From Clostridia bacterium (lineage in GTDB: Bacteria; Bacillota; Clostridia; Oscillospirales; Acutalibacteraceae), in contig JAFQCR010000004.1 of the NCBI GenBank assembly GCA_017416345.1, positions 145,475-209,474 on the forward strand: a stretch of 64,000 nt of DNA, read 5' to 3'. Positions within the stretch are counted from its first letter, which is position 1. Each line of letters starts with the position of its first letter. The position numbers were made by a program, and so were the translations under genes. Positions 1 through 64,000 of the stretch are shown piece by piece. A model generated the notes under the pieces. The model made no database searches and had not been told where the DNA came from. It saw only the letters and a program-made list of their open reading frames with translations.

Positions 1-1
1 G

Positions 2-1414
2 GTGACCGAAAAATTAAACGAGCTGAAGTCGGTCGATGCACGGCTTTCGACCTATACGTCGGACAATGCCGACCGAAACGAGCTTCAAAAGCTGAACGAG
101 TTTTTCTCCAAAGGAGTGCCCACAGAGGGTGAGCTTTCCGAGATAAAGGCTTCGGCAGCGAGACTTGCACAGCTTAAGATCAAAGCCGAGGCTATAAAGC
201 CTGCTCTTAATGAGGCTGAAGAAAAACCGACCGAGAGCAACGGCAGATCTTCAAAATGGTTGCTTATTGCGGCCGTTTTGGTGCTGGCTGTCGGTGCGGC
301 GGCTCTTATCTGGCAGACCGCCGTCGGAATTGCACTTCTGGTGCTCGGGCTTGTAGGCCTCGGAGCCGCAGGCTTTATATACCTTAAAAATATGATAGCT
401 TCGGGTCAGAAACCGTCCGATAATACCGATACGAAAAAGGAATATGAATCGCTGGTTGCCGAAGCCGAGGGCTTGGCCGTGTTGGTGGGCGATTTCACTA
501 AAAGATTTATGCCCGAGGAAGCGCCCGAAGCGGCGTTGGAGACGGTGTCGCAGGCATTGCGTGACCTCAACCGTGTCAAGACGGCCGTTGCAACGCTGGA
601 TGAAAAGATAACCGAAGCAAGGGAGCAAAAGGGCGAGCTTTTGGCCGACTTGGGTGCATTTTTTGCAGCCTTCGGCGTGGGACTTGAGGGCGAATACGCC
701 GACCGACTTGTGCAGATACGCCGTGATTCGGATGAAACGGGACGCCTTAACGAAACGCTTGAATCGGCCAAGCAAAAGCTCAAGGAAATACCCGAGGCTC
801 CCGAAAAAGAAATGGATGCCGAGCCGCTGGACCGTGATGCTCTTCTGGCCGAGGAAAGGGAAGTGCAGAATGAGCTTGACACAGTTCAGGCAAAGATCGT
901 CGAGCTCGAAAAAGCGACCGAGCGACTTTTGGGCTTGTCGCAAGAGCGCACCTCTTTAGAGGAACAGCTTGACGGACTGCGTGACCGCCACATTGAGGCA
1001 ACACAGCGTTACGAGGTGCTGACCACTACTCTCAAGCTGCTCGAAGCTGCCAAGACCGACCTTTCCTTGAGGTATCTTGACCGTGTGACGGGTAATTTCA
1101 AAAAGTATCTCACAACGCTCCAGATGGACTCGGAGGATTGCTTGGTCGACACCGAGCTTCACGTTCAGCTTGACCGTGGCGGCAAGGCAAGGGAGCGCAA
1201 TTATTTCAGCCGAGGTATGCGCGATGTTATCGATATTGCAATGCGACTTTCCTTGGGAGATGCGCTGTTTGAAAGCGGAGAAGCGGTGCTTATTCTGGAC
1301 GATCCGTTTGTCAATCTTGATGACGACCGCTTGAAAAAGGCAATGGAGCTGCTCAAAAAGTTGGCCGAGGACCGACAGATAATCTACCTCACCTGCCACA
1401 GCAGCCGATGCTGA
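2..1414 (+). CDS. YhaN/SbcC-like coiled-coil AAA ATPase, 3' part
   Basis: The reading frame is open to the window edge, so the N-terminus with the Walker A motif is missing; the GTG at position 2 is probably internal. Visible parts are a membrane hairpin of two hydrophobic segments at about residues 85-130, a long charged coiled coil (about 140-340), and a C-terminal ABC-type head. The head has a signature-like SRGMRD motif, Walker B VLILDDPF, D-loop NLDDDR and a switch histidine in LTCHSS. This is the layout of YhaN/SbcC/Rad50-type ATPases, which usually work with a metallophosphoesterase partner in DNA end processing; any such partner would lie upstream of this window. The membrane hairpin inside the coiled coil is seen in clostridial members. 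Family is fairly sure; exact function is not. Confidence 0.75.
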   Translation: MTEKLNELKSVDARLSTYTSDNADRNELQKLNEFFSKGVPTEGELSEIKASAARLAQLKIKAEAIKPALNEAEEKPTESNGRSSKWLLIAAVLVLAVGAAALIWQTAVGIALLVLGLVGLGAAGFIYLKNMIASGQKPSDNTDTKKEYESLVAEAEGLAVLVGDFTKRFMPEEAPEAALETVSQALRDLNRVKTAVATLDEKITEAREQKGELLADLGAFFAAFGVGLEGEYADRLVQIRRDSDETGRLNETLESAKQKLKEIPEAPEKEMDAEPLDRDALLAEEREVQNELDTVQAKIVELEKATERLLGLSQERTSLEEQLDGLRDRHIEATQRYEVLTTTLKLLEAAKTDLSLRYLDRVTGNFKKYLTTLQMDSEDCLVDTELHVQLDRGGKARERNYFSRGMRDVIDIAMRLSLGDALFESGEAVLILDDPFVNLDDDRLKKAMELLKKLAEDRQIIYLTCHSSRC

Positions 1415-1442
1415 CAATAACCGTTATTACGGATCAAAATTT

Positions 1443-1487
1443 AAAAGATCAGGTTTTACATTTTGTAAAACTTGGTCTTTTATTTTT
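1443..1487 (+). terminator. Rho-independent terminator after the ATPase
   Basis: A 17-bp stem (1443-1459 with 1465-1481, including G-U pairs) with loop ATTTT is followed by ATTTTTTATTTT. It separates the ATPase gene from the mgl operon. Confidence 0.85.
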
Positions 1488-1554
1488 TATTTTGTTTAAT
1501 CTTTCGTCAAAGGTACATAATAACCTTGTTACCAAAATTTTAAGGAGTGTTTTT

Positions 1555-2619
1555 ATGAAAAGATTTTTATGCTTACTGCTGGCGGCGGCGCTGTGTCTGT
1601 CGTTTGTTGCCTGCGGCAAAAAGAATTCCAAGAATAACGGCGAAATATCGGTGTTCTACTTTACCTACAGCGATGCCTATATTTCAAGTGTGCGTACGGC
1701 TCTGGACAAAGCGTTGAAGAATGCAGGGCTGAAGTTCAACGACTACGACGCCAACGGAAACCAGTCGTCACAGACCGAGCAGATAGATGTTGCTATTTCA
1801 AAGGGCTCGCAGGCGCTGGTGGTCAATGTTGTTGACACCGGTTCGGATGATGCGGCGCTCAATATCATCGACAAGGCACGTGCCGCCAACATCCCTGTAA
1901 TATTTTTCAACCGCTCGGTCGAGGAATCGGTGGTCAAATCCTACGACAAGTGTGTGTTTGTCGGAACCGATTACGAAATGGCAGGGCATATGCAGGGGCA
2001 GGTCATCGGTGATTACCTTGTGAAGAATTTTGATACCGTTGATCTGAACAAGGACGGTAAAATAAGCTACGTCATGTTCAAGGGTCAGGAGGGCAATATG
2101 GAGGCCATCGCCAGAACCCGATTTGCCGTTGAGGATGCCGATAAAATTTTAACCGAGGCAGGCAAACCGAAGCTGCAGTTTTACGATGCCGCAAATGCCA
2201 ACAAATACCTTGTTGACCAGGACGGTCTGTGGTCATCGGCGGCGGCCAACAATTATATGGGAACCATTCTGGCCAAATACAGCGAGTCCAATAAAAACAT
2301 GGTCGAGCTGGTCATTGCCAATAACGACGAAATGGCTATGGGTGCCGTTTCGGCCTTGCAGGGAGCAGGCTACAACAAGCAGGGCGGCAAGGTGATACCC
2401 GTTTTCGGTGTCGATGCGACCCCTGCCGCACAGACCGCCATTGCCAACGGTTCGATGATCGGTACCATCAAGCAGGATGCCGAGGGTATGGCCAAGGTCA
2501 TTGCCTCAATAGTTGATAATTTCAGAAACGACCGCAAGCCGTTTGACGGTATCGAGGAGAGTACAACGGTGGGTGGCTGGCGTGTCAACATCCCGTATTC
2601 GGCCTACACGAAAGAGTGA
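1555..2619 (+). CDS. mglB: galactose/methyl-galactoside ABC transporter substrate-binding lipoprotein
   Basis: Extracellular sugar-binding lipoprotein of an ABC importer (354 aa). The start ATG at 1555 has AAGGAG 8 nt upstream; an earlier in-frame start near 1408 would add a non-signal leader and overlap the terminator. The N-terminus is a lipoprotein signal with lipobox FVAC (Cys 20). The body is a periplasmic-binding-protein type 1 fold. Segments such as SYDKCVFVGTDYEMAG and GVDATPAAQTAI resemble glucose/galactose-binding proteins. It is followed after 6 nt by the ATPase and then the permease, so this is a complete MglBAC-type importer. Sugar specificity is inferred from family resemblance; ribose or another hexose is possible. 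Confidence 0.88.
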   Translation: MKRFLCLLLAAALCLSFVACGKKNSKNNGEISVFYFTYSDAYISSVRTALDKALKNAGLKFNDYDANGNQSSQTEQIDVAISKGSQALVVNVVDTGSDDAALNIIDKARAANIPVIFFNRSVEESVVKSYDKCVFVGTDYEMAGHMQGQVIGDYLVKNFDTVDLNKDGKISYVMFKGQEGNMEAIARTRFAVEDADKILTEAGKPKLQFYDAANANKYLVDQDGLWSSAAANNYMGTILAKYSESNKNMVELVIANNDEMAMGAVSALQGAGYNKQGGKVIPVFGVDATPAAQTAIANGSMIGTIKQDAEGMAKVIASIVDNFRNDRKPFDGIEESTTVGGWRVNIPYSAYTKE

Positions 2620-2625
2620 CAAATA

Positions 2626-4140
2626 ATGCTTCAAGAAAAAAGCGCTCCACCGTTACTGAAAATGGTGGAGATCGAAAAGAATTTCCCGGGCGTAAGGGCG
2701 TTGGACAAGGTGTCGCTGACCGTGGAAAGCGGCACCGTGCACGCACTTATGGGTGAAAACGGAGCAGGCAAGTCCACGCTCATGAAGTGCCTTTTCGGCG
2801 TTTACAAAAAGGACGGCGGACGGGTCTTGCTCGAAGGCAAAGAGGTCTCCTTCAAAAACTCCAAGGAGGCGCTCGAAAACGGTGTTGCAATGGTGCATCA
2901 GGAACTGAACCAGGCGCTGAAATTGACCGTTATGGACAATATGTGGCTGGGACGTTTCCCGTATGTATCAAAGCTTTTGCCGTTGACTTCGGAGCGCAAG
3001 ATGTATACCGCCACCAAAAAGATATTTGACGAACTGGGAATAACGGTCGACCCGAAGGTGAAAATGAGTACGCTTTCGGTATCGCAACGGCAGATGGTCG
3101 AGATAGCCAAAGCGGTGTCGTATAACTCAAAGGTCATCGTTTTTGACGAGCCGACCTCGTCGCTCAATGACCGAGAAGCCGAGGTGCTTTTCCGCATTAT
3201 CGATATGCTCAAAAACAGGGGCTGCGGCATCATCTACATCTCGCACAAGATGGAGGAGATACTGCGGATCTCGGATTTTGTTACCGTTATGCGTGACGGT
3301 ACATGGGTGGCGACCAAGCCTGCAAAAGAGCTTTCGATGGATGAGATAATCCGACTTATGGTCGGTCGTGAGCTGACCCAACGCTACCCTCATAAGGAAC
3401 ACAAAATAGGTGATATATTGCTCACGGTCGAGGGGCTTTCAAGCACTTATAATCATTTGAACGACGTTTCATTTGAGGTGAAGCGTGGTGAGATAGTCGG
3501 CATTGCAGGGCTTGACGGCTCGGGTCGAACCGAGCTGTTGGAAAATCTGTTTGGTCTGTCAACAAGGAAAAGCGGAAATATCACCTTGAACGGCAGGCTT
3601 ATCCGCAACCGCAATCCGAGAGAGGCCATCAAAAACGGCTTTGCTTTACTCACCGAGGAACGTCGAGCTACCGGCATCTTCGGAATATTGAATATCCGTG
3701 AAAACACGGTGGTATCAAGTCTTAAAAAGCACCTTTTCGGGTTTCTTTTTTCAAAACGCAAAGCCCGTCACAGCACCGAAAACTGTATACGCTCGTTAAG
3801 GGTCAAGACCCCCTCGCAGGAGACCAAGATCCGAAGCCTTTCGGGCGGAAATCAGCAAAAGGTTATTTTGGGACGGTGGCTTTTGACCAGACCGCAGGTG
3901 CTTTTGCTCGACGAGCCGACCCGTGGTATCGATGTCGGTGCAAAATACGAGATATATCAGCTTATTTTAAACCTTGCCGCCGAGGGCAAGGCGGTTTTGA
4001 TGGTTTCGTCCGAGATGCCCGAGCTTTTAGGGCTTTCGGACAGAATATTGGTGATGTCGGGCGGCCGACTTGCAGGTGAGGTCGTAACGGCCGAAACCTC
4101 GCAGGAGGAAATAATGACGCTGGCCACCAAATTTGTGTAA
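2626..4140 (+). CDS. mglA: sugar ABC transporter ATP-binding protein (MglA type)
   Basis: Cytoplasmic double-ATPase subunit of a CUT2-family sugar importer (504 aa, the usual length). First nucleotide-binding domain: Walker A GENGAGKST (43-51), signature LSVSQRQM and Walker B VIVFDEPTSSL. The second domain has the degenerate Walker A GLDGSGRT, signature LSGGNQQK and Walker B VLLLDEPTRGID. An asymmetric pair with a weak second Walker A is typical of MglA/RbsA/XylG. It lies 6 nt after mglB and 11 nt before mglC, with an AGGAG site for the next gene overlapping its end, so the three are co-transcribed. Confidence 0.93.
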   Translation: MLQEKSAPPLLKMVEIEKNFPGVRALDKVSLTVESGTVHALMGENGAGKSTLMKCLFGVYKKDGGRVLLEGKEVSFKNSKEALENGVAMVHQELNQALKLTVMDNMWLGRFPYVSKLLPLTSERKMYTATKKIFDELGITVDPKVKMSTLSVSQRQMVEIAKAVSYNSKVIVFDEPTSSLNDREAEVLFRIIDMLKNRGCGIIYISHKMEEILRISDFVTVMRDGTWVATKPAKELSMDEIIRLMVGRELTQRYPHKEHKIGDILLTVEGLSSTYNHLNDVSFEVKRGEIVGIAGLDGSGRTELLENLFGLSTRKSGNITLNGRLIRNRNPREAIKNGFALLTEERRATGIFGILNIRENTVVSSLKKHLFGFLFSKRKARHSTENCIRSLRVKTPSQETKIRSLSGGNQQKVILGRWLLTRPQVLLLDEPTRGIDVGAKYEIYQLILNLAAEGKAVLMVSSEMPELLGLSDRILVMSGGRLAGEVVTAETSQEEIMTLATKFV

Positions 4141-4151
4141 GGAGCGACCCC

Positions 4152-5234
4152 ATGGGTGAAAATAAATCTTTAAACGGCGGGCTTTGGAGCCGCTTTGCCG
4201 AGTTCAAACGGCTGTCGGGCAAGGACAAGCGGCGAATGGTGTCCGACCTTATTTTTAACAATGCGATGTTCATAATCATCGCCGTGGCGATAGTCTTTAT
4301 CGCCGTTCGTGTGCCGGAATTTCTGTCGCTGTCGTCCATCGTCAACATCGTGTCACTGACAGCGGCACGTCTGCCCATAGCTTTGGGTGTCGGCGGTGCG
4401 ATAGTCTTAAGCGGTACCGATATTTCGGCAGGACGCGTGGTCGGTCTTACAGCCTGCATAGCGGCATCGCTTTTGCAGGTGACCAACTACCCCAAAAAGA
4501 TGTTTCCCGACCTTCCAACAATGCCTTTGATAGTGGTTTTGCTGGCGGTGCTGGCGGTCGGTGCTGTGATCGGTCTTATCAACGGTTTTTTTGTGGCAAA
4601 ATTCAAGCTGCATCCGTTTATCGTTACGCTTTCGACACAACTTATCGTGTTCGGCTCGGTGCTGATGTACCTGATGATAGGCAACAACAACGGTCAGACC
4701 TTGTCGGGACTTGACCCGAGCTACACCGATTTTGTCCGTGGTACGCTGTTCCGTATAGGCGGTGTTGCCGTGCCGAGGTACGTCTTATATTCGGCAATAC
4801 TGACCGTGATAATGTGGTTTGTTTGGAACAAAACGACCTTCGGCAAAAATATGTTTGCGGTCGGTTCAAACGAAGAGGCTGCCAACGTTTCGGGTGTCAA
4901 TGTTTTCAGAACGATAGTGCTGGTATTTGTGCTGGCAGGCGTGATGTATGCCATAACCGGATTTATCGAGGGCGGACGAATTGCCTCCTGCTCGGCCAAT
5001 ACGGGTTTGAACTACGAGGGCGACGCCATTGCGGCCTGTGTTATCGGCGGCGTTTCGTTTGTCGGCGGCACGGGTAAGATAGGTGGCATTGTTACAGGTG
5101 TTTTCCTTTTGCAGTTGATATTCGTCGGCCTCAATTTCCTTTCGGTCTCGGCTAATATGCTGTATATCATCAAGGGTCTTATCATTCTCACGGCCTGCGC
5201 CATTGATATGAGAAAATACCTTGCGAGGAAGTAA
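4152..5234 (+). CDS. mglC: sugar ABC transporter permease (MglC type)
   Basis: Membrane permease of the CUT2 sugar importer (360 aa). After a short basic cytoplasmic N-terminus there are about eight to ten hydrophobic segments. The stretch GGAIVLSGTDISAGRVVGL and the EAANVSGVNV region match the conserved permease and ATPase-contact regions of BPD_transp_2 family MglC/RbsC proteins. The start ATG has AGGAG 7 nt upstream. It is the third gene of the mgl operon and is followed 2 nt later by a 46-codon membrane-protein gene. Confidence 0.92.
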   Translation: MGENKSLNGGLWSRFAEFKRLSGKDKRRMVSDLIFNNAMFIIIAVAIVFIAVRVPEFLSLSSIVNIVSLTAARLPIALGVGGAIVLSGTDISAGRVVGLTACIAASLLQVTNYPKKMFPDLPTMPLIVVLLAVLAVGAVIGLINGFFVAKFKLHPFIVTLSTQLIVFGSVLMYLMIGNNNGQTLSGLDPSYTDFVRGTLFRIGGVAVPRYVLYSAILTVIMWFVWNKTTFGKNMFAVGSNEEAANVSGVNVFRTIVLVFVLAGVMYAITGFIEGGRIASCSANTGLNYEGDAIAACVIGGVSFVGGTGKIGGIVTGVFLLQLIFVGLNFLSVSANMLYIIKGLIILTACAIDMRKYLARK

Positions 5235-5236
5235 AA

Positions 5237-5377
5237 ATGGAAAACAAGGACAACAAAACAGCCAAAAGCGGCGGACTTTATGAGAAGATAAATATGACCG
5301 TAAAAACCGCCGACATCATAATCACGGTGCTGATTCTGGCACTTGTGGTGACGGTGATTATTGCTTTGAATATGTAA
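5237..5377 (+). CDS. 46-aa single-pass membrane protein at the end of the mgl operon
   Basis: A short frame with GAGGAAG 5-6 nt upstream of ATG 5237, starting 2 nt after the mglC stop and ending directly before the operon terminator. The product has a charged, Lys-rich N-terminal half (MENKDNKTAK...) and one hydrophobic helix (about residues 26-45, ending ALNM), as expected for a small membrane-inserted protein. I do not recognise a family. Position, a proper ribosome site and placement before the terminator suggest a real accessory or assembly factor of the sugar importer, in the way small proteins are known to accompany other transporters. Function is inference only. Confidence 0.6.
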   Translation: MENKDNKTAKSGGLYEKINMTVKTADIIITVLILALVVTVIIALNM

Positions 5378-5384
5378 ATTTAGA

Positions 5385-5417
5385 CGGGCAGGATTTGTTT
5401 CTTGCCCGACTTTTTTG
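5385..5417 (+). terminator. terminator of the mgl operon
   Basis: An 8-bp stem (5385-5392 with 5401-5408, core CGGGCA/TGCCCG) is followed by AC and six T residues. Confidence 0.85.
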
Positions 5418-5418
5418 T

Positions 5419-5447
5419 TTGACATACGCTGTGTATGGGATTATAAT
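5419..5447 (+). promoter_or_regulatory. consensus sigma-A promoter for the beta-helix lipoprotein
   Basis: TTGACA at 5419-5424 and TATAAT at 5442-5447 with a 17-bp spacer: a perfect housekeeping promoter starting within the T-tract of the upstream terminator, 31 nt before the start codon. Confidence 0.88.
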
Positions 5448-5478
5448 AAGCATATTACTAAAGCTTAAGGAGAATGAT

Positions 5479-7401
5479 ATGAAAACTACCTTGCTTAAAC
5501 TTTTATCTGTCTTAATGTGCGTGGCACTTGTGCTTTCCCTTGCGGCTTGCTCGTCGGATGACACCGAGAGTGCACCCACGCATGACCCTAACGCCAACAA
5601 CGTTGACCTTGCGGGTCTTAACGTCGAGTTCAAATACTCCAAGGATTGCTCTTCCTGGAATGCTGTTGAGGCTTCAAGCGAGCTTTTCCGTGCCGACGGT
5701 GTTTACAACGCCAACGACACCGAGGTGGTATATCTCCACTTCAAAAACCACGAAGCCAATCCCACCTCCTACAAGGTGACCTTCCGTGTTATCGAGGGTG
5801 ACGCCAAGGATGCCACAGTCGGTGTTGCCGACGATGTGCGTGCGGCCTTTGCCGATGCCGCCGAGGCAACCGCTGCCGTCGAGGGTAATACATATAAGCT
5901 TTCCGACTATGTTTACTCCTACACGATGGAGGCCGACAGCACCAGAACGGTTGCCGTTGTTATCAGTACTGTCTCCGCCGCACAGATGAAGCTTCGTGTG
6001 GACTATGTTGCTATCGCTCACGGTGCCGAAAGTGCCAACACGATGCAGTCACAGAACGGTGTGAACGCCGTCAACGCCAACTGCCATACCGTTGTTCGTG
6101 ATGCCGCCGTCGTGACCTCGCTTTTCAATGCCGACAGCTCGTTTAAGGTCACCTTTGCTGCCAACGCTTTGAAGCAGGGCTCGGTCGTTTCGGCCGTTGT
6201 CAAGCCGAGCAATGTGGCCGAAGGCTCGGTCGATTATGACATCACCATCACCGTGGACGGTAAGATTTACGACGGTGATGCTACCGTAAGCCTTCTTGCA
6301 GGCTACGGTCTTACGGGTGTTGAGGTGCAAAAGGACGGTGCCAAGATTGAAAGCACCTATGATATGTACACAGGCCTTGCGGTGTTTACCGCCAAAAGCG
6401 GAAAATACACCGTGAAATACTCCGGCAAAACCGATATAAAGGGTGTTATCGTTCAGGGTGCCGATGAACCGTTCAATAACTTCAAGGATGCCGTAAAGTA
6501 TGCCGCAGATAACTGTGACGGGGTCGTCAACATCATCATCTTCGGCCGTGCCGAATACACCGTCGCAACCGGTGAAAAGGTCTCGTTTGTCGGTGCAAAC
6601 GAAAGCATCAAAAATGTCAATGTTGTCGGCGGAAATGATACTGCCGAGATATTCATAACCAAGGATTCGGGCTCGGTTCCCAGCCTGCCTTATGCCGGTG
6701 AGGATGTGTATATCAGCTACTCCAACATCATCTTCCAGAGCGAAAACGAGCAGCAGGAGGGCGGCGAATACTCGCACCACTTTGACTACCGCGGAGATGC
6801 AGACATCAGTTTCAGAAACTGTACCTTCTTAAAGGCGCTCGCCACCCGCGGCCCCAAGTCCAGCGTTGTTGTTGATAACTGCGTGTTCAAGTGTCAGACC
6901 GTCAACGATACCCTCAAGGGTTACTGCTATTACTCCATTCAGAAGATCGGTATGTACCCCATAACCGTTGAGTTTACCAACAATACCGTCACCGAAAACT
7001 GGGGCGGTATCAACCTTGATTGGTCGGATGCCGATTTTATCGTTTCGGGCAACACCTTTGCCAACATCACCTGCTCAAAGCCGCCTATTCAGCTGTCGCA
7101 CGCCAACACCATGCTGATCGAGGACAACACCTTCACCAACATAAAGGATGAAAACGTATTCCGCTTCTACAGCGGCTACGGTGCCAAGAGCACCAAGATA
7201 ATCAACAACACCATTGATGCCGATTATCTTTTCCAGTCGGATAAGGCGGGTGCAATAAACAGCCTTAAGGAATTTATATTTGAGGACAATACAATTTCCA
7301 AGACCACAAGCCTTACCATGGGTCACGAGGCCAACGGCCCTGCCGATGCCATCAGCCCTCATAACTATATAGTAGATACCACCGCCAACACAATAAAATA
7401 A
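5479..7401 (+). CDS. lipoprotein with C-terminal right-handed beta-helix
   Basis: Predicted surface lipoprotein of 640 aa. The start ATG at 5479 has TTAAGGAG upstream and gives a clean lipoprotein signal ending in lipobox LAAC (Cys 25). Residues about 30-340 look like beta-sandwich material. From about residue 350 there are repeated units of the kind SFRNCTF, VVVDNCVF, EFTNNTV, IVSGNTF, IEDNTF, IINNTI, typical of right-handed parallel beta-helix (pectate-lyase-like/NosD) folds. Such folds often bind or cleave acidic polysaccharides, but catalytic residues cannot be assigned from sequence alone. It is monocistronic, with a perfect promoter and a strong terminator, so probably well expressed. 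Substrate unknown. Confidence 0.8.
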   Translation: MKTTLLKLLSVLMCVALVLSLAACSSDDTESAPTHDPNANNVDLAGLNVEFKYSKDCSSWNAVEASSELFRADGVYNANDTEVVYLHFKNHEANPTSYKVTFRVIEGDAKDATVGVADDVRAAFADAAEATAAVEGNTYKLSDYVYSYTMEADSTRTVAVVISTVSAAQMKLRVDYVAIAHGAESANTMQSQNGVNAVNANCHTVVRDAAVVTSLFNADSSFKVTFAANALKQGSVVSAVVKPSNVAEGSVDYDITITVDGKIYDGDATVSLLAGYGLTGVEVQKDGAKIESTYDMYTGLAVFTAKSGKYTVKYSGKTDIKGVIVQGADEPFNNFKDAVKYAADNCDGVVNIIIFGRAEYTVATGEKVSFVGANESIKNVNVVGGNDTAEIFITKDSGSVPSLPYAGEDVYISYSNIIFQSENEQQEGGEYSHHFDYRGDADISFRNCTFLKALATRGPKSSVVVDNCVFKCQTVNDTLKGYCYYSIQKIGMYPITVEFTNNTVTENWGGINLDWSDADFIVSGNTFANITCSKPPIQLSHANTMLIEDNTFTNIKDENVFRFYSGYGAKSTKIINNTIDADYLFQSDKAGAINSLKEFIFEDNTISKTTSLTMGHEANGPADAISPHNYIVDTTANTIK

Positions 7402-7411
7402 AGTAAATCAA

Positions 7412-7443
7412 AACTCCGCCGATGTAACTTCGGCGGAGTTTTT
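7412..7443. terminator. bidirectional terminator between convergent genes
   Basis: An 11-bp perfect stem (7412-7422 with 7430-7440, AACTCCGCCGA) has T-runs on both strands. It serves the lipoprotein gene on the plus strand and the GH4 gene on the minus strand. Confidence 0.87.
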
Positions 7444-7455
7444 GTGATTTTCAGA

Positions 7456-8772
7456 TCATTTATAATCTTTGAGGTATTCCTTGTTGACCTCAAACAGCTC
7501 GTCGCACATCTGACGGATCTCCTCAAGTGAGCAGACGGCGGAGGACAGCGGATCGAGGTAAACGGCTTGGTATACCATATCTTTGTTTTTGGTCATAGCG
7601 GCTTCAACAACCATGGTTTCTATCTGTGCGGTGGTGCCGATAAAGGTTGCAAGATGGCGGGGCAGTTCAGGTACAACGGTGGGCTTAAATCCCATTCTGT
7701 CAACAACGACAGGAACCTCAACACAGCAGTCCTTGGGCAGATTGGGGATAGAACCGTGGTTTATGACGTTACCGTTAAAGATAAACGGCTTGCCGTCACC
7801 CAAACGAGCGTTGAATATCTCACCGGCGTACTCGTAGCTCTTTTCCTTGTTGAACGGCTTTTCGAGCCACTCCTCATATTGCTTCACGCCGTCGGCCTTG
7901 CGCTTTAAGCGAAGGTCAAGAGAGAATCGGTGCAGACCCGGGTTCCAGTTAGTACCGTGGGTGCAGTATTTTTCGATAAGGTCGGGGCGTTTTCTGAACC
8001 ACTGATTGTATTCGGAGGCGTGTCCGCTTGATTCGGTGACATAGTAGCCCAATTTCAGGAACATCTCGTTTCTGACCTGCTCACGGTTATAGATCTCTTC
8101 GTTTTCGGTTATGAGCTTGCGAAGACGGGGGTAAAGATCCTCACCGTTATGCTCTAACTTAGTATAGAACGAAATATGGTTGATACCCTCGCAGGTGTAG
8201 ACTATTTCCTCGTGGGGGATGTCAAGCCATTGTGCCAGCATACGGATGGTGCCTTGAACGCTGTGGCACAGACCCATGACCTCAACGTTGGTGTACTTGT
8301 GCATTGCACAGCAAAGCATAGGCATGGGGTTGGTGTAGTTGAGCATAACAGCCTTGGGGCAGTATTTTTCCATATCCTTGCAGATGTCAAGCATCAGCGG
8401 AATGTTGCGCAACGCACGGAAGATACCTGCAACGTTGCGGGTGTCACCGACATTGACGTCGATACCGTATTTCATAGGAATCTCGATCTCGTGACGCCAT
8501 ACATCAACGTCACCGTTGAAAACGGTAACCAAAACGCCATCGGCATCCTTTAAAGCCTCGACACGGTCGGTGGTGGAGATAATGACACACTCGGGACAGT
8601 CCATTTCTTTGACGGTACGTTCAACAACCTTGGTAATCATTTTAAGATGTTCCTCGTTGATATCCATCAAACGAATTTCGCATGGGCGGAAAGCGTCAAA
8701 GTGCAAAAGGTCCTTGACGCAGGTGGATGTGAATTGCAGACTGCCTGCACCGATAAAAGCAAATTTTTTCAT
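7456..8772 (-). CDS. melA: GH4 family alpha-galactosidase/alpha-glucosidase
   Basis: Cytoplasmic glycosidase of family GH4 (438 aa), a family that uses NAD+ and a divalent metal, usually Mn2+, in a redox-elimination mechanism. Seen: N-terminal Rossmann motif IGAGSLQF, the LMDI acidic loop after strand beta-2, NYTNPM, the metal-ligand motif LCHSVQ (about residue 173) and GINHISF with the second metal histidine (about residue 200). Length and motifs fit MelA-type alpha-galactosidases, but alpha-glucosidase or galacturonidase activity cannot be excluded. ATG at 8770-8772 has AAAGGAAC upstream. It is divergent from an AraC regulator, and operator-like direct repeats lie next to its promoter. Confidence 0.87.
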   Translation of the reverse strand: MKKFAFIGAGSLQFTSTCVKDLLHFDAFRPCEIRLMDINEEHLKMITKVVERTVKEMDCPECVIISTTDRVEALKDADGVLVTVFNGDVDVWRHEIEIPMKYGIDVNVGDTRNVAGIFRALRNIPLMLDICKDMEKYCPKAVMLNYTNPMPMLCCAMHKYTNVEVMGLCHSVQGTIRMLAQWLDIPHEEIVYTCEGINHISFYTKLEHNGEDLYPRLRKLITENEEIYNREQVRNEMFLKLGYYVTESSGHASEYNQWFRKRPDLIEKYCTHGTNWNPGLHRFSLDLRLKRKADGVKQYEEWLEKPFNKEKSYEYAGEIFNARLGDGKPFIFNGNVINHGSIPNLPKDCCVEVPVVVDRMGFKPTVVPELPRHLATFIGTTAQIETMVVEAAMTKNKDMVYQAVYLDPLSSAVCSLEEIRQMCDELFEVNKEYLKDYK

Positions 8773-8807
8773 AAAACCGTTCCTTTCAGAAGCTATTGTT
8801 TGAGGCT

Positions 8808-8873
8808 ACTATACCACTCGAAGCCTTAAAAGTGAATAGTCACAACGGCTAAAATATGGACAAAACGGCTAAA
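8808..8873 (-). promoter_or_regulatory. melA promoter with AraC-type direct-repeat operator
   Basis: On the minus strand, -35 TTCACT (8831-8836) and -10 TATAGT (8808-8813) have a 17-bp spacer. Directly upstream of the weak -35 are two exact plus-strand copies of AACGGCTAAA (8844-8853 and 8864-8873), 20 bp apart, about two helical turns. Direct repeats abutting the -35 are the usual site for an AraC activator. The adjacent divergent AraC gene is the obvious candidate (inference). Confidence 0.7.
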
Positions 8874-8927
8874 TGTATTGATTTATTTGGTGGCGTGTGG
8901 TAACATTGGTGTAAAGGAGGTGTTTTT

Positions 8928-9767
8928 ATGATATCTGTTTTTGACGGACGATACCGTGATCTTACAAATTTCACATCGGATGAATATCTGCATATCAACA
9001 GCTGCGGTATAAGCTATATGAGATATACCGAAAAGCCCCGAACTACAAAGTTTTACCGCCCCGACGGCCGTGTGGACTACCATTTTTTGCTGGTTACAAG
9101 CGGCAGTCTTATCGCCGAAATAGATGGCAAGGAATATCATCTGAAGGTGGGTGACGGACTGTTTTACCGCCCGAACGACACCCAATGCTATACCGTTTCG
9201 GTTGATGAAAACCAACCTTATGAGGAGCATTTGTATGTTCATTTTTGCGGAACGGTTGCCGACGAGGTTTTGAAAAAAGCGGGTTTTGAACACTCTGCGG
9301 CGATTTTCAACACCACAGGCGAAGTCAAACGCATTTTTGAGGCACTTATCAGGTGTTACCGACGTGGCGATGAAATGACCGCTATAGGCAATCTCCTGCG
9401 GTTGATTGCCCTTTTATCACCCCGAACCAAATCACATCAAAACATTGGTGCAAGGCTTATTCTTGCCGAGGCCGAGTTTATCAGCTCGCATTATTCGGAG
9501 GAGATAGATCTGAATGCCTGCGCCGAGCGTTGCGGCTTCAGCCGAAGCCGTTTTACCCACCTTTTTACCGAAATTCTGGGCGTTTCACCCTACCGATACC
9601 AGCAAAAATTTCGCTTGGAGCAGGCGTGTGAGCTGCTCTGCTCGTCAACGCTCCCTATTTCCGAGGTTGCTGAAAGTGTAGGCTTTGAGGATGCGCTTTA
9701 TTTCAGCCGACTTTTCAAAAAACGCTTCGGCGTTACGCCGTCGGAATACCGTTCGGGCAAGAAGTAA
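8928..9767 (+). CDS. AraC family transcriptional regulator, likely activator of melA
   Basis: DNA-binding regulator of 279 aa. The N-terminal half (about 1-160) is a cupin-like sugar-sensing domain with typical strands (GSLIAEIDGKEYHLKVGDGLFYRP). The C-terminal about 100 aa hold two helix-turn-helix motifs: DLNACAERCGFSRSRFTHLF and a second one with VAESVGFEDALYFSRLFKK, ending in the family signature GVTPSEYR. Start ATG has a strong AAAGGAGGTG site. It is transcribed divergently from the GH4 gene over 155 bp that contain AraC-style direct repeats. It probably responds to a galactoside. Confidence 0.9.
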   Translation: MISVFDGRYRDLTNFTSDEYLHINSCGISYMRYTEKPRTTKFYRPDGRVDYHFLLVTSGSLIAEIDGKEYHLKVGDGLFYRPNDTQCYTVSVDENQPYEEHLYVHFCGTVADEVLKKAGFEHSAAIFNTTGEVKRIFEALIRCYRRGDEMTAIGNLLRLIALLSPRTKSHQNIGARLILAEAEFISSHYSEEIDLNACAERCGFSRSRFTHLFTEILGVSPYRYQQKFRLEQACELLCSSTLPISEVAESVGFEDALYFSRLFKKRFGVTPSEYRSGKK

Positions 9768-9822
9768 GACAAAGAATTACTGAAAAAGGACATAATGAAA
9801 ATAATGATGTCCTTATGGTTGA

Positions 9823-9851
9823 TTGAAGCTGGCATTATATAATGATATAAT
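9823..9851 (+). promoter_or_regulatory. promoter of the sialic-acid-type operon
   Basis: TTGAAG (9823-9828), 17-bp spacer, TATAAT (9846-9851), 29 nt before the first start codon. Confidence 0.65.
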
Positions 9852-9880
9852 AATGTTACCAAACCCAATGAGGTGAGATA

Positions 9881-10984
9881 ATGAACATCGAAAAGATCGG
9901 AGAACCTAAAGTTATAATAAGCAATTCCGACAGCTATCACAATTATTTTGCTTGGCCTACCGTGGCTCGGCTTCAAAACGGCAAGATAGCCGTTGTGGCA
10001 TCGGGCTTCAGACTAAAGCACGTGTGCCCGTTCGGCAAGGCGGTTATTTCTTATTCCGAAAACGAGGGCGAGACCTATACCGCACCTGCGCCCATAATCG
10101 ACACACCGCTTGATGACCGTGACGCAGGTATTCTTGCGTTCGGTGAAAGCAACGTGCTTGTGACCTCGTTCAATAACAAGGTCGAGTTTCAGATGAGCGA
10201 AAAGGACAACGTCAAATACGGCGGCGATGCTCACGGCTATAAAGAAGCATACCTTAACAGCGTTGACAAGACGGCCGAAGAAAAATATCTCGGCGCTGTG
10301 TTTAAAATCAGCAACGACTGCGGTGTGACCTTTGGCCCCATACACAAAAGCCCCGTGACCTCACCGCACGGCCCTTTAAAGACCCGTGACGGACGTGTCA
10401 TTTGGGTCGGCACCAACTTTTCAGACCGCAGTAAGGGTGTTGAGGCTCACGAGATAAAGCCCGACGGCAGTACGGAGTATTTAGGCTCGGTGCCTAACTG
10501 CGTTTTTGACGACAAATGGGTAATGTCCTGCGAGCCGTATGCAATTGAACTTCCGGACGGCACACTTTTGTGTCAGATCCGTGTCGGACGTTACGGTGCC
10601 GATATGGTGCTTACGACCTATCAATCGGTGTCAAATGACGGCGGTAAAACGTGGTCAACCCCCGAGCGTTTGCTTTCCAAAAACGGCGGCGCAACGGCAC
10701 ATATCATCCGTCATTCCTCGGGAGTGCTGATAAGCGCCTACGAAAAGCGCCGTGACCCCGATGATGAAAGCACACCTTACGGTATAAAGATAATGTTAAG
10801 CTATGACAACGGCAAAACGTGGGACACCGAAAATTGGCTTTATTCCACCTTTGTTTCGACCGACCTTGGCTATCCTGCCACGGTCGAGTTAAAGGACGGA
10901 AGCCTTTTGACCGTTTTTTATGCACACGAAACCGCCGACGGCCCTGCGGTCATCTGGCAACAGAAATGGAGACTTATAAAATGA
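9881..10984 (+). CDS. sialidase-superfamily (BNR/Asp-box) protein, non-secreted
   Basis: Six-bladed beta-propeller protein of the sialidase superfamily (367 aa). Asp-box-like repeats are SENEGETYTAP, SNDCGVTFGP, SNDGGKTWSTP and SYDNGKTWDTE, spaced along the chain. It is the first gene of an operon with N-acetylneuraminate lyase, and their ends overlap as ATGA, so a role in sialic-acid or related acid-sugar release is likely. Two features are odd. There is no signal peptide, so it acts in the cytoplasm. The usual N-terminal Arg-Ile-Pro strand motif with its substrate-binding arginine is replaced by FAWPTVARL. It could act on imported sialo-oligosaccharides or have another activity. ATG has GAGGTGAG upstream. 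Confidence 0.8.
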   Translation: MNIEKIGEPKVIISNSDSYHNYFAWPTVARLQNGKIAVVASGFRLKHVCPFGKAVISYSENEGETYTAPAPIIDTPLDDRDAGILAFGESNVLVTSFNNKVEFQMSEKDNVKYGGDAHGYKEAYLNSVDKTAEEKYLGAVFKISNDCGVTFGPIHKSPVTSPHGPLKTRDGRVIWVGTNFSDRSKGVEAHEIKPDGSTEYLGSVPNCVFDDKWVMSCEPYAIELPDGTLLCQIRVGRYGADMVLTTYQSVSNDGGKTWSTPERLLSKNGGATAHIIRHSSGVLISAYEKRRDPDDESTPYGIKIMLSYDNGKTWDTENWLYSTFVSTDLGYPATVELKDGSLLTVFYAHETADGPAVIWQQKWRLIK

Positions 10985-11883
10985 TAAAGAAGTTTGAAGG
11001 CATTTTGCCTGCCCTTGTAACGCCGCTTGAAAACGACAACGTCACGGTCAAGAAGGATGCCGTAAAAGAACTGGTCGATATGCACCTTGATCAGGGTGCC
11101 AACGGCTTTTACATAATCGGCGGCACAGGGGAGAGCATTGTTTTAAACCGTGAACAGCGTGAAGCAATGTGCGAATACTGCGTTGAGGCGGTGGACGGCA
11201 GAAAACCTATCATCAACCATATTGCCGCCGTTAATATGCCCGAGGCTATCGAGCTTGCCAAGCACGCCGAAAAGGTGGGTTGTGACGCCATAGCGGCCAT
11301 TCCTCCCGTGTTCTTTAAATATTCTGAGGATGACCTTTTCAACTACTACAAAAAATTAGCCGACAGCGTTTCCATCCCTGTTATGATCTATTATCATCCT
11401 GCCGCACAAAGCAGTATGACGGCCGATCTGATAGCACGTATCTATGAGATCGACAACGTAACGGGTGTAAAATGGAGCTCCAACAACTACTATGAGATGA
11501 TGAAGCTCAAGGACAAGACCCACGGTGAGATGAACATCATCAACGGCCCCGACGAGTTGTTGGTTTCGGGTCTTGCGGCAGGTGCCGATGCAGGTATCGG
11601 CTCGACCTACAACATAATGCTGCCCGAGTTTGTCAAGATCTACAACTGCTACAAAAACGGCAATATGACCGAGGCTTTGGCCACACAGATCAAGGTCAAC
11701 CGTGTTATCGACCTTCTTATAAAGAATATGCTTATTCCGTCGGTGAAATATGCCGTAGGACTTATGGGAATCGACGTCGGCAATGCGACCTTCCCGATGA
11801 AGCAAAACGAGCTTGGTGCCAACACCGCCTTCGAGCAGGCGCTTTATGACCTCGGCTGGACACCCGACGGAAGGGTCTTGTAA
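10981..11883 (+). CDS. nanA: N-acetylneuraminate lyase
   Basis: Class I aldolase of the DHDPS/NAL family (300 aa) that splits N-acetylneuraminate into N-acetylmannosamine and pyruvate. Seen: the pyruvate-carboxylate loop IIGGTGES, the catalytic Tyr in MIYYHP, the Schiff-base Lys in GVKWSS, and GADAGIGSTYNIM followed by VNRVIDLLIK. The last two match E. coli NanA more closely than DapA. ATG 10981 overlaps the upstream stop (ATGA); a longer frame reaching into the upstream gene is not credible. ManNAc kinase and epimerase genes are not in this window. Part of the four-gene operon. Confidence 0.88.
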   Translation: MIKKFEGILPALVTPLENDNVTVKKDAVKELVDMHLDQGANGFYIIGGTGESIVLNREQREAMCEYCVEAVDGRKPIINHIAAVNMPEAIELAKHAEKVGCDAIAAIPPVFFKYSEDDLFNYYKKLADSVSIPVMIYYHPAAQSSMTADLIARIYEIDNVTGVKWSSNNYYEMMKLKDKTHGEMNIINGPDELLVSGLAAGADAGIGSTYNIMLPEFVKIYNCYKNGNMTEALATQIKVNRVIDLLIKNMLIPSVKYAVGLMGIDVGNATFPMKQNELGANTAFEQALYDLGWTPDGRVL

Positions 11884-12414
11884 ATGGAAAAGACAGTTGC
11901 TCAAGTGTTGGGCATTTTGGTGGCGGTCATCTGCATCGTCAGCGCACAATTCAAGCACAAATGGCAGATGCTGTTGGGCAGTATGCTTGCCAACCTTTTG
12001 AACGGACTTTCGTTCTTCTTTTTGGGCGGTGCTTTAAGCGCCGCAATCCTTTGCTGGATAGCGGTGTTTCAAACCATCCTGTTTTCCTACAAGGCGTATC
12101 ACGACAAGCCTATAACGGTAATTGAGAAGATAATATTCCTTGTTGCCTTTGCGGCTGTGGGAATTTTTAACACCAAAACGTTTATTGATGTGTTGCCGGC
12201 GATAGGCGGCATACTGTTTGTGCTGGGAACCTTTTGCAAAAAGGAACAGCATATGCGTATGGTGAATGTGGCCAGCAACTGTGTGTGGATATCGTACGAG
12301 ATCATTGTGACATCAACCGCCATAATTGCACAGGTGCTGTCACTTTCGTCAAACGTTATAGCGCTGTACCGTTACAGAAAGAAACCCGATAATAATACTA
12401 AACCGGAAGGATAA
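11884..12414 (+). CDS. YgjV family inner-membrane protein
   Basis: Integral membrane protein of 176 aa with about five to six hydrophobic segments, starting on the base after the nanA stop codon. The pattern (VAQVLGILVAVICIVSAQ..., MLANLLNGLSFFFLGG, NCVWISYEIIV) matches the YgjV family of uncharacterised membrane proteins. I recall this family being grouped with PQ-loop/SWEET/PnuC-like folds, but that is from memory. Tight packing within a sialidase-NanA operon that has no other transporter makes uptake of a sugar or sugar acid a reasonable guess. A second YgjV gene lies at 56237-56797. Confidence 0.75.
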   Translation: MEKTVAQVLGILVAVICIVSAQFKHKWQMLLGSMLANLLNGLSFFFLGGALSAAILCWIAVFQTILFSYKAYHDKPITVIEKIIFLVAFAAVGIFNTKTFIDVLPAIGGILFVLGTFCKKEQHMRMVNVASNCVWISYEIIVTSTAIIAQVLSLSSNVIALYRYRKKPDNNTKPEG

Positions 12415-12419
12415 GAAAT

Positions 12420-14204
12420 ATGAAAAAACATTTAGCGTTTTTGCTTTGTGTTGTATTTGCGCTCGGTCTGTTTGCCGGCTGTGGCGGTGACGGTACCGCA
12501 TCGGGCACAGATTCGGACAAAACCGTGTCGGTCTCGGATGATATATTCTCAAAAGAGACCGTGACCTTTACCGAAAACGGCGGTTCAAAATACCGCATCG
12601 TCCGTCCTGATGCCGAGGCTACCAACGCAGGCGCACAGTATATCTTCAAGCAGTTGAAGAAGATCACCGGCTCAAACGTCCGCACCGTTTCCGATAAGGA
12701 AAACGGCACCGATATGTATGAGATAATCGTCGGCAACTGTGAACGTGAGGAGACACGTCTTGCTAAGGCCTATTTGGAGCAGAATGTGGCAGGTCGCTAC
12801 AACGACTTTATCGTATGCACCATTGGCAAAAAGATAGTGGTCTACGGACAGAGTATCGAAGCCAATACCGAGGCGGCCAAGTACTTGATCGAAAATTATG
12901 CCAAAAAGGGCACCGTTGAGGGTGGTATACTTTACACCCACGCCGAAACGGGTGACTTTGAAAGCATTACCGTAAACGGTGTTGAGGTCGGAAAGTTCGA
13001 GCTTGTACGTACCCACACCAATTTTTCTTATCTCACCGAGCTTGAGGTGCAAAAGCTGGTTGAAAGCGTGCTTTCAAAGACCGGCTTTAAGATGGATGTT
13101 CTGCACGACACCAAGACTGCCGACCGTCCTGCACAGTATGAGGTCATCATCGGTGACACCACCCGTGAGGGCGTTGAAAAGATAACCGATTACGATACCT
13201 ATAAGATAACCGTTAAGGGAACAAGGGTCTACATCAACGGCGGAAGCCCCCACGCCTTAGCCTTGGGTGTTTCTGAGTTTAACAAGATGCTCAAAGGTCA
13301 GCTTACCGATGCTTCGTCGGTGACGGGTTCTTACAAGGAGACCGTTAAGACCTATGATGCCGCAACCACCCTTAAAAAGACCTGGGGCGACGATTTTGAC
13401 GGTGACAGCCTTGACACCAAGATCTGGCTACAGCCTGCTGATATGTCGGAGCAGGGCTTGAACGGCAAGACCGCCATCCGTTCCACCGACCCCAATGACG
13501 TATACGTAAAGGACGGCAAATTCCATATTTGCGCCCGCCAGGATGACAATTATTACTACGGCGGCTATATCACGACCAAGGAGCATCTCAACTATAAGTA
13601 CGGCTATGCCGAGATAAGTGCCAAGATACCTCACGGTGTCGGATTCTGGACAGCCTTCTGGACGGCCACGACCGACTTTGCAAGCTCTATGGATCCCAAG
13701 TCTCCGTTGCTGCTCCGCCCCGAGGTCGATATTATGGAATGCTTCGGCAACTCGGTGTCATATGCCGCCAATATGCACCGTTGGCCCTCACGTGAGGGCT
13801 CGGCCTCAGGCTACAAGCACACATCTCTTGACACAAGTCCGTCGATCATCAATGATAAGAAGTTCACGGTTGCGGACGAGGGTGCTGTGCTGGGTCATGA
13901 TTTCCACACCTACGGCTTGTGGTGGGATACCGAAAAGATGGAATTTACCTGCGACGGTGAGGTATTCTTCACCGAGTTCATCAACGATGACGAGGGCGAC
14001 ATCGAATGCTTCAACCACTCGATGTATCTCATCCTCAGCGTGTCGGTCGGCGGTGCAAACGATACTGCCGGCACCATAACCGACAATCCTGATGATTGGG
14101 CAAACACCAATAAGTTTATTGTTGACTATCTTAACATCTATCAGTACGACGACGGCCTTTCGCAGTTGACCTATTCCGAACTGCCCATCCCTGCACCGTA
14201 CTAA
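12420..14204 (+). CDS. GH16 lipoprotein with duplicated N-terminal domain
   Basis: Surface glycoside hydrolase of 594 aa. The N-terminus is a lipoprotein signal with lipobox FAGC (Cys 21). Residues about 45-165 and 190-310 look like two copies of an alpha/beta domain of the kind found at the N-terminus of GH20/GH67 enzymes (IIVGNCEREETR and VIIGDTTREGVEK; VVYGQSIEANTEAAKYL and VYINGGSPHALALGVSEF). Residues about 325-590 form a GH16 jelly roll with catalytic motif EVDIME (two glutamates and the aspartate intact) plus TYGLWWD. GH16 enzymes cleave beta-1,3/1,4-glucans, galactans or mucin-type polylactosamine. The last target would suit a sialic-acid operon, but this is inference. It starts 5 nt after the YgjV stop. 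Confidence 0.85.
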   Translation: MKKHLAFLLCVVFALGLFAGCGGDGTASGTDSDKTVSVSDDIFSKETVTFTENGGSKYRIVRPDAEATNAGAQYIFKQLKKITGSNVRTVSDKENGTDMYEIIVGNCEREETRLAKAYLEQNVAGRYNDFIVCTIGKKIVVYGQSIEANTEAAKYLIENYAKKGTVEGGILYTHAETGDFESITVNGVEVGKFELVRTHTNFSYLTELEVQKLVESVLSKTGFKMDVLHDTKTADRPAQYEVIIGDTTREGVEKITDYDTYKITVKGTRVYINGGSPHALALGVSEFNKMLKGQLTDASSVTGSYKETVKTYDAATTLKKTWGDDFDGDSLDTKIWLQPADMSEQGLNGKTAIRSTDPNDVYVKDGKFHICARQDDNYYYGGYITTKEHLNYKYGYAEISAKIPHGVGFWTAFWTATTDFASSMDPKSPLLLRPEVDIMECFGNSVSYAANMHRWPSREGSASGYKHTSLDTSPSIINDKKFTVADEGAVLGHDFHTYGLWWDTEKMEFTCDGEVFFTEFINDDEGDIECFNHSMYLILSVSVGGANDTAGTITDNPDDWANTNKFIVDYLNIYQYDDGLSQLTYSELPIPAPY

Positions 14205-14219
14205 ACCTACAAAAAGCCA

Positions 14220-14251
14220 AAAGCCTTGTGATCAATTCACAAGGCTTTTTG
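14220..14251 (+). terminator. terminator of the nanA-GH16 operon
   Basis: An 11-12-bp stem AAGCCTTGTGA (14221-14231 with 14237-14247) with loop TCAAT is followed by TTT. Confidence 0.85.
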
Positions 14252-14289
14252 TGATATTGGCATTTTGCGGCTTAAGACCATGCGGGCGG

Positions 14290-14346
14290 CCAATGGCCAC
14301 CCCTACGAAAAGGTTGGCGTTTTGTAGGGTCGCTTCACGAAGCGGC
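14290..14346. repeat. palindromic intergenic repeat, dispersed family
   Basis: Contains the flank CCCCTAC and the unit GTAGGGTCGCTTCACGAAGC, an inverted repeat of the dispersed GTAGGGG...CCC type found in most larger intergenic gaps here. Confidence 0.6.
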
Positions 14347-14425
14347 CGTTGAGACAAATATAATTTGTGGTCGAAAATACACGCGTTCACTACATCTTGT
14401 GGGGCAAAAAATTGTTTAAATTTTC

Positions 14426-14483
14426 CGAACAAATGTTCTTTACTTTTGCGAAAAATTGCGTTATAATACAGAACAGATGTTCG
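14426..14483 (+). promoter_or_regulatory. SOS promoter: two LexA boxes around the dinB promoter
   Basis: CGAACAAATGTTCT (14426-14439) and AGAACAGATGTTCG (14470-14483) both fit the Gram-positive LexA/DinR box CGAAC-N4-GTTCG. Between them is a promoter: TTTACT (14439-14444), 17 bp, TATAAT (14462-14467). One box touches the -35 and the other covers the start region, so LexA would block both. Confidence 0.88.
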
Positions 14484-14525
14484 ATTTTTAACGTAAAAAT
14501 TTGCTCTCAAAGGTGGGTGAACGGC

Positions 14526-15764
14526 TTGGTTCGGGAGATCTTGCATTGCGACCTCAACAATTTTTATGCCACGGTGGCCTGCCGTGATGACCCTTCTTTA
14601 AGGGGCAAGGCGGTGGCGGTCGGCGGCAGTAAAGAAGAGCGCCACGGTATAATTTTGGCCAAAAACGAGATCGCCAAGCAGTTTGGTGTGTCAACGGGGG
14701 AGGCCATCTGGCAGGCACAGCAAAAGTGTCCGTCCTTGATAGTCGTTCCGCCCGATTTCAAGCGTTACACCTATTTTTCACAGCAGGTCAGAAGGATATA
14801 CGAGCGCTACACCGACCTTGTTGAGCCGTTTGGTATCGACGAATGCTGGCTGGATGTTACGGGTAGCCGTCGGCTTTTCGGTGATGGGGTCACCATTGCC
14901 GACCGCATCCGCCAAGAGATAACCGCCGAGCAGGGGCTCACGGCCTCGGTCGGGGTCAGCTTCAACAAAATTTTTGCAAAATTAGGCTCCGACCTCAAAA
15001 AGCCCAACGCCACCAACGTTATTCCGTACGACCGTTTTCGTGAGATAGTCTGGCCTTTAGAGGTAAACCGCCTCTTGGGTGTCGGCCCTGCAACCGAGCG
15101 CAAGCTGCACTCCCTGGCCATTTTCACGGTGGGCGATCTTGCCAACGCCGACTTTGAGGCGGTGCGGTTGCGTCTCGGTAAAAACGGTGAGCTTTTGCAC
15201 CGCTTTGCTAACGGTGAGGAAAATTCCGCCGTTCTAAAAACCGATTTCAAATACCGTCCGCAGAGCATCGGCCGCTCGGTGACCTGCCCAAAAGACCTTC
15301 TGAATTTTGACGAGGTCTACCGTGTGTTTCTCCGTCTTTCGGAGGAGGTCGCACGGGAACTGCGCCGTGAGGATATGGAGGCGCATTCCATCGCCGTCCA
15401 CATAAGGGACAACCGCCTTCAGGTGCGTGAGTTTATGACGGGGGTCGATTTCCCTGTGCAATCAGCCAAGGTGCTGGCCGACGAGGGCATAAAGCTGCTC
15501 AAACGCAGCTACGGGTTTGAGTATCCGTTACGGTCGGTCGGCATCAGGGCGATAAATTTAAGGGACTACAGTCCTGAATTTCAGCTTTCCTTTTTTGATG
15601 ACCGAATGAGGCTGATAAAGCAGGATATGCTGGAGCGAAGTATGGACAAGGTGCGTGACCGCTACGGTGACGGGGCGGTGGTAAGAGCATCATTGCTGAA
15701 CGATTTTAAAGCCTTCCGTGACCAGTCACCGTCCACCTTGGGGCGCACAAGGCTGTCGCTGTGA
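14526..15764 (+). CDS. dinB: DNA polymerase IV (Y-family translesion polymerase)
   Basis: Error-prone lesion-bypass polymerase (412 aa). Seen: palm motif LHCDLNNFYATV with metal Asp, the FGIDECWLDVTG second catalytic motif (DE), ASVGVSFNKIFAKLGSDLKKP, a helix-hairpin-helix region (LLGVGPATERKLHSLAI), a little-finger domain, and QLSFF near the C-terminus as a likely beta-clamp binding motif. I chose TTG 14526 as start because AGGTGGG lies 8 nt upstream and the protein then begins MVREILHCD; GTG 14517 is the alternative. Its promoter carries two LexA boxes, so it is SOS-induced. Transcribed alone. Confidence 0.92.
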   Translation: MVREILHCDLNNFYATVACRDDPSLRGKAVAVGGSKEERHGIILAKNEIAKQFGVSTGEAIWQAQQKCPSLIVVPPDFKRYTYFSQQVRRIYERYTDLVEPFGIDECWLDVTGSRRLFGDGVTIADRIRQEITAEQGLTASVGVSFNKIFAKLGSDLKKPNATNVIPYDRFREIVWPLEVNRLLGVGPATERKLHSLAIFTVGDLANADFEAVRLRLGKNGELLHRFANGEENSAVLKTDFKYRPQSIGRSVTCPKDLLNFDEVYRVFLRLSEEVARELRREDMEAHSIAVHIRDNRLQVREFMTGVDFPVQSAKVLADEGIKLLKRSYGFEYPLRSVGIRAINLRDYSPEFQLSFFDDRMRLIKQDMLERSMDKVRDRYGDGAVVRASLLNDFKAFRDQSPSTLGRTRLSL

Positions 15765-15804
15765 ATACAAAAAGAGATCGTCTCATTAAGAATATAAACC
15801 GCAT

Positions 15805-16100
15805 AAATATCCAACGCGATCGTAGGGGCTTTACTGTTCGCCCACCATAAGCCGGCTTTGCGGAGGGGATAAATCCAATCTCTACAAAAGATCAGTTTTC
15901 TGCATCGTAGGGGAAGGCCTCTGTGCCTTCCCGAAGGGTTTACAAGGACTTTCGGGAGCACACATAGGTGCTCCCCTACAAAATGATTCGAAGTGCCGGT
16001 GTAGGGCAGGGATTTATCCCTGCCGCAGTAAGAAGGCTTGCGGAATCCCTCCGTCTTTTTGCTTCGCAAAAATCCACCTCCCTTTAGACAAGGGAGGCCG
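15805..16100. repeat. cluster of dispersed palindromic repeats
   Basis: This gene-free gap holds several hairpin units back to back: GTAGGGGCTTTACTGTTCGCCC, GTAGGGGAAGGCCTCTGTGC with its inverted half, a unit ending GGTGCTCCCCTAC, GTAGGGCAGGGATTTATCCC (16002 onward) and CCTCCCTTTAGACAAGGGAGG (16078-16098). They match units in other gaps of this window. No gene is supported here. Confidence 0.75.
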
Positions 16101-16132
16101 AAGCAAATTACCTACGATCAGCCATGAGCCTC

Positions 16133-16193
16133 AAAGCATAAACCAACAACCGTCCTTCGAAAGCTCCGAAGGACGGTTGTTGGTTTATGCTTT
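16133..16193. repeat. 27-bp perfect inverted repeat (long hairpin)
   Basis: Arms 16133-16159 and 16167-16193 are exact reverse complements (27 bp) around a 7-nt loop AAAGCTC. It lies 23 bp past the thiT stop. It may act as the thiT terminator, but the T-tract is poor on the minus strand (GCTTTGAGG); on the plus strand it runs into TTTATTTATATTTT. Confidence 0.75.
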
Positions 16194-16216
16194 ATTTATA
16201 TTTTAAAAGTGCGTTA

Positions 16217-16894
16217 TCAGAGGGTGTTCTGCGATTTGCCTACAACAAACGGGATCTTACCGACTATGTATGCTCCTATTGCAGTCAGGATTATTTCGGG
16301 GATCATATAAAGGCCGTTGTAGATGACCGAATAGAAGGTAGCAAGTCCGAAGCCCGAGTACTCGGCAAGTACAGAGGCGCCAAAATCGCCGCCCATAACA
16401 TCGGTAAACCACCACTCGGCCCAGGAACCGAAGAAAATGGCACCCGAAAGGATGTGGCAAAGATATCTTACCGATAGCGCTACGATCGAGCCAAGGCAAA
16501 GGGCAGTCGATGCATTAGCCTTCTTGCGGAACAGTCCGCCGAGACACATAGCAGTATATGCAAGTATGTAGTCCACAAAACAGATGATAATAGCCTTCCA
16601 CCAGATCTGCTGGTCGTCACCGGGTAAAAAGAAAGCGCTTACGGTGCTGAAGCCAAAAAGCATCTGTAATACGGAATAGATGAACGCCGAGCCAAGACCC
16701 CATACCATACCGTAGCGGTATGCGATAATAACCATCGGGAGCATACTGAGGATGGTGATGCCGCCTCCTTGGGGAAGCTGGAACGGCTGGAACAAAGACA
16801 ATACACTGGCAAGTGCTATAAATATGGCACTGAATACCAGGCGTTCAATGTTCTTCTTTTTGGTTGTGGGTTGAGGTGTTGTGTTTTCTGTCAT
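16217..16894 (-). CDS. thiT: thiamine ECF transporter substrate-binding component ThiT
   Basis: Membrane S-component (225 aa, about six helices) that captures thiamine for an energy-coupling-factor importer; the shared EcfA/EcfT parts are not in this window. Matches to ThiT: QLPQGGGITILSMLPMVIIAYRYG, where family members have GGSITL-SMLP, and the C-terminal VIYNGLYMIPEIILT, part of the thiamine pocket. The first about 15 residues are a polar Lys/Thr-rich tail. ATG 16894 has AAAGGAG upstream. A TPP riboswitch with its own terminator precedes it, which fixes both substrate and control: expression falls when thiamine pyrophosphate is plentiful. Confidence 0.93.
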   Translation of the reverse strand: MTENTTPQPTTKKKNIERLVFSAIFIALASVLSLFQPFQLPQGGGITILSMLPMVIIAYRYGMVWGLGSAFIYSVLQMLFGFSTVSAFFLPGDDQQIWWKAIIICFVDYILAYTAMCLGGLFRKKANASTALCLGSIVALSVRYLCHILSGAIFFGSWAEWWFTDVMGGDFGASVLAEYSGFGLATFYSVIYNGLYMIPEIILTAIGAYIVGKIPFVVGKSQNTL

Positions 16895-16960
16895 TTTTTA
16901 CTCCTTTTCTTTCAGCGGCATTCGGTGCCGCACCGTTAATGCAAAATCTCGCAGAAAAGG

Positions 16961-16996
16961 AAAAATAAAAAGCTCATCAAGTTTCCCTGATGAGCT
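16961..16996 (-). terminator. riboswitch-controlled terminator before thiT
   Basis: Read on the minus strand, stem AGCTCATCA/TGATGAGCT (arms 16988-16996 and 16971-16979) is followed by TTTTATTTTT. It lies between the TPP aptamer and the thiT ribosome site, as expected for a transcription-terminating expression platform. Confidence 0.85.
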
Positions 16997-17017
16997 GAAA
17001 ATTCTAACTTCCGAAAA

Positions 17018-17108
17018 AATTCCTACGTCGGCATTACCCGCATCAGGTATAACGGTCAGGACGAAACACGTCCAATCTCAGCCGGGTCGATTCCCAGCAC
17101 CCTTTTCT
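17018..17108 (-). ncRNA. TPP riboswitch (thi box)
   Basis: On the minus strand the conserved parts appear in order: GGGTGCTGGG, CTGAGATTGGACG, a variable P3 hairpin, GACCGTTATACCTGATGCGG, then GGTAATGCCGACGTAGGAA. CTGAGA, ACCTGAT and the GGTAATNCC-GNNGTAGGGA block are diagnostic for the thiamine-pyrophosphate aptamer. Confidence 0.95.
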
Positions 17109-17123
17109 GTTCAATTTGCAATT

Positions 17124-17151
17124 ATTATAACACAAAACGGCGATTTGTCAA
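17124..17151 (-). promoter_or_regulatory. promoter of the thiT transcript
   Basis: Minus strand TTGACA (17146-17151) and TATAAT (17124-17129), 16-bp spacer, just upstream of the TPP aptamer. Confidence 0.8.
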
Positions 17152-17219
17152 TATGCGCTATTGCAATTTTTCTAAAAATATTATAAACTGTAAACAGAAG
17201 AGTCAAATGGAGGGATATT

Positions 17220-18890
17220 ATGGTCAGATGTCCGAAAAATGCCGTCAAGGGCTCGCCCGAGGCGGTGGTCTATGCCGATTTTTCCATAAGGGCGGACCGT
17301 TTTGTTTCGCAGATGCTGGCAGGCTATAAGGCCGCCGATTACCGTGATATAAAGGTCATTCACGACCCCGTGTGGGGTACCATGAAGTTTTACCCGTGGG
17401 AGCTGCAGATACTCGATTCACCGCTTATGCAAAGGCTGCGCAACGTAAATCAGCTCGGCCTTGCGGTGCTGACCTATCCTTCGGCGCACCATTCACGATT
17501 TGAGCACACCTTGGGTGTTACTGCGCTGGTCACTAAAATGGTGGACAGTATAAACGACGGCTTTCAGCCCGACGGTCAGGGTGACCGCCGCACCGTGCCG
17601 CAGAATGACCATTGGGAGCTTCGCCTTGCCGCTATTCTGCACGATGTTGGTCACAGCTTCTTTTCGCATTTGTCCGAAAGAATGTACGGTAACACCGAGG
17701 AATTTGAAAACCTTAAAGGCTCGTTTGAAATATTTTCCTCTGCCCAGCCGCACGAGATCTTGGCCTATGTTATAGTCAACACCCCGTCGTTCAAGGAATT
17801 TTTTGCGAGCTGTGTCGATTATCCCGAAAAAGTAGAGGTCGATACATTTTTTGACGACATCGGCCGAATGATCGTCGGTGCAGCGATCGACACCGTTTTT
17901 GAAGAAAACGGCACAAAGATAAAAAAACACTACCTTACCGAAATGATAAACGGACAGTTTGATGCCGATTCGCTGGATTATCTGCGACGTGACAGCTATA
18001 TCACGGGTCTGTCGCTGACCTACCACATCGACCGTTTTTTGTACAAGATAAAGATAGTTGAAATACCCGAACAGGTGAACGGTGAAACGGTGGTGGCCAA
18101 GCACCTCACGGTGCCTATTTCGGGCGTTTCCACCGTTGAGGAAATGATATTCGGCAAGCAGATGTTGACCAGATATATTTACCAGCATCAAAAGGTGCTG
18201 GCGGCCGATGCGCTGGTGTACGATGTTGTGAGCGGCTTAAGGCTCAACGGCAAGCTGCAGCATCCCTGCGATTTCCTTTATTACTGCGATGATGATATTT
18301 ATAAAATATACGACGAAAGCGGTGACCCGGATTTAAGGGTACCGGCCTTTAGTATGCCGATACATTCTGATTCAAGCAAAACCATTTCGGATGTTGTGCG
18401 GCAGATAAAATCAAGAACTTTGCCCAAAAAGGCGTTGGTCATAAATATGGGTAATCTTTTGGACGGTCTGACCTTGAACGAAGGCTTTGAATCGGTGAAA
18501 AATGCAATGTTCTCGGGGCATTTCCGTCAGGCCGTGCGTGACGAAGCGTGGAAAATATGCGAAAGGAACGGTCTTGACAAGCAAAAGGTCGACCTTTTTG
18601 ATATTTTCTACTCGGCTCCCAAGCCGTCTACCGCCAAGAACTACACCGATGTGCGGGTTGCGACCCACGACGGCCGACTTGTTGAGCTGTCGGAGGTAGC
18701 CGACCTTAACGACTGGGCGGATGAATTTTCGGGCAGAGCGTGGAACGCCTATGTGTTCACCTCAGCCGAGCTGCTGCCGGTCGTGAGCCTGGCGGCCAAA
18801 AACGTGCTTGAAAAAAGAGGCGTCTGCTTTAATAACGACCGCATCTTCCAAAACCTCAAGCACTCCCACCTGATCGAAGAACTGAAATAG
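17220..18890 (+). CDS. HD-domain phosphohydrolase (dNTPase-like)
   Basis: Cytoplasmic metal-dependent phosphohydrolase of 556 aa. The HD core is visible: SAHHSRFEHTLGV with the first metal histidine (about residues 88-100), ILHDVGHSFFSH with the HD pair and its following GHxxxSH (about 138-150), and FDADSLDYLRRDS with a later metal aspartate (about 245-255). This layout is that of YdhJ/SAMHD1-like HD proteins that hydrolyse dNTPs or related nucleotides; actual substrate unknown. ATG has GGAGGG 7 nt upstream. It is transcribed alone, divergent from the thiT transcript. Confidence 0.82.
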   Translation: MVRCPKNAVKGSPEAVVYADFSIRADRFVSQMLAGYKAADYRDIKVIHDPVWGTMKFYPWELQILDSPLMQRLRNVNQLGLAVLTYPSAHHSRFEHTLGVTALVTKMVDSINDGFQPDGQGDRRTVPQNDHWELRLAAILHDVGHSFFSHLSERMYGNTEEFENLKGSFEIFSSAQPHEILAYVIVNTPSFKEFFASCVDYPEKVEVDTFFDDIGRMIVGAAIDTVFEENGTKIKKHYLTEMINGQFDADSLDYLRRDSYITGLSLTYHIDRFLYKIKIVEIPEQVNGETVVAKHLTVPISGVSTVEEMIFGKQMLTRYIYQHQKVLAADALVYDVVSGLRLNGKLQHPCDFLYYCDDDIYKIYDESGDPDLRVPAFSMPIHSDSSKTISDVVRQIKSRTLPKKALVINMGNLLDGLTLNEGFESVKNAMFSGHFRQAVRDEAWKICERNGLDKQKVDLFDIFYSAPKPSTAKNYTDVRVATHDGRLVELSEVADLNDWADEFSGRAWNAYVFTSAELLPVVSLAAKNVLEKRGVCFNNDRIFQNLKHSHLIEELK

Positions 18891-18895
18891 ATTCG

Positions 18896-18933
18896 AAAGC
18901 CTTGAACACATGAAAAGTGTCCAAGGCTTTTTG
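18896..18933 (+). terminator. terminator after the HD gene
   Basis: Stem 18896-18909 with 18917-18930 (AAAGCCTTG...CAAGGCTTT, one internal mismatch) is followed by T residues. Confidence 0.8.
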
Positions 18934-18946
18934 TCTGATGCTTCGG

Positions 18947-19741
18947 TCAACTGCAGCCGTTGTTGCGGTAGGACTTTGGGGTGGTATGGGCAACCTCACG
19001 GAACACCTTGCCAAAGTAGCTGGGACTTTGAAAGCCGCACAGCTTGCCGATCTCCTCAACCGAATGAGAGGTGTTCAAAAGATACTGCTTGGCTTTGGCG
19101 ATGCGTATCTTCTTCAGTCGGTCAATAACGGTACCGAAGGCAATCTGCCGATACTGTTTGCAAAGCGTGTACTTGTTAAGCTTCATCGCCTTGGCTATGT
19201 CATCCAAAGACAGATCCTCGGCAAAATGCACCTCAAGGTATCGGTCAAGCTTTTCACCGAGTGGGGTCGACGGCGCAAAATGCGATGCCAGAAAGCCGGT
19301 AATAAAGGAGTAAAGCAACGCCGAGCGTGATATGACCGTGCTGTTGCCCGTGCTGTGGCGGTACAGCTCCCCGGCGGCGCTTTGCAGTCGGTCGTTGGCG
19401 GTGAAAAAGAAGAAATCACCCACGTTGTAGCTTTGAAGCAAGGCATCAAGCCCGTAAAACGTGATCCACATACTGCCGAAAATGCCGTCCTCTGCGGCTT
19501 TGTAGGAATGGGGGACCCCTGCATTAAAATACACGCCCTCACCCTTTGAAAGCGTTGCGGTTTTGCCGTTGACGGTAAAAATGCCGGCACCCTTGGTCAC
19601 CCATAAAAAATGGTGGCAACGAAAACCGTTTTTGCGCTCCATAAGCGGCTGATACGAAAACGACCCCACGCTGTCCAGCACCAGCGGCAGCCGTCCTGAA
19701 TGGAAATATTCGTCTATATTGCTCTTTATCTCAAAAAACAT
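18947..19741 (-). CDS. AraC family transcriptional regulator
   Basis: Regulator of 264 aa from ATG 19741, which has AAGGAT 7 nt upstream; a TTG two codons earlier is less well placed. N-terminal cupin-like sensor (FLWVTKGAGIFTVNGKTATLSKGEGVYFNAGVPH) and a C-terminal double helix-turn-helix (LSLDDIAKAMKLNKYTLCKQYRQ; VEEIGKLCGFQSPSYFGKVFREV ending TTPKSYR). It probably senses a sugar or glycoside. No obvious target gene is adjacent: the neighbours are an HD phosphohydrolase (convergent) and a small lipoprotein (divergent), so it may act elsewhere. Confidence 0.88.
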   Translation of the reverse strand: MFFEIKSNIDEYFHSGRLPLVLDSVGSFSYQPLMERKNGFRCHHFLWVTKGAGIFTVNGKTATLSKGEGVYFNAGVPHSYKAAEDGIFGSMWITFYGLDALLQSYNVGDFFFFTANDRLQSAAGELYRHSTGNSTVISRSALLYSFITGFLASHFAPSTPLGEKLDRYLEVHFAEDLSLDDIAKAMKLNKYTLCKQYRQIAFGTVIDRLKKIRIAKAKQYLLNTSHSVEEIGKLCGFQSPSYFGKVFREVAHTTPKSYRNNGCS

Positions 19742-19864
19742 AGCCAATATCCTTATATAAGAATGATTTGATTGACGGATTATTTTACCGTTAAGACAAT
19801 TTTGTTACAGTTATTATACATCAATACCGTCTGCGTGTAAACAGTTTTTTGCTGTAAATATTTA

Positions 19865-19893
19865 TTGCAAGCATACACGCTATATGTTATAAT
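19865..19893 (+). promoter_or_regulatory. promoter of the small lipoprotein gene
   Basis: TTGCAA (19865-19870), 17-bp spacer, TATAAT (19888-19893), 23 nt before the start codon. Confidence 0.75.
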
Positions 19894-19916
19894 TGATCTG
19901 ACAGGAGGTGTCGTTT

Positions 19917-20717
19917 ATGAAAAAGATTTTGGCTATTGTTTTTTGTGTGATTTGTTTTGTCGCATTTGCGGCTTGTGGGTCGCAGGCGGATACTCCGTCC
20001 AATACCTCAAGTGTTCAAGCGCCTGCGGTTGAAAAAACCGACAACGAGCAGGTCATAAAAGCATTCGAGGGCGAGTATTCCAAAGAGAAATTTAAAGAGG
20101 CGATAGAGGTTTACAAATACCATTGCAAACCGATCGAGGTAAACGACAAATGCTCGGTCGTATTTCGGGTCGATTTTGATATTAAATATTGCAGTGCTTC
20201 GCATCACACGGTCATTGAGAGCGATCCTGACCGTGAACTTGGTTTTTACGATTCGATGATTCCGTGCACAGTCACCGACGGTGTCGTGGCAGTTTATACC
20301 GGTAATTGGTACGGTAGCGACAGTAATCAAAGTGATGTTCAAAGCTTTTTGGTCAGAGTTGCCGATGAAAGCAAGGAAAATATACAGTATTACTACTTTA
20401 GGGTCAAGTATAACGAAAAGACCGAAAGCGAAAGATCTGAACCTGTCACCGTGCCCGACGGCTTCGATTACAGTCAATGGCAGATAAGGATCAATAATAG
20501 GCTTTATAAGGCAACCGACAAGGTTGGTGATATATATAACGACTTTTATGAGTCGCTCGCAACGATAATGGGAACGGTCAAAGAGGGCACCGAACCCGGA
20601 CTCAACGGCTTTACCAACTTTGGAGTGTGCGGCAATTCATATACATATAACAAAGACGGAGATGCCATCGTACTCACTCCGGATGGAGCATGGCGATTCT
20701 TTGAGGCTGCCGAATAA
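19917..20717 (+). CDS. uncharacterised lipoprotein
   Basis: Lipoprotein of 266 aa. ATG 19917 has AGGAGGTG upstream; the GTG at 19908 overlaps that site and is unlikely. The signal peptide ends with lipobox FAAC (Cys about 20), followed by a Ser/Thr/Pro-rich linker. The mature part (about 45-266) is acidic and mixed in secondary-structure character, with several Tyr-rich strands (YYYFRVKYNEKTES, GNSYTYNKDGD). I recognise no family and no catalytic motif. It is a single-gene unit with its own promoter. Confidence 0.75.
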   Translation: MKKILAIVFCVICFVAFAACGSQADTPSNTSSVQAPAVEKTDNEQVIKAFEGEYSKEKFKEAIEVYKYHCKPIEVNDKCSVVFRVDFDIKYCSASHHTVIESDPDRELGFYDSMIPCTVTDGVVAVYTGNWYGSDSNQSDVQSFLVRVADESKENIQYYYFRVKYNEKTESERSEPVTVPDGFDYSQWQIRINNRLYKATDKVGDIYNDFYESLATIMGTVKEGTEPGLNGFTNFGVCGNSYTYNKDGDAIVLTPDGAWRFFEAAE

Positions 20718-20754
20718 CATAAAAAAGGCTTCACACTTTTCGGTGTGAAGCCTT
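20718..20754 (-). terminator. terminator of prfC, shared with the convergent lipoprotein gene
   Basis: A 12-bp perfect stem AAGGCTTCACAC (20725-20736 with 20743-20754). On the minus strand it ends in a run of T; on the plus strand the T-tract is weak. Confidence 0.83.
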
Positions 20755-20759
20755 AATTC

Positions 20760-22367
20760 TTACTGCATATCTTCCTGCATCTGGCTGAATTCCTTCAGTA
20801 CAAGGCCGGGGTTTTTGTCCAGCGCCCAGTTTATCTCGTAATCGGCGGTGAACAAAAGCAGGTTTCTGCCCTTAACATCCTGCACCCATTTGGTGTTCTG
20901 CATAAGGTTCAGGGATTTTATATCAATATCGGTGTTTTCAATGAAACGCACAAGGCTGTGTGCGGTGTCCTGACGGCTGTATTTTACGCCGTATTCCGAC
21001 TCCATTCTGAACTGCAGAACGTCAAACTGAAGCATACCGACCACGCCGACGTAAACACGCTCCATACCGGAGTTGGGCAAGAAGAACATCTGAATAGCAC
21101 CCTCTTGCGCTATCTGGGTGATGCCCTTGGCAAACTGCTTGCGTTTTAAAGAGTCTATCTGCTCAACAATGGCAAAATGCTCGGGCGCAAAGGTGGGGAT
21201 GCCTGCGTATTCTATCTTCATTCCCTTTTCGCAGATGGTGTCACCGATGCTGAACACACCCGGGTCAAAAACGCCGATGATATCGCCTGCATAGGCTTCG
21301 TCAATAACCTCACGCTCTTCAGCCATCATCTGCTGAGGACGTGACAGCTTGATGGGTTTGTTCTGCTGAACGTGGAAATACTCGCTTGAACGCAGGAACT
21401 TACCCGAGCAGATACGCATAAATGCGATACGGTCACGGTGAGCCTTGTTCATGTTGGCCTGGATCTTGAAAACAAAGGCCGAAAAACGCTCGTCCGCAGG
21501 GTCAACAAAGGTGTCACCCGAACGGTATGCAAGCGGAGTGGTGGTCATTTTAAGGAAGTTTTCGAGGAACGGCTCGATACCGAAGTTGTTGAGTGCCGAA
21601 CCGAAGAAAACGGGGGTCAGCTCGCCGCAACGTACTTTCTCGAGGTCAAAGTCAAAGCTTGCACCGTCAAGCAGTTCGATCTGATCAACAAGGTCGGCAC
21701 GCTGATACTGTCCGATAAGCTCATCCAGCTTTTCGGTGTCTGTAATGTCGCACTTAATGGCCTCAAGACGGTTGGAACCGCTGTGGAACTCGGAAAAAGT
21801 GAGTATCTGCTGATTCTCACGGTCATAAACACCCTTGAAATCCTGTCCGCAACCGATGGGCCAGTTCATGGCATAGGTGCCGATGCCAAATTCCTTTTCC
21901 AGCTCATCCAACAGCTCAAACGGATCACGAGCCTCACGGTCAAGCTTGTTGATAAAGGTGAAAATGGGAATGTGACGCATTGCACAGACCTTGAAAAGCT
22001 TTCTGGTCTGCGGCTCGATACCCTTGGCGGCGTCAATAACCATAACAACGCTGTCGGCGGCGGTAAGTGTTCGGTAGGTGTCCTCCGAGAAGTCCTGGTG
22101 TCCGGGGGTGTCAAGAATATTGATGCAGTAGCCCTCATACTCAAACTGCAAAACCGACGAGGTTATCGAAATACCTCTCTTTTTCTCGATCTCCATCCAG
22201 TCGGAAACAGCGTGCTTGTCATTCTGCTTTCCCTTGACCGAGCCTGCCGACTGAATAGCTCTTCCGTAAAGCAAAAGCTTTTCGGTCAGAGTAGTTTTAC
22301 CTGCGTCGGGGTGGGAGATTATCGCAAAGGTGCGTCTACGCAAAATTTCTGATTTAATATCAGCCAT
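20760..22367 (-). CDS. prfC: peptide chain release factor 3 (RF3)
   Basis: Ribosome-associated GTPase of 535 aa that removes RF1/RF2 after peptide release. G-motifs: G1 SHPDAGKTTL, G3 DTPGHQDF, G4 NKLD. These are followed by the RF3-specific middle (FFGSALNNFGIEPFLENF) and the C-terminal region (VGVVGMLQFDVLQFRMESEYGV). I chose ATG 22367 (MADIKSEI) with AGAGG 7 nt upstream over an earlier start that would add 15 unusual residues. Single gene with its own terminator. Confidence 0.95.
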   Translation of the reverse strand: MADIKSEILRRRTFAIISHPDAGKTTLTEKLLLYGRAIQSAGSVKGKQNDKHAVSDWMEIEKKRGISITSSVLQFEYEGYCINILDTPGHQDFSEDTYRTLTAADSVVMVIDAAKGIEPQTRKLFKVCAMRHIPIFTFINKLDREARDPFELLDELEKEFGIGTYAMNWPIGCGQDFKGVYDRENQQILTFSEFHSGSNRLEAIKCDITDTEKLDELIGQYQRADLVDQIELLDGASFDFDLEKVRCGELTPVFFGSALNNFGIEPFLENFLKMTTTPLAYRSGDTFVDPADERFSAFVFKIQANMNKAHRDRIAFMRICSGKFLRSSEYFHVQQNKPIKLSRPQQMMAEEREVIDEAYAGDIIGVFDPGVFSIGDTICEKGMKIEYAGIPTFAPEHFAIVEQIDSLKRKQFAKGITQIAQEGAIQMFFLPNSGMERVYVGVVGMLQFDVLQFRMESEYGVKYSRQDTAHSLVRFIENTDIDIKSLNLMQNTKWVQDVKGRNLLLFTADYEINWALDKNPGLVLKEFSQMQEDMQ

Positions 22368-22466
22368 TGTTATACCTCTTCTCAAAATAGAGTATAAAAT
22401 CATTGTAACCAATATATGTTACCATAAAATAATAATTTTTACAAGAGGAAAGTTGAATTGCCCGCC

Positions 22467-22875
22467 GCAAGACGGCTTTGCGGAACGGATAAATCCGTTC
22501 CCTACAATAGTCTTACAGATATAAAGTAGGGGCTGGCGCCCTCGACAGCCCGCCGCAAGTCGGCACTATCGTATCATTTGCGGTCCATTGTGACGGTGTA
22601 CACCTCATCCGTCAGGCTTCGCCTGCCACCTTCCCCTTGAGGGGAAGGCTAAAAGAACCAAAGGCTTATTGTAGGGGCGATTCACGAATCGCCCGCACCC
22701 TCTCACCCGACAGTCGTCGGGAGCTTATGCCTTGGGGAGAGCCTTTCAAGGTAGGGGCGCACCTTAAGTGTGCGCCCGTCGCAAGACGGCTTTGCGGAAC
22801 GGATAAATCCGTTCCCTACAATAGGTTTACAGATATAAAGTAGGGGCTGGCGCCCTCGACAGCCCGCTGCAAGTC
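22467..22875. repeat. dispersed palindromic repeats including a 95-bp direct duplication
   Basis: The gap holds units of several families: GGAACGGATAAATCCGTTCC, GTAGGGGCTGGCGCCCTCG, CCTTCCCCTTGAGGGGAAGG, GTAGGGGCGATTCACGAATC and GTAGGGGCGCACC...TGTGCGCCC. Positions 22467-22561 and 22781-22875 are the same 95-nt block with three differences by eye. No gene is supported in 22368-23005. Confidence 0.85.
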
Positions 22876-22880
22876 TTTGT

Positions 22881-22945
22881 TAGCTAAATTATGCTTCGCA
22901 TAGCTAAATTGTGCTTTGCACAGCTAAATTATGCTTCGCATAGCT
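22881..22945. repeat. 20-bp tandem repeat, three copies plus a partial
   Basis: Unit TAGCTAAATTATGCTTCGCA at 22881-22900, 22901-22920 (two changes that keep its small hairpin paired: GTGCTTTGCAC) and 22921-22940, then TAGCT. Compensating changes in the ATGCTTCGCAT hairpin suggest RNA- or DNA-structure constraint. Confidence 0.85.
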
Positions 22946-23005
22946 GAAAACACTTGCATACCGACAAAAAATGGTGTAAAATTTGTGGATAGGGCAGGTG
23001 AGGAT

Positions 23006-23434
23006 ATGAACTTTATTGAAACCGATGACCATAACGGTCTTATATGCTTTTACCGTGAAAACGGGCTTGAGGTGTCAGACGACCTTGTGCGTGATGACGG
23101 TGCGGTCTTCAGCATAAAATGCGTTGAGAACGGCAAGATCATCTCGGCGGCGACTTTGTCACGGCGGTTTGAGGTCTTTATCCTCGATTACGTTGCCGTT
23201 GACCCCCAATACCGCAAAAAAGGCCTGGGTGAAAGCGCTGTGGCCGAAATCATTTCAAAAGCCAAACAGCTTGGTGCCGAAAAGGTTTACATAACATCCA
23301 AAAGCCCCACGTTTTTCAAAAAGATCGGCTTTTTGGAGGGTGCCCCAAAGGGCGTTGACATGAATGCCGACTGCGTGGGCTGTCCGCAGTTTAACAACGG
23401 TTGTACCAAACTTCCAATGTATATCAAAATCTAA
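23006..23434 (+). CDS. GNAT family N-acetyltransferase with Cys-rich tail
   Basis: Acetyltransferase-fold protein of 142 aa. Acetyl-CoA binding motif A is VDPQYRKKGLGESAVAEII (about residues 71-90), followed by VYITSKSPTFFKKIGF. The C-terminus carries DCVGCPQFNNGC (CX2CX6C), which could bind a metal or an Fe-S cluster. I chose ATG 23006 with GGTGAGG upstream; an upstream frame starts inside the tandem repeats and is not credible. Ten nt separate it from the radical SAM gene, so the two are likely co-transcribed and functionally linked. Substrate unknown. Confidence 0.8.
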   Translation: MNFIETDDHNGLICFYRENGLEVSDDLVRDDGAVFSIKCVENGKIISAATLSRRFEVFILDYVAVDPQYRKKGLGESAVAEIISKAKQLGAEKVYITSKSPTFFKKIGFLEGAPKGVDMNADCVGCPQFNNGCTKLPMYIKI

Positions 23435-23444
23435 CGGAGATATT

Positions 23445-24503
23445 ATGACAAGAGAGAAATTCTTAAAACTTAAAGCAGGACTTTTGTGCCACGGTGCGGC
23501 ATTGTCCGAAAGCGCTCGTGAATCAATGATGCGTGAGCGCCCCAAGCTTTTCAAAAAAGGCTTTATTGATGCCGTCAATATGAACATCGGCGGCTCTAAC
23601 ATCTGTGTCAGCATTGCCGAAAACTTTGCCGAAAGCTCGGAGCTGTTGCTCGATAAGGACACCGACGGCTATTATATAATGTTTGACGGTGAGCGTGCCG
23701 ACGTGCGGTTTTTCGTTGAGCTTCCCAAAACGGGGACGGTGGTGGACGACCTTGCTACGCTTCACGCTGACGGTTGCATCAACATCTGGCCGAGCACCAA
23801 CTGCTGTTACGACACACCCGAGCTGAAATGCAAGTTCTGTTCACTCTTGCCCGAAACGCAGAAGCCTATCGACCCCGAGGTGCTGTGTGTCGGCCTCAAA
23901 AAGCTGTTGGCCGAGTATAAGGGCACCCTCAATTTCAGCGGTGCTACCTACAAAAGCCCCGACATTATGGTGGAATATTGGTGCGAGCTGTGCCGAAGGA
24001 TACGTGAGTTTTCGGATTGCCCCATTGCGGTCGAGTTTGCACCGCCCAAAAACCTTGATCTTATTGATAAACTGAAGGAAAGCGGCGCGACGGTTGCCAT
24101 AATGAACATTGAGATCGTAGGCAAAGAGCTTCGACGTGAGATATGCCCCGGCAAATCGGGCATACCGCTTGAGCATTACCACAAGGCGATGGAAAGGGCA
24201 GTCAAGGTGTTTGGCTACGGTAAGGTGTCCAGCGTTATGATAGGCGGCATCCAGCCGTGGGAGGACATAAAAGAAGAATGTGAGACCCTTTGCAAAATGG
24301 GAGTTTTCCCAACCATTATGCCGTTCCGTCCGCTTGACGACTGTACCTATTCCTTCAACAAGGCTTGTGACGTTGACGAGCTTATCGAAGTATCCGAGTA
24401 TTTGGGCGAATTGTTGCGCAAATATAAATTAGCACCGGAGTGTCAGCCCGGCTGTACCGCCTGCGGCGGCTGCTCGATAGAGAATGATTGTTATATAAAG
24501 TAA
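23445..24503 (+). CDS. radical SAM protein with non-canonical cluster motif
   Basis: Probable radical S-adenosylmethionine enzyme of 352 aa. The cluster motif is NCCYDTPELKCKFCS, that is CX7CX2C (or CX8CX2C if the first Cys is used) in place of CX3CX2C, at about residues 113-127. Further barrel strands are plausible (TLNFSGATY, AVEFAPP, ATVAIMNIEIVG, VSSVMIGGIQPWED). A C-terminal cysteine cluster CQPGCTACGGCSIENDC (about 331-347) may hold an auxiliary Fe-S centre. ATG 23445 follows GGAGA. It is paired with the Cys-tailed GNAT upstream. The product is unknown; a cofactor- or peptide-modifying enzyme is a guess. Confidence 0.75.
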   Translation: MTREKFLKLKAGLLCHGAALSESARESMMRERPKLFKKGFIDAVNMNIGGSNICVSIAENFAESSELLLDKDTDGYYIMFDGERADVRFFVELPKTGTVVDDLATLHADGCINIWPSTNCCYDTPELKCKFCSLLPETQKPIDPEVLCVGLKKLLAEYKGTLNFSGATYKSPDIMVEYWCELCRRIREFSDCPIAVEFAPPKNLDLIDKLKESGATVAIMNIEIVGKELRREICPGKSGIPLEHYHKAMERAVKVFGYGKVSSVMIGGIQPWEDIKEECETLCKMGVFPTIMPFRPLDDCTYSFNKACDVDELIEVSEYLGELLRKYKLAPECQPGCTACGGCSIENDCYIK

Positions 24504-24571
24504 AAAGGACTTAAATAAATCGGTCAAAAAACGCCATATCCCCATGGCTGAACTTAAGCAGGAGCGTTATT

Positions 24572-24994
24572 ATGAAGGATAAATCAAAATTTCTTAAAAT
24601 AATCAAATATGTCGGTGTTTTGCTCTTAATGTATATTTGTGCGCCGGTCGGGCTTATATGCTACGGAGCAGGTGCCACAATTGATATTATGATCGTGATA
24701 TTGGCAGTCGTCTTTGCTTATGTGGGATATATTGCAACACATAAAATTTTGGAGTTGTTGTTTTTATATGCTAATCTTTTGTTATCGGTCTATATAGGGT
24801 CGTCTTTTTCGACAAAACTTTATTACGAAAGGGTAAGTTCTGATGATATGACCCTGATTGTAGGAAGGGTATTTATGTATATTGCTCTTGCTGTTACTGT
24901 TCTGGCTGTTTTGATATTTGCGATGGTTAGAGTGGTTAAAAATAAGCGTGGTGAAATACAAAAGATTGATACGGATGACGGTTCCGTGTGCTGA
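24572..24994 (+). CDS. small membrane protein, four predicted helices
   Basis: 140-aa hydrophobic protein with about four membrane segments (roughly residues 10-30, 33-55, 60-82, 93-118) and short basic ends. The ATG has CAGGAG 8 nt upstream. I recognise no family. Its base composition is more AT-rich than its neighbours, with ATA and TTA/TTG codons frequent, which may mark a transferred or poorly constrained gene. It lies between the radical SAM gene and a repeat-filled gap, with no obvious partner. Confidence 0.65.
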   Translation: MKDKSKFLKIIKYVGVLLLMYICAPVGLICYGAGATIDIMIVILAVVFAYVGYIATHKILELLFLYANLLLSVYIGSSFSTKLYYERVSSDDMTLIVGRVFMYIALAVTVLAVLIFAMVRVVKNKRGEIQKIDTDDGSVC

Positions 24995-25009
24995 AAAATT
25001 AAGTCCTTA

Positions 25010-25440
25010 TTAAACGGGCGAACACATAGGTTCGCTCCTACAAAGATGATAGATTATTAAAAATGTAGGGTGGGGCTTGCTCCCACCAAGGGCGATTCGT
25101 GAATCGCCCCTACGGTTTGCCTTCCCCAGCGGGGAAGGTGGCATTGCGAAGCAATGACGGATGAGGAGAACACCGTCACAAAAGACTTCAAACGATACAA
25201 TATAGCAGGCTTACGGCGGGCGAACAGGAAAGCCCCTACGACAGATCAACCCTTTCTTTTTACCGTAGGGGCGTTCTGTGAACGCCCGCAGAACCTTCCT
25301 CATCAGAGGAAGGTGTCACAGCAGGTGACGGAAGGAGAGATCAGTCAGTTTACATCGGGCTGTCGAAGGCGCCAGCCCCTACATTATGTCTATAGATTTG
25401 ATTGTAGGGAATGGATTTATCCATTCCGTAAAATAAAAAA
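25010..25440. repeat. cluster of dispersed palindromic repeats
   Basis: Units seen: GGGCGATTCGTGAATCGCCC (25089 onward), CCTTCCCC-AGC-GGGGAAGG, GTGGCATTGCGAAGCAATGAC, GTAGGGGCGTTCTGTGAACG, GGGCTGTCGAAGGCGCCAGC and GTAGGGAATGGATTTATCCA. All recur elsewhere in the window. No gene is supported in 24995-25560. Confidence 0.8.
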
Positions 25441-25458
25441 CGAAATTTTCCGGAAATA

Positions 25459-25487
25459 TTGACTTTTTTATATTATGGTGGTAAAAT
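25459..25487 (+). promoter_or_regulatory. promoter of ilvE
   Basis: TTGACT (25459-25464), 17-bp spacer, TAAAAT (25482-25487). The roughly 65-nt leader has a small hairpin (ACGGC...GCCGT, 25512-25539) just before AGGAGG. No T-box or attenuator features were seen. Confidence 0.7.
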
Positions 25488-25560
25488 TTAATGTAATAAT
25501 TTTGATTTGCGACGGCAAGGGGAGAAGCTCTACCGCCGTGTACCATAGGAGGTTAAATTT

Positions 25561-26586
25561 ATGGCAAAGAAAGATATCAACTGGGGCGAGCTTGGTTTCG
25601 GCTACGTTAAGACCGATTACCGTTTTGTCGCCAACTTTAAGGATGGCAAGTGGGATGACGGCCAGCTCATCACCGATGAAAACATCGTTATCAACGAGTG
25701 TGCAGGTGTTCTGCAGTATGCACAGACCTGCTTTGAGGGTCTTAAGGCCTACACCACCGAGGACGGCAAGATCGTTTGCTTCCGTCCCGACCTTAACGCA
25801 CAGCGTATGGCCGATTCCTGCGAGCGACTCAAGATGCCTGTTTTCCCCGTAGAAAAGTTTGTTGAGGCTGTTGAAAAGGTCGTTGCCGCCAACGCCGATT
25901 TCGTTCCGCCCTATGGCTCGGGAGCAACCCTTTATTTGCGTCCTTATATGTTCGGAAGCAACGCCGTTATCGGTGTTAAGCCTGCTACCGAGTATCAGTT
26001 CAGAATTTTTGCAACACCCGTTGGTCCTTACTTCAAGGGCGGCGTTAAGCCTTTGACCCTGCGTATCAGTGACCTTGACCGTGCCGCACCTATGGGTACC
26101 GGCCACATCAAGGCAGGTCTTAACTATGCAATGAGCCTTTACAACATCGTTGATGCTCACGACAACGGCTTTGACGAGAATATGTATGTTGACTCTGCCA
26201 CCCGTACCTACATTGAGGAGACCGGCGGTGCCAACATCATCTTCATCACCAAGGACGGCAAGGTCGTAACTCCCAAATCCAACACCATTCTGCCTTCCAT
26301 CACCCGCCGTTCGCTCATGATCGTTGCCAAGGACTACCTTGGCCTTGAGGTTGAGGAGCGTCCCGTTCGCGTCGACGAGCTTGATAGCTTTGCCGAGTGC
26401 GGACTTTGCGGTACCGCCGCAGTTATCTCGCCCGTTGGCAAGGTCGTTGACCACGGCAAGGAGATAGCTTTCCCTGCAGGTATGACCGAGATGGGCCCCG
26501 TTACCAAAAAGCTGTATGACACTCTGACCGGCATCCAGATGGGCAGACTTCCTGCTCCCGAGGGCTGGATCAAGACCATCGGCTGA
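25561..26586 (+). CDS. ilvE: branched-chain amino acid aminotransferase
   Basis: PLP-dependent class IV aminotransferase (341 aa) that interconverts Leu/Ile/Val and their 2-oxo acids with glutamate. Seen: the active-site lysine in GHIKAGLNYA (about residue 187), phosphate-binding RPYMFGS, ARTYIEETGGANIIF near the carboxylate site, and CGTAAVISPVG at the C-terminal PLP-phosphate loop. Length and motifs fit the IlvE group with N-terminal extension. AGGAGG 7 nt upstream of ATG. Monocistronic with its own promoter and terminator; frequent preferred codons suggest high expression. Confidence 0.94.
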   Translation: MAKKDINWGELGFGYVKTDYRFVANFKDGKWDDGQLITDENIVINECAGVLQYAQTCFEGLKAYTTEDGKIVCFRPDLNAQRMADSCERLKMPVFPVEKFVEAVEKVVAANADFVPPYGSGATLYLRPYMFGSNAVIGVKPATEYQFRIFATPVGPYFKGGVKPLTLRISDLDRAAPMGTGHIKAGLNYAMSLYNIVDAHDNGFDENMYVDSATRTYIEETGGANIIFITKDGKVVTPKSNTILPSITRRSLMIVAKDYLGLEVEERPVRVDELDSFAECGLCGTAAVISPVGKVVDHGKEIAFPAGMTEMGPVTKKLYDTLTGIQMGRLPAPEGWIKTIG

Positions 26587-26607
26587 TCATAACCTTTAAA
26601 TTTTCAC

Positions 26608-26646
26608 GAGGTCTGCTGACTTTTAGTTGGCAGGCTTCGTTTTTTT
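26608..26646 (+). terminator. terminator of ilvE
   Basis: A 13-bp stem with several G-U pairs (26608-26620 with 26626-26638) is followed by a run of T. Confidence 0.8.
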
Positions 26647-26681
26647 ACATCATCTTTGCGGTTTTTTCTTTGAACGGTCGG

Positions 26682-26710
26682 TTGAAAAGGCGTATGGCAG
26701 GTGCTATAAT
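26682..26710 (+). promoter_or_regulatory. promoter of the beta-mannosidase gene
   Basis: TTGAAA (26682-26687), 17-bp spacer, TATAAT (26705-26710). Confidence 0.8.
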
Positions 26711-26742
26711 CAAAGCAAGATAACATAAAAGGAGATGCCTTT

Positions 26743-29304
26743 ATGTACAAGAAGATTTTGCTTAACGGTGAGTGGATCCTATCGGGAAAAAACAAAAACG
26801 GTACCGACATTTCGGTGCCCTGCGCCATTCCCGGTTATGCTCATCCTGCATTGGAAAAGGCGGGATATATTCCCGAAATGTTCCGGCGCAAGAACACCGA
26901 GGAATCGCAATGGATAGAGGGCGTTGAATGGACATTTACAAGGACATTTGACCTTTCTCGTGACCAAGATATCAGCCGTGCTGTGCTGTCCTTCGGCGGT
27001 ATCGACACTTATTCGGACGTGTACCTCAACGGACAAAGAATATTGACGACCGACAATATGTTTGTCCCTTATTCTGCTAAGGTTTCCGATGCTTTGAAGG
27101 TCGGTGAAAACACGCTGTCGGTGGTGGTTCATCCGTACAAAACAGTAGCGCCCAAGCCCGACACCACTAAGTACCGTGCCGCATTCTGTCACGACCGTGC
27201 CATGGTAAGACGTCTGCAATGCACCTTCTTCTGGGATTGGGTCGACCGCTATGTGACGGCAGGCATCTGGCAGGATGTTGAGCTTTTATTCCTGCCCGAG
27301 GCTGTTATCGACAATGTGTTCACCGAGGTGACCGACATTTGCGAAACTTCAGCCTCGATAAACCTTCAGATCAAGACCGAAAATGCCGTGAATACGGGCT
27401 GCCGGTTTAAAATTGATATAACCGACCCCGACGGTTTTGTTGCGTGGGACCTTGAGGGCAGGGTGTTTATGGATACGATGTATCTGCAGGCTGATATCCC
27501 CGAGCCAAAGCTTTGGTGGCCTAACGGCTACGGCGAGCATCCGCTTTACACCGTCACCGTGTCGCTTTTTGACAAGGACGGCAACGAGCTTGACAAAAGT
27601 GAACACCGCATCGGTATTCGCACCGTGAGGTTTGAGTGCCTTAGGGACAAGCCGAACTCGGACGAGGAACGCCGTACAAGACAGCTTTTAAGACAGCAGA
27701 AAAAGACCGACAGTCCCATCAGCGACGAGGTGCTTGACGAACAGATCAAGGCCGAAAACCCCTTGACGGGCGAAAGCTTTATTATCCTTGTCAACGGTAA
27801 GCGCATTTTTGCCACGGGCGGCAACTGGGTACCCTGCACTCCGTTCCCAACCACGGGAATGGGTGAGCAGTACCGAAAGCTGCTGACTTTAGCCGTAAAG
27901 GGCAACCAGAACATCTTACGTGTGTGGGGCGGCGGACTTTACGAGCTCGACGAGTTTTACGATATCTGCGACGAACTCGGCATTATGGTCACGCAGGACT
28001 TTTTGCTGGCCTGCGGCAAGTACCCCGACGACCTTGATTGGTGGGTCGAAAGCTTTAATAAAGAGCTTCGTGCCAACATCGTAAGACTTCGTAACCATGC
28101 TTCACTTATCGCATGGTTCGGCAATAACGAAGACGGTGACGGCTTTGATTGGGACGACCCCAATATGAAAAATATGGCCTTGCAGTACAAGTCCTACCGT
28201 CCTATCTTAAACGAGCTTGACCCCAACCGTCCGTTCAGACCGTGTTGCTCGTGGGGTGGTAAGGAAAACACCGACCCCACCATTGGCGATTGCCATCTGA
28301 CCTGGTGGTTCAGAGGTGCCGAGAATATTGACCAAAGCTGGTTTGATATTGTCGGCAGAATGGCCACCGAAAGTGCTATCGAGGGTTATCCGTTGCCCAC
28401 ATCCTTGAGAAAATTCCTTTCCGAGGATGACATTCTCGACCGTGACAGCGACGTTATCGAGTACCATATTAAAAACAATATGTATTTCGAGCCGGCAGGG
28501 CTTTTGTCGGTACATAACCGCCTCAAAAAGTCTGCCGAGGTGGTTGTCGGCCGAAGTGATGACCGCTATGAGGATATCTACCGCTTGTCCTATATTCAGT
28601 ATGAATGGGCAAGAATGGTTTTAGAGGGCGCACGACGCTCGAATTGGTATTGCTCGGGTATTCTTTATTGGATGTATAACGACTGCTGGCCTGCTTTGGG
28701 TTACGCCGTGGTCGATTACTACGGTGTGCCGAAATCGGGTTGGTATGCCACCAAATATTCGGGCGCACCCATAGCCGCCACCATCCGTGAAAACGGCGGT
28801 GAGTTGTATTTCACAGTGCTCAACCATAGCCTTGAAGCCGTTGGGCTTGACTACAAGATCAAGCTGTATCAGGCATCCGCCAACCAGCTTAACGAGGTTG
28901 CACACGGCAAGGTGACTGCTGACCAAAACAACAGCACCGAGATAATGTCGGTTACGGCTGATGCGTTTGACCCCATGAAGGACAAAAACATCATCGTATT
29001 TCTGGAGCTTTACCGTGACGGTGAGTTGATAAGCCGTGCACGCTGGTATCCCGAGTGGATAAGCAGCCTGAAGCTACCCAAGGCCGAGGTGGAGGTCACC
29101 GTTGACCGCAGCAAAAAGACCGTCACCGTCGCCTGCCAAAAGGGCGTTGCCATCGGTCTTGCCTTTGATGCCGACGCCGTGTTTGAGGATAACTATATCG
29201 ACCTTTTTGAGGGCGAGACCAAGACCGTCCCATACACTACCCTTGACGGCTTCGACAAGATAGACGTTTACGGGTATAACATTGATATAGTAAACGGATT
29301 GTGA
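26743..29304 (+). CDS. GH2 family beta-mannosidase
   Basis: Cytoplasmic exo-beta-mannosidase of 853 aa with no signal peptide. Order: sugar-binding jelly-roll (about 1-190, VEWTFTRTFDL, GIDTYSDVYLNG), immunoglobulin-like domain (about 195-300, LWWPNGYGEHPLYTV), TIM barrel (about 300-650) and C-terminal beta domains. Beta-mannosidase marks are GNWVPCTPFP, LRVWGGGLYE and the acid/base glutamate in WFGNNED. The nucleophile is probably the first Glu of ATESAIEGYPLP, where GH2 enzymes usually have SEFG, so the loop is slightly unusual. Probable role: final trimming of imported beta-manno-oligosaccharides or N-glycan core mannose. AAAGGAG upstream of ATG; single gene. Confidence 0.87.
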   Translation: MYKKILLNGEWILSGKNKNGTDISVPCAIPGYAHPALEKAGYIPEMFRRKNTEESQWIEGVEWTFTRTFDLSRDQDISRAVLSFGGIDTYSDVYLNGQRILTTDNMFVPYSAKVSDALKVGENTLSVVVHPYKTVAPKPDTTKYRAAFCHDRAMVRRLQCTFFWDWVDRYVTAGIWQDVELLFLPEAVIDNVFTEVTDICETSASINLQIKTENAVNTGCRFKIDITDPDGFVAWDLEGRVFMDTMYLQADIPEPKLWWPNGYGEHPLYTVTVSLFDKDGNELDKSEHRIGIRTVRFECLRDKPNSDEERRTRQLLRQQKKTDSPISDEVLDEQIKAENPLTGESFIILVNGKRIFATGGNWVPCTPFPTTGMGEQYRKLLTLAVKGNQNILRVWGGGLYELDEFYDICDELGIMVTQDFLLACGKYPDDLDWWVESFNKELRANIVRLRNHASLIAWFGNNEDGDGFDWDDPNMKNMALQYKSYRPILNELDPNRPFRPCCSWGGKENTDPTIGDCHLTWWFRGAENIDQSWFDIVGRMATESAIEGYPLPTSLRKFLSEDDILDRDSDVIEYHIKNNMYFEPAGLLSVHNRLKKSAEVVVGRSDDRYEDIYRLSYIQYEWARMVLEGARRSNWYCSGILYWMYNDCWPALGYAVVDYYGVPKSGWYATKYSGAPIAATIRENGGELYFTVLNHSLEAVGLDYKIKLYQASANQLNEVAHGKVTADQNNSTEIMSVTADAFDPMKDKNIIVFLELYRDGELISRARWYPEWISSLKLPKAEVEVTVDRSKKTVTVACQKGVAIGLAFDADAVFEDNYIDLFEGETKTVPYTTLDGFDKIDVYGYNIDIVNGL

Positions 29305-29325
29305 TCTGCATAAATTACAAATAAA

Positions 29326-29450
29326 AAAGCCTCCCTTGTGTAAAGGGAGGTGGCACACGTAGTGTGACGGAGGGATTGTAAAATTCTGTCTTATCCCCTC
29401 GGTCATCTAAAGATGACAGCTCCCCTTGAACAATCAAGGGGAGCTTCTTA
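29326..29450. repeat. palindromic repeats between beta-mannosidase and nagB
   Basis: AGCCTCCCTTGTGTAAAGGGAGG then GTGGCACACGTAGTGTGACG, and a perfect 12-bp stem AGCTCCCCTTGA (29418-29429 with 29434-29445, loop ACAA). These are members of the dispersed families and probably double as terminators for the two convergent genes. Confidence 0.7.
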
Positions 29451-29471
29451 CATTTTGAGATTTATTAAATA

Positions 29472-30182
29472 TCAGTTCTCGCTGCAGATGACCGTTACAT
29501 CGGGGTGGAGCTGGAGGATGGAGGCCGGAACCCTGGGGTCAACGGGGCCTTCCATAGCCTTTTTGATGATATCGAGCTTGGCCTTGCCGTTGGCAACCAT
29601 CAGAATGCGCTTGGCCTGCATGATCGACATCATACCCATTGTGATAGCGCTCTTGGGAACATCGTCCTTCGAAGCAAAGAAGCGTGAGTTGGCCTCAATG
29701 GTCGAGGGGTCGAGCGTTACGGAATGAGTGGCAGCGGTAAAGAAATCGTCGGGCTCGTTAAAACCGATGTGTCCGTCAAGGCCGATTCCAAGTAACTGCA
29801 GGTCGATTCCGCCCAAGGACTTGATAAGCTCGTCATAAGCCTCGCCCTCTTTTTTGAGGTCGGCGGCACAGCCGTTGGGAACATAGGTCTTCGACTTGTC
29901 AATATCAACGTGATCAAAAAGATTGTCGTTCATAAAATAGCGGTAGCTCTGGTCGTGACTGCCGTCAAGACCAACGTACTCGTCAAGGTTGACCGAGGTG
30001 ACGTTTTTGAAAGAGATCTCGCCGTTTTCGACCTTCTTGATAAGGTTCTTGTAGGTGCCGACCGGCGATGAACCGGTTGCAAGTCCCAAAACGCAATCGT
30101 TTTTGAGGATGATCTGTGCCGCAATGATGTCAGCGGCCTTTTTGCTTAACTCTTCATAGGTTTTTACGGTAATGAATTTCAT
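29472..30182 (-). CDS. nagB: glucosamine-6-phosphate deaminase
   Basis: Converts glucosamine-6-phosphate to fructose-6-phosphate and ammonia (236 aa; short form, as in Firmicutes). Seen: LGLATGSSPVGTY phosphate loop, NLDEYVGL with the catalytic Asp, GIGLDGHIGFNEP with the ring-opening His/Asp region, and ITMGMMSI. ATG 30182 has AAAGGAG upstream and lies 13 nt after the GlmM-fusion stop, so the two are co-transcribed. Both enzymes draw on glucosamine-6-phosphate, one toward glycolysis and one toward cell-wall UDP-GlcNAc. Confidence 0.93.
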   Translation of the reverse strand: MKFITVKTYEELSKKAADIIAAQIILKNDCVLGLATGSSPVGTYKNLIKKVENGEISFKNVTSVNLDEYVGLDGSHDQSYRYFMNDNLFDHVDIDKSKTYVPNGCAADLKKEGEAYDELIKSLGGIDLQLLGIGLDGHIGFNEPDDFFTAATHSVTLDPSTIEANSRFFASKDDVPKSAITMGMMSIMQAKRILMVANGKAKLDIIKKAMEGPVDPRVPASILQLHPDVTVICSEN

Positions 30183-30195
30183 AAAAATTCTCCTT

Positions 30196-31812
30196 TTATT
30201 CAGCCTTGTGACCCTTGGCTATAATTTTATTAAGAACACGGTCAACATATTCCTCGGTGTGTTCTTCGCTTTCAACCATAACACGGACGACCGGCTCGGT
30301 TCCGCTCTGTCTTAAAAGCACACGGCCCTTACCTGCGATAAGCTCCTCGACTGCCTTGACCTCGGCCAGAACGTCGGGGTCGTTAACTGCGGCGGCCTTA
30401 TCGTTTACACGGACGTTTTTGGTGAGCTGGGGATAAAGCTTTACGGGCTCGGCAAGCTTGGCAAGTGTCAGCTTGGAGTCGCAGATCTCCTCGGCCACCA
30501 TAATGGCGGTCAGAAGTCCGTCACCCGTGGTGGCGTATTTTTTGAGAATGATGTGACCCGACTGCTCGCCGCCTAAGGAGTAATCGTTCTCCTGCATACA
30601 CTCGTAAACAAAACGGTCGCCGACAGCGGTCTCGGCAAACTTCATACCGGCCTCTTTAAGGCTGTTGACAAAGCCACTGTTGGACATAACGGTGGCAACC
30701 ACGGTGTCGCCGTTGAGCATTCCACGGTTTTTGAGACGCTTGCCCAAGATGTAGAGCATCTTGTCACCGTCAACAACGTTGCCGTTTTCATCAACGGCAA
30801 TACAACGGTCACAGTCGCCGTCAAAGGCAAAGCCAAGATCGAGGTGCTGTTCCTTGACCAAAGCGCAAAGCTTTTCAATATGGGTGGAGCCAATGCCGTT
30901 GTTGACGTTAAGTCCGTCGGGCTCGGCACCGATAACGGTGGTCTGTGCGCCCAAAGCACCAAACACCGACTTTGCGATCATCCACGATGCACCGTTGGCA
31001 CAGTCAAGACCGATGCGAAGATTTTTGTAGGAATGGGAAGCCAACGAAATGAGGTAGGCAACATAGCGGTTACGTCCTGCAACATAGTCAACGATGCAAC
31101 CGATTCGCTCTCTTACTGCCAGGGGCAGGTCGGGGGTGTTAAGACCCAAAGCCTTCATATCGCCGTCGATATATGCCTCGATAAGTGCCGTTGTGTTGTC
31201 GTCAAGCTTTTCACCGTAACGGTTGATGACCTTGATGCCGTTGTCATAGAACGGGTTGTGCGATGCGGTTATCATAATACCGCAGTCAAACTCATCCTGA
31301 CGGGTGACATAAGACACGCTGGGGGTGGTGGTAACGTGAAGCATATATGCATCGGCACCCGAAGCGGTGATACCTGCAACGATGGAATACTCAAGCATAT
31401 AGCTCGAACGGCGGGTATCCTTACCGATGACTATCTTGGGACGGTAGTTGGCTTTGGTACAGCCCGAAAGCTCGGACGAATAGTACCAGCCCAAAAAACG
31501 GCCGACCTTATAGGCCTGCATTGAGGTCAGATCACGGTTGGCCTCACCTCTGAAGCCGTCGGTGCCGAAGTATTTGTTCTTTCTCGGTTTATTGGGGTCG
31601 GTGGGGTGAAGGGAGATCTTGTCGTGCAGAAGCTCGTCGGTCGAAATGCCGAACAGCTCACAAAGCTGAAGCACCTTGTCGATCTGCGGCAGAGCCTGCC
31701 CCATCTCCCATTTTGAGACCGACTGACGGGATACGTTTATCTTCTCGGCCAATTGCTCCTGCGAAATATTAGCTGCCACACGCAGCTCGGTAATCTTTTC
31801 ACCAATTGTCAT
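30196..31812 (-). CDS. glmM: phosphoglucosamine mutase fused to an N-terminal XRE-type DNA-binding domain
   Basis: 538 aa with two parts. Residues 1-62 form a complete Cro/C1-type helix-turn-helix (ISQEQLAEKINVSRQSVSKWEMG, then DKVLQLCELFGISTDELL). After a Pro-rich linker, residues about 79-538 are a full GlmM that interconverts GlcN-6-P and GlcN-1-P. It keeps FGTDGFRG, the phosphoserine loop MITASHNPFYDNG, metal loop FDGDCDR, sugar loop GGEQSGH and phosphate loop RQSGTEPVVRV, so activity is expected. Ordinary GlmM is about 450 aa and has no DNA-binding part. The reading frame is continuous and the HTH region is preceded by GGAGTAAGG and a promoter. It may be a trigger enzyme linking amino-sugar flux to transcription (inference). 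nagB follows in the same operon. Confidence 0.9.
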   Translation of the reverse strand: MTIGEKITELRVAANISQEQLAEKINVSRQSVSKWEMGQALPQIDKVLQLCELFGISTDELLHDKISLHPTDPNKPRKNKYFGTDGFRGEANRDLTSMQAYKVGRFLGWYYSSELSGCTKANYRPKIVIGKDTRRSSYMLEYSIVAGITASGADAYMLHVTTTPSVSYVTRQDEFDCGIMITASHNPFYDNGIKVINRYGEKLDDNTTALIEAYIDGDMKALGLNTPDLPLAVRERIGCIVDYVAGRNRYVAYLISLASHSYKNLRIGLDCANGASWMIAKSVFGALGAQTTVIGAEPDGLNVNNGIGSTHIEKLCALVKEQHLDLGFAFDGDCDRCIAVDENGNVVDGDKMLYILGKRLKNRGMLNGDTVVATVMSNSGFVNSLKEAGMKFAETAVGDRFVYECMQENDYSLGGEQSGHIILKKYATTGDGLLTAIMVAEEICDSKLTLAKLAEPVKLYPQLTKNVRVNDKAAAVNDPDVLAEVKAVEELIAGKGRVLLRQSGTEPVVRVMVESEEHTEEYVDRVLNKIIAKGHKAE

Positions 31813-31903
31813 AACCTTACTCCTTATTTATAATGTTGCGGAAATCGTGCTGAAATATACAGATTTGAATGCTAAAATATATTCACTTTGAACTTACGTT
31901 ATT

Positions 31904-31932
31904 ATAATACCAGACTTTTTTATAAGTATCAA
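31904..31932 (-). promoter_or_regulatory. promoter of the glmM-nagB operon
   Basis: Minus strand TTGATA (31927-31932), 17-bp spacer, TATTAT (31904-31909); an overlapping TATAAT lies 3 bp downstream. The transcript leader would be about 90 nt. Nothing else is obvious between 31935 and 32130. Confidence 0.65.
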
Positions 31933-32135
31933 GCAAGTTTGAATTGAATTTTTGGAAACCGTAGGTTGCGAAAAGTTGGAATAAGACGTTAAAACTGTGT
32001 GAACAGACTGAAAATAAGCATCTAACGGTAAACAAAAGTTTACAATGCGATAGTTACCCAATGCGCTACATAACCGACGGCTATAGCCTTCAAAAACTCC
32101 GAAATATAAAATATACTATTGTCAAAATGACTAAT

Positions 32136-32192
32136 TATGCATTTTTATTCATAAATATTCATTAATTTTGCATAAATATGAATATTTTTGCA
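32136..32192 (+). promoter_or_regulatory. cluster of ARG boxes (ArgR/AhrC operator) before argG
   Basis: Several overlapping matches to the arginine-repressor box TGNATWWWWATNCA: TGCATTTTTATTCA (32138-32151, perfect), TTCATAAATATTCA (32148-32161), TGCATAAATATGAA (32169-32182) and TGAATATTTTTGCA (32179-32192), each with at most one mismatch. Spacing of about 10 and 31 bp puts them on one helix face, as for hexameric ArgR. Confidence 0.85.
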
Positions 32193-32211
32193 AAAAACTT
32201 TAAAAAAGGAC

Positions 32212-32239
32212 TTGATTTTTTCGATTTGGAGTGTATAAT
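32212..32239 (+). promoter_or_regulatory. promoter of argG
   Basis: TTGATT (32212-32217), 16-bp spacer, TATAAT (32234-32239), directly downstream of the ARG-box cluster. Confidence 0.78.
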
Positions 32240-32276
32240 GTTGATTATAGCAAAATTTTAAAGGAGATCGTTCAAA

Positions 32277-33503
32277 ATGAAAGAGATCAAAAAAGTAGTT
32301 CTTGCCTATTCGGGCGGACTTGATACTTCAATCATCATTCCCTGGCTTAAGGAAAACTATAACAACCCCGAGGTCATTGCCGTTTCGGGTGACGTCGGTC
32401 AGGGAACCGAGCTTGACGGACTTGAGGAAAAGGCTTTAAAGACCGGTGCCTCCAAGCTTTATGTTCTCGACCTTAAGAAGGAGTATGTTGAGGATTACAT
32501 CTGGCCTTGCCTTAAGGCAGGTGCCGATTACGAGTCTTATCTGCTCGGAACCTCACACGCACGTCCCTGCATTGCCAAGGCCTTGGCTGACATTGCCAAG
32601 AAGGAAAATGCCGACGCTATCTGCCACGGCTGTACCGGTAAGGGTAACGACCAGGTTCGTTTTGAGCTGACCCTCAAAGCATTTGCACCCGATCTTCAGA
32701 TCATCGCCCCCTGGCGTGAGTGGGACATCAAGTCCCGTGAGGAGGAGATCGAGTATGCCGAGGCACACAACATCCCCTTGAAGATCAACCGTGAGACCAA
32801 CTACTCCAAGGATAAGAACGTATGGCATCTTTCTCACGAGGGTATGGATCTTGAAGACCCTGCAAATGAGCCTCTTTATAATAAGGAAGGCTTCCTCGAG
32901 CTTGGTGTTAGCCCCGAGCAGGCACCCGACACCCCCACCTACGTTACCATCCACTTTGAAAAGGGTGTTCCCACCGCAGTTGACGGTGTTGAGATGGACG
33001 GTCTTAAGATCGTTGAGACCCTCAATGAGATCGGCGGCAAGAACGGTATCGGATTGCTCGACCTTGTCGAGAACAGACTTGTCGGTATGAAGAGCCGTGG
33101 TGTTTACGAGACCCCCGGCGGTGCTATCCTTTACAAGGCACACGAGGTTTTGGAGACCATCACCCTTGACCGAGACACCTCTCACTACAAGAAGCTTGTT
33201 GCACAAAAGTTTGGTGAGCTTGTATACTTCGGTCAGTGGTTTACTCCGTTACGTGAGGCTCTTTCGGCTTTTGTTGACAAGACCCAGGAGAATGTTTGCG
33301 GTGACGTTAAGCTTAAGCTCTATAAGGGCAATATGATCAACGCAGGCGTTACCTCGCCGTATTCTCTCTATGATGATGAGATCGCATCCTTCGGTGATGA
33401 TGAGGGCGCATACGATCAGAAGGATTCCGCAGGCTTTATTAATCTGTTCGGTCTGCCCATCAAGGTTCAGGCCAAGCTCAACGAAAAGCTCGGTAAGAAA
33501 TAA
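32277..33503 (+). CDS. argG: argininosuccinate synthase
   Basis: Joins citrulline and aspartate with ATP to form argininosuccinate (408 aa, standard length). Seen: PP-loop AYSGGLDTS for ATP (residues about 10-18), [15 protein letters not shown] for citrulline/aspartate contacts, and [19 protein letters not shown], typical of type-1 ArgG. ATG has AAAGGAG upstream. argH follows 96 nt downstream, and arginine-repressor boxes precede the promoter, so the pair forms the last two steps of arginine synthesis under feedback control. Codon use suggests strong expression. Confidence 0.97.
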
Positions 33504-33530
33504 TTATATAAAAAACACAATACACACAAC

Positions 33531-33565
33531 GCGGCGGAAAGCATCCGCCGCGCTTTGTGGCTTTT
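33531..33565 (+). terminator. hairpin between argG and argH, weak terminator
   Basis: An 8-bp GC-rich stem GCGGCGGA/TCCGCCGC (33531-33538 with 33544-33551) is followed by GCTTTGTGGCTTTT. It may lower argH transcription relative to argG or stabilise the argG message. Confidence 0.55.
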
Positions 33566-33599
33566 AGACGTTAGATATTAGATATTTGGAGTTATTGAA

Positions 33600-34976
33600 A
33601 TGAAACTTTGGGCAGGAAGATTTAAAAAGGAACTCGATCCCAGAACCAACGATTTTAACCGTTCGTTGCCGTTTGACAGCCGTATGTACCGTCAGGACAT
33701 TATGGGCTCGATGGCACACGCCAAGATGCTTGGCAAGTGCGGTATCATCTCAAAAGAGGATTGCAACAAGATAATTGACGGTCTCAAAGGCATTCTTGCG
33801 GATATTGATAACGGTGTTCTTCAGTTCGACGACGTTTCGGAGGACATCCACACCTTCACCGAGGGTGAGCTGACCAAGAGGATAGGGGAAGCAGGCAAGC
33901 GTCTGCACACCGCCCGTAGCCGTAACGACCAGGTCGCCTTGGACATCCGCCTTTATCTGCGTGACGAGTGCGACACACTAATTGAGATGCTCAAGGAGTA
34001 CGTTGGAGTTATTGCCGAAAAGGCCGCCGAGTATTCCGAGACCGTTATGCCGGGCTACACCCATCTTCAGCGAGCACAGCCTATCGTTTTCGGTCATCAG
34101 CTGTTGGCCTATGCCGAAATGGCAATGCGTGACATCGGCCGTATCAAGGATTGCCGTGAAAGAATGAACGTGTCGCCCTTGGGCTCCTGCGCTCTGGCCG
34201 GTACGACCTATACGTTGGACCGTGAATACGTTGCCGAGCAGCTCGGTATGAACGGCGTTACCCAAAACAGCCTTGACGGTGTTTCCGACCGTGATTTTGT
34301 GCTTGAGTTGGCTTCGGCTCTGTCCATCATAATGGTACATCTTTCCCGTTTTGCCGAGGAGATAATCCTTTGGTGCTCGGGTGAGTTCAGATTCATCGAG
34401 CTTGACGACGCCTTCTCGACCGGCTCGTCCATTATGCCGCAGAAAAAGAACCCCGATATTGCCGAGCTGGTCAGAGGAAAATCGGGTCGTGTGTTTGGTG
34501 ACAATATGGCATTACTTACCGCAATGAAGGGCATTCCGCTTGCATACAACAAGGATATGCAGGAGGATAAGGAGGCTGTTTTTGATGCGGTCGATACCGT
34601 AGAAAAATGCCTCACCGCCTTTATCCCAATGCTTGATACAATGAGGGTCAACGCCACCAATATGCGGAAAGCGGCTTCGTTCGGCTTCATCAACGCTACC
34701 GATTGTGCCGACTGGCTGGTCGGTCAGGGACTGCCTTTCCGAGATGCCTACAAGGCAACAGGCGAGCTGGTCGCAAGATGCATCGAGCTTAACACCTCAC
34801 TTGAGGAGCTTCCGATGGAGGAATACAAAAAGGTCTGCGAGTTGTTCAACGACGACCTCTATAATGCTATCGACCTTGACAAGTGTGTCCGTGACCGTAC
34901 CGTTTTGGGCGGCCCTGCACCGAGTCAGGTTAAATTCCAGGCCGAAAACCTCAAAAAGCGCCTTGAAAAAATATAA
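33600..34976 (+). CDS. argH: argininosuccinate lyase
   Basis: Splits argininosuccinate into arginine and fumarate (458 aa, standard). Seen: TARSRNDQVALDIRLYLRD, PGYTHLQRAQP and the fumarase/aspartase signature with the catalytic Ser in GSSIMPQKKNPD. ATG has TTGGAG 7 nt upstream. Second gene after argG; the intervening hairpin makes full or partial co-transcription possible. Confidence 0.97.
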   Translation: MKLWAGRFKKELDPRTNDFNRSLPFDSRMYRQDIMGSMAHAKMLGKCGIISKEDCNKIIDGLKGILADIDNGVLQFDDVSEDIHTFTEGELTKRIGEAGKRLHTARSRNDQVALDIRLYLRDECDTLIEMLKEYVGVIAEKAAEYSETVMPGYTHLQRAQPIVFGHQLLAYAEMAMRDIGRIKDCRERMNVSPLGSCALAGTTYTLDREYVAEQLGMNGVTQNSLDGVSDRDFVLELASALSIIMVHLSRFAEEIILWCSGEFRFIELDDAFSTGSSIMPQKKNPDIAELVRGKSGRVFGDNMALLTAMKGIPLAYNKDMQEDKEAVFDAVDTVEKCLTAFIPMLDTMRVNATNMRKAASFGFINATDCADWLVGQGLPFRDAYKATGELVARCIELNTSLEELPMEEYKKVCELFNDDLYNAIDLDKCVRDRTVLGGPAPSQVKFQAENLKKRLEKI

Positions 34977-34986
34977 GATCATCCAA

Positions 34987-35022
34987 AACACCGATGCAAA
35001 ACATCTGCATCGGTGTTTTTAT
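34987..35022 (+). terminator. terminator of argH
   Basis: A 12-bp perfect stem AACACCGATGCA (34987-34998 with 35006-35017) is followed by a T-run. Confidence 0.88.
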
Positions 35023-35161
35023 ATACATAAAACTCAACTTTTCACATAATTAAGTATTTTTTGTGAACATTTACAAAAATATCTTGCAAAAAGTCGGCGC
35101 TCCAAGTATAATCGGATATGTGTATACATTCAAACCAGAAAACGTGAAAGGCAGAAGTGAG

Positions 35162-37165
35162 ATGAAGAAACTTTTCGCAAAAGCAATTTGTATATTGATG
35201 GTGCTGTGTGTTCTGACGGGGCTTTGCTCGGTCGGCATTGCGGCCGCTTCGGTATCAAAGACATCGCTTATTTCAGAGTATGTTGCCGACTTTGAGGATA
35301 ACTATTATTCCAACCTCAAGTCAGACAACTGTACCTCGGGTGAAATAGTCGAGGAGAACGGCAACAAGGCTTTGGATGTCAGCATCAACTCCAACAGCCA
35401 GAAGAACCGTTTTGAGATACATAACTCCCAAAAGGGAGACCTTATCCTTAACGACGGAAAGATCTATTCTGTTACAATTAAGTATAAGGTCGTTCAGATC
35501 GGAGGCGACGAGAGCGTTTCCTCGCTGGCCACCACGATAAACCTTGTCCGTTATACCGGTAAGGGCAACGAGCTGGTCAAGGTAAAATCCTTCCCCGACA
35601 CGACCTATTATCCGGGCGATACTACCGATTGGATGTATTCCTCCGTCGTGTTCAAGGCAAGCGTTGCTTCGTCTCCCGAGTATTGCCACCTTGCCGTGAA
35701 TGTTATTTCGGCATCCTGCCCCGAGATCGAGACCAATATCGAGGCCAACAAGACCAAGATCATTTTTGATGATATTACGGTCAAGGAGTGTAACGAGACC
35801 ACCAAGACCATCGAATTTGTGACCAACGGCGGCTCCTATTGTGAGCCCGTGATGGCGCAGGCAGGGGAAAGCATCGAGCTCCCCACTCCCACCCGTGATC
35901 TTTATAAGTTTGCAGGCTGGTACACCGATGTTGAGCTGAAGAAAGAGTTCAAAAAGACCGCAATGCTCAAGGATCTCACCACCAAGCTTTACGCCAAATG
36001 GGAGATCGCCGACGATGCCATTTCGGTGAAATTTGAGACCTTCAACGGCACAACGGTCGAAACTGCCGTCGGCCGTGAGGGTGATGTGCTCAAATTACCC
36101 ACCTTGACCCGTTACGGTTGCAACTTTGCAGGCTGGTTTGACAAAGAGCTTACCACCCGATACACCGCAGGCACCTTCCCCAAGGAAAGCACCACGCTTT
36201 ATGCCAAATGGGAAATAATTCCCCAGCTTTGCAGCTTTGAAAACGTTGCGGATTTCCCCAAGCCGGATAACGGTATTTTTACCCAGCGATGCCTGCTTGG
36301 TGACGATAAATACAAGACCAAGAAGGACGCTTATAACAGCGAGATGGCTTTGCACTACTCCTTCCAGCGTGGCTACGACCTTACCGGATCGGCAGGCAAA
36401 AGCACCGTTGCAGGTGTTATGCTCCACGACGAAAACGGTCAGAAGGTCAAGCTGACCGCAGGCAAGACCTACGTTATTACCTTTAAATATAAGGTTGTTG
36501 ATTATATCAGCAGCAGGGGAAGCATCGTGCTTCTTGCCGCAGGAGGCGGAGCCTGGTCCGACCGTGCTGTCCAAAGCAGTAAAACTGCCGCTGTTTTCTA
36601 CGGCGAAGAGGATGAGAAAAAAGGCTGGCAGACTGCCACCTTCACCCACACCTGGGCACCCAAGAACGAGGCCGGAAGCTATTGCTACATTGCCATCGGC
36701 GGCGAGGCTGAGGTATACGTTGACGAGGTTCTTATCTATGAGTACGACAAGAACATCAAGGTGCAGGCCGATAAGATGATGCTGGTGTTTGACAGCGGCA
36801 TCGCACCTATGGTCGACACCGTTTATGCCGAGCGAGGAACCGAGGTCGAACTGCCCAAGCTCGAAATGGAAGGCTACCGCTTCCTTGGTTGGACCTATGA
36901 CGAGGATCGCCTCCAGCCCGTTGACGCCGAAAAGGTCACTCTTAACAAAATGTACACCAAGCTGTACGCTGATTGGTTCAAGATACCTCCCGTGGTCGAT
37001 GAGCCCGAGCCCGAGCCCGAACCGGAGCCCGAGCCCGAACCGGAGCCCGAGCCCGAAAACAACGGCGGAATGCTGCTTTACATTATAATAGCGGCCGCCG
37101 TGGTCGTTGTTGCAGGTGCTGTTGCGGTCATCATCGTGGTCATCAAGAAGAAGAAAAAGGCCTGA
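35162..37165 (+). CDS. membrane-anchored surface protein with InlB B-repeats (paralogue 1)
   Basis: 667 aa from ATG 35162 with weak AAGTGAG upstream. Order: signal peptide (1-30), jelly-roll/carbohydrate-binding-like domain (about 38-210, beginning VADFEDNYYSNL), InlB B-repeats at about 216-283 and 286-350 (each with FAGW... and LYAKWEI), a second jelly-roll-like domain (about 351-535), a third B-repeat (537-607), a (Pro-Glu)n stalk of about 20 residues, one membrane helix (about 636-658) and a Lys-rich tail KKKKKA. There is no LPXTG; it is held by the C-terminal helix. Such proteins are adhesins or glycan-binding parts. Followed at 37273 by a close paralogue. Confidence 0.85.
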   Translation: MKKLFAKAICILMVLCVLTGLCSVGIAAASVSKTSLISEYVADFEDNYYSNLKSDNCTSGEIVEENGNKALDVSINSNSQKNRFEIHNSQKGDLILNDGKIYSVTIKYKVVQIGGDESVSSLATTINLVRYTGKGNELVKVKSFPDTTYYPGDTTDWMYSSVVFKASVASSPEYCHLAVNVISASCPEIETNIEANKTKIIFDDITVKECNETTKTIEFVTNGGSYCEPVMAQAGESIELPTPTRDLYKFAGWYTDVELKKEFKKTAMLKDLTTKLYAKWEIADDAISVKFETFNGTTVETAVGREGDVLKLPTLTRYGCNFAGWFDKELTTRYTAGTFPKESTTLYAKWEIIPQLCSFENVADFPKPDNGIFTQRCLLGDDKYKTKKDAYNSEMALHYSFQRGYDLTGSAGKSTVAGVMLHDENGQKVKLTAGKTYVITFKYKVVDYISSRGSIVLLAAGGGAWSDRAVQSSKTAAVFYGEEDEKKGWQTATFTHTWAPKNEAGSYCYIAIGGEAEVYVDEVLIYEYDKNIKVQADKMMLVFDSGIAPMVDTVYAERGTEVELPKLEMEGYRFLGWTYDEDRLQPVDAEKVTLNKMYTKLYADWFKIPPVVDEPEPEPEPEPEPEPEPEPENNGGMLLYIIIAAAVVVVAGAVAVIIVVIKKKKKA

Positions 37166-37272
37166 TAGTATCGGAATTCCCAAACGAGTATCGGTTTTAC
37201 TATTGTGTTTTCAAAAATAAATGGTAAACTGATACAGTGACTTACATTAAAATAATTTATGAGGTGAGCATT

Positions 37273-39231
37273 ATGAAAACTACCGCACGTGTTATATGCA
37301 TTGGGCTGTGTTTCATAATGCTCTTCTTTGCTTTGTCGGTCGGCATCGGTGCCGTTGCGGTGTCGGACGCTGTAAAGCTTTCAACCTACACCGCCGATTT
37401 TGAGGACAATTATTATTCCGATCTCAAATCGCCCAACTGCACCAACGCCGAAATAGTAAACGAAAACGGAAGCAACGCCTTGAGCTTTGTTTTGAAGTCG
37501 GATTCCGACAAATACCGTTTTGAAATATATAACTCTAAAAACGGTGTATTCACATTGAAAAGTGACCGTGTGTATGCCGTTACGGTCAGCTACAGGATCG
37601 TCCGTATCGGCAAAGAAACTTCCGACGGAGCAACCACCCTGTCGCTGGTGCGGTACAACGGCTCAAGCGACGAGCTTGTCAAGATAAAGCAACTTTCGGG
37701 TTCGGTTTATTACCCCGGCGATACCACCGACTGGATCACCGAAACGGTGGTCTTTAAATCGACCGTTTCGCCCACCGACCAATATACCCGACTTGCCGTA
37801 AACGTCGTGTCGCAATCTTGCTCCAAGGTTGAAACGGGTGTAGAATCCAGAACCACCGAGATACTGTTCGATAATATAACGGTCACCGAATGCGGCGGCG
37901 AGACAAAGGCCGTTGAGTTCGATACCAACGGAGGAGACCGTTGTGAGCCGATTCTCGCCAAGACGGGTGAGGCCATCGAGCTTCCCACCCCTTCAAGAGA
38001 ACTTTTCGACTTTGACGGTTGGTACACCGACACCGAACTGACCAAAAAGTTTAATAAGACCGCTATGCCGAGCAACAACACCAGGCTGTACGCCAAGTGG
38101 AAGGTTTCGGCGGATGCCGTTGCGGTCAACTATGTCACCAACAACGGTCAGAGCATCGTTTCCTCGGTCGGTCGTGCAGGGGATACCTTGACTCTGCCTT
38201 ATCTCACCCGTGAAAACTTCCATTTTGCAGGCTGGTACGATAAATCTCTCAAGCAAAAGCAGGAGCTTACCGCCTTCCCGAGCGAGACCGTGACGCTGTA
38301 CGCCAAGTGGGAGCCTATTCCTCGGCTGTGCAGCTTTGATAATAAGGATATTTTTCCCGAACCCAACGGCGGAGCGATATCCAAGCGATATGAGATAACC
38401 GATAAATCGGCCGCAGGCGGAAAATACTCGCTTTACTACGACTATTGGAAGGCCTATCCCGAATCCAAGGGCAAAACCGGCTATGCCCGATGCATTTTGC
38501 GTGACGAATACGGCGAGTATATCCGTGTGACCAAGGGCAAGACCTATTCCGTCACCTTCAAGTATAAGGTAGTGGGCATCGATGAGCCGCTTAAAATGGG
38601 TGAATTTTTCGGCATTGTGGCATCCAATAAGGGTAGTGCCTGGAGCGGCGATGTCATCCAGATACCGTATTACGACGGATATCGCTATACCAATGACGTT
38701 GGCAAGGGCTGGAAGACCTGCACCTTGACCTTCACCGCAAATTATGAGCTTGAGACCGCCAATTGCTTAAGTATCGGTGTCGGCGGAGTTTCAAAGGTCT
38801 ATATTGACGAGGTATACGTCAGCGAGTACGACAAGCAGTTTCCTTATGAGAATAAAGGCTCAATGCTCTGCTTTGAAACACAGGACGGCATCACGGTAGA
38901 TACCGTTTATGCCGAGCGTGGCACCGAGGTGACTCTACCCAAACCCGAAAGAGAAGGCTACCGCTTTGGCGGATGGTATTACGATGCCGAGCTTTTAGAG
39001 GCAGTCGAGACCGACACGGTAACGCTGGATAAGCAGTATATGCTGCTTTATGCCGAGTGGTTCGAGATATCCAACGATCCCGAACCGACACCTGAGCCGG
39101 AGCCTCAACCCCAACCGCCGGTCAAAAAGACCTCGGCCGTGCCATACATTATAGTAGCGGCGGTCGCCGTTGCGGTCATCGCAGGTGCTGTTGTGACCGT
39201 CGCGATCGTCAAAAAGCGTCGTAGACAATAG
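37273..39231 (+). CDS. membrane-anchored surface protein with InlB B-repeats (paralogue 2)
   Basis: 652 aa, ATG 37273 with GAGGTGAG upstream. Same plan as paralogue 1: signal peptide, jelly-roll domain (TADFEDNYYSDLKSPNCTNAEIV is nearly the same opening in both; quoted here only for recognition of the shared block), B-repeats at about 211-277 and 280-350, second jelly-roll, third B-repeat near 545-615, short Pro/Glu stalk, membrane helix (about 622-646) and basic tail KKRRRQ. No terminator is seen between the two genes. They clearly arose by tandem duplication and diverged. Likely glycan or host-surface binding. Confidence 0.85.
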   Translation: MKTTARVICIGLCFIMLFFALSVGIGAVAVSDAVKLSTYTADFEDNYYSDLKSPNCTNAEIVNENGSNALSFVLKSDSDKYRFEIYNSKNGVFTLKSDRVYAVTVSYRIVRIGKETSDGATTLSLVRYNGSSDELVKIKQLSGSVYYPGDTTDWITETVVFKSTVSPTDQYTRLAVNVVSQSCSKVETGVESRTTEILFDNITVTECGGETKAVEFDTNGGDRCEPILAKTGEAIELPTPSRELFDFDGWYTDTELTKKFNKTAMPSNNTRLYAKWKVSADAVAVNYVTNNGQSIVSSVGRAGDTLTLPYLTRENFHFAGWYDKSLKQKQELTAFPSETVTLYAKWEPIPRLCSFDNKDIFPEPNGGAISKRYEITDKSAAGGKYSLYYDYWKAYPESKGKTGYARCILRDEYGEYIRVTKGKTYSVTFKYKVVGIDEPLKMGEFFGIVASNKGSAWSGDVIQIPYYDGYRYTNDVGKGWKTCTLTFTANYELETANCLSIGVGGVSKVYIDEVYVSEYDKQFPYENKGSMLCFETQDGITVDTVYAERGTEVTLPKPEREGYRFGGWYYDAELLEAVETDTVTLDKQYMLLYAEWFEISNDPEPTPEPEPQPQPPVKKTSAVPYIIVAAVAVAVIAGAVVTVAIVKKRRRQ

Positions 39232-39252
39232 AATACATTAATATCAAACACT

Positions 39253-39299
39253 CCGCAGGAGGCAAGGCACTATGTCAACCCCTCCTGCGGTTTATATTT
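39253..39299 (+). terminator. terminator of the InlB-repeat gene pair
   Basis: A 10-bp perfect stem CCGCAGGAGG (39253-39262 with 39281-39290) is followed by TTTATATTT. Confidence 0.75.
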
Positions 39300-39304
39300 C
39301 ACAT

Positions 39305-39615
39305 TCCAAACGGCAGGGATAGATCCCTGCCCTACAAGGGTCAATGAAGTTTATTTGTAGGGACCGACGTCCTCGGCGGTCCGTGAGGTGCCGTTAGGTG
39401 CAGAAACAAACCACGGTTCTTCCGAGGGAAACAACAAGACGGAGCGCCCCGAAGAACCTCCCCTTGTCAGGGGAGGTGGCTGTGGCGAAGCCACAGACGG
39501 AGGGGTAGTCATCGTTTTCTCTCCCTCAGTCTCGCTTTGCTCCACAGCCGCTTACTGCGGCCATCTCCAAGGTCGGCTCTACCGTAGGGGCGAACCTGTG
39601 TGTTCTCCAAAGACA
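39305..39615. repeat. cluster of dispersed palindromic repeats
   Basis: Units: CGGCAGGGATAGATCCCTGCC, GTAGGGACCGACGTCCTCGG, CCTCCCCTTGTCAGGGGAGG, GTGGCTGTGGCGAAGCCACAG and GTAGGGGCGAACCTGTG. The rest of the gap up to 39840 is AT-rich with no gene supported. Confidence 0.75.
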
Positions 39616-39843
39616 TAATGAGCATTTATACCAATAGGTCAACTGCTTTCGACTCGATTTTGGCCGAACTTGGTCTTAAAAACAAGTTTTGAACCCACAG
39701 CTCCAAGTACACATACAAAAAATGCCTCAAAATCGTGGAATTGTTACATTAAGACTATTGTTTTAGGTGTAATATGTTGTGCTAATTGTCAATTTGTACA
39801 ATTATTCACCTTTTATTTTGTTCATAAATACATAACAAAAAAC

Positions 39844-39872
39844 TTGCATTTAGCGAAATGCTCTGTTATAAT
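39844..39872 (+). promoter_or_regulatory. promoter of the large InlB-repeat gene
   Basis: TTGCAT (39844-39849), 17-bp spacer, TATAAT (39867-39872). The leader is about 80 nt. Confidence 0.78.
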
Positions 39873-39956
39873 ATGGTTAAGAGTGGTACTGTATCGGGAT
39901 TTTTATGTCCTGACGCAGTATTCGTGCTCATTTTATTTCCAAAAGGAGAATTCACT

Positions 39957-42900
39957 ATGACAAGGAACATCAGAAAAATCGTCAGCGTTATCTGTGCTGT
40001 CGCACTTCTGTTGTCTCTCTGTACGGTATCGTTGATCGGTTCAACCTCCGCTGTTATCGACAGCAAGGATGATGCAACCGTAGTTGCCAACTTTGAGACA
40101 ATCAAGACCTACGACTTCAATAACGCATCCGGCTTCGGCTACAAGCGCTACATCGACGGCTTTAGCTACGTAGATGGCGGCGTAAGACTTGCTAACAACG
40201 GCAACGGCGGTGGCGTTTACTTTGCAAACGATCCCGCTCATACCGAGCTTGTTAACCACCAGAACGGTGCCGCAGCAAGCTCTCTTCTCAAGCTTGATGC
40301 AAACGCTACTTACAGAGTATCGCTTACCTATAAGTGTCTTGCAGGCTCCACTAAAGGCACAGTATTGCTTTTGGTTGCTCCCGATGCTACCGGCACTACT
40401 GATACTGCAGCTCCCAAGAAGAACGAAGGCTACATTGCGCTTTCCGATACCCAGAATGCCTTCCCCGGTACCTATAGTCCTGCTCTCACCGCAGACAGCG
40501 AAGTAAGAACCGTTGTTTACACCTTCACCGTAGGTGCAAAGGCTATCAACATCGGTCTTACTCCCGCCCAGAATGGCGGTAAGTTCTGGGTTGATGAGGT
40601 CGTTATTGAAAAGGGCACCTCGGCCATTCAGCTCAACGATATGAACAACGAGTATGATTTCGATTATACCGATGAGGCTATCCAGACCGCAGTTCTCGAC
40701 AGAATGGGTAAGCTTAACGCTACTCAGGCTCACTACTCTTGGTACAACTGGAACGATTTCAAGTTCAACGCTTCCGGTTCTGATTCTTACCCCGGACTTC
40801 CCGGCTTCACTGCTGAAGGTATGAAGTTCCATGTCGGTAAGGGCGCAAACATTGCAAACGGCAGTACTAATATGTGGGCTTCCAACGCTCTTGTTTACGG
40901 CGACGGAAATGATGACGGTTGGGGCAACCTCAACACCAAGTACCTCAGATTCCGTGACGAGGCAACCTACCTCATCACCGTAAAGTATAAGGTTACCCAG
41001 GTTACCACCAACGTTACCTTGGCTCTTGGCTATATGAACAACTGCACAGCAGGTGCTGTCAGCATTATCGACGGTTCTGTTGTAAAACACAACACCGTAA
41101 CCGAAGATTGGCAGTATCTGACCGTAGCTGTCGACACCGCAGAGAAAACTGCAATGGCCGATAAGATCCTTACTCTTACCGCTTCTGTTTCCAACGACCA
41201 GAAGTGGGCAACCATTATTGTTGACTCCGTAAAGGTTCAGGAGAAGAGAGACGTTGCTAACGGCACCGCCATTATGGTATACGACAACAAGGGTGTTATT
41301 GATTACAGCCTTGTCTCTATCGGAAGCATGACTCTTCCTGTTCCCGAGAACAACAACCCCGATGCTGCATTCGCAGGCTGGTACACCTCTACTGATTATG
41401 CAGAGGGCACCAAGGTCGATATGAACGGCTTCGTACCCCAGAAGGGCACCAACAAGCTTTATGCAAAGTGGGTCAACACCGCTTCTGTTGTCGAGTTTGA
41501 CAACCAGGGTGTTGTTACCGAGCAGAAGTTCGCTGTCGGACTCGAGCTCCCCGATCCCGTACGTCCCAGTGCATATCTCTTCTTCGAAGGCTGGTACTTA
41601 GAGCCCACCTTCAAGACCCAGATCACTACTGTACCTGATTATGATGTTACCTTGTATGCAAAATATAACGGAACCTTCCTTGGCTTCAACAATATTTCTC
41701 ACGTTGTTAACGAGACTACCGGTACTCCCGCTATCGTAGTCGATCCCGACGATGCTAACAACAATGTTGTTCTGTTTGAGGCAGGCAAAAATGCCAGACC
41801 CAACTTCATGCTTCCCTCTTACGACTTTGTAGGCTCTGCAGGCTTTGAGCTTAAGCCTAACACCTCCTATGTTGTATCCTACAAGGTCAAGAAGGCCGAC
41901 GCAGAGGGTGCTGACGCAAATGTCACCTTCTACCAGGGTGACCATAAGTCCGGTGACGGTACTACCCGTACCGCTATCAGCGGCTCCAGTACTTCTGTCA
42001 CCTCTGCCGATTGGGCTACCAAGACCTTCAGCTTCACTACCGGCGAGACCCTCTACCTTGAGCGTGTAAAGTGGTCTTATCAGAATCACGTATTCTTCAC
42101 CATTTACAACGGCAGCAGCAAGATCAGCGTTTACGTTGACGATATCTGCATCGCAGAGGCTCTGACAGAGGCTCCCGAAGGCACCGTTGGTATCTTCTTC
42201 GAGACCAACGCTAACGACATAGTTCCTATGTACGGATATCCCGGTGATGCTGTACCCGAGCTCTCGTCTCCCACTCTCGGCGGACATGAGTTCCTCGGCT
42301 GGTACACCGATAAGAACCTCCTCAATCCCTACACCGCACTTACCTTCGGTGACAAGGATATCACCCTTTATGCTAAGTGGAAGACCGTTCCCTTCCTTGT
42401 CGACTTCTCTGACTATGAGAACGGTGGCAACAATAAGTCTGCCCGTGCCAAGTTCGAGACCGATGCCAACGGCAATGACTACCTCGATTGGTGGGTACAG
42501 CACGCAACTTCCAACACCTCCGATACCAATACTGCATACCGTGTATTTATGAACAAGGCCGGTAATCACTACACTGTTGATACCGGTACTCAGTACACCT
42601 TCACCTTCAAGTATAAGCTCCTCGAAGGCAACGTTACCATCAAGGCTGTTACCAACGGCAAGCTTAACGGCTGGTCCGCCTACAAGGTGCATAGTGATTC
42701 TTCCCTTGTTCTCAACAAGGTTACCGAAGAGTGGAAGGAAGGCACCTTGACCTTCACCGCAGCTCCCGAGGGCGGTAAGTACCTCTCGTTCGGTATCGCA
42801 GGTCACGGCCACGTAATCGTTGACGATATCTCTATCGAAGCAGCAGGCGGTCTTGCAAACCTCTACGGTTCTACTGCTATCTTCTTCAACTCTAACGGCG

Positions 42901-43664
42901 GCGACAATGTTGATGCTATCTCCGGTGATCCCGGCGAAGCTATCACCTATATGCCCAAGGCAACCAAGCCCGGTTATGCATTCAACGGTTGGTTCGTTGA
43001 TGCAGAGTGCACCACTCCCTTCACCGATAAGACCTTCGGCGAAGAGAATATGACCCTCTATGCAGGCTGGCTCCTCGGCAAGTTCAACGAGAGCTACGAA
43101 GACTTCCCGACCTCTGTTCTTTCGCTCGGTATCTCCGGCGGTTATAAGATCTATAACTCCACCAAGGCTACCGATTTCGATAAGGCTAACGTACAGAACG
43201 GCGAGACTTCCCTCTTCCGTGACGGTACTCAGACCGGCGCTAAGGCATTCACCGTTTGCCGTGATTCCGAGATCGCTCTTACCGAAGGCAAGCAGTACAC
43301 CATGACATTCTATGTCAAGCCCGCAAACGTTACCGATGCAGCAGGTACTATCAGCCTGATCGGTCTCAAGACCAACACCGGTATCGCAACTCCTCAGAGC
43401 ACCAACGTTATCACCACTGTTGGCGATCTGAAGGCAGGCGAGTGGCAGAAGGTTACCTACACCTTCACCGCAGATTCCAAGTACATTGGTCTCTCCACCA
43501 CCGCCGGCAACGATATGTATCTCGATAACTTCACCGTAACCCTCAAGGGCTACACCGGCACCACCACCGGCGATTCTTCTGTCAACCCGATCCTCGTAGT
43601 TCTGATGATCGTTCTTGCAGCAGGTTCTCTGGTCGTTACCGGCAAGAAGGTTTTTGAGAAATAA
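39957..43664 (+). CDS. large membrane-anchored surface protein with InlB B-repeats and jelly-roll domains (paralogue 3)
   Basis: 1235 aa from ATG 39957 with AAAAGGAG 8 nt upstream; an earlier start would hide the signal peptide. Signal peptide 1-32. Then alternating jelly-roll/CBM-like domains (about 40-235, 245-430, 575-735, 812-955, 1042-1200) and B-repeats (about 436-505, 511-571, 744-808, 971-1038, each ending LYAKW, LYAKY or LYAGW), and one C-terminal membrane helix (about 1210-1230) with tail KKVFEK. Unlike paralogues 1 and 2 it lacks the Pro-Glu stalk. Its codon use (GCT, TCT, CTC, AAC, ACC) differs from them and resembles argG and the 62-63.7 kb genes, suggesting high expression. Confidence 0.85.
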   Translation: MTRNIRKIVSVICAVALLLSLCTVSLIGSTSAVIDSKDDATVVANFETIKTYDFNNASGFGYKRYIDGFSYVDGGVRLANNGNGGGVYFANDPAHTELVNHQNGAAASSLLKLDANATYRVSLTYKCLAGSTKGTVLLLVAPDATGTTDTAAPKKNEGYIALSDTQNAFPGTYSPALTADSEVRTVVYTFTVGAKAINIGLTPAQNGGKFWVDEVVIEKGTSAIQLNDMNNEYDFDYTDEAIQTAVLDRMGKLNATQAHYSWYNWNDFKFNASGSDSYPGLPGFTAEGMKFHVGKGANIANGSTNMWASNALVYGDGNDDGWGNLNTKYLRFRDEATYLITVKYKVTQVTTNVTLALGYMNNCTAGAVSIIDGSVVKHNTVTEDWQYLTVAVDTAEKTAMADKILTLTASVSNDQKWATIIVDSVKVQEKRDVANGTAIMVYDNKGVIDYSLVSIGSMTLPVPENNNPDAAFAGWYTSTDYAEGTKVDMNGFVPQKGTNKLYAKWVNTASVVEFDNQGVVTEQKFAVGLELPDPVRPSAYLFFEGWYLEPTFKTQITTVPDYDVTLYAKYNGTFLGFNNISHVVNETTGTPAIVVDPDDANNNVVLFEAGKNARPNFMLPSYDFVGSAGFELKPNTSYVVSYKVKKADAEGADANVTFYQGDHKSGDGTTRTAISGSSTSVTSADWATKTFSFTTGETLYLERVKWSYQNHVFFTIYNGSSKISVYVDDICIAEALTEAPEGTVGIFFETNANDIVPMYGYPGDAVPELSSPTLGGHEFLGWYTDKNLLNPYTALTFGDKDITLYAKWKTVPFLVDFSDYENGGNNKSARAKFETDANGNDYLDWWVQHATSNTSDTNTAYRVFMNKAGNHYTVDTGTQYTFTFKYKLLEGNVTIKAVTNGKLNGWSAYKVHSDSSLVLNKVTEEWKEGTLTFTAAPEGGKYLSFGIAGHGHVIVDDISIEAAGGLANLYGSTAIFFNSNGGDNVDAISGDPGEAITYMPKATKPGYAFNGWFVDAECTTPFTDKTFGEENMTLYAGWLLGKFNESYEDFPTSVLSLGISGGYKIYNSTKATDFDKANVQNGETSLFRDGTQTGAKAFTVCRDSEIALTEGKQYTMTFYVKPANVTDAAGTISLIGLKTNTGIATPQSTNVITTVGDLKAGEWQKVTYTFTADSKYIGLSTTAGNDMYLDNFTVTLKGYTGTTTGDSSVNPILVVLMIVLAAGSLVVTGKKVFEK

Positions 43665-43680
43665 TCAAACCTAAACTAAT

Positions 43681-43711
43681 AACCCCGTCCTTCACGGACG
43701 GGGTTATTTTT
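43681..43711 (+). terminator. terminator of the large InlB-repeat gene
   Basis: A 10-bp stem AACCCCGTCC/GGACGGGGTT (43681-43690 with 43696-43705) is followed by ATTTTTAT. Confidence 0.87.
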
Positions 43712-43731
43712 ATACATATATTCAAAGTCAG

Positions 43732-44616
43732 TCATTTGAATTTGATTGATCTTTTGTATTCGGTAGGTGTCATTGAAGTGATCTGCTTGAATACACGTGT
43801 AAAATATTGCGGTGATGAAAAACACAAAAGGTCAGAAATCTGCGAATTGTTCAACCGTTGCTCACGCATCAGCATTTTTGCTTCATTTATCTTCAGTTCG
43901 GTATAATACTGCATCACGGTCTTTCCCGTAACCTTTTTAAAGTTTTCACATAGCTGACTTTTACCGTAGTTGCTCGCACCGCAAACATCCTCAAAGGCAA
44001 GGTTGGCATATAAATTATTCTCAAGAATGTGAACAACGTCATTGACCAATTGGTTTGAAGATGTGTTGTTGTGCTGTTGAAGACGCATATAAGAATTTTC
44101 TGCACTGTCGCCGTCGATAGTTCGCTTGAGTAAGATTAAAAACTGCTCAAGATATGTTTTAATCATTTGCTCAGCACCGAAATGTTCGGTTGGATGGTGC
44201 TTTATAAATCCCGGACATTTACCGTAAGATGCCTGCATTTCAGCGACGATTGCTGCAAGTATACCTTGCAAATTGTAAGGGACTTTGATTATCTTATTGT
44301 TAAATGTGCTCATCGCACGGTTTGTTGCGACAAAAGTCATAATAAAGATGTTGGCAGGTGTCTCACCGTCGCATTTTACGCTATGAAATTCATCGGGTTT
44401 ATGAAAAATTATCTCACCCTTGTTGACAATGTGCGTTTCATCGTTAGAGGAAGCGATAACATGGCCGTTGTCAACATAAACAAATTCCCAAAACGGATGC
44501 TTTTCCCGTCCCGAGCTGTAATCGGCCGTAAAATCAAAATAATACATAGTTATTATGCTCGTAACCGAAATACTTGATATTAGTTTTAGCCTTTCGGAGT
44601 ATATTTTGTCATACAT
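43732..44616 (-). CDS. AraC family transcriptional regulator
   Basis: 294 aa. N-terminal cupin-like sensor (FWEFVYVDNGHVIASSNDETHIVNKGEIIFHKPDEFH) and C-terminal AraC domain (LAFEDVCGASNYGKSQLCENFKK; ISDLLCFSSPQYFTRVFKQI, ending MTPTEYKR). ATG 44616 has GGTG about 7 nt upstream. Divergent from the Gfo/Idh-isomerase pair. The 120-bp space holds two direct repeats 21 bp apart beside a weak promoter for that pair, so it is probably their activator in response to a sugar. Confidence 0.9.
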   Translation of the reverse strand: MYDKIYSERLKLISSISVTSIITMYYFDFTADYSSGREKHPFWEFVYVDNGHVIASSNDETHIVNKGEIIFHKPDEFHSVKCDGETPANIFIMTFVATNRAMSTFNNKIIKVPYNLQGILAAIVAEMQASYGKCPGFIKHHPTEHFGAEQMIKTYLEQFLILLKRTIDGDSAENSYMRLQQHNNTSSNQLVNDVVHILENNLYANLAFEDVCGASNYGKSQLCENFKKVTGKTVMQYYTELKINEAKMLMREQRLNNSQISDLLCFSSPQYFTRVFKQITSMTPTEYKRSIKFK

Positions 44617-44633
44617 TTAAAGTCACCGCCAAC

Positions 44634-44697
44634 GGAAAATAATATAAAACAATCGGAAAATAATGTACTGCAATTCCTTATACACTATTGTAACATA
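44634..44697 (+). promoter_or_regulatory. AraC-type direct-repeat operator and weak promoter of the dehydrogenase-isomerase operon
   Basis: CGGAAAATAAT occurs exactly twice, at 44634-44644 and 44655-44665 (21-bp period). Immediately downstream is a poor promoter: CTGCAA (44669-44674), 17 bp, TAACAT (44692-44697). A weak promoter abutting two in-phase repeats is what an AraC-activated promoter looks like. Confidence 0.65.
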
Positions 44698-44736
44698 AAA
44701 CTGTAAAAATTCAACAATTTATTTGGAGGTTATGTT

Positions 44737-45729
44737 ATGATCAAATTCGGACTTATTGGCTTTGGCGGAATCGCACGTTCGCACAAGGCCGCACACACCC
44801 GTCTTGAAAATGAAGGCTTTGGTTCAAAGCTGGTTGCCATTTGCGACATCCGTCCCGAAATTTTCGGCCAGGATATGGAGATAAACCTCGGTGCCGCCAA
44901 TGTTGGCAATATGAACGGAATCAACCTTTACACCTCGGTCGATGAAATGCTCGCAAAAGAGGATCTCGACGCCGTTGATATCTGCCTGCCTTCCTATATG
45001 CACGCCGATATGGCCATCAAGTGCCTTGAAAAGGGTCTGCACGTTATGAGTGAAAAACCGATGGCTCTTTCTACAGCCGATTGCGACCGTATGATGGCCG
45101 CCGCAAAAAAAGCCGACCGCAAGCTGATGATAGGCCTCTGCCTCCGATTCGAGCCTATGTATCTTGTTCTTAAGGATATGATCGATTCCAAAAAGTTCGG
45201 CGAGGTGCACAACGTTTATTTTGAACGTCTCGGCGGTATGCCCACGGGTTGGGAAAGATGGTACCACGATCCCGAAAAGTCGGGCGGTATTGAGTTTGAC
45301 CTGCACATCCACGACCTTGATATGACCCGTTTCCTTTTCGGCGAGCCCAAGTGGGTCTCCTCGGTCAAGAACGGTTACAAGAACATCAACACACGTTTCG
45401 GTTATGACGGCTTCTCGGTCATGACGGTGGACGATTGGAGCGGCTCTAACACCTTCAAGTTCAAGATGGGCTACCGTGTTGCTTTTGATGATGCAACCGT
45501 TGTTATGGATAACGGTGTTGTCACCGTGTTCCCGAACGTTGGTGAGGCCTATACCGTTGAATACGGCAAGCAGGACAGAATGGCAGAGGAGCTTCGTTAT
45601 CTTTGCCGGCAGATCACCGACGGCATTGAGAACACCGTCAACTCGCTTGAAAGCACCAAGGCCGATATCACTTTGACCGAAAAAGTGCGTGAAAGCTATC
45701 TGAACAACGGAAAGGTGATCGAGTTATGA
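44737..45729 (+). CDS. Gfo/Idh/MocA family NAD(P)-dependent oxidoreductase
   Basis: 330 aa sugar or inositol dehydrogenase-type enzyme. N-terminal Rossmann fold with GFGGIARSH; the family motif EKPMALS (about residues 103-109) carries the catalytic-region lysine; LHIHDLDMTRFLFG supplies the conserved histidine/aspartate region. Substrate cannot be told. ATG has TTGGAGG upstream. The stop overlaps the next ATG (ATGA), so the dehydrogenase and the isomerase are made together. This pairing is common in catabolism of inositols, keto-sugars and uncommon glycosides. Confidence 0.9.
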   Translation: MIKFGLIGFGGIARSHKAAHTRLENEGFGSKLVAICDIRPEIFGQDMEINLGAANVGNMNGINLYTSVDEMLAKEDLDAVDICLPSYMHADMAIKCLEKGLHVMSEKPMALSTADCDRMMAAAKKADRKLMIGLCLRFEPMYLVLKDMIDSKKFGEVHNVYFERLGGMPTGWERWYHDPEKSGGIEFDLHIHDLDMTRFLFGEPKWVSSVKNGYKNINTRFGYDGFSVMTVDDWSGSNTFKFKMGYRVAFDDATVVMDNGVVTVFPNVGEAYTVEYGKQDRMAEELRYLCRQITDGIENTVNSLESTKADITLTEKVRESYLNNGKVIEL

Positions 45730-46553
45730 ACACTAAAATAGGAGTACTTATCAATTTTAACAGCTCGGTTGATATTACTGCAAAGTTTCAGCAGGTAAAG
45801 GAGCTTGAGCTTCAGACCTGCCAGGTCAACATCTGGGATACCTCGCTGTACACCGACGAAAACGCCGAAAAGATAATCAACGCATCAAAGGAGACGGGCA
45901 TTGAGATTTCTACATTCTGGGCAGGATGGAGAGGCCCTCAGTCGTGGAACTTTTATGAGGGTCAGTATGACCTTGGTCTGGTTCCCGATGAATACCGTGC
46001 CGACCGACTGGATGATCTTATGATGGCGGCGGATTTCGCTAAAAAGATCGGCGTAAAAAATCTCGCTACCCACGTAGGCTTCCTGCCGGAAAACCCTGCT
46101 GACGAGCGCTATTGGAAGACTGTTTATGCACTTCGCAGACTTTGCAAAAGGTTAAAGGAGTACGGCATCCGTTTCCTTTTCGAGACAGGTCAGGAAACTC
46201 CCGTAGTGCTTATGCGTGCCATTGAGGACATTGGTACCGATAACATTGGTGTCAACCTTGACACCGGCAACCTTATCCTTTACGGAAAGGCCAACCCCGT
46301 TGATGCGCTGGATATGATAGGCAAATATGTCTACGACCTGCATCTTAAGGACGGACTTTATCCGACCGACGGCCGCAACTTGGGTCGAGAGGTCCGTTTT
46401 GGTGATGGCAAAGCCAATTTCAAGGAGTTTTTGCCCAAGCTCAAGGCGTTGGGTTATGAGGGCAGCCTCACCATCGAGCGTGAAATAAGCGGTGAAAAGC
46501 AAATTGCTGATATAATTTATGCCCGTGACCTTATAAAAGAATATTGGAAATAA
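45726..46553 (+). CDS. sugar phosphate isomerase/epimerase (AP endonuclease 2-like TIM barrel)
   Basis: 275 aa TIM-barrel protein of the xylose-isomerase-like family. Metal-ligand signatures: FLFETGQET (Glu), GVNLDTGNLILYG (Asp), DLHLKDGLYP (His/Asp) and LTIEREISG (Glu near the C-terminus). Starts within the stop of the Gfo/Idh gene. Acts in the cytoplasm on a sugar or keto-sugar made or used by that dehydrogenase; likely under the divergent AraC regulator. Confidence 0.88.
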   Translation: MNTKIGVLINFNSSVDITAKFQQVKELELQTCQVNIWDTSLYTDENAEKIINASKETGIEISTFWAGWRGPQSWNFYEGQYDLGLVPDEYRADRLDDLMMAADFAKKIGVKNLATHVGFLPENPADERYWKTVYALRRLCKRLKEYGIRFLFETGQETPVVLMRAIEDIGTDNIGVNLDTGNLILYGKANPVDALDMIGKYVYDLHLKDGLYPTDGRNLGREVRFGDGKANFKEFLPKLKALGYEGSLTIEREISGEKQIADIIYARDLIKEYWK

Positions 46554-46575
46554 TATGGGTTAGATGTAAAAAATT

Positions 46576-46613
46576 AAGACCTCTTTGAACTGAATGTTCA
46601 GAGAGGTCTTTTG
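46576..46613. terminator. bidirectional terminator
   Basis: A 15-bp stem with one G-U pair (46576-46590 with 46596-46610) and T-rich ends on both strands, between convergent operons. Confidence 0.83.
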
Positions 46614-46624
46614 TGTTGACGATG

Positions 46625-48607
46625 TTATCTTAAATGTCCTTCGATATGGGTCAAGCCTTCATCGAAAACATCCCAATTTTCATGCCAACGCAGGTTTTCC
46701 AAGCGGAAGGCACACGGCCAGGCAGGTAACCATTGCGAGGGGCTGAAGGGCGGTGTGGCGTGGCGTCCCCAACGGGTGTGGAAAATTGCCTCGTCTTGAC
46801 TTCCTGCAGGTCTGAGACGTTTATTGAGAAACAAAGTGCCGTCAGAAATTCCTTGGCAAGCGTTGCACCAAAAGGCAACGGCTCTTTCTTTCCATTGTTT
46901 GCAGCCCGTGAGCTCATACAGCTTTAAGAATGATAAAACATCACGCAAGGCATACTGGTCGAGCGCCTGATGCGGTGTAGAAACACTTGTTGAGCCGAAG
47001 GTATCGTAACCTAATTGCGAAATAAGGCAGTCTTCGGGGTATTTGACGGTGAAGTGCATCATCCAGGTGCAGAGATACCAGGCGATCTTCTCGGCCTTGG
47101 CCACATATTTATCATCCTTTGTTATCTCGTACAAAGCCAAAGCATCACGCAACAGAGGAGATGCGGATTCCTTGTCAATGCTGTAGGTATCGAGTGCGCC
47201 TGCGGTGGTAAAGCCTTTGTTCTCAAGCTCTTGGTAGTAGAAGTCAAAAGCCTTGACGGCAGAGATGAGGTATTTTTCTTCACCGCTTCGTTTATATGCG
47301 TTGAGCAAGGGCAAAATCAGAAAACAACCAATAGTGCCTTTCTTTGCAAGAACCTTGCCGTCGCTGTCCCAAGCCTTGGCAAAGCAACCGTTTTCATCCT
47401 GACTTTTCAGTGCAAAATCGCAGGTGTCAAAAGCGGCTTTAAGGTATTCAGGTTTGTCAATACCAATTTCTTTCAAAAGGTCGTAGGCTTCAAAGTAGCC
47501 TTCTGCGCCCGTGCCCAAGTTGCAGGCATCGTGACGGATAAGCAAACGACCCTTGGCATCACGCTCGTGAACCTTTCCAACCTTGTTGAGGATTGATTCA
47601 TACTGGTCTTCACCGACCGACCAACGGTCAACGTCTTGGGGTTTCATTGTTTCATAAGGCAATTTAAGGGCAGGAAGGTAGCCCATTTTTGCCGACAAAA
47701 ATGTACCGTTGGTCTCGGTATATTTCAGCCAGGCATCGTGCACCTCAAGGGCGATATCAAGGTTATCACGGTCACCGTTTTTGAGGTAATCGTAGATAAA
47801 AGCGTTGGCCATTGATGCGCTCTGACCGACCCAACCTATCTCATAATAATGCTCTTTCTTTTTGTAGCAGTGGGTATCGGGGTGCCATTGTGAGCCCGAT
47901 ACAAAGCCTGCAAAACCGTCCTTTTCCCGCATAAAAAGATGACGGGTATAGGCAATCGACAGCCGATACAGCTCATTTGCAGGGCGGGGAGGAAGGATGC
48001 TGTGTCCGTAATAGCGCCAGGCAAAGTCTAAAAGATTTTTATAGCGGTATTTTGTGCCGTCCGACGGGTAAACAAGAAGTATTCCCTCAAAATCATTGGT
48101 GGGCTCCATTGTGCCCTGGAAAGGTTCACCCCAGAAATGGCGTTGCAATGTCTTGGGCTGTTCCTCTTCGGGGAAGATAAGCACGTGCTTTTCGCCCTCG
48201 TCAACCTTGTAAAGCGAGCAGGCGGAGTTGCTGTTGGCCTCGGCCATAAGAGCGATGCTGACAGTATCATTTTCGCTGTAGGTGCAGGCAGGAATGGTAA
48301 CTCTATGCGAGGCAAACGACCACGGTGTGCCGTCCTCGGCACGGTCACCTACGTATTCGGGCACGTCGCCCCAACCGTTGCCGTTATAGCTTACAGCAGG
48401 GATCATTGTGAATTCGGGTTCACCCTTGAGGATTACCTCCATGCGCATTTTATCGCAAGGAGCAGATGTGTGGCGGTGCCAACGATAGGCACCCTCTTCG
48501 ATTTTAGAGAAGGTATCTGTGGCTTCCGATACTTCGGGAATAAAACCTACGGTTTTTTGGTCAACAACAATATTGTGACCGCCGTTTGTTTTGATAATCT
48601 CCGTCAT
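46625..48607 (-). CDS. 660-aa predicted alpha-helical glycan-active protein, unknown family (copy 1)
   Basis: No signal peptide, so cytoplasmic. The first about 190 residues are beta-rich (AVSYNGNGWGDVPEYVGDR, HVLIFPEEE). Residues about 200-640 are regular helices with aromatic- and Gly-rich turns (IGWVGQSASMANAFIYDYL, HDACNLGTGAEGYFEAYDLL, GFTTAGALDTYSIDKES), which looks like an (alpha/alpha)6 barrel as in many glycoside hydrolases and lyases. I do not recognise the family and cannot assign catalytic residues. It is the third gene of an operon with gpsA and a glycerophosphodiesterase. A close paralogue of equal length lies at 54271-56253. AAGGAG 11 nt before ATG. Confidence 0.75.
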   Translation of the reverse strand: MTEIIKTNGGHNIVVDQKTVGFIPEVSEATDTFSKIEEGAYRWHRHTSAPCDKMRMEVILKGEPEFTMIPAVSYNGNGWGDVPEYVGDRAEDGTPWSFASHRVTIPACTYSENDTVSIALMAEANSNSACSLYKVDEGEKHVLIFPEEEQPKTLQRHFWGEPFQGTMEPTNDFEGILLVYPSDGTKYRYKNLLDFAWRYYGHSILPPRPANELYRLSIAYTRHLFMREKDGFAGFVSGSQWHPDTHCYKKKEHYYEIGWVGQSASMANAFIYDYLKNGDRDNLDIALEVHDAWLKYTETNGTFLSAKMGYLPALKLPYETMKPQDVDRWSVGEDQYESILNKVGKVHERDAKGRLLIRHDACNLGTGAEGYFEAYDLLKEIGIDKPEYLKAAFDTCDFALKSQDENGCFAKAWDSDGKVLAKKGTIGCFLILPLLNAYKRSGEEKYLISAVKAFDFYYQELENKGFTTAGALDTYSIDKESASPLLRDALALYEITKDDKYVAKAEKIAWYLCTWMMHFTVKYPEDCLISQLGYDTFGSTSVSTPHQALDQYALRDVLSFLKLYELTGCKQWKERAVAFWCNACQGISDGTLFLNKRLRPAGSQDEAIFHTRWGRHATPPFSPSQWLPAWPCAFRLENLRWHENWDVFDEGLTHIEGHLR

Positions 48608-48637
48608 TTACATCAAACTCCTTAAAGTTAATAAATT

Positions 48638-49417
48638 TTATTTATGCAGACCCTTTTTCCTTAAAATCTCCAACACCTCGTCGGGGTTGTCGCAGGTAAT
48701 AAGCTCTGCACCATAAGCAATTGAAGCATCAATTGCTTCTTCATTCTTTGCATAAGTGCCTGCCCAAAGACGGACACCGGTCTCTTCATGGAGTTGTTTT
48801 ACCTGCTCCACCGAAACCTCTCCGTCAAGAATACCAAAAACACAGGTGCAGTATCCGTAAACATAAGGGTCTCTTGTGACCTCGCCCAAGTGTCTTATAG
48901 GGTAGTACAAATGTTGCTTATATTTATTGCCATACTTATCATTGATATATTCGTGCAGTTTGCCGTTCCACGTGTTGAGAACACAACGATCGGTAAAGCC
49001 GTAATCATCGATAATCTTCAAAACGCGGTCGCAAACATCATAGGCAATGGCATCCCTGCCGTCGATGGGATATTCTTTAAGTTCGATATCCAAGGTAATG
49101 GTGGGATGATCCTTTACCAATTCCATAAACTCTATAAGGGTTGGAATCTTTGTTCCGTTGCCTGCATCAAGCTCTTTAAGCTCTGCAAGAGTGAAATCAC
49201 AGACAAAACCGGTTGCATTGGTGGTACGATCAACTGTTTTATCGTGAATAAGCACCAATTCGCCGTCTTTAGTAACACGAACATCGGTTTCAAGTTGGTC
49301 AACATCAAGCGTCAAAGCGGCTTTGAATGCTTCAATGGTGTTTTCAGGATATTTGTCACGCCAACCGCGGTGAGCCGCAACATAAATATTTTCAGGGCTT
49401 TGAGTCCAATAATTCAT
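48638..49417 (-). CDS. glycerophosphodiester phosphodiesterase
   Basis: Cytoplasmic GDPD-family TIM barrel of 259 aa that releases sn-glycerol-3-phosphate from glycerophosphodiesters. Seen: AHRGWRDKYPENTIEAF (HRG...PEN), LETDVRVTKDG (ExD metal site), LIHDKTVDRTT (catalytic His) and LDIELKEY (Glu). I chose ATG 49417 with GAGAGGTG upstream; a GTG 9 nt earlier falls inside that site. Five nt separate it from the gpsA stop. Without a signal peptide it must act on imported diesters or internal lipid/polymer turnover. Confidence 0.9.
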   Translation of the reverse strand: MNYWTQSPENIYVAAHRGWRDKYPENTIEAFKAALTLDVDQLETDVRVTKDGELVLIHDKTVDRTTNATGFVCDFTLAELKELDAGNGTKIPTLIEFMELVKDHPTITLDIELKEYPIDGRDAIAYDVCDRVLKIIDDYGFTDRCVLNTWNGKLHEYINDKYGNKYKQHLYYPIRHLGEVTRDPYVYGYCTCVFGILDGEVSVEQVKQLHEETGVRLWAGTYAKNEEAIDASIAYGAELITCDNPDEVLEILRKKGLHK

Positions 49418-49422
49418 ACCGA

Positions 49423-50469
49423 TCACCTCTCAAATGTGAAGCTTTCCCAAGGAATATTAACTTCCTTTTTATCGGTAATAATCTCATCAATGTGCATCAA
49501 CAAGGGGAACTCCTTGATATCAACAATACCCTTTTCAGCCTTAACCTTGATAGCCTTTGCAACACGGCCTGCAACAACCAAGGATTCAAGAGTAACACCC
49601 TTGAGTTCTGCTTTAGCCTCATCAATATTAAGTCCACGACCGAGCAAAATGCCAACCAGTCTGGTTCTGCCACCATAAACGGTAACATAAAGATCGCCTG
49701 CACCAAGTACGAGGTTGTCAAAATCCTCTGCCCCCTGCAGTTTCAAAAGCTTATACATTTCTCTAACGGCCTGACCGAAAACTGCAGCCTGAGAGTTAAA
49801 GTGCAATTCACTGTCAAGACCGAATGCCTTCTGATTCAAGCCGATAGTGAGTGCAATACCCAAAGCATAGCCGTTCTTAAGAGCAACGGCACTTTCAACA
49901 CCGATAATATCGGTAGAAAGGCTAATGTGGTAATACTCGGTTGCCATTGCAGACTTGATCATTTTAAGAACATCCATATCCTTACCGCAGAAGGAAACCT
50001 CGGTCTGATCGTGTGCAACAAGCTCGTAGCTTGTACAAGGGCCACCGATAGCATTAAGAGGAATCTTCTTGTCAAGCTCGTCCAGCTTAGCCTGCCAAAG
50101 ATCCAAATAAGTAAGCAAAGAGCCATCCTCGGTGTTCATAAGACCCTTAGTGACCGAAATTACGGGAACATTCTCATGAAGCTTAGGAAGAATCTCATCC
50201 TTAAACCAATCAACACCAAAACTGCTGACACCGCAGATGATAAAATCTGCACCATCAATTGCAATTTCAAGCTCTTCGATCTGATAGTAAGTAACACCTT
50301 CGGGGAAATCCTTGTTGAACTTGGGATGACGACCTGACTTTTGGGAAGCATCGATAATATCGCGGTCAAGATGTGTGCCGACAATACGTACCTCGTTTCC
50401 GTTTTCTCTTGCGGGGAAGGCCAAAGCCGAACCCATCATACCTGCGCCAATGATTGTGATTTTTTTCAT
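49423..50469 (-). CDS. gpsA: NAD(P)H-dependent sn-glycerol-3-phosphate dehydrogenase
   Basis: 348 aa GpsA, which interconverts dihydroxyacetone phosphate and sn-glycerol-3-phosphate. Seen: dinucleotide motif IGAGMMGSALA, VISVTKGL and the active-site lysine region ESAVALKNGYALGIALTIG, with GAGDLYVTVYGGRTRLVGILLG near the C-terminus. It heads a three-gene operon with a glycerophosphodiesterase and the unknown 660-aa protein, divergent from a DeoR regulator whose probable operator covers this promoter. The operon context suggests a specialised catabolic or polymer role; a housekeeping copy may exist elsewhere. Confidence 0.92.
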   Translation of the reverse strand: MKKITIIGAGMMGSALAFPARENGNEVRIVGTHLDRDIIDASQKSGRHPKFNKDFPEGVTYYQIEELEIAIDGADFIICGVSSFGVDWFKDEILPKLHENVPVISVTKGLMNTEDGSLLTYLDLWQAKLDELDKKIPLNAIGGPCTSYELVAHDQTEVSFCGKDMDVLKMIKSAMATEYYHISLSTDIIGVESAVALKNGYALGIALTIGLNQKAFGLDSELHFNSQAAVFGQAVREMYKLLKLQGAEDFDNLVLGAGDLYVTVYGGRTRLVGILLGRGLNIDEAKAELKGVTLESLVVAGRVAKAIKVKAEKGIVDIKEFPLLMHIDEIITDKKEVNIPWESFTFER

Positions 50470-50484
50470 AGTTTGACATCCTTT

Positions 50485-50528
50485 CTAATTTGTGCTATTA
50501 TTATAATAAATGAACACAAATTAGTCAA
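50485..50528 (-). promoter_or_regulatory. gpsA promoter embedded in a palindromic operator
   Basis: Minus strand TTGACT (50523-50528), 17-bp spacer, TATAAT (50500-50505). Perfect inverted repeat CTAATTTGTG (50485-50494) and CACAAATTAG (50515-50524), centre-to-centre 30 bp, flanks the -10 and overlaps the -35. This is a good site for the divergent DeoR repressor to block transcription. Confidence 0.78.
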
Positions 50529-50592
50529 TTACTGTCCTTAAAACAGATAAACAAACATATTTTGAATCACATAAGAACGAAGAGGAACAAAT

Positions 50593-51321
50593 ATGCTCAA
50601 AAAAGAACGCCAAAACAACATTCTTAAAACAATAGCCGAGAGAAAATACTGCACCGTTCAGTTTTTGTCAAAGCATTTATATGTTGCGCCTATTACCATC
50701 CGTCGTGATCTGAGTGAAATGGAATCGGCAGGTCTTATAATCCGTTGCCATGGTGGTGCCACCATTCCCGAACACGAAAACCGCGAGGTTCCGTTTGAAG
50801 TGAGAAATAAAAGCAATTCATCAATCAAAGAAGAACTTGCAAAAAAGGCATCAAAGCTTATAAATGCAGGAGATATCGTGTTTTTGGATGCTTCCACTAC
50901 AATAAATCACATAACCGAGCATCTTTCGGCAGAGCAAAACCTGACCGTTATAACCAATAGCACGCTTGTAGCAGAAAAGTTAAAATCAAAGCACATCCGT
51001 TGTTATCTCACAGGTGGAATGCTTATAGAAAACTCACAGGCTTTGGTTGGAAGCATTGCCGAGCAAGCATTGGCAGGTGTTTATGCCAATATCTGTTTTT
51101 TCTCGGCTCAAGGTATCGACCAAAACGGAATCATTTCCGACCAATCCGAGTCTGAAAGTTCACTTCGACGCCTTATGATAAAAAACTCACAAAAGCAGTA
51201 TTTCATTTTTGATTCAAGCAAATATAACAAGCGTTTTGCTTTTAAAATCTGCTCAACCAAGGATATCAACGGAATCGTGACCAATCTCAAGGATATTTCC
51301 TTTGAGGTTAATTACAAATAG
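50593..51321 (+). CDS. DeoR family transcriptional regulator (copy 1)
   Basis: 242 aa. N-terminal winged helix (RQNNILKTIAERKYCTVQFLSKHLYVAPITIRRDLSEME; GLIIRCHGGA), then a DeoR sugar-phosphate sensor domain (DIVFLDASTTINHITEHL, TVITNSTLVAEKL, CYLTGGM). DeoR proteins are usually repressors released by a sugar phosphate; glycerol-phosphate-responsive GlpR is one. It is divergent from gpsA-GDPD with a 10-bp inverted repeat between them, so it likely controls that operon and itself. Confidence 0.9.
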   Translation: MLKKERQNNILKTIAERKYCTVQFLSKHLYVAPITIRRDLSEMESAGLIIRCHGGATIPEHENREVPFEVRNKSNSSIKEELAKKASKLINAGDIVFLDASTTINHITEHLSAEQNLTVITNSTLVAEKLKSKHIRCYLTGGMLIENSQALVGSIAEQALAGVYANICFFSAQGIDQNGIISDQSESESSLRRLMIKNSQKQYFIFDSSKYNKRFAFKICSTKDINGIVTNLKDISFEVNYK

Positions 51322-51329
51322 CCGTTAGT

Positions 51330-52055
51330 TTAATCTTTAAGCAACGGCTCAACAACCTTGGGGAAATCAAGGTAATTATCTATTGTTAAATACGGAAAAT
51401 CGGACTTATAGACCGACTCGTCATTGCCACCGAGACCGTAGTCGTCACCGATATAGACGACCTCATCGTGCGAAAGGCCGTGTTCCTTACAGTAAAGGTC
51501 AAGGGCGTAATACTTGTTATACGGCTTGGGCGCCATATCAAAGGAGGATGAGCCGCCGACAAACACGCAGTAATCAGAAAAGGCTTCAACGACCTCGTCA
51601 TAGATCTTTCTGCGCTTTATGCGGTCGGGGTCGAAGCTGAGCTTGTCCTCCTGTTTGGCCTTGGTTCCGAGAATAGCGAACGTAACGCATCCCGAGGGGT
51701 GAAACTCGACCGAATCACCGCAGTATTCGGTAAAGCCGTATTTTTCACGCAAGGCATCTACCTTTTTATTTATAGCTTCTTTGTCGCAATCAATCGTAAT
51801 ATCTCTTATAATATCCATTCCCTTGGTATCGGGGTTGTATTTGCCGTACTGCAGGCCGTAGTTGCCGATAATGTCGATAGGGAACTGCTCAAGCTGGTTA
51901 AAGATGCGCATTACCTGACCTGCGCCTGCCATAAGCAGCTTGTATTTTTTTGAAAGTTTCGAGAGAACCTCACGGTGCTCTGCGCTCAAAACGGTCTTGT
52001 GCTGTGTGAGCGTACCATCAAGATCCATTGCGATAACCTTAACTTTTTCAAACAT
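51330..52055 (-). CDS. HAD superfamily phosphatase (phosphomannomutase-like)
   Basis: 241 aa. Motif I MDLDGTLT with the nucleophile Asp, a PMM-like cap region (IIGNYGLQYG, SVEFHPSGCVTFAILG) and motif III/IV YIGDDYGLGGNDESV. Most like the Cof/PMM branch that acts on sugar or polyol phosphates. ATG 52055 has GGAGGT upstream and overlaps the end of egsA by 8 nt, so it is translationally coupled to it. Together they may make glycerol-1-phosphate and then dephosphorylate a product, or degrade a sugar phosphate. Substrate unknown. Confidence 0.85.
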   Translation of the reverse strand: MFEKVKVIAMDLDGTLTQHKTVLSAEHREVLSKLSKKYKLLMAGAGQVMRIFNQLEQFPIDIIGNYGLQYGKYNPDTKGMDIIRDITIDCDKEAINKKVDALREKYGFTEYCGDSVEFHPSGCVTFAILGTKAKQEDKLSFDPDRIKRRKIYDEVVEAFSDYCVFVGGSSSFDMAPKPYNKYYALDLYCKEHGLSHDEVVYIGDDYGLGGNDESVYKSDFPYLTIDNYLDFPKVVEPLLKD

Positions 52056-53316
52056 TTGCTTTACCTCCAAAAAGGTCATAATTCAACCACAGACAGGTGT
52101 AGCGGTCCTTAAGCTCCTTAGCGTATTTCACAGCATCACGAATGTGCTGTCTGCCGTAGCGCATAAAGAAATCGTTTATGTCAAGTCCGACATTGGAAAG
52201 TATTTCGTTTATTTCAAGTGCCGAGGGCATTTCGGACAGTATTGCCTTGATATCGGCCTCATTTTCAAGATAAACGGAAAGTCGGTCGGCCTTGTAGTTG
52301 CCAACCTTTTCCTGCAGTTCAATACAGCCGTTGGCAACCTTAGTATATATTTTATCAATTTCAGCGTTGCGTTCGCTGTCAAGCGGTCGGTACAGCTTTT
52401 TGGGGAAAGGTGTTTTCACAATATCCTCACGCAGCTTTGCGGTGATAACGGTGGAAAATGCCACGTCGATACCGTGGGGGAAGTAGTCGGTGCCGTTGAT
52501 GATTCCCGTTATCTCAAAGAAGTGCGACAAGTGATGCTCACTTCCCGAAGCAGGTCTGGAGCAACCGACAAAGCTCATCATAATGCCTATGACCACCAAA
52601 GCCTCCATAAGCGCTTTTACGCTTTGGTCGTCACGCTTTAAGATTCCGTCGGCCAACGACAACACGGTGTTTATCTGCTCGAAGGTAAGGTCGTAGATGT
52701 ATTGGCAAAGGTATTCGCCGTTTATAAGGTGGCTTAATTTCCAATCGTTTAAAGCGGAAAATTTGCCGATAACATCGCCAAAGCCGGCTTTTATCATATC
52801 AATGGGAGCGTTTTTCAGCACGTCAACGTCACCGATGATGGCGGTGGGCAGGTCTGCCTTATAGGTCTCCTTCATACCGTTGGTTATCATGGCCGCACCG
52901 GTCGAGGCATAGCCGTCCATCGAGGGAGCGGTGGCAACGACCAAATACGGAACCTTGTTAAAGAACGAAACGTATTTGCAAAGGTCTTGAATAACGCCCG
53001 AGCCGATGCCGACGATCATTTCGGTTTCGCCCAAGGCCTTGGTCACGGTGTCGATAGCCGCTTCGTTGGGAACAAGTATCTCTTTTCCGCTGAAAATGAC
53101 CTTGTTTATGGTTTTGCCGTCTAAAGCTTTTACGGTGAGATCACCTGCCGCACCGTAGGTGTTTTCATCGGCAACGATCAGTATGTTGTTAACATTAGCA
53201 CAGATCTCCGAAAGACGGCTGATAGCACCGCTTTCGATGTAGACATACTTAATGTCGCACGAGTGGTGCCTGCCGCATTCGCAGTCAAAGCCCTTTAATA
53301 ATTTGTTTATATCCAT
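52048..53316 (-). CDS. egsA: sn-glycerol-1-phosphate dehydrogenase (EgsA/AraM type)
   Basis: 422 aa NAD(P)-dependent, Ni2+/Zn2+-type dehydrogenase interconverting dihydroxyacetone phosphate and sn-glycerol-1-phosphate, the enantiomer of the usual bacterial backbone. Seen: the family N-terminus CECGRHHSCDI, GIGSGVIQDLCKY, APSMDGYASTGAAM, and metal ligands Asp in GFGDVIGK, His in SRPASGSEHHLSHFFE and His in YFPHGIDVAF. I chose ATG 53316 with AGAGGTG upstream; an upstream in-frame start would run across the promoter. Coupled to the HAD phosphatase and divergent from a second DeoR regulator. Confidence 0.9.
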   Translation of the reverse strand: MDINKLLKGFDCECGRHHSCDIKYVYIESGAISRLSEICANVNNILIVADENTYGAAGDLTVKALDGKTINKVIFSGKEILVPNEAAIDTVTKALGETEMIVGIGSGVIQDLCKYVSFFNKVPYLVVATAPSMDGYASTGAAMITNGMKETYKADLPTAIIGDVDVLKNAPIDMIKAGFGDVIGKFSALNDWKLSHLINGEYLCQYIYDLTFEQINTVLSLADGILKRDDQSVKALMEALVVIGIMMSFVGCSRPASGSEHHLSHFFEITGIINGTDYFPHGIDVAFSTVITAKLREDIVKTPFPKKLYRPLDSERNAEIDKIYTKVANGCIELQEKVGNYKADRLSVYLENEADIKAILSEMPSALEINEILSNVGLDINDFFMRYGRQHIRDAVKYAKELKDRYTCLWLNYDLFGGKANV

Positions 53317-53347
53317 AGCACACCTCTTTACAAATTTATCTGTTTGT

Positions 53348-53376
53348 AGTATACTGTTTTTGTCAACAAAAATCAA
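53348..53376 (-). promoter_or_regulatory. promoter of egsA-HAD
   Basis: Minus strand TTGATT (53371-53376), 17-bp spacer, TATACT (53348-53353). On the other side, before the DeoR gene, CGGTCAA occurs twice 10 bp apart (53433-53439, 53443-53449), a possible operator. Confidence 0.68.
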
Positions 53377-53464
53377 TAATTGACCTGAAACTTGCATAAA
53401 ATCAGAACAGTTTGGATAAATAATGCTCAAATCGGTCAAGAACGGTCAAATTTTGGAGGGCAAT

Positions 53465-54217
53465 ATGTATAACAAGGAACGGGAACAGGAAATATTAAGT
53501 ATATTAAAAACGGCCAACGGTTTTGTCTCGGTCGCACAGCTTTGTGAGGCACTTTTTGCCAGCGAATCAAGCATCCGCAGGGACTTGAAGGCTTTAGAGC
53601 AAAAGGGACTTGTAAAAAGAAGCTACGGCGGTGCTACACCGACGTCTAATTATTCAAATATCGTTACGTTCAATCACCGCACCCGTCAAAACTCCGAGGC
53701 CAAAAGGGAAATTGCCAAAAAGGCAACCGACCTTGTAAAAGACGGCGATGTGATCTTTCTCGACCAATCTTCTACGGCATTTTATCTTGCCGCCGAGCTG
53801 GTCGGGCGCAGGTCGCTGACCGTTGTGACCAACAATATTGAAATAATGATGCTGTTGTCAAATTCGGCCGTCAGGGTCATTTCATCGGGCGGTGCGTTGA
53901 GCAACGAAAACCGCAACTGCCTTATCGGCGGTGACGCCGTCAAGACATTCCAAGATATTTTTGCCGACACCGTGTTTTTCTCGGTCAAGGCGGTTGATGA
54001 TGACGGTCTGGTTACCGACTGCTCACGTGAAGAGATCGATGTTCGCAATGCCATGCTGAAGAACGCCTCTAAAAAGGTGCTTTTGTGCGACAGCTCCAAG
54101 TTTGGCATAAGATCACGGTTCAAGCAGTGCGAGCTTGGTGATATCGACATCCTCATAACCGAGGATGTCGGTGCAAAACTCCTCAAAGATACCAACGGCA
54201 ATTTTAAGGTTCTGTAA
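53465..54217 (+). CDS. DeoR family transcriptional regulator (copy 2)
   Basis: 250 aa from ATG 53465 with TTGGAGGG upstream. Winged helix (REQEILSILKTANGFVSVAQLCEALFASESSIRRDLKALEQKGLVKRSYGG) and sensor domain (DVIFLDQSSTAFYLAAELVG, TVVTNNIEIMMLL, RVISSGG). The first helix-turn-helix stretch is cited for recognition of the family only. It is similar in plan to copy 1 (50593-51321). Divergent from egsA-HAD, so probably its repressor, sensing a phosphorylated intermediate. Confidence 0.9.
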   Translation: MYNKEREQEILSILKTANGFVSVAQLCEALFASESSIRRDLKALEQKGLVKRSYGGATPTSNYSNIVTFNHRTRQNSEAKREIAKKATDLVKDGDVIFLDQSSTAFYLAAELVGRRSLTVVTNNIEIMMLLSNSAVRVISSGGALSNENRNCLIGGDAVKTFQDIFADTVFFSVKAVDDDGLVTDCSREEIDVRNAMLKNASKKVLLCDSSKFGIRSRFKQCELGDIDILITEDVGAKLLKDTNGNFKVL

Positions 54218-54235
54218 TTATTATACGCCTATAGT

Positions 54236-54268
54236 AAAAAGCTCTCTGTCCATCAGAGAGCTTTTTGT
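54236..54268. terminator. bidirectional terminator
   Basis: A 13-bp perfect stem AAAAAGCTCTCTG (54236-54248 with 54254-54266), T-runs on both strands, between DeoR copy 2 and the convergent 660-aa protein copy 2. Confidence 0.88.
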
Positions 54269-54270
54269 GT

Positions 54271-56253
54271 TTATCGCAAATGTCCTTTTATTTCGGTCAG
54301 ACCCTCGTCGAATATGCTCCAATCCTCGTGCCAACGCAGGTTTTCCAATCGGAAGGCACACGGCCAGGCGGAGAGCCATTGAGTGGGGCTGAAGGCAGGT
54401 GTTGAGTTGCGGCCCCAGCGTGTGTGGGCAATGGCCTCGTCCTGACTTCCTGCAGGGCGCAGTCGGTCGTTTATCACAAGCGTTCCGTCCGAAATTCCTT
54501 GTGTGGCGTTGCACCAGAACGCAAGCGCACGTTCACGCCATTGGGCATTGCCTGTTAGTTCATAAAGCTTCATAAACGACAGCACATCCCGCAGTGCATA
54601 TTGATCGCAGGCGTTGTGCGGAGTGGAAACGCTTGTTGACCCAAAGGTGTCGTAGTTCATTTCTTTGATGACGCAACCGTCGGGGTATTCCACGGTGAAA
54701 TGCATCATCCAAGTGCAAAGATACCAGGCAATTTTTTCGGCTTTGGCGATATAATCACGGTTTTTGGTTACATCAAAAAGCGCAAGTGCATCACGGAGCA
54801 GGGGAGATGACGATTCCTTATCTATACTGTAGGTGTCCAAAGCGCCTGCCGTGGTAAAGCCTTCACGTTCCAGCTCTTCATAATAAAAATCAAACGCACG
54901 AACGGCCGAATCGAGATATTTTTCATCGTTGGTTCGCTTGTAAGCATTAAGCAAGGGGAGAATGAGGAAGCAACCGATAGTGCCTTTTTTGGAGATCACG
55001 TTGCCTTCTCTGTCCCACGATTTTGCAAAGCAACCGTTTTCATCCTGGCTTTGTAACGCAAAATTGCAGGTGGAAAGTGCGGCTTTCAGGTATTCAGGTC
55101 TGTCAATACCGATTTTTTGCAGCAGGTCGTAGCCTTCAAAATATCCTTCGGCGGCAGTACCAAGGTTGCAGGCATCGTGAGCCGCCGCAACACCCTTGCT
55201 ACGCTTGGGCTTGCCTGCGCTTTCAAGAATGCCCTCAAGCTGAGCCTCGCCCCATTCCCAACGGTCAACATCCTCTTTTTTTACGGTGCTCCAATCAATG
55301 CTCCACGCAGAATGCCTCTTGGGATAGTTTACATGTGCAGGAATAAAGCCTTTTTCTTGGTTGAAATATTTTAACCAAGAATCAAGGGCGGCAATGCCGA
55401 TGCTGAGGTGCTTTTTGTTGCCGTTGACGATATGATCATAGATGAACGCATTGGCAAGAGAGACGTTCTGACCCACCCAACCGATCTCATAGGTATGCTC
55501 CAGCTTGTCATACGAGTAACTGTAAGGGCACCATTGTGCGCCGTTGGTAAACCCTACAAATCCGTCCTTTTCTCTTTGTAAAAGGTAGTGACAGTAAGCG
55601 ATAGAAAGCCTATAAAGCTCTTCGGCACTTTTGGGCGCTTTGATTGCGTGACCGTAATAGCGCCAGGCAAAATCGAGCAGGCCTTTGTATCTGTGGCGAC
55701 TGCCGTCCGAAGGCAAGCACAGAATTATACCCTCAAAATCACATCGAGGCTCCATTGTGCCTTGGAAAGGCTCACCCCAAAAATGGCGGTGCAGGGTTTT
55801 AGGTCTTTCCTCTTCGGGGAAGATAAGCACGTGCTTTTCGCCCTCGTCAACCTTATAAAGTGAGCAGGCGGAGTTGCTGTTGGCTTCGGCCATAAGCGCA
55901 AGGCTGACCGCCTCGTTTTCGCTGTAGGTGCAAGAGGGGATGGTAACTCGGTGCGAAGCCCACGACCACGGAGTGCCGTCCTCGGCACGGTCACCGACAT
56001 ATTCGGGTGTGTCACCCCAACCGTTGCCGTTGTAGCTTACGGCAGGCACCATCGTAAAGGTCGCCCCACCGAGAAGTATGATCTCCATTCTCATACTGTC
56101 AACGGGTGTGTCGGTATGTCGGCGCCAACGGTAAGCGCCATCCTCTATTTTTTCAAAGGTATCGGTCGCACCGTGTACCTCGGGGATAGAAGCTACCGCT
56201 TTCCCGTCAACGGTGATAAAATGCGAACCGTCTGTTTTAAGGATTTCCGTCAT
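54271..56253 (-). CDS. 660-aa predicted alpha-helical glycan-active protein, unknown family (copy 2)
   Basis: Paralogue of the protein at 46625-48607, same length (660 aa) and colinear throughout. By eye the N-terminal 190 residues are about three quarters identical. Shared blocks include AVSYNGNGWGD, LMAEANSNSACSLYKVDEG, HDACNLGTAAEGYFEGYDLL, YLCTWMMHFTV and RPAGSQDEAI. The middle (about 300-370), likely around the substrate cleft, differs most. ATG 56253 with AAGGAG upstream overlaps the YgjV stop by 17 nt, so its translation is coupled to that membrane protein. No signal peptide. Function unknown; a cytoplasmic glycan or glycolipid-processing enzyme is my inference. Confidence 0.75.
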   Translation of the reverse strand: MTEILKTDGSHFITVDGKAVASIPEVHGATDTFEKIEDGAYRWRRHTDTPVDSMRMEIILLGGATFTMVPAVSYNGNGWGDTPEYVGDRAEDGTPWSWASHRVTIPSCTYSENEAVSLALMAEANSNSACSLYKVDEGEKHVLIFPEEERPKTLHRHFWGEPFQGTMEPRCDFEGIILCLPSDGSRHRYKGLLDFAWRYYGHAIKAPKSAEELYRLSIAYCHYLLQREKDGFVGFTNGAQWCPYSYSYDKLEHTYEIGWVGQNVSLANAFIYDHIVNGNKKHLSIGIAALDSWLKYFNQEKGFIPAHVNYPKRHSAWSIDWSTVKKEDVDRWEWGEAQLEGILESAGKPKRSKGVAAAHDACNLGTAAEGYFEGYDLLQKIGIDRPEYLKAALSTCNFALQSQDENGCFAKSWDREGNVISKKGTIGCFLILPLLNAYKRTNDEKYLDSAVRAFDFYYEELEREGFTTAGALDTYSIDKESSSPLLRDALALFDVTKNRDYIAKAEKIAWYLCTWMMHFTVEYPDGCVIKEMNYDTFGSTSVSTPHNACDQYALRDVLSFMKLYELTGNAQWRERALAFWCNATQGISDGTLVINDRLRPAGSQDEAIAHTRWGRNSTPAFSPTQWLSAWPCAFRLENLRWHEDWSIFDEGLTEIKGHLR

Positions 56254-56797
56254 TTTGAGATGCTCCTTCAAGCTTTCTTTTTTCGTTGCGTTTCTCCAAC
56301 AGCATACGGATAAAGAATAAAGTGATCGAGCCAACGGTGATTATTTCGTTTACCAATCCCGAGCGTGAGCCGATACCTATCGCATAGGTCATTTGGGATG
56401 CGCAAACAAAAAGCGATAAAACCTTGATCCTTGTCGGGACGGTCTGCCAGAAGGCAAGCGTAGCAAGACAGCCTGAGATAAGTGAGCAGACGCTCCACGG
56501 GCTGTTCCAGACAAGTATCACGCCGCCGACGTTCAGCACAAGGAAAACAAACAGCAGGGGCAACGGCTTTTTGCCGTCCTTTGCTCCGATGGTTGCAAAC
56601 AGTATCTCTCTTGTTGCGGCAACAACGCTGAGAGCCACGCCCGTATAGGCTTGTAAAAGCAAGAAATGTATCGCCCACAGAACATCGCAGGCCAGCTTCA
56701 CCATTAGGATCCCGCTTCGCTTCTTTTGCTGAAAAATCAAAAATCCGACTGCTACACCGATTCCGCCGAATATTTCACCGATAAGCTGTAAGTTCAA
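56237..56797 (-). CDS. YgjV family inner-membrane protein (second copy)
   Basis: 186 aa with about six hydrophobic segments, same family as the protein at 11884-12414 but clearly diverged (LIGEIFGGIGVAVGFLIFQQKKRSG, ACDVLWAIHFLL, SGCLATLAFWQTVP). Start is TTG 56797 with AAGGTGG 7 nt upstream. Its end overlaps the start of the 660-aa protein by 17 nt. In both places a YgjV gene is translationally packed with a glycan-degrading or putative glycan-active gene, which suggests uptake of that enzyme's substrate (inference). Confidence 0.75.
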   Translation of the reverse strand: MNLQLIGEIFGGIGVAVGFLIFQQKKRSGILMVKLACDVLWAIHFLLLQAYTGVALSVVAATREILFATIGAKDGKKPLPLLFVFLVLNVGGVILVWNSPWSVCSLISGCLATLAFWQTVPTRIKVLSLFVCASQMTYAIGIGSRSGLVNEIITVGSITLFFIRMLLEKRNEKRKLEGASQNDGNP

Positions 56798-56880
56798 ACC
56801 AATACCACCTTATTATATTGCTTTACCATCAAGTATAACTGGATTATACCGCTACCGGCTAGCAGAATCAAGAATAAAAA

Positions 56881-57819
56881 TCAGTTTTTAAAATCTTCTA
56901 TCTCGAATTTCCATTCCTCACGCTTGCGGAAAGATGTTTTGAAACTTTTGGAAAGCACACCTTTTTCTTCAAGATGTATATAACAGCTGATGTCGCAGGC
57001 ACGGCCGCAGATGGAACACTGATAGGCGTGCTGTGCAGGAGGATAGAAATAAATGTTTTGAAGTATCTTTCTTGCGGTTTCGGGTGTCACCTTGGCTTCG
57101 CCGCTTATGATGGCGACCCTGTCTTCAAGATCCTTGAAGGCATCGGGCGGCATAAAAGGATTTTTGAGTCCGTTTGCGCCGTTATAATAAACCGAGCATT
57201 GCCAGGCATCGACCGTTCCGTCATCGGAAATAGCCTTGCCGGGGCAGCCCTTGGCACATTCGCCGCATTTGTCGCAAAGGTGAGGCTCCTTTACGGGGGT
57301 TGCTTCTATTTCAGCGTCGGTCAGAACAAAGCAGGTGCGGACAAACGGGCCAAACTCATCGGTGAGCAGTGCTCCGTGAAAGCCTATTTCACCAAGGCCG
57401 CAAAGCACCGCCGCTTCGTTAAAGTCCATTTGTGTTTCTTCGGGACGGCTTCTGTAAATTGCATCAAAGGCAACCTCGGGATTGGTGGAGTTTTCCTCGG
57501 CCATTATTTGCTGATGACGGCGTTGAGGAAGCGCACAATAGCCCTCCTCCTCCAACATCATCGAAAGACGCACCGATGCCATAGGCATAACGGTTTCTTC
57601 CATATTTTCAACGCCCATAGTGGTGTACTGATAGTAGGTACTGCCCTCTTCGATTCCTCGGTAAGCTCCGCGAAGCACTCTGAATCCAAGGCCGATCACG
57701 GTCTTTGCCTCGGGCATAAGACGGTGGACGGCAGAATCGGCAGGGAAACGTGTGATAGGGGAGAAGCCGACGAGATCGGCTCCGCATTTACGGCAAAGTT
57801 CAATTATTCTTTCTTTCAT
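56881..57819 (-). CDS. QueG-like Fe-S reductase protein 1
   Basis: 312 aa. Same plan as epoxyqueuosine reductase/reductive-dehalogenase-type proteins: N-terminal domain (CGADLVGFSPI...AKTVIGLGFRVL), the corrinoid-site-like motif AAVLCGLGEIGFHGALLTD followed by EFGPFVRTCFVLTDA, and an Fe-S centre CDKCGECAKGCPGKA. There is a further Cys group CSICGRACDISC near the C-terminus (about 271-282). Whether it binds cobalamin is inferred from the family. ATG overlaps the previous stop as ATGA. Last gene of a four-gene operon with two paralogues and a U32-like protein. Substrate unknown; true QueG is unlikely because three divergent copies occur together. Confidence 0.78.
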   Translation of the reverse strand: MKERIIELCRKCGADLVGFSPITRFPADSAVHRLMPEAKTVIGLGFRVLRGAYRGIEEGSTYYQYTTMGVENMEETVMPMASVRLSMMLEEEGYCALPQRRHQQIMAEENSTNPEVAFDAIYRSRPEETQMDFNEAAVLCGLGEIGFHGALLTDEFGPFVRTCFVLTDAEIEATPVKEPHLCDKCGECAKGCPGKAISDDGTVDAWQCSVYYNGANGLKNPFMPPDAFKDLEDRVAIISGEAKVTPETARKILQNIYFYPPAQHAYQCSICGRACDISCYIHLEEKGVLSKSFKTSFRKREEWKFEIEDFKN

Positions 57820-58715
57820 TGCTTCTTACCTCCTATCAAGTGGCTGTAGCAGGCATAGTCGCAGGCTCTGCCGCAAAGGCAGGGCGAGTATCCCCACTGC
57901 GTTTTCGGAAGAAAATCCATTTTTGGATATATGGCTCTTGCACTTTCGGCGTCAAAGCGGAAATCTCCGTTGATAATAGCCTCACGGTTTGGATCACCGC
58001 TCAGAAAATCATCTCGCATAAACGGATTAGACCTGTGAGCGCCTTTATAATATACAGAGCATTGCCAGGTATCAAGTCCGTTTTTGTCTATCGCTTTACC
58101 GGGGCAAGCCTTCATACATTCGCCGCAGTTGTCACAAACGGGAGCTTCGAGCGGCTCATCGACCTTTAAGGGAGCGTCGGTTATTATAAAGCAGTAGCGG
58201 ATGTAAGGACCAAACTTCGGGCTGAGTATCTTACCGCTCAGTCCTCTTTCTCCAATACCGCAAGTCTTTGCCGCTTTGCCGAAATCAATGATAACATCGG
58301 GAACAGGCTTGTTTGGGGCCACTGCCGTTGCGTGAACAAGCTCATAAGTGTCCATAACCTCGGGATTGGTCGTCTTATCGCCCTTTATGCGAAGGTTGGG
58401 AACAGATTTCTGCAGGCAGGCATCGTAGCCCTCGTTCTCGATCATACCGCCTATTTTCAGCAAAAATATCTCTGCCAATTCTTCATCGGGGTACTTAACT
58501 CCCAATGTGGTATATGTATAATACTGAGTGTCGTTGTGCATGGTGTTGAAGAGCATTTTTGGCACCACAAAACCAAAGCCGATAATACATTTGGCATTTG
58601 GGAGTATCTGTCTTGGGTCTTTTTGAGGGTCGGTTTCTTCATAAACTCTGCCAATTCCGCAAACACTTGCGCCAAGCTCTTTTGCTTTTTGCTTTATAGC
58701 CTCACTTGTAAGCAT
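57816..58715 (-). CDS. QueG-like Fe-S reductase protein 2
   Basis: 299 aa paralogue of the flanking genes: N-terminal domain (LGASVCGIGRVYEE...AKCIIGFGFVVPK), core motif AAKTCGIGERGLSGKILSP with FGPYIRYCFIITDA, Fe-S motif CDNCGECMKACPGKA, and C-terminal CLCGRACDYACY. The region before the core motif (PVPDVIIDFGKAAKTCG) differs from its neighbours, so substrates probably differ or the proteins form a hetero-complex. It starts 36 nt after protein 3 and overlaps protein 1. Confidence 0.78.
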   Translation of the reverse strand: MLTSEAIKQKAKELGASVCGIGRVYEETDPQKDPRQILPNAKCIIGFGFVVPKMLFNTMHNDTQYYTYTTLGVKYPDEELAEIFLLKIGGMIENEGYDACLQKSVPNLRIKGDKTTNPEVMDTYELVHATAVAPNKPVPDVIIDFGKAAKTCGIGERGLSGKILSPKFGPYIRYCFIITDAPLKVDEPLEAPVCDNCGECMKACPGKAIDKNGLDTWQCSVYYKGAHRSNPFMRDDFLSGDPNREAIINGDFRFDAESARAIYPKMDFLPKTQWGYSPCLCGRACDYACYSHLIGGKKQ

Positions 58716-58751
58716 TTAAAGTTTCTCCTTTTCTTTAAAATGTTTTTGCCG

Positions 58752-59831
58752 TCATCGGTCAAGCTTCCACGGTTTGCCGTGACGGAGAGGCTCCTTGAAA
58801 CGGTGTTCCATACAGCCACCTTTTTTTTCAAGCATAGAAACACAGCCTCTGATACAACCGCCGCATTTTGCCATATTGTAGCCGACCCAACTCGGAAAAT
58901 ACTTCTGAAGTGCACCGTAGACCTTCATTATCTCTTTTTCATCGGCGATATCGGTCTTTCCTTCAAGCAGGTCAAGATCGCCGTTTTCGTTTGCGTCAAA
59001 TACTTCTTTAGGAACAAAAGGATTGTAATACCTTCCTGCGTGGGTATAGAATGCGTAGCAACGCCACATATCAATGTCGCCCCATTCGCATATCTTGCCG
59101 TCAAGGTCTACGCTTACGGTCTTGCCTGAATTGATGGCAGGTATACATCCGCCGGGACATTCACGCACACAGGCACCGCACTTTCGGCAAAGAGGCTCGC
59201 CGTTATACATCTCATCGTATTCAAGCTCGGCATCGGTAAACAGAAAGGCAACTCGCTGAAGGGGTCCGAATTGAGGCGTGAGCAGCATTTTGCTCCAGCC
59301 TATCTCACCCAGTCCGCAGGCAACCGCAACAAGACGGAACTGGAATTGAAGATCCGGGGCTACGTTGTCTTCTCTTGTGGGACGGGTAAACTGAACGCTT
59401 CGGTGGTGTGCCGTAGAGGTTTTTGCGTTTTCATTTACCTCGATCTGCTCTTCGGGAGAAAGAGTGTTTCCGGGGCTTCCGTCCATATCGGAAACGCTAC
59501 CTCTTGCGCCCGTGTTTCGGTAAACAAACGCCTCATACCCCTCGTCCTCAATAAGCTTTCCGACGTGGTAAAGCACCGCCGGGGCGAAGATCTCATTTAT
59601 TCCACCGTAAGCCATTGAAGGGTATTGGTAAAACTGTGTTCCTTCTTCAATACCGCGCTGAACTCCTCGAGGAATACGAAAAACAAAGCCGATAACGCTT
59701 TTTGCCTCAGGAAAAAGAAATTTCGGGTTCATATCATCGGGCGCACCGGCAAGTCTCGATATAGGCGCAATACCGCAGGCATCGGCTCCGGCCTCAAGCG
59801 CGGCTTTTTTGATCATTTCACTTGTAAGCAT
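58752..59831 (-). CDS. QueG-like Fe-S reductase protein 3
   Basis: 359 aa, the longest of the three. N-terminal domain (AGADACGIAPISRLAGAPDD...AKSVIGFVFRIPRG), core VAVACGLGEIGWSKMLLTP with QFGPLQRVAFLFTDA, Fe-S motif CRKCGACVRECPGGC, then an insertion not found in the other two (about 245-300), and C-terminal KCGGCIRGCVSML. It lies 12 nt after the U32-like gene. Shares FRI/VPRGVQRGIEEGTQFYQY-type N-terminal strand content with protein 1 (RGAYRGIEEGSTYYQY). Confidence 0.78.
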   Translation of the reverse strand: MLTSEMIKKAALEAGADACGIAPISRLAGAPDDMNPKFLFPEAKSVIGFVFRIPRGVQRGIEEGTQFYQYPSMAYGGINEIFAPAVLYHVGKLIEDEGYEAFVYRNTGARGSVSDMDGSPGNTLSPEEQIEVNENAKTSTAHHRSVQFTRPTREDNVAPDLQFQFRLVAVACGLGEIGWSKMLLTPQFGPLQRVAFLFTDAELEYDEMYNGEPLCRKCGACVRECPGGCIPAINSGKTVSVDLDGKICEWGDIDMWRCYAFYTHAGRYYNPFVPKEVFDANENGDLDLLEGKTDIADEKEIMKVYGALQKYFPSWVGYNMAKCGGCIRGCVSMLEKKGGCMEHRFKEPLRHGKPWKLDR

Positions 59832-59843
59832 ATTGTTGCTCCT

Positions 59844-60881
59844 TTACACTTTTATCGACGGATCGCCGTCGAGCTTAATACACGCACGCCTCATAACATC
59901 AGCGCAGTAGGTGCATTTTTCGCATTGCTTGTCGCAGCTCATAACGTGAGAGGCGAAGCTTTTGTCTATCAGCGAATTTTCAACAAATCGGGGATAGAAA
60001 AGTCCGCTGTGATTTGGCTCCAGCAACTCCATTGCAGAGCCTCGGTAGTGGCCATCTATATAAGAACGAAGAATACGTGAGGGTGCAGAATTTGTTCTTG
60101 TGGCAAGCTTCACGGCAGGGACAAGCTCCTCATAAAGCTTCATATCCTCGGGTCTTATAAAATTTGTCCGGGACAGCCAATTATAAAAATTATCCTTGGC
60201 TTTAAGATATTCCCAGCAAATGCCGCCAAACTGATAACCGTTGTCCATAGCCGAGATCTCGGCTTCATGAGCAACCAGATTATCGTGGAATATGTGCGCT
60301 GAGCAATTGTTCAGACAACCGCTGTTGGCAAGAAGATACATCTGCTTACCGTTGCCATCGCACCATTTACGAAGTCTTAAAAGCGTCGGAAGATCTCGGT
60401 TTGTCTCACGCTTGACATAGAAGCTGTCAAAATATTCCGATAAGTAGGAAATGCCCTCAATACTGCCTATCTCCATATTGACTGAGGCTCTCACATCAAT
60501 GCCGTCAAAATTTTCTTTTATAAATTTTGCGATCAAGGGAGAGGATGTCGTTGCCGAATTGAGTCCAAACTTAGAGGCTATATAATCCAATAGATTTCCG
60601 ATCCTCGTGAAAAATGCTCTTGATTGGCTGTCCTTACCGTAGCAGTTGGCGTTGAAAAGTATATTCAATTTAATTTTGTTCTCGGTCAACCGTTTTAAAT
60701 CGTCCGTAAGCTTACATTGACGCTCGAACGCAGTTAACTCGCCGCTAACGTCCAACGAGCTTCTGCCGTTTGGCATTTCAGGCCACGAAAAATAGACCTC
60801 AGAAATATGCTCTTGGTTGTTAATGATGTCACAAATAAAATTGTCATTTTGATTCAGAGGATATCCAACTATGAATCTCAA
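59844..60881 (-). CDS. U32-like TIM-barrel protein with probable Fe-S cluster
   Basis: 345 aa. The middle resembles peptidase-U32-family proteins: TSSPLIAKFIKENF, DVRASVNMEIGS, FYVKRETNRDLPTLLRLRKWC, then LLANSGCLNNCSAHIFHDNL. Cysteines in that last motif and in a C-terminal group CDKQCEKCTYC could hold a [4Fe-4S] cluster, as shown for U32 relatives that hydroxylate RNA or quinone precursors without oxygen. Start is TTG 60881 with AAGGGG 8 nt upstream. First gene of the operon with three QueG-like proteins, divergent from an AraC regulator. The reaction is unknown. Confidence 0.65.
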   Translation of the reverse strand: MRFIVGYPLNQNDNFICDIINNQEHISEVYFSWPEMPNGRSSLDVSGELTAFERQCKLTDDLKRLTENKIKLNILFNANCYGKDSQSRAFFTRIGNLLDYIASKFGLNSATTSSPLIAKFIKENFDGIDVRASVNMEIGSIEGISYLSEYFDSFYVKRETNRDLPTLLRLRKWCDGNGKQMYLLANSGCLNNCSAHIFHDNLVAHEAEISAMDNGYQFGGICWEYLKAKDNFYNWLSRTNFIRPEDMKLYEELVPAVKLATRTNSAPSRILRSYIDGHYRGSAMELLEPNHSGLFYPRFVENSLIDKSFASHVMSCDKQCEKCTYCADVMRRACIKLDGDPSIKV

Positions 60882-60944
60882 TTATTAGCCCCCTTTTCTT
60901 TTTTTAAAGTTTAAAAAATATCGTTAGAATTTTTCGACTATGTA

Positions 60945-60973
60945 TTGATTGTACGATTTTTTTCTGTTATAAT
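60945..60973 (+). promoter_or_regulatory. promoter of the AraC gene divergent from the U32/QueG-like operon
   Basis: TTGATT (60945-60950), 17-bp spacer, TATAAT (60968-60973). AAAGTTTAAAAAA occurs at 60906-60918 and 60994-61006 in this AT-rich 145-bp gap, either side of the promoter; it may be an operator or low-complexity chance. Confidence 0.7.
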
Positions 60974-61026
60974 CAATGCGAAAAACAAACAAAAAAGTTT
61001 AAAAAACAAACCTCGGAGGCAAAAAG

Positions 61027-61857
61027 ATGAAGCTTTGCGATATAAATCCGTTTTTGCGTTATGCGGGTCTTCAGCCGTCGGTTTTATCAACGACACCTGA
61101 CTATTATTCATACGATCACCGTATCTTTTACGTTATAGACGGTAGCTGTAACTTTGTCTGCCTTGGCGAAAGGCATCCCATATCGGCAGGAGCGCTGGTT
61201 TATTTCAGACCTGCAACGCCGTATTATTTTGACGGCAAGGTCAAGGTAATAGTTTTGAATTTTGATATGACACGTTTAAATTCCGACAAAAGCGCACCCC
61301 ATCCGCCGTCAATAGGATTAGAGGCTTTTGATGAAGGAGCGATCATTGAAAACGACCCTCCGCTCGAGTTTCAAGATCCTATAATTCTTGAAAAAGCGTT
61401 TGCGGTTGAGGATAAAATGCAGGAGTGTCTGATTCATTACAGCTACCGCAAGCCTTATTCGGACACCTTGACATCGGCAATACTCAAGGAGATCCTTTGC
61501 TATATCGCTCAAAGAACCGATTCTAAATCGCAGGAGCCTTGTGAGACCGTGCAGGAAATAATGCTTTATATCAGCAAAAACTACGACCGTGAAATAACCA
61601 ACACGGAAATATCCAAGGAACTTGGCTATCATTCTTTCTACCTTAACAGGATTTTCAAAAAGGAAACGGGAATAACGATTCACAAAGCCGTCTTAAATGA
61701 AAAAATGAAGGTCGCCAAGCGACTGCTTAAAGAGACCGATATTTCAATAAAAGAGGTTGCCGAAGAGGTTGGATTTTTTGACCGTTCAAGATTTTGCACG
61801 GCGTTCAAAAAGCATACGGGTCGTACTCCGCTCGAATACCGACAGGGGAAGTCCTGA
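61027..61857 (+). CDS. AraC family transcriptional regulator of the U32/QueG-like operon
   Basis: 276 aa. N-terminal cupin-type sensor (RIFYVIDGSCNFVCLGERHPISAGALVYFRPATPYYF) and C-terminal double helix-turn-helix (ITNTEISKELGYHSFYLNRIFKKE; IKEVAEEVGFFDRSRFCTAFKKH, ending RTPLEYRQ). ATG with CGGAGG upstream. Because it is divergent from the four-gene Fe-S operon, it probably induces it when a small organic substrate is present. That points to catabolic or detoxifying use and not to tRNA modification. Confidence 0.9.
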   Translation: MKLCDINPFLRYAGLQPSVLSTTPDYYSYDHRIFYVIDGSCNFVCLGERHPISAGALVYFRPATPYYFDGKVKVIVLNFDMTRLNSDKSAPHPPSIGLEAFDEGAIIENDPPLEFQDPIILEKAFAVEDKMQECLIHYSYRKPYSDTLTSAILKEILCYIAQRTDSKSQEPCETVQEIMLYISKNYDREITNTEISKELGYHSFYLNRIFKKETGITIHKAVLNEKMKVAKRLLKETDISIKEVAEEVGFFDRSRFCTAFKKHTGRTPLEYRQGKS

Positions 61858-61964
61858 ATCGGTGCAAACTACGGGAAGATTCTGTGAAAAAAGTCAAATA
61901 CTTGTAATAAAATGTCGGAAGATTTGCAATCTTGTTAAAATTTAAACAATTTTGTTTTTAGGTA

Positions 61965-61993
61965 TTGAGTTTTTAATTGAAATCAGTTATAAT
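61965..61993 (+). promoter_or_regulatory. promoter of the NifU-like/GGGtGRT operon
   Basis: TTGAGT (61965-61970), 17-bp spacer, TATAAT (61988-61993), 34 nt before the start codon. Confidence 0.8.
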
Positions 61994-62027
61994 TAGCAAG
62001 GTTAAACCACGAAAGGAGTTTTAAGTT

Positions 62028-62720
62028 ATGGATTATTCACTCGAAGTTCAGCACATGTGTCCTTTAACCAAGGGACCCCATCACGGACCCGCACCTATCC
62101 CCGAAGAGGGCAAATGGGTACAGGTCAAGGATGTCAAAGACATTTCCGCTTACACCCACGGTGTTGGCTGGTGTGCACCTCAGCAGGGTGCCTGCAAGCT
62201 TTCACTCAACGTCAAGGACGGTATCATTGAGGAAGCCCTCGTTGAGACCATCGGTTGCTCGGGTATGACTCACTCTGCCGCTATGGCAGCCGAGATCCTC
62301 CCCGGCAAGACCGTTTTGGAGGCTCTTAATACCGACCTCGTTTGCGATGCTATCAACACCGCTATGCGTGAGCTCTTCCTCCAGATCGTTTACGGCCGCA
62401 GCCAGTCTGCTTTCTCTGAGGGCGGTCTTGTTATCGGCGCAGGTATGGAAGACCTCGGTAAGGGCGAGCGCTCCATGGTCGGCACTATGTACGGCACCAA
62501 GGCCAAGGGCGTAAGATACCTTGAGATGACCGAAGGCTACTGCACCAGAATGGCACTTGATGAGAACAATGAGGTTATCGGCTACGAGTTCGTATCTCTC
62601 GGCAAGATGACCGACTTCATCAAGAAGGGTATGGAGCCCAACGAGGCTTATGAGAAGTCCAAGGGCACATACGGCCGTTTCGCAGACGCTGTTAAGTACA
62701 TCGACCCCAGAAAAGAATAA
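62028..62720 (+). CDS. NifU/IscU-like iron-sulfur scaffold protein
   Basis: 230 aa. Relation to Fe-S scaffold proteins shows in HGVGWCAPQQGACKLSLNVKDGIIEEALVETIGCSGMTHSAAMAAEIL: conserved Cys residues and a GCSGMTHS loop where IscU has GCGSAIASS. (This span is quoted by its first and last motifs, WCAPQQGAC and GCSGMTHSAAMAAE.) The remaining about 130 residues are specific to a clostridial subgroup. ATG has AAAGGAG upstream. It lies 20 nt before the GGGtGRT gene, a pairing I know from many gut Firmicutes. Codon use indicates high expression. Target proteins unknown. Confidence 0.82.
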   Translation: MDYSLEVQHMCPLTKGPHHGPAPIPEEGKWVQVKDVKDISAYTHGVGWCAPQQGACKLSLNVKDGIIEEALVETIGCSGMTHSAAMAAEILPGKTVLEALNTDLVCDAINTAMRELFLQIVYGRSQSAFSEGGLVIGAGMEDLGKGERSMVGTMYGTKAKGVRYLEMTEGYCTRMALDENNEVIGYEFVSLGKMTDFIKKGMEPNEAYEKSKGTYGRFADAVKYIDPRKE

Positions 62721-62740
62721 TTTAAGGAGGAATTACGAAT

Positions 62741-63742
62741 ATGGCTAAGTTTGAAGGTTACGAGAGACGTGAGGCCAAGATCCTTGCCGCTCTTAAAGAA
62801 TACGGAATTTCCTCCATCGACGAATGTAAGGAAATCTGTGACGCACAGGGTATCGACCCCTATAAGATCGTTGAAGAGACCCAGCCTATCGCATTTGAGA
62901 ATGCAAAGTGGGCTTACACCGTTGGTTGCGCTATCGCAATCAAGAAGGGTTGTGTAAAGGCTGCTGATGCCGCCGCCGCTATCGGTATCGGTTTGCAGTC
63001 GTTCTGCATCCCCGGTTCCGTTGCCGAAAACCGTAAGGTTGGTCTCGGCCACGGTAACCTCGGTAAGATGCTTCTTTCCGAAGAGACTGAGTGCTTCTGC
63101 TTCCTGGCAGGTCACGAGTCCTTTGCTGCTGCTGAAGGCGCTATCAAGATCGCCCTCAACGCGAACAAGGTTCGTGTAAAGCCCCTCCGCGTTATTTTGA
63201 ACGGTCTCGGTAAGGACGCCGCTTACATCATTTCCAGAATCAACGGCTTCACCTATGTTGAGACCGAGTTCGATCCTTACACCGAAGAGGTTAAGGTCAT
63301 TTCCGAAAAGCCCTTCTCCAACGGCCCCAGAGCTGACGTTAAGTGCTACGGCTCGGACAATGTTCCCGAAGGCGTTGCAATTATGCAGCTTGAGAAGGTT
63401 GGCGTTTCCATCACCGGTAACTCCACCAACCCCACCCGTTTCCAGCATCCCGTTGCAGGCACCTACAAAAAGTGGTGTAACGAGAACGGCGTAAACTATT
63501 TCTCCGTTGCTTCGGGCGGCGGTACCGGTAGAACCCTCCACCCCGATAATATGGCTGCAGGTCCTGCTTCCTACGGCATGACCGATACCATGGGCCGTAT
63601 GCACGGTGACGCTCAGTTTGCAGGATCAAGTTCCGTTCCTGCTCACGTAGAAATGATGGGTCTTATCGGCGCAGGTAATAACCCCATGGTTGGTATGACC
63701 GTTGCTTGCGCAGTTGCTGTCGAAGAAGCCGCAAAGAAGTAA
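62741..63742 (+). CDS. GGGtGRT protein
   Basis: 333 aa protein of the family named after its GGGTGRT motif, present here at about residues 256-262. Other visible blocks: AIGIGLQSFCIPGSVAENRKVGLGHGNLG, GHESFAAAEGAIKIALNANKVRVKPLRVILNGLGKDAAYIISRI and NPMVGMTVACAVAVEEA, rich in glycine and with several cysteines. Only short parts of these blocks are diagnostic. No reaction is known to me for this family. It is encoded with a NifU-like scaffold, implying an Fe-S-dependent role. AAGGAGG upstream; strong codon bias points to an abundant protein. Confidence 0.88.
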   Translation: MAKFEGYERREAKILAALKEYGISSIDECKEICDAQGIDPYKIVEETQPIAFENAKWAYTVGCAIAIKKGCVKAADAAAAIGIGLQSFCIPGSVAENRKVGLGHGNLGKMLLSEETECFCFLAGHESFAAAEGAIKIALNANKVRVKPLRVILNGLGKDAAYIISRINGFTYVETEFDPYTEEVKVISEKPFSNGPRADVKCYGSDNVPEGVAIMQLEKVGVSITGNSTNPTRFQHPVAGTYKKWCNENGVNYFSVASGGGTGRTLHPDNMAAGPASYGMTDTMGRMHGDAQFAGSSSVPAHVEMMGLIGAGNNPMVGMTVACAVAVEEAAKK

Positions 63743-63775
63743 TTTATAATTTGTAAGTTACAATACATCAAAACG

Positions 63776-63812
63776 AAAAAAGGCTTGGGGATCTTCCTCA
63801 AGCCTTTTTGAT
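63776..63812 (+). terminator. terminator of the NifU-like/GGGtGRT operon
   Basis: Stem AAAAAGGCTTGGGGA (ending 63791) with TCCTCAAGCCTTTTT (63795-63809), loop TCT, and a T-run within the 3' arm. Confidence 0.88.
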
Positions 63813-63837
63813 GTGTTTAACTGCCTGTTTTATTTGA

Positions 63838-64000
63838 CCGTAGGGGCGTTCTTTGAACACCCGTCAGAATCCCTCCGTCATTTTCTTGCGAAAATGCCAC
63901 CCGCTTACGGCGGCGGTCCCCTCTGTCCTGCGGACATCTCCCCATTTTATGGGGAGTTACCCTTTAGGCAAGGGAGGCAAACGGGCGAACACAGTTCGCC
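63838..64000. repeat. cluster of dispersed palindromic repeats at the window end
   Basis: Units GTAGGGGCGTTCTTTGAACACCC, a CCTCCGTCATTTTCTTGCGAAAATG unit, CCCCATTTTATGGGG and CCTTTAGGCAAGGGAGG, matching families in the other gaps. No gene is supported here. Confidence 0.7.

Follow-up and report, generated by a model that had tools for sequence, protein, structure and literature searches.

Judging from its sequence, a block of four genes in the genome of a Clostridia bacterium (assembly GCA_017416345.1) probably reduces a plant compound. The block encodes three paralogous proteins of the reductive dehalogenase/QueG type, here named RDH1, RDH2 and RDH3, together with a U32-like protein. The explanation that we prefer, with a probability of about 0.4, is that these form an inducible, cytosolic, multi-subunit Fe-S reductase of the class III cobalamin type, encoded on a transferable cassette and acting on a substrate derived from plant glycosides. 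The gene set, its conservation, its flanks, its cysteines and its descent can be observed directly, and a QueG role is not needed to explain the set. No paper describing a set of three RDH-like proteins and a U32-like protein was among those listed by searches of the open-access PMC literature.

Gene organization

The window, meaning the whole stretch of 64,000 nucleotides that was analysed (contig JAFQCR010000004.1, positions 145,475 to 209,474), contains the following features.

54271..56253, minus strand: P0007, 660 aa, an accessory gene and the last gene in the co-directional run
56237..56797, minus strand: YgjV-type small membrane protein (PF10688, profile match 9e-24), 83 nt past RDH1
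56881..57819, minus strand: RDH1 gene, 312 aa, RDH/QueG-type, 4-nt overlap with RDH2
57816..58715, minus strand: RDH2 gene, 299 aa, RDH/QueG-type
58752..59831, minus strand: RDH3 gene, 359 aa, RDH/QueG-type
59844..60881, minus strand: U32-like gene (protein P0004), 345 aa, TTG start, first gene of the operon, distant U32 similarity
60882..61026: putative divergent promoter region, 145 nt between the U32-like gene and the AraC gene
61027..61857, plus strand: AraC-family regulator gene, divergent from the operon, with a cupin-like N-terminal stretch

The original prediction had described a minus-strand operon of four genes with a divergent AraC regulator, and all five genes are where it had placed them. 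In the order U32-like, RDH3, RDH2 and RDH1, successive genes are spaced by 12, 36 and -4 nt; the regulator gene lies on the plus strand, 145 nt from the U32-like gene. The TTG start of the latter is preceded by a ribosome-binding-like stretch, AGGGGG.

Conservation and spread of the cassette

An RDH3-only scan of species genomes gave 183 matching stretches, of which the best 80 loci by RDH3 were analysed. The order U32-RDH3-RDH2-RDH1 was found in 71 of these best 80 loci (of 183), some of the nine exceptions being contig ends or gene-calling errors. Gene calling relied on a codon-score script, which makes some of the predicted starts too long. The recurrence of the order removes the concern attached to the original prediction, that the three-plus-one set might not be conserved together. 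In 64 of the 74 loci with room, an AraC-type gene is one of the two genes upstream, and the distances of the five genes co-vary, with Mantel r values of 0.54-0.90 against permutation maxima of 0.10-0.17. The identity and distance figures are based on the 77 RDH1, 74 RDH2, 79 RDH3, 73 U32 and 61 AraC loci that passed length and uniqueness filters. The mean pairwise identity of RDH3 among cassettes was 85.3%, a value inflated by picking the 80 loci via RDH3 similarity; in the sample found via U32, RDH3 identity was at least 26 points above that of U32 in 10 of 10 genomes. By these comparisons RDH3 is the most conserved subunit.

Flanking genes were compared for the 65 of 80 loci with at least six of them, leaving out AraC and the accessory kinds described below. 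None was in common for 1934 of 2080 locus pairs, and only 4 of the 18 pairs with RDH3 more than 95% identical have a flanking gene in common. Since the flanks differ between loci, the cassette behaves as transferable, and the recurrence of the gene set, with its order kept and its flanks mostly different, is more than chance. In genomes G192 and G212 (one genus, another family) RDH3 is 93% identical, and ArgG there is 78% and 70% identical. The presence of the cassette is patchy, with 20 carriers among 295 genomes of the order. In a phylum-wide sample RDH3 was detected at E 1e-30 in 2 of 398 genomes, the window genome included, indicating that the close RDH3 family is narrow, and a search of a plasmid collection with RDH3 gave no match. 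The carriers are uncultured gut bacteria, mainly from ruminants; they are Clostridia, for the most part from herbivore hindguts. A host is absent from 29 of the 80 record titles; where the title gives the gut segment, this is caecum, colon or rectum for 45 of 48 carriers, compared to 48.3% of the unknown species genomes in the study concerned (PMC8199421), an enrichment that may mirror which Clostridia inhabit the hindgut.

The three RDH paralogues

A QueG/reductive dehalogenase-type core common to the three paralogues had been proposed from the letters alone, and this is borne out by motifs read directly and by profile matches below the cut-offs. CGLGEIG is present in RDH1 and RDH3 and CGIGERG in RDH2, and all three contain the FGP block and CX2CX2CX3CP. 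In profile searches, TIGR02486 (reductive dehalogenase) matched RDH1, RDH2 and RDH3 with E values of 1e-10, 1.4e-14 and 4.2e-9 (42.0, 54.7 and 36.7 bits, below the cut-off of 160.35), and TIGR00276 (QueG) with E values of 2.6e-10, 1.7e-11 and 9.9e-7 (39.8, 43.7 and 28.1 bits, below the curated cut-off of 200). RDH2 shares 38% identity with RDH1 and 35% with RDH3. The closest PDB sequence to RDH3 is a tetrachloroethene dehalogenase (1.2e-9), and the best PDB matches of RDH1 are also reductive dehalogenases. An hhalign comparison of RDH3 with E. coli QueG (1.4e-9, 177 columns) covers the N-terminal domain, in which residues 51-81 of RDH3 form a nearly invariant block.

Residues were compared in a hand-picked, diverse alignment of 64 rows, with the Fe-S ligands of QueG (PMC4646009) as reference. 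All eight cysteines (C215, C218, C221, C225, C258, C323, C326 and C330) are kept in 54 of 54 RDH1/2/3 rows, comprising 24/24 for RDH3, 15/15 for RDH2 and 15/15 for RDH1. The ligand spacing of RDH3 is identical to that of QueG (24/24 rows), and RDH1 and RDH2 have a terminal CX3CX3C where QueG has CX2CX3C. RDH3, RDH1 and the RDH+U32 pairs described below retain the RGxxRGxEEGT block, much of which RDH2 has lost.

In QueG and RdhA, a tyrosine (Tyr101 and Tyr246, respectively) faces the corrin. The DYH motif of QueG aligns to I78-N79-E80 of RDH3 and was found in 0/79 RDH3, 0/74 RDH2 and 0/77 RDH1 proteins of the cassette loci scanned. Column 79, which is aligned with the tyrosine, is Asn in 24/24 RDH3, Asp in 15/15 RDH2 and Glu in 15/15 RDH1 rows. 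With the alignment uncertain by a few residues, Tyr is absent at columns 76-82 of RDH3 and RDH1, occupies column 77 in 13/15 RDH2 rows, and is found in the RDHs of 1+1 pairs at column 80 (3/7) and column 82 (5/7). Within that uncertainty, the absence of the corrin-facing Tyr from the aligned position of the three paralogues would weigh against the preferred explanation, as would the CX3CX3C of RDH1 and RDH2 and the riboswitch counts given below. The C-terminal HEAT-repeat domain of S. thermophilus QueG comprises residues 258-372 (PMC4646009); RDH3, RDH2 and RDH1 have 29-33, 8-21 and 29-45 residues after the last Fe-S cysteine, and 8-45 residues being too short, this domain is absent from all three.

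The paralogues thus resemble QueG in their N-terminal domain and double [4Fe-4S] module, with eight cysteines in the same order, but differ from it by occurring as three in one operon, in a genome with QueH, by falling below the TIGR00276 cut-off, by lacking DYH and room for a HEAT domain, and by the CX3CX3C of RDH1 and RDH2. With PceA and other reductive dehalogenases they have the cluster module and the GLGExG...FGP block in common; unlike these, they are shorter, score 37-55 rather than 160 bits, have no twin-arginine start that could be seen by eye, and in the alignments have no Tyr at the position of Tyr246.

In a phylogenetic tree RDH1, RDH2 and RDH3 are monophyletic (UFB 100), and their clade joins the RDHs of simpler RDH+U32 pairs (UFB 86), to which RDH3 is the nearest of the three. 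The tree indicates that the paralogues are duplications within the cassette, which itself goes back to such a pair. RDH-RDH fusions of 591-597 aa adjoin a third RDH gene at 2 loci, fusions of 738-796 aa occur at 7 loci, and sets of two to three RDH genes recur in other RDH lineages. Fusions in relatives and duplication inside the cassette make a hetero-oligomer of the RDH proteins more likely, and we favour this arrangement.

The U32-like protein

The fourth protein, P0004, had also been recognised as U32-like, which holds, though distantly. No Pfam family was matched by P0004 in the profile search, but PF01136 (U32) was matched by 20 of 49 aligned relatives at E <= 1 (best 3.8e-11), the family profile matches the U32 structure 5d88 (E 2.1e-4), and P0004 itself matches the phage 'peptidase' family phrog_5757 (5.1e-15). 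In this alignment, a hand-picked diverse subset of 49 rows, C80, C189, C193 and C222 (CX108CX3CX28C in P0004 numbering) are invariant (49/49), and C-terminal CX3CX2CX2C cysteines are present in 34/49. Single E. coli proteins matched the family weakly, RlhA with E 6.5e-4 and a probability of 28%, the CX3C pair C189/C193 being aligned, TrhP with E 0.007 and UbiU with E 0.02; E. coli UbiV gave no match. According to passages in PMC6747719 and PMC11574389, the cysteine motif of U32 oxidases is CX6CX15CX3C, with the variants CXnCX12CX3C in UbiV and CX6CX16CX38C in UbiU, and these motifs are absent here. The protein shows distant similarity to UbiU/UbiV, TrhP and RlhA, but unlike these it has its own set of four cysteines and is usually encoded next to an RDH gene (21 of 24 places). 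The other three places are L047, with a contig end near, L051, and L058, with 27% identity. On these comparisons, P0004 appears to be remotely related to U32, with its cysteines rearranged, and is predicted to be an Fe-S TIM-barrel partner of RDH3.

Regulator and accessory genes

The AraC protein matches HTH_18 (1.7e-22) and, below the cut-off of that family, Cupin_2 (8e-5). Co-directional accessory genes, mostly sugar-type, lie downstream of the cassette in 37 of 74 loci with room, namely Gfo/Idh/MocA (19), DUF5696 with GH129 similarity (13), P0007-type (4) and beta-lactamase-type serine hydrolase (4) genes, counts that are not independent as the loci are related to each other. The best PDB relative of the Gfo/Idh/MocA protein is DgpA (1.3e-19). 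P0007 is weakly similar to sugar enzymes (GH88, the C-terminus of C5-epimerase and GH127, all below the cut-offs), its best E value against the PDB is only 0.018, and homologues are located directly 3' of RDH1 in L063, L065 (two copies) and L068, some cut by the contig end. Of the remaining loci, 24/74 are without a co-directional downstream gene and 13/74 carry genes of other kinds, which makes the link to glycosides a tendency. The AraC-type gene and the co-directional accessory genes fit an inducible role in small-molecule metabolism. In having a co-directional DgpA-like Gfo/Idh/MocA gene, 19/74 cassette loci are reminiscent of the DgpA-type C-glycoside clusters (dgp/dfg). Unlike in those clusters, no DgpB or DgpC was recognised beside the cassette in a comparison made without a profile search, and the relevant passages of PMC8563793 name no RDH or U32 protein.

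Queuosine and cobalamin context

The original prediction had considered tRNA modification a poor fit and proposed looking for a canonical queG elsewhere in the genome. QueA and QueH are present in the window genome, and the profile search detected no QueG over the cut-off there or in 20 carrier genomes, which agrees with that view. Weaker QueG-like matches, up to 157 bits, occur in several carriers. A QueG/queuosine identity was rejected on the presence of QueA and QueH, the lack of a QueG over the cut-off and the absence of DYH.

The window genome contains one cobalamin riboswitch and one B12-binding protein. Such riboswitches were not enriched in carriers, being found in 15 of 20 carriers (12 over the cut-off) versus 17 of 20 non-carriers (15 over the cut-off), the latter all belonging to the same family as the window genome and having higher completeness than the carriers. 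Of note, a riboswitch near an RDH-RDH fusion (contig G140:C63) was rejected as its regulator; it lies downstream of the fusion on the same strand and thus provides no evidence for regulation.

Proposed function and alternatives

RDH3 and the U32-like protein would be the ancestral working pair, with RDH3 as the proposed catalytic core, and RDH2 and RDH1 would represent the duplicated RDH partner, retained as extra subunits or extra active sites. Two [4Fe-4S] clusters are expected per RDH subunit and one or two in the U32 subunit, which would create a path of seven or eight clusters along which low-potential electrons could reach a corrinoid or cluster and reduce the substrate. The AraC protein would sense this substrate or a precursor and switch the operon on. 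Because varied sugar-type enzymes join an unchanging core, the substrate would most likely be freed from a plant glycoside. The complex, the corrinoid, the reduction and the origin of the substrate are what we infer. A more specific version, possible but on balance doubtful, is that three class III cobalamin-type proteins and a U32 TIM barrel form a hetero-oligomer, a corrinoid/iron-sulfur enzyme of a kind not described before, which in the herbivore hindgut cleaves a C-O (or similar) bond of plant glycoside aglycones by reduction. This enzyme would then belong to a wider multi-RDH set (RDH+U32 pairs, RDH pairs and RDH-RDH fusions) with repeated origins in gut Clostridia and horizontal spread.

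The alternative that survives best, although we consider it rather unlikely, is that three separate reductases act sequentially on one molecule and form no stable complex, with the U32-like protein carrying out a fourth, possibly oxidative, step. The Tyr-aligned position is fixed yet distinct in each paralogue, as though the three catalysed different reactions, and known U32 oxidases hydroxylate without O2, as stated in passages of PMC11574389. However, the recurrence of RDH-RDH fusions and of two- to three-gene sets in other RDH lineages argues for physical association, and the loss of much of the RGxxRGxEEGT block in RDH2 is more easily reconciled with a structural or electron-transfer role.

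Unlikely, too, is that the RDH-like proteins work without corrinoid, as Fe-S carriers or scaffolds, and that the U32-like protein is the catalyst. The invariance of its four cysteines, the lack of DYH and of a Tyr at the aligned position in the RDH-like proteins, and the riboswitch data would be in line with this, but it is RDH3 that is most conserved, even in the sample found via U32, and its nearly invariant N-terminal block and the extent of the E. coli QueG alignment point in the same direction.

It seems improbable that the substrate of the cassette is the sugar, such as a 3-oxo or deoxy sugar produced by the Gfo/Idh/MocA enzyme, rather than an aglycone. DgpA, related to the commonest accessory protein, makes a 3-oxo-glycoside according to passages of PMC8563793, and locus L127 has mannitol-dehydrogenase-type and altronate/galactarate-dehydratase-type genes at the cassette; yet the accessory proteins are of several unrelated kinds and probably handle different sugars, whereas the core is constant. 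Reductive dehalogenation of natural organohalides, suggested by the best PDB relative of RDH3, is highly improbable, since no paralogue reaches the TIGR02486 cut-off, a twin-arginine start was not seen by eye, and a membrane-anchor partner was not recognised beside the cassette in a comparison made without a profile search. Modification of queuosine or other RNA can be dismissed as extremely improbable: it has in its favour the family likeness to QueG and U32 RNA hydroxylases and the 157-bit matches, and against it the presence of QueA and QueH with no QueG over the cut-off, the lack of DYH and of room for a HEAT domain, and the patchy distribution.

To our knowledge, there are few class III cobalamin enzymes with a known function, and none beyond reductive dehalogenases and QueG. 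These two are also the ones named in 2015 (PMC4646009), and the words cobalamin, QueG, epoxyqueuosine and reductive dehalogenase are absent from the main text of a 2024 review on gut metalloenzymes (PMC11574389). The cassette, being conserved, regulated and transferable and combining three such proteins with an apparently new U32 branch, indicates that gut Clostridia employ the class III fold beyond the curated families and that review. If plant metabolites are reduced, the cassette would serve as an electron sink and at the same time as a route for dietary compound metabolism in herbivores. For enzyme discovery, the gene set is a well-delimited target that can be tested. The YgjV-type protein is a possible member of the operon, and homologues of it are also located near the cassette in loci L059 and L068.

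Gene organization and family assignments

The original prediction described a minus-strand operon of four genes with an AraC-type gene diverging from it, and this organization was borne out by the gene coordinates and by the gaps of 12, 36 and -4 nt between the successive genes, listed here in operon order (RDH, reductive dehalogenase/QueG-type protein).

60881..59844, minus strand, U32-like gene, TTG start
59831..58752, minus strand, RDH3, RDH/QueG-type
58715..57816, minus strand, RDH2, RDH/QueG-type
57819..56881, minus strand, RDH1, RDH/QueG-type
61027..61857, divergent from the operon, AraC-type gene

The TTG start codon of the U32-like gene has an AGGGGG stretch upstream. RDH1-3 gave significant matches to reductive dehalogenase and QueG models, though far below the curated cut-offs, and their closest relatives in a PDB search were tetrachloroethene dehalogenases and QueG, in agreement with the predicted protein type. 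The fourth product (P0004, 345 aa) itself matched no Pfam family, yet its assignment as U32-like stands, since 20 of 49 aligned relatives match Peptidase_U32 and the family profile matches the U32 structure 5d88 (E 2.1e-4). Residues C80, C189, C193 and C222 are present in all 49 relatives, and the cysteines of a C-terminal CX3CX2CX2C motif in 34, being missing in about 15, as if the second cluster were dispensable. The CX3C of RlhA falls on C189/C193, in a weak alignment (E 6.5e-4). The cysteine motif reported for U32 oxidases, CX6CX15CX3C (PMC6747719, PMC11574389), is missing from the U32-like protein, which we therefore count, by its sequence, as a rearranged U32 branch. A further match of P0004 is to the phage 'peptidase' family phrog_5757 (5.1e-15), and phage U32-like proteins may lie near its branch.

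Conservation of the cassette

With RDH3 as the sole query, species genomes yielded 183 matching stretches, of which the best 80, with 82-97% identity and all from metagenome-assembled genomes according to titles or isolate names, were taken further. The order U32-RDH3-RDH2-RDH1 on one strand was found in 71 of these 80 loci, one of the first two upstream genes was of AraC type in 64 of the 74 with room for it, and a small cupin gene was situated inside the core in 24. A second sample of 295 genomes from the order of the window was queried with the U32-like protein, and here the family occurred in 20 genomes at 24 places, with an RDH gene adjoining at 21. Two forms could be distinguished. At 11 places the RDH is RDH3 (at least 73% identity), followed at 10 of them by RDH2 and RDH1, which are either complete or truncated where the contig stops, and at the remaining one (L040) the contig ends inside RDH3. 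At another 10 places there is a simpler pair, RDH then U32, which is also carried by the genome of the window (G000) on contig C22. Because the order and both forms recur in other genomes, the concern that the set might be conserved together nowhere else no longer applies, and the 3+1 cassette is real and recurrent.

Among the matches listed for the open-access PMC literature, no title or abstract start described such a set. A 2024 review of gut Fe-S enzymes includes a section on U32 oxidases, and its main text nowhere uses the terms cobalamin, QueG, epoxyqueuosine or reductive dehalogenase (PMC11574389). A gene of cluster c35, possibly a radical SAM gene judging by eye from its CxxxCxxC start, is found inside the cassette in locus L137 (9057-9983) and near it in L070 (6966-7952).

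Inheritance and mobility

Flanking genes were compared, leaving out accessory kinds and AraC, for the 65 loci among the best 80 of 183 that have at least six of them. No flanking gene was in common in 1934 of 2080 locus pairs; of the 18 pairs with more than 95% RDH3 identity, only 4 had one in common. The RDH3 proteins of G192 and G212, two genomes of one genus in another family, are 93% identical to that of the window, and their ArgG proteins 78% and 70%, respectively. RDH3 identity exceeded ArgG identity in 6 of the 8 genomes in which both were found, and was lower in G152 (74 versus 78%) and G142 (85 versus 87%, partial sequences); ArgG was not found in G215 and G243. In the window's own family, the only other sampled genome matching the U32-like query was G292, with 27% identity. 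Distances between cassette loci were correlated for RDH2 and RDH1 (Mantel r 0.90), and also for these genes against RDH3 (0.79 and 0.74), for U32 against the RDH genes (0.58-0.61) and for AraC against U32 (0.72). Since gene distances co-vary and flanks differ, the cassette looks like a block that was inherited together and has moved from one genomic background to another. It is thus apparently transferable; no transfer vehicle was seen, and RDH3 gave no match to plasmid records.

Descent of the RDH paralogues

A 67-sequence tree with E. coli QueG as its root grouped RDH1, RDH2 and RDH3 in one clade (UFB 100) that joins the RDHs of the simpler pairs (UFB 86), with RDH1 and RDH2 as sisters (UFB 92). 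The simplest history would be a U32+RDH pair in which the RDH was duplicated twice. Other lineages contain RDH pairs of about 305 and 372 aa, one of them in G000 on contig C21. At L151:959-3675 and L152:415-3094, two genes encode three RDH domains between them, as an RDH gene overlaps or adjoins one for a fused RDH-RDH protein of 591-597 aa; their lineage is distinct from that of the three paralogues in the window. A further RDH architecture, proteins of 738-796 aa with two RDH domains, occurs at 7 loci (L148:6845-9169, L149, L150, L155, L156, L161, L162), several adjoining AraC-type genes. Recurrent pairing, tripling and fusion of this sort usually mark proteins that function in contact with one another. 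Mean identity was 85.3% for RDH3, 67.2% for RDH2, 65.3% for RDH1, 53.1% for U32 and 30.9% for AraC, using 61 to 79 of the 80 loci depending on the gene; the selection of these loci by RDH3 favours RDH3. RDH3 was also at least 26 points above U32 in 10 other genomes found via the U32 gene, so that this conservation points to RDH3 as the core.

Queuosine biosynthesis and the corrinoid question

The set had been judged a poor fit to tRNA modification, and a search for a canonical queG elsewhere in the genome had been proposed. Profile searches found no QueG over the cut-off in G000 or in any of the 20 genomes with cassette-family genes (carriers), several of which have weaker QueG-like matches (up to 4e-46, 157 bits versus a cut-off of 200). 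QueH is an epoxyqueuosine reductase non-homologous to QueG, and G000 contains QueA and QueH. The DYH motif, which in QueG is reported to be strictly conserved as well as important (PMC4646009), occurs in 0 of 79 RDH3, 0 of 74 RDH2 and 0 of 77 RDH1 sequences. A role in queuosine biosynthesis was rejected on these grounds, consistent with that judgement.

In a hand-picked, diverse alignment of 64 rows, every RDH3 (24/24), RDH2 (15/15) and RDH1 (15/15) row retains the full set of eight Fe-S cysteines, and 4 of the 7 RDH rows from the simpler pairs have Glu in place of C323. The ligand spacing in RDH3 is exactly that given for QueG (PMC4646009), whereas the last group is CX3CX3C in RDH2 and RDH1 instead of CX2CX3C, the latter being restored by an extra cysteine in 6 of 15 RDH1 rows. 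In a profile comparison of E. coli QueG with RDH3 (E 1.4e-9, 177 columns), the aligned region took in the N-terminal domain together with the first cluster motif, and DYH fell on I78-N79-E80, within a stretch (residues 51-81) that is near-invariant over the 24 RDH3 rows. Column 79 is Asn in all 24 RDH3, Asp in all 15 RDH2 and Glu in all 15 RDH1 rows; therefore, provided that the alignment is accurate at single-residue level, the proposed proton donor would be replaced differently in each paralogue. A corrinoid is probably available in G000, because this genome has one cobalamin riboswitch and one B12-binding protein. Cobalamin riboswitches were no commoner in carriers (15/20) than in non-carriers (17/20).

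Accessory genes, hosts and a possible substrate

Downstream of the cassette, allowing gaps up to 200 nt, 37 of the 74 loci with room have a co-directional gene of four kinds, some having two: a Gfo/Idh/MocA oxidoreductase (19 loci), a DUF5696 gene (13), a relative of P0007, the window's 660-aa accessory protein (4), or a beta-lactamase-type serine hydrolase (4). Other genes follow in 13 loci and none in 24. The DUF5696 protein resembles the alpha-N-acetylgalactosaminidase 5wzn (5.7e-7), which we take to be GH129. The cassette locus L077 has a GH116 gene, and L127 has mannitol-dehydrogenase and altronate/galactarate-dehydratase types. The closest PDB relative of the Gfo/Idh/MocA protein is DgpA (1.3e-19), which oxidises glycosides for C-deglycosylation (PMC8563793). 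That unrelated sugar-type enzymes surround an unchanging core suggests that the core acts on what the sugars had been attached to.

Going beyond what was shown here for the gene set, its conservation and differing flanks, the cysteines and the descent, we propose a mechanism to which, as a whole, we assign a probability of roughly 0.4. The substrate or a precursor would bind the AraC protein and switch on the divergent operon, the products of which would assemble around an RDH3-U32 pair. Electrons from reduced ferredoxin or a comparable donor would enter through the RDH1 and RDH2 clusters and travel on to the reactive centre of RDH3. This centre, likely a corrinoid by analogy with QueG and PceA, would reductively open or remove a C-O group in a compound of plant origin.

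The record titles of the best 80 of 183 name a ruminant gut segment in 48 cases, Lapin in 2, chicken in 1 and no host in 29. Stomach compartments account for 3 of the 48 ruminant-catalogue carriers (RGIG isolates), and caecum, colon or rectum for the other 45. The large intestine is the reported source of 48.3% of unknown species genomes in this catalogue (PMC8199421), which gives a binomial tail of 1.5e-11, a value that ignores the hindgut preference of Clostridia.

The window contains a second sugar-type cluster at 43732-48607 that shares the P0007 accessory type, with an AraC-like gene (by eye), a Gfo/Idh/MocA oxidoreductase, a sugar isomerase/epimerase-like gene and a paralogue 72% identical to P0007 (46625-48607). 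Between the two P0007-type genes (46625-48607 and 54271-56253) lies a glycerophosphate-type cluster (48638-53439) with glycerophosphodiesterase-like, GpsA-like, HAD-IIB phosphatase and glycerol-1-phosphate-dehydrogenase-like genes and two DeoR-like regulators, of which only the HAD-IIB subfamily model scored over its cut-off and the DeoR type was assigned by eye. Beside the AraC gene, 62028-63742 encodes a protein of which one stretch resembles NifU/IscU (under the cut-off) and, after it, a 333-aa protein that is presumably GGGtGRT-like.
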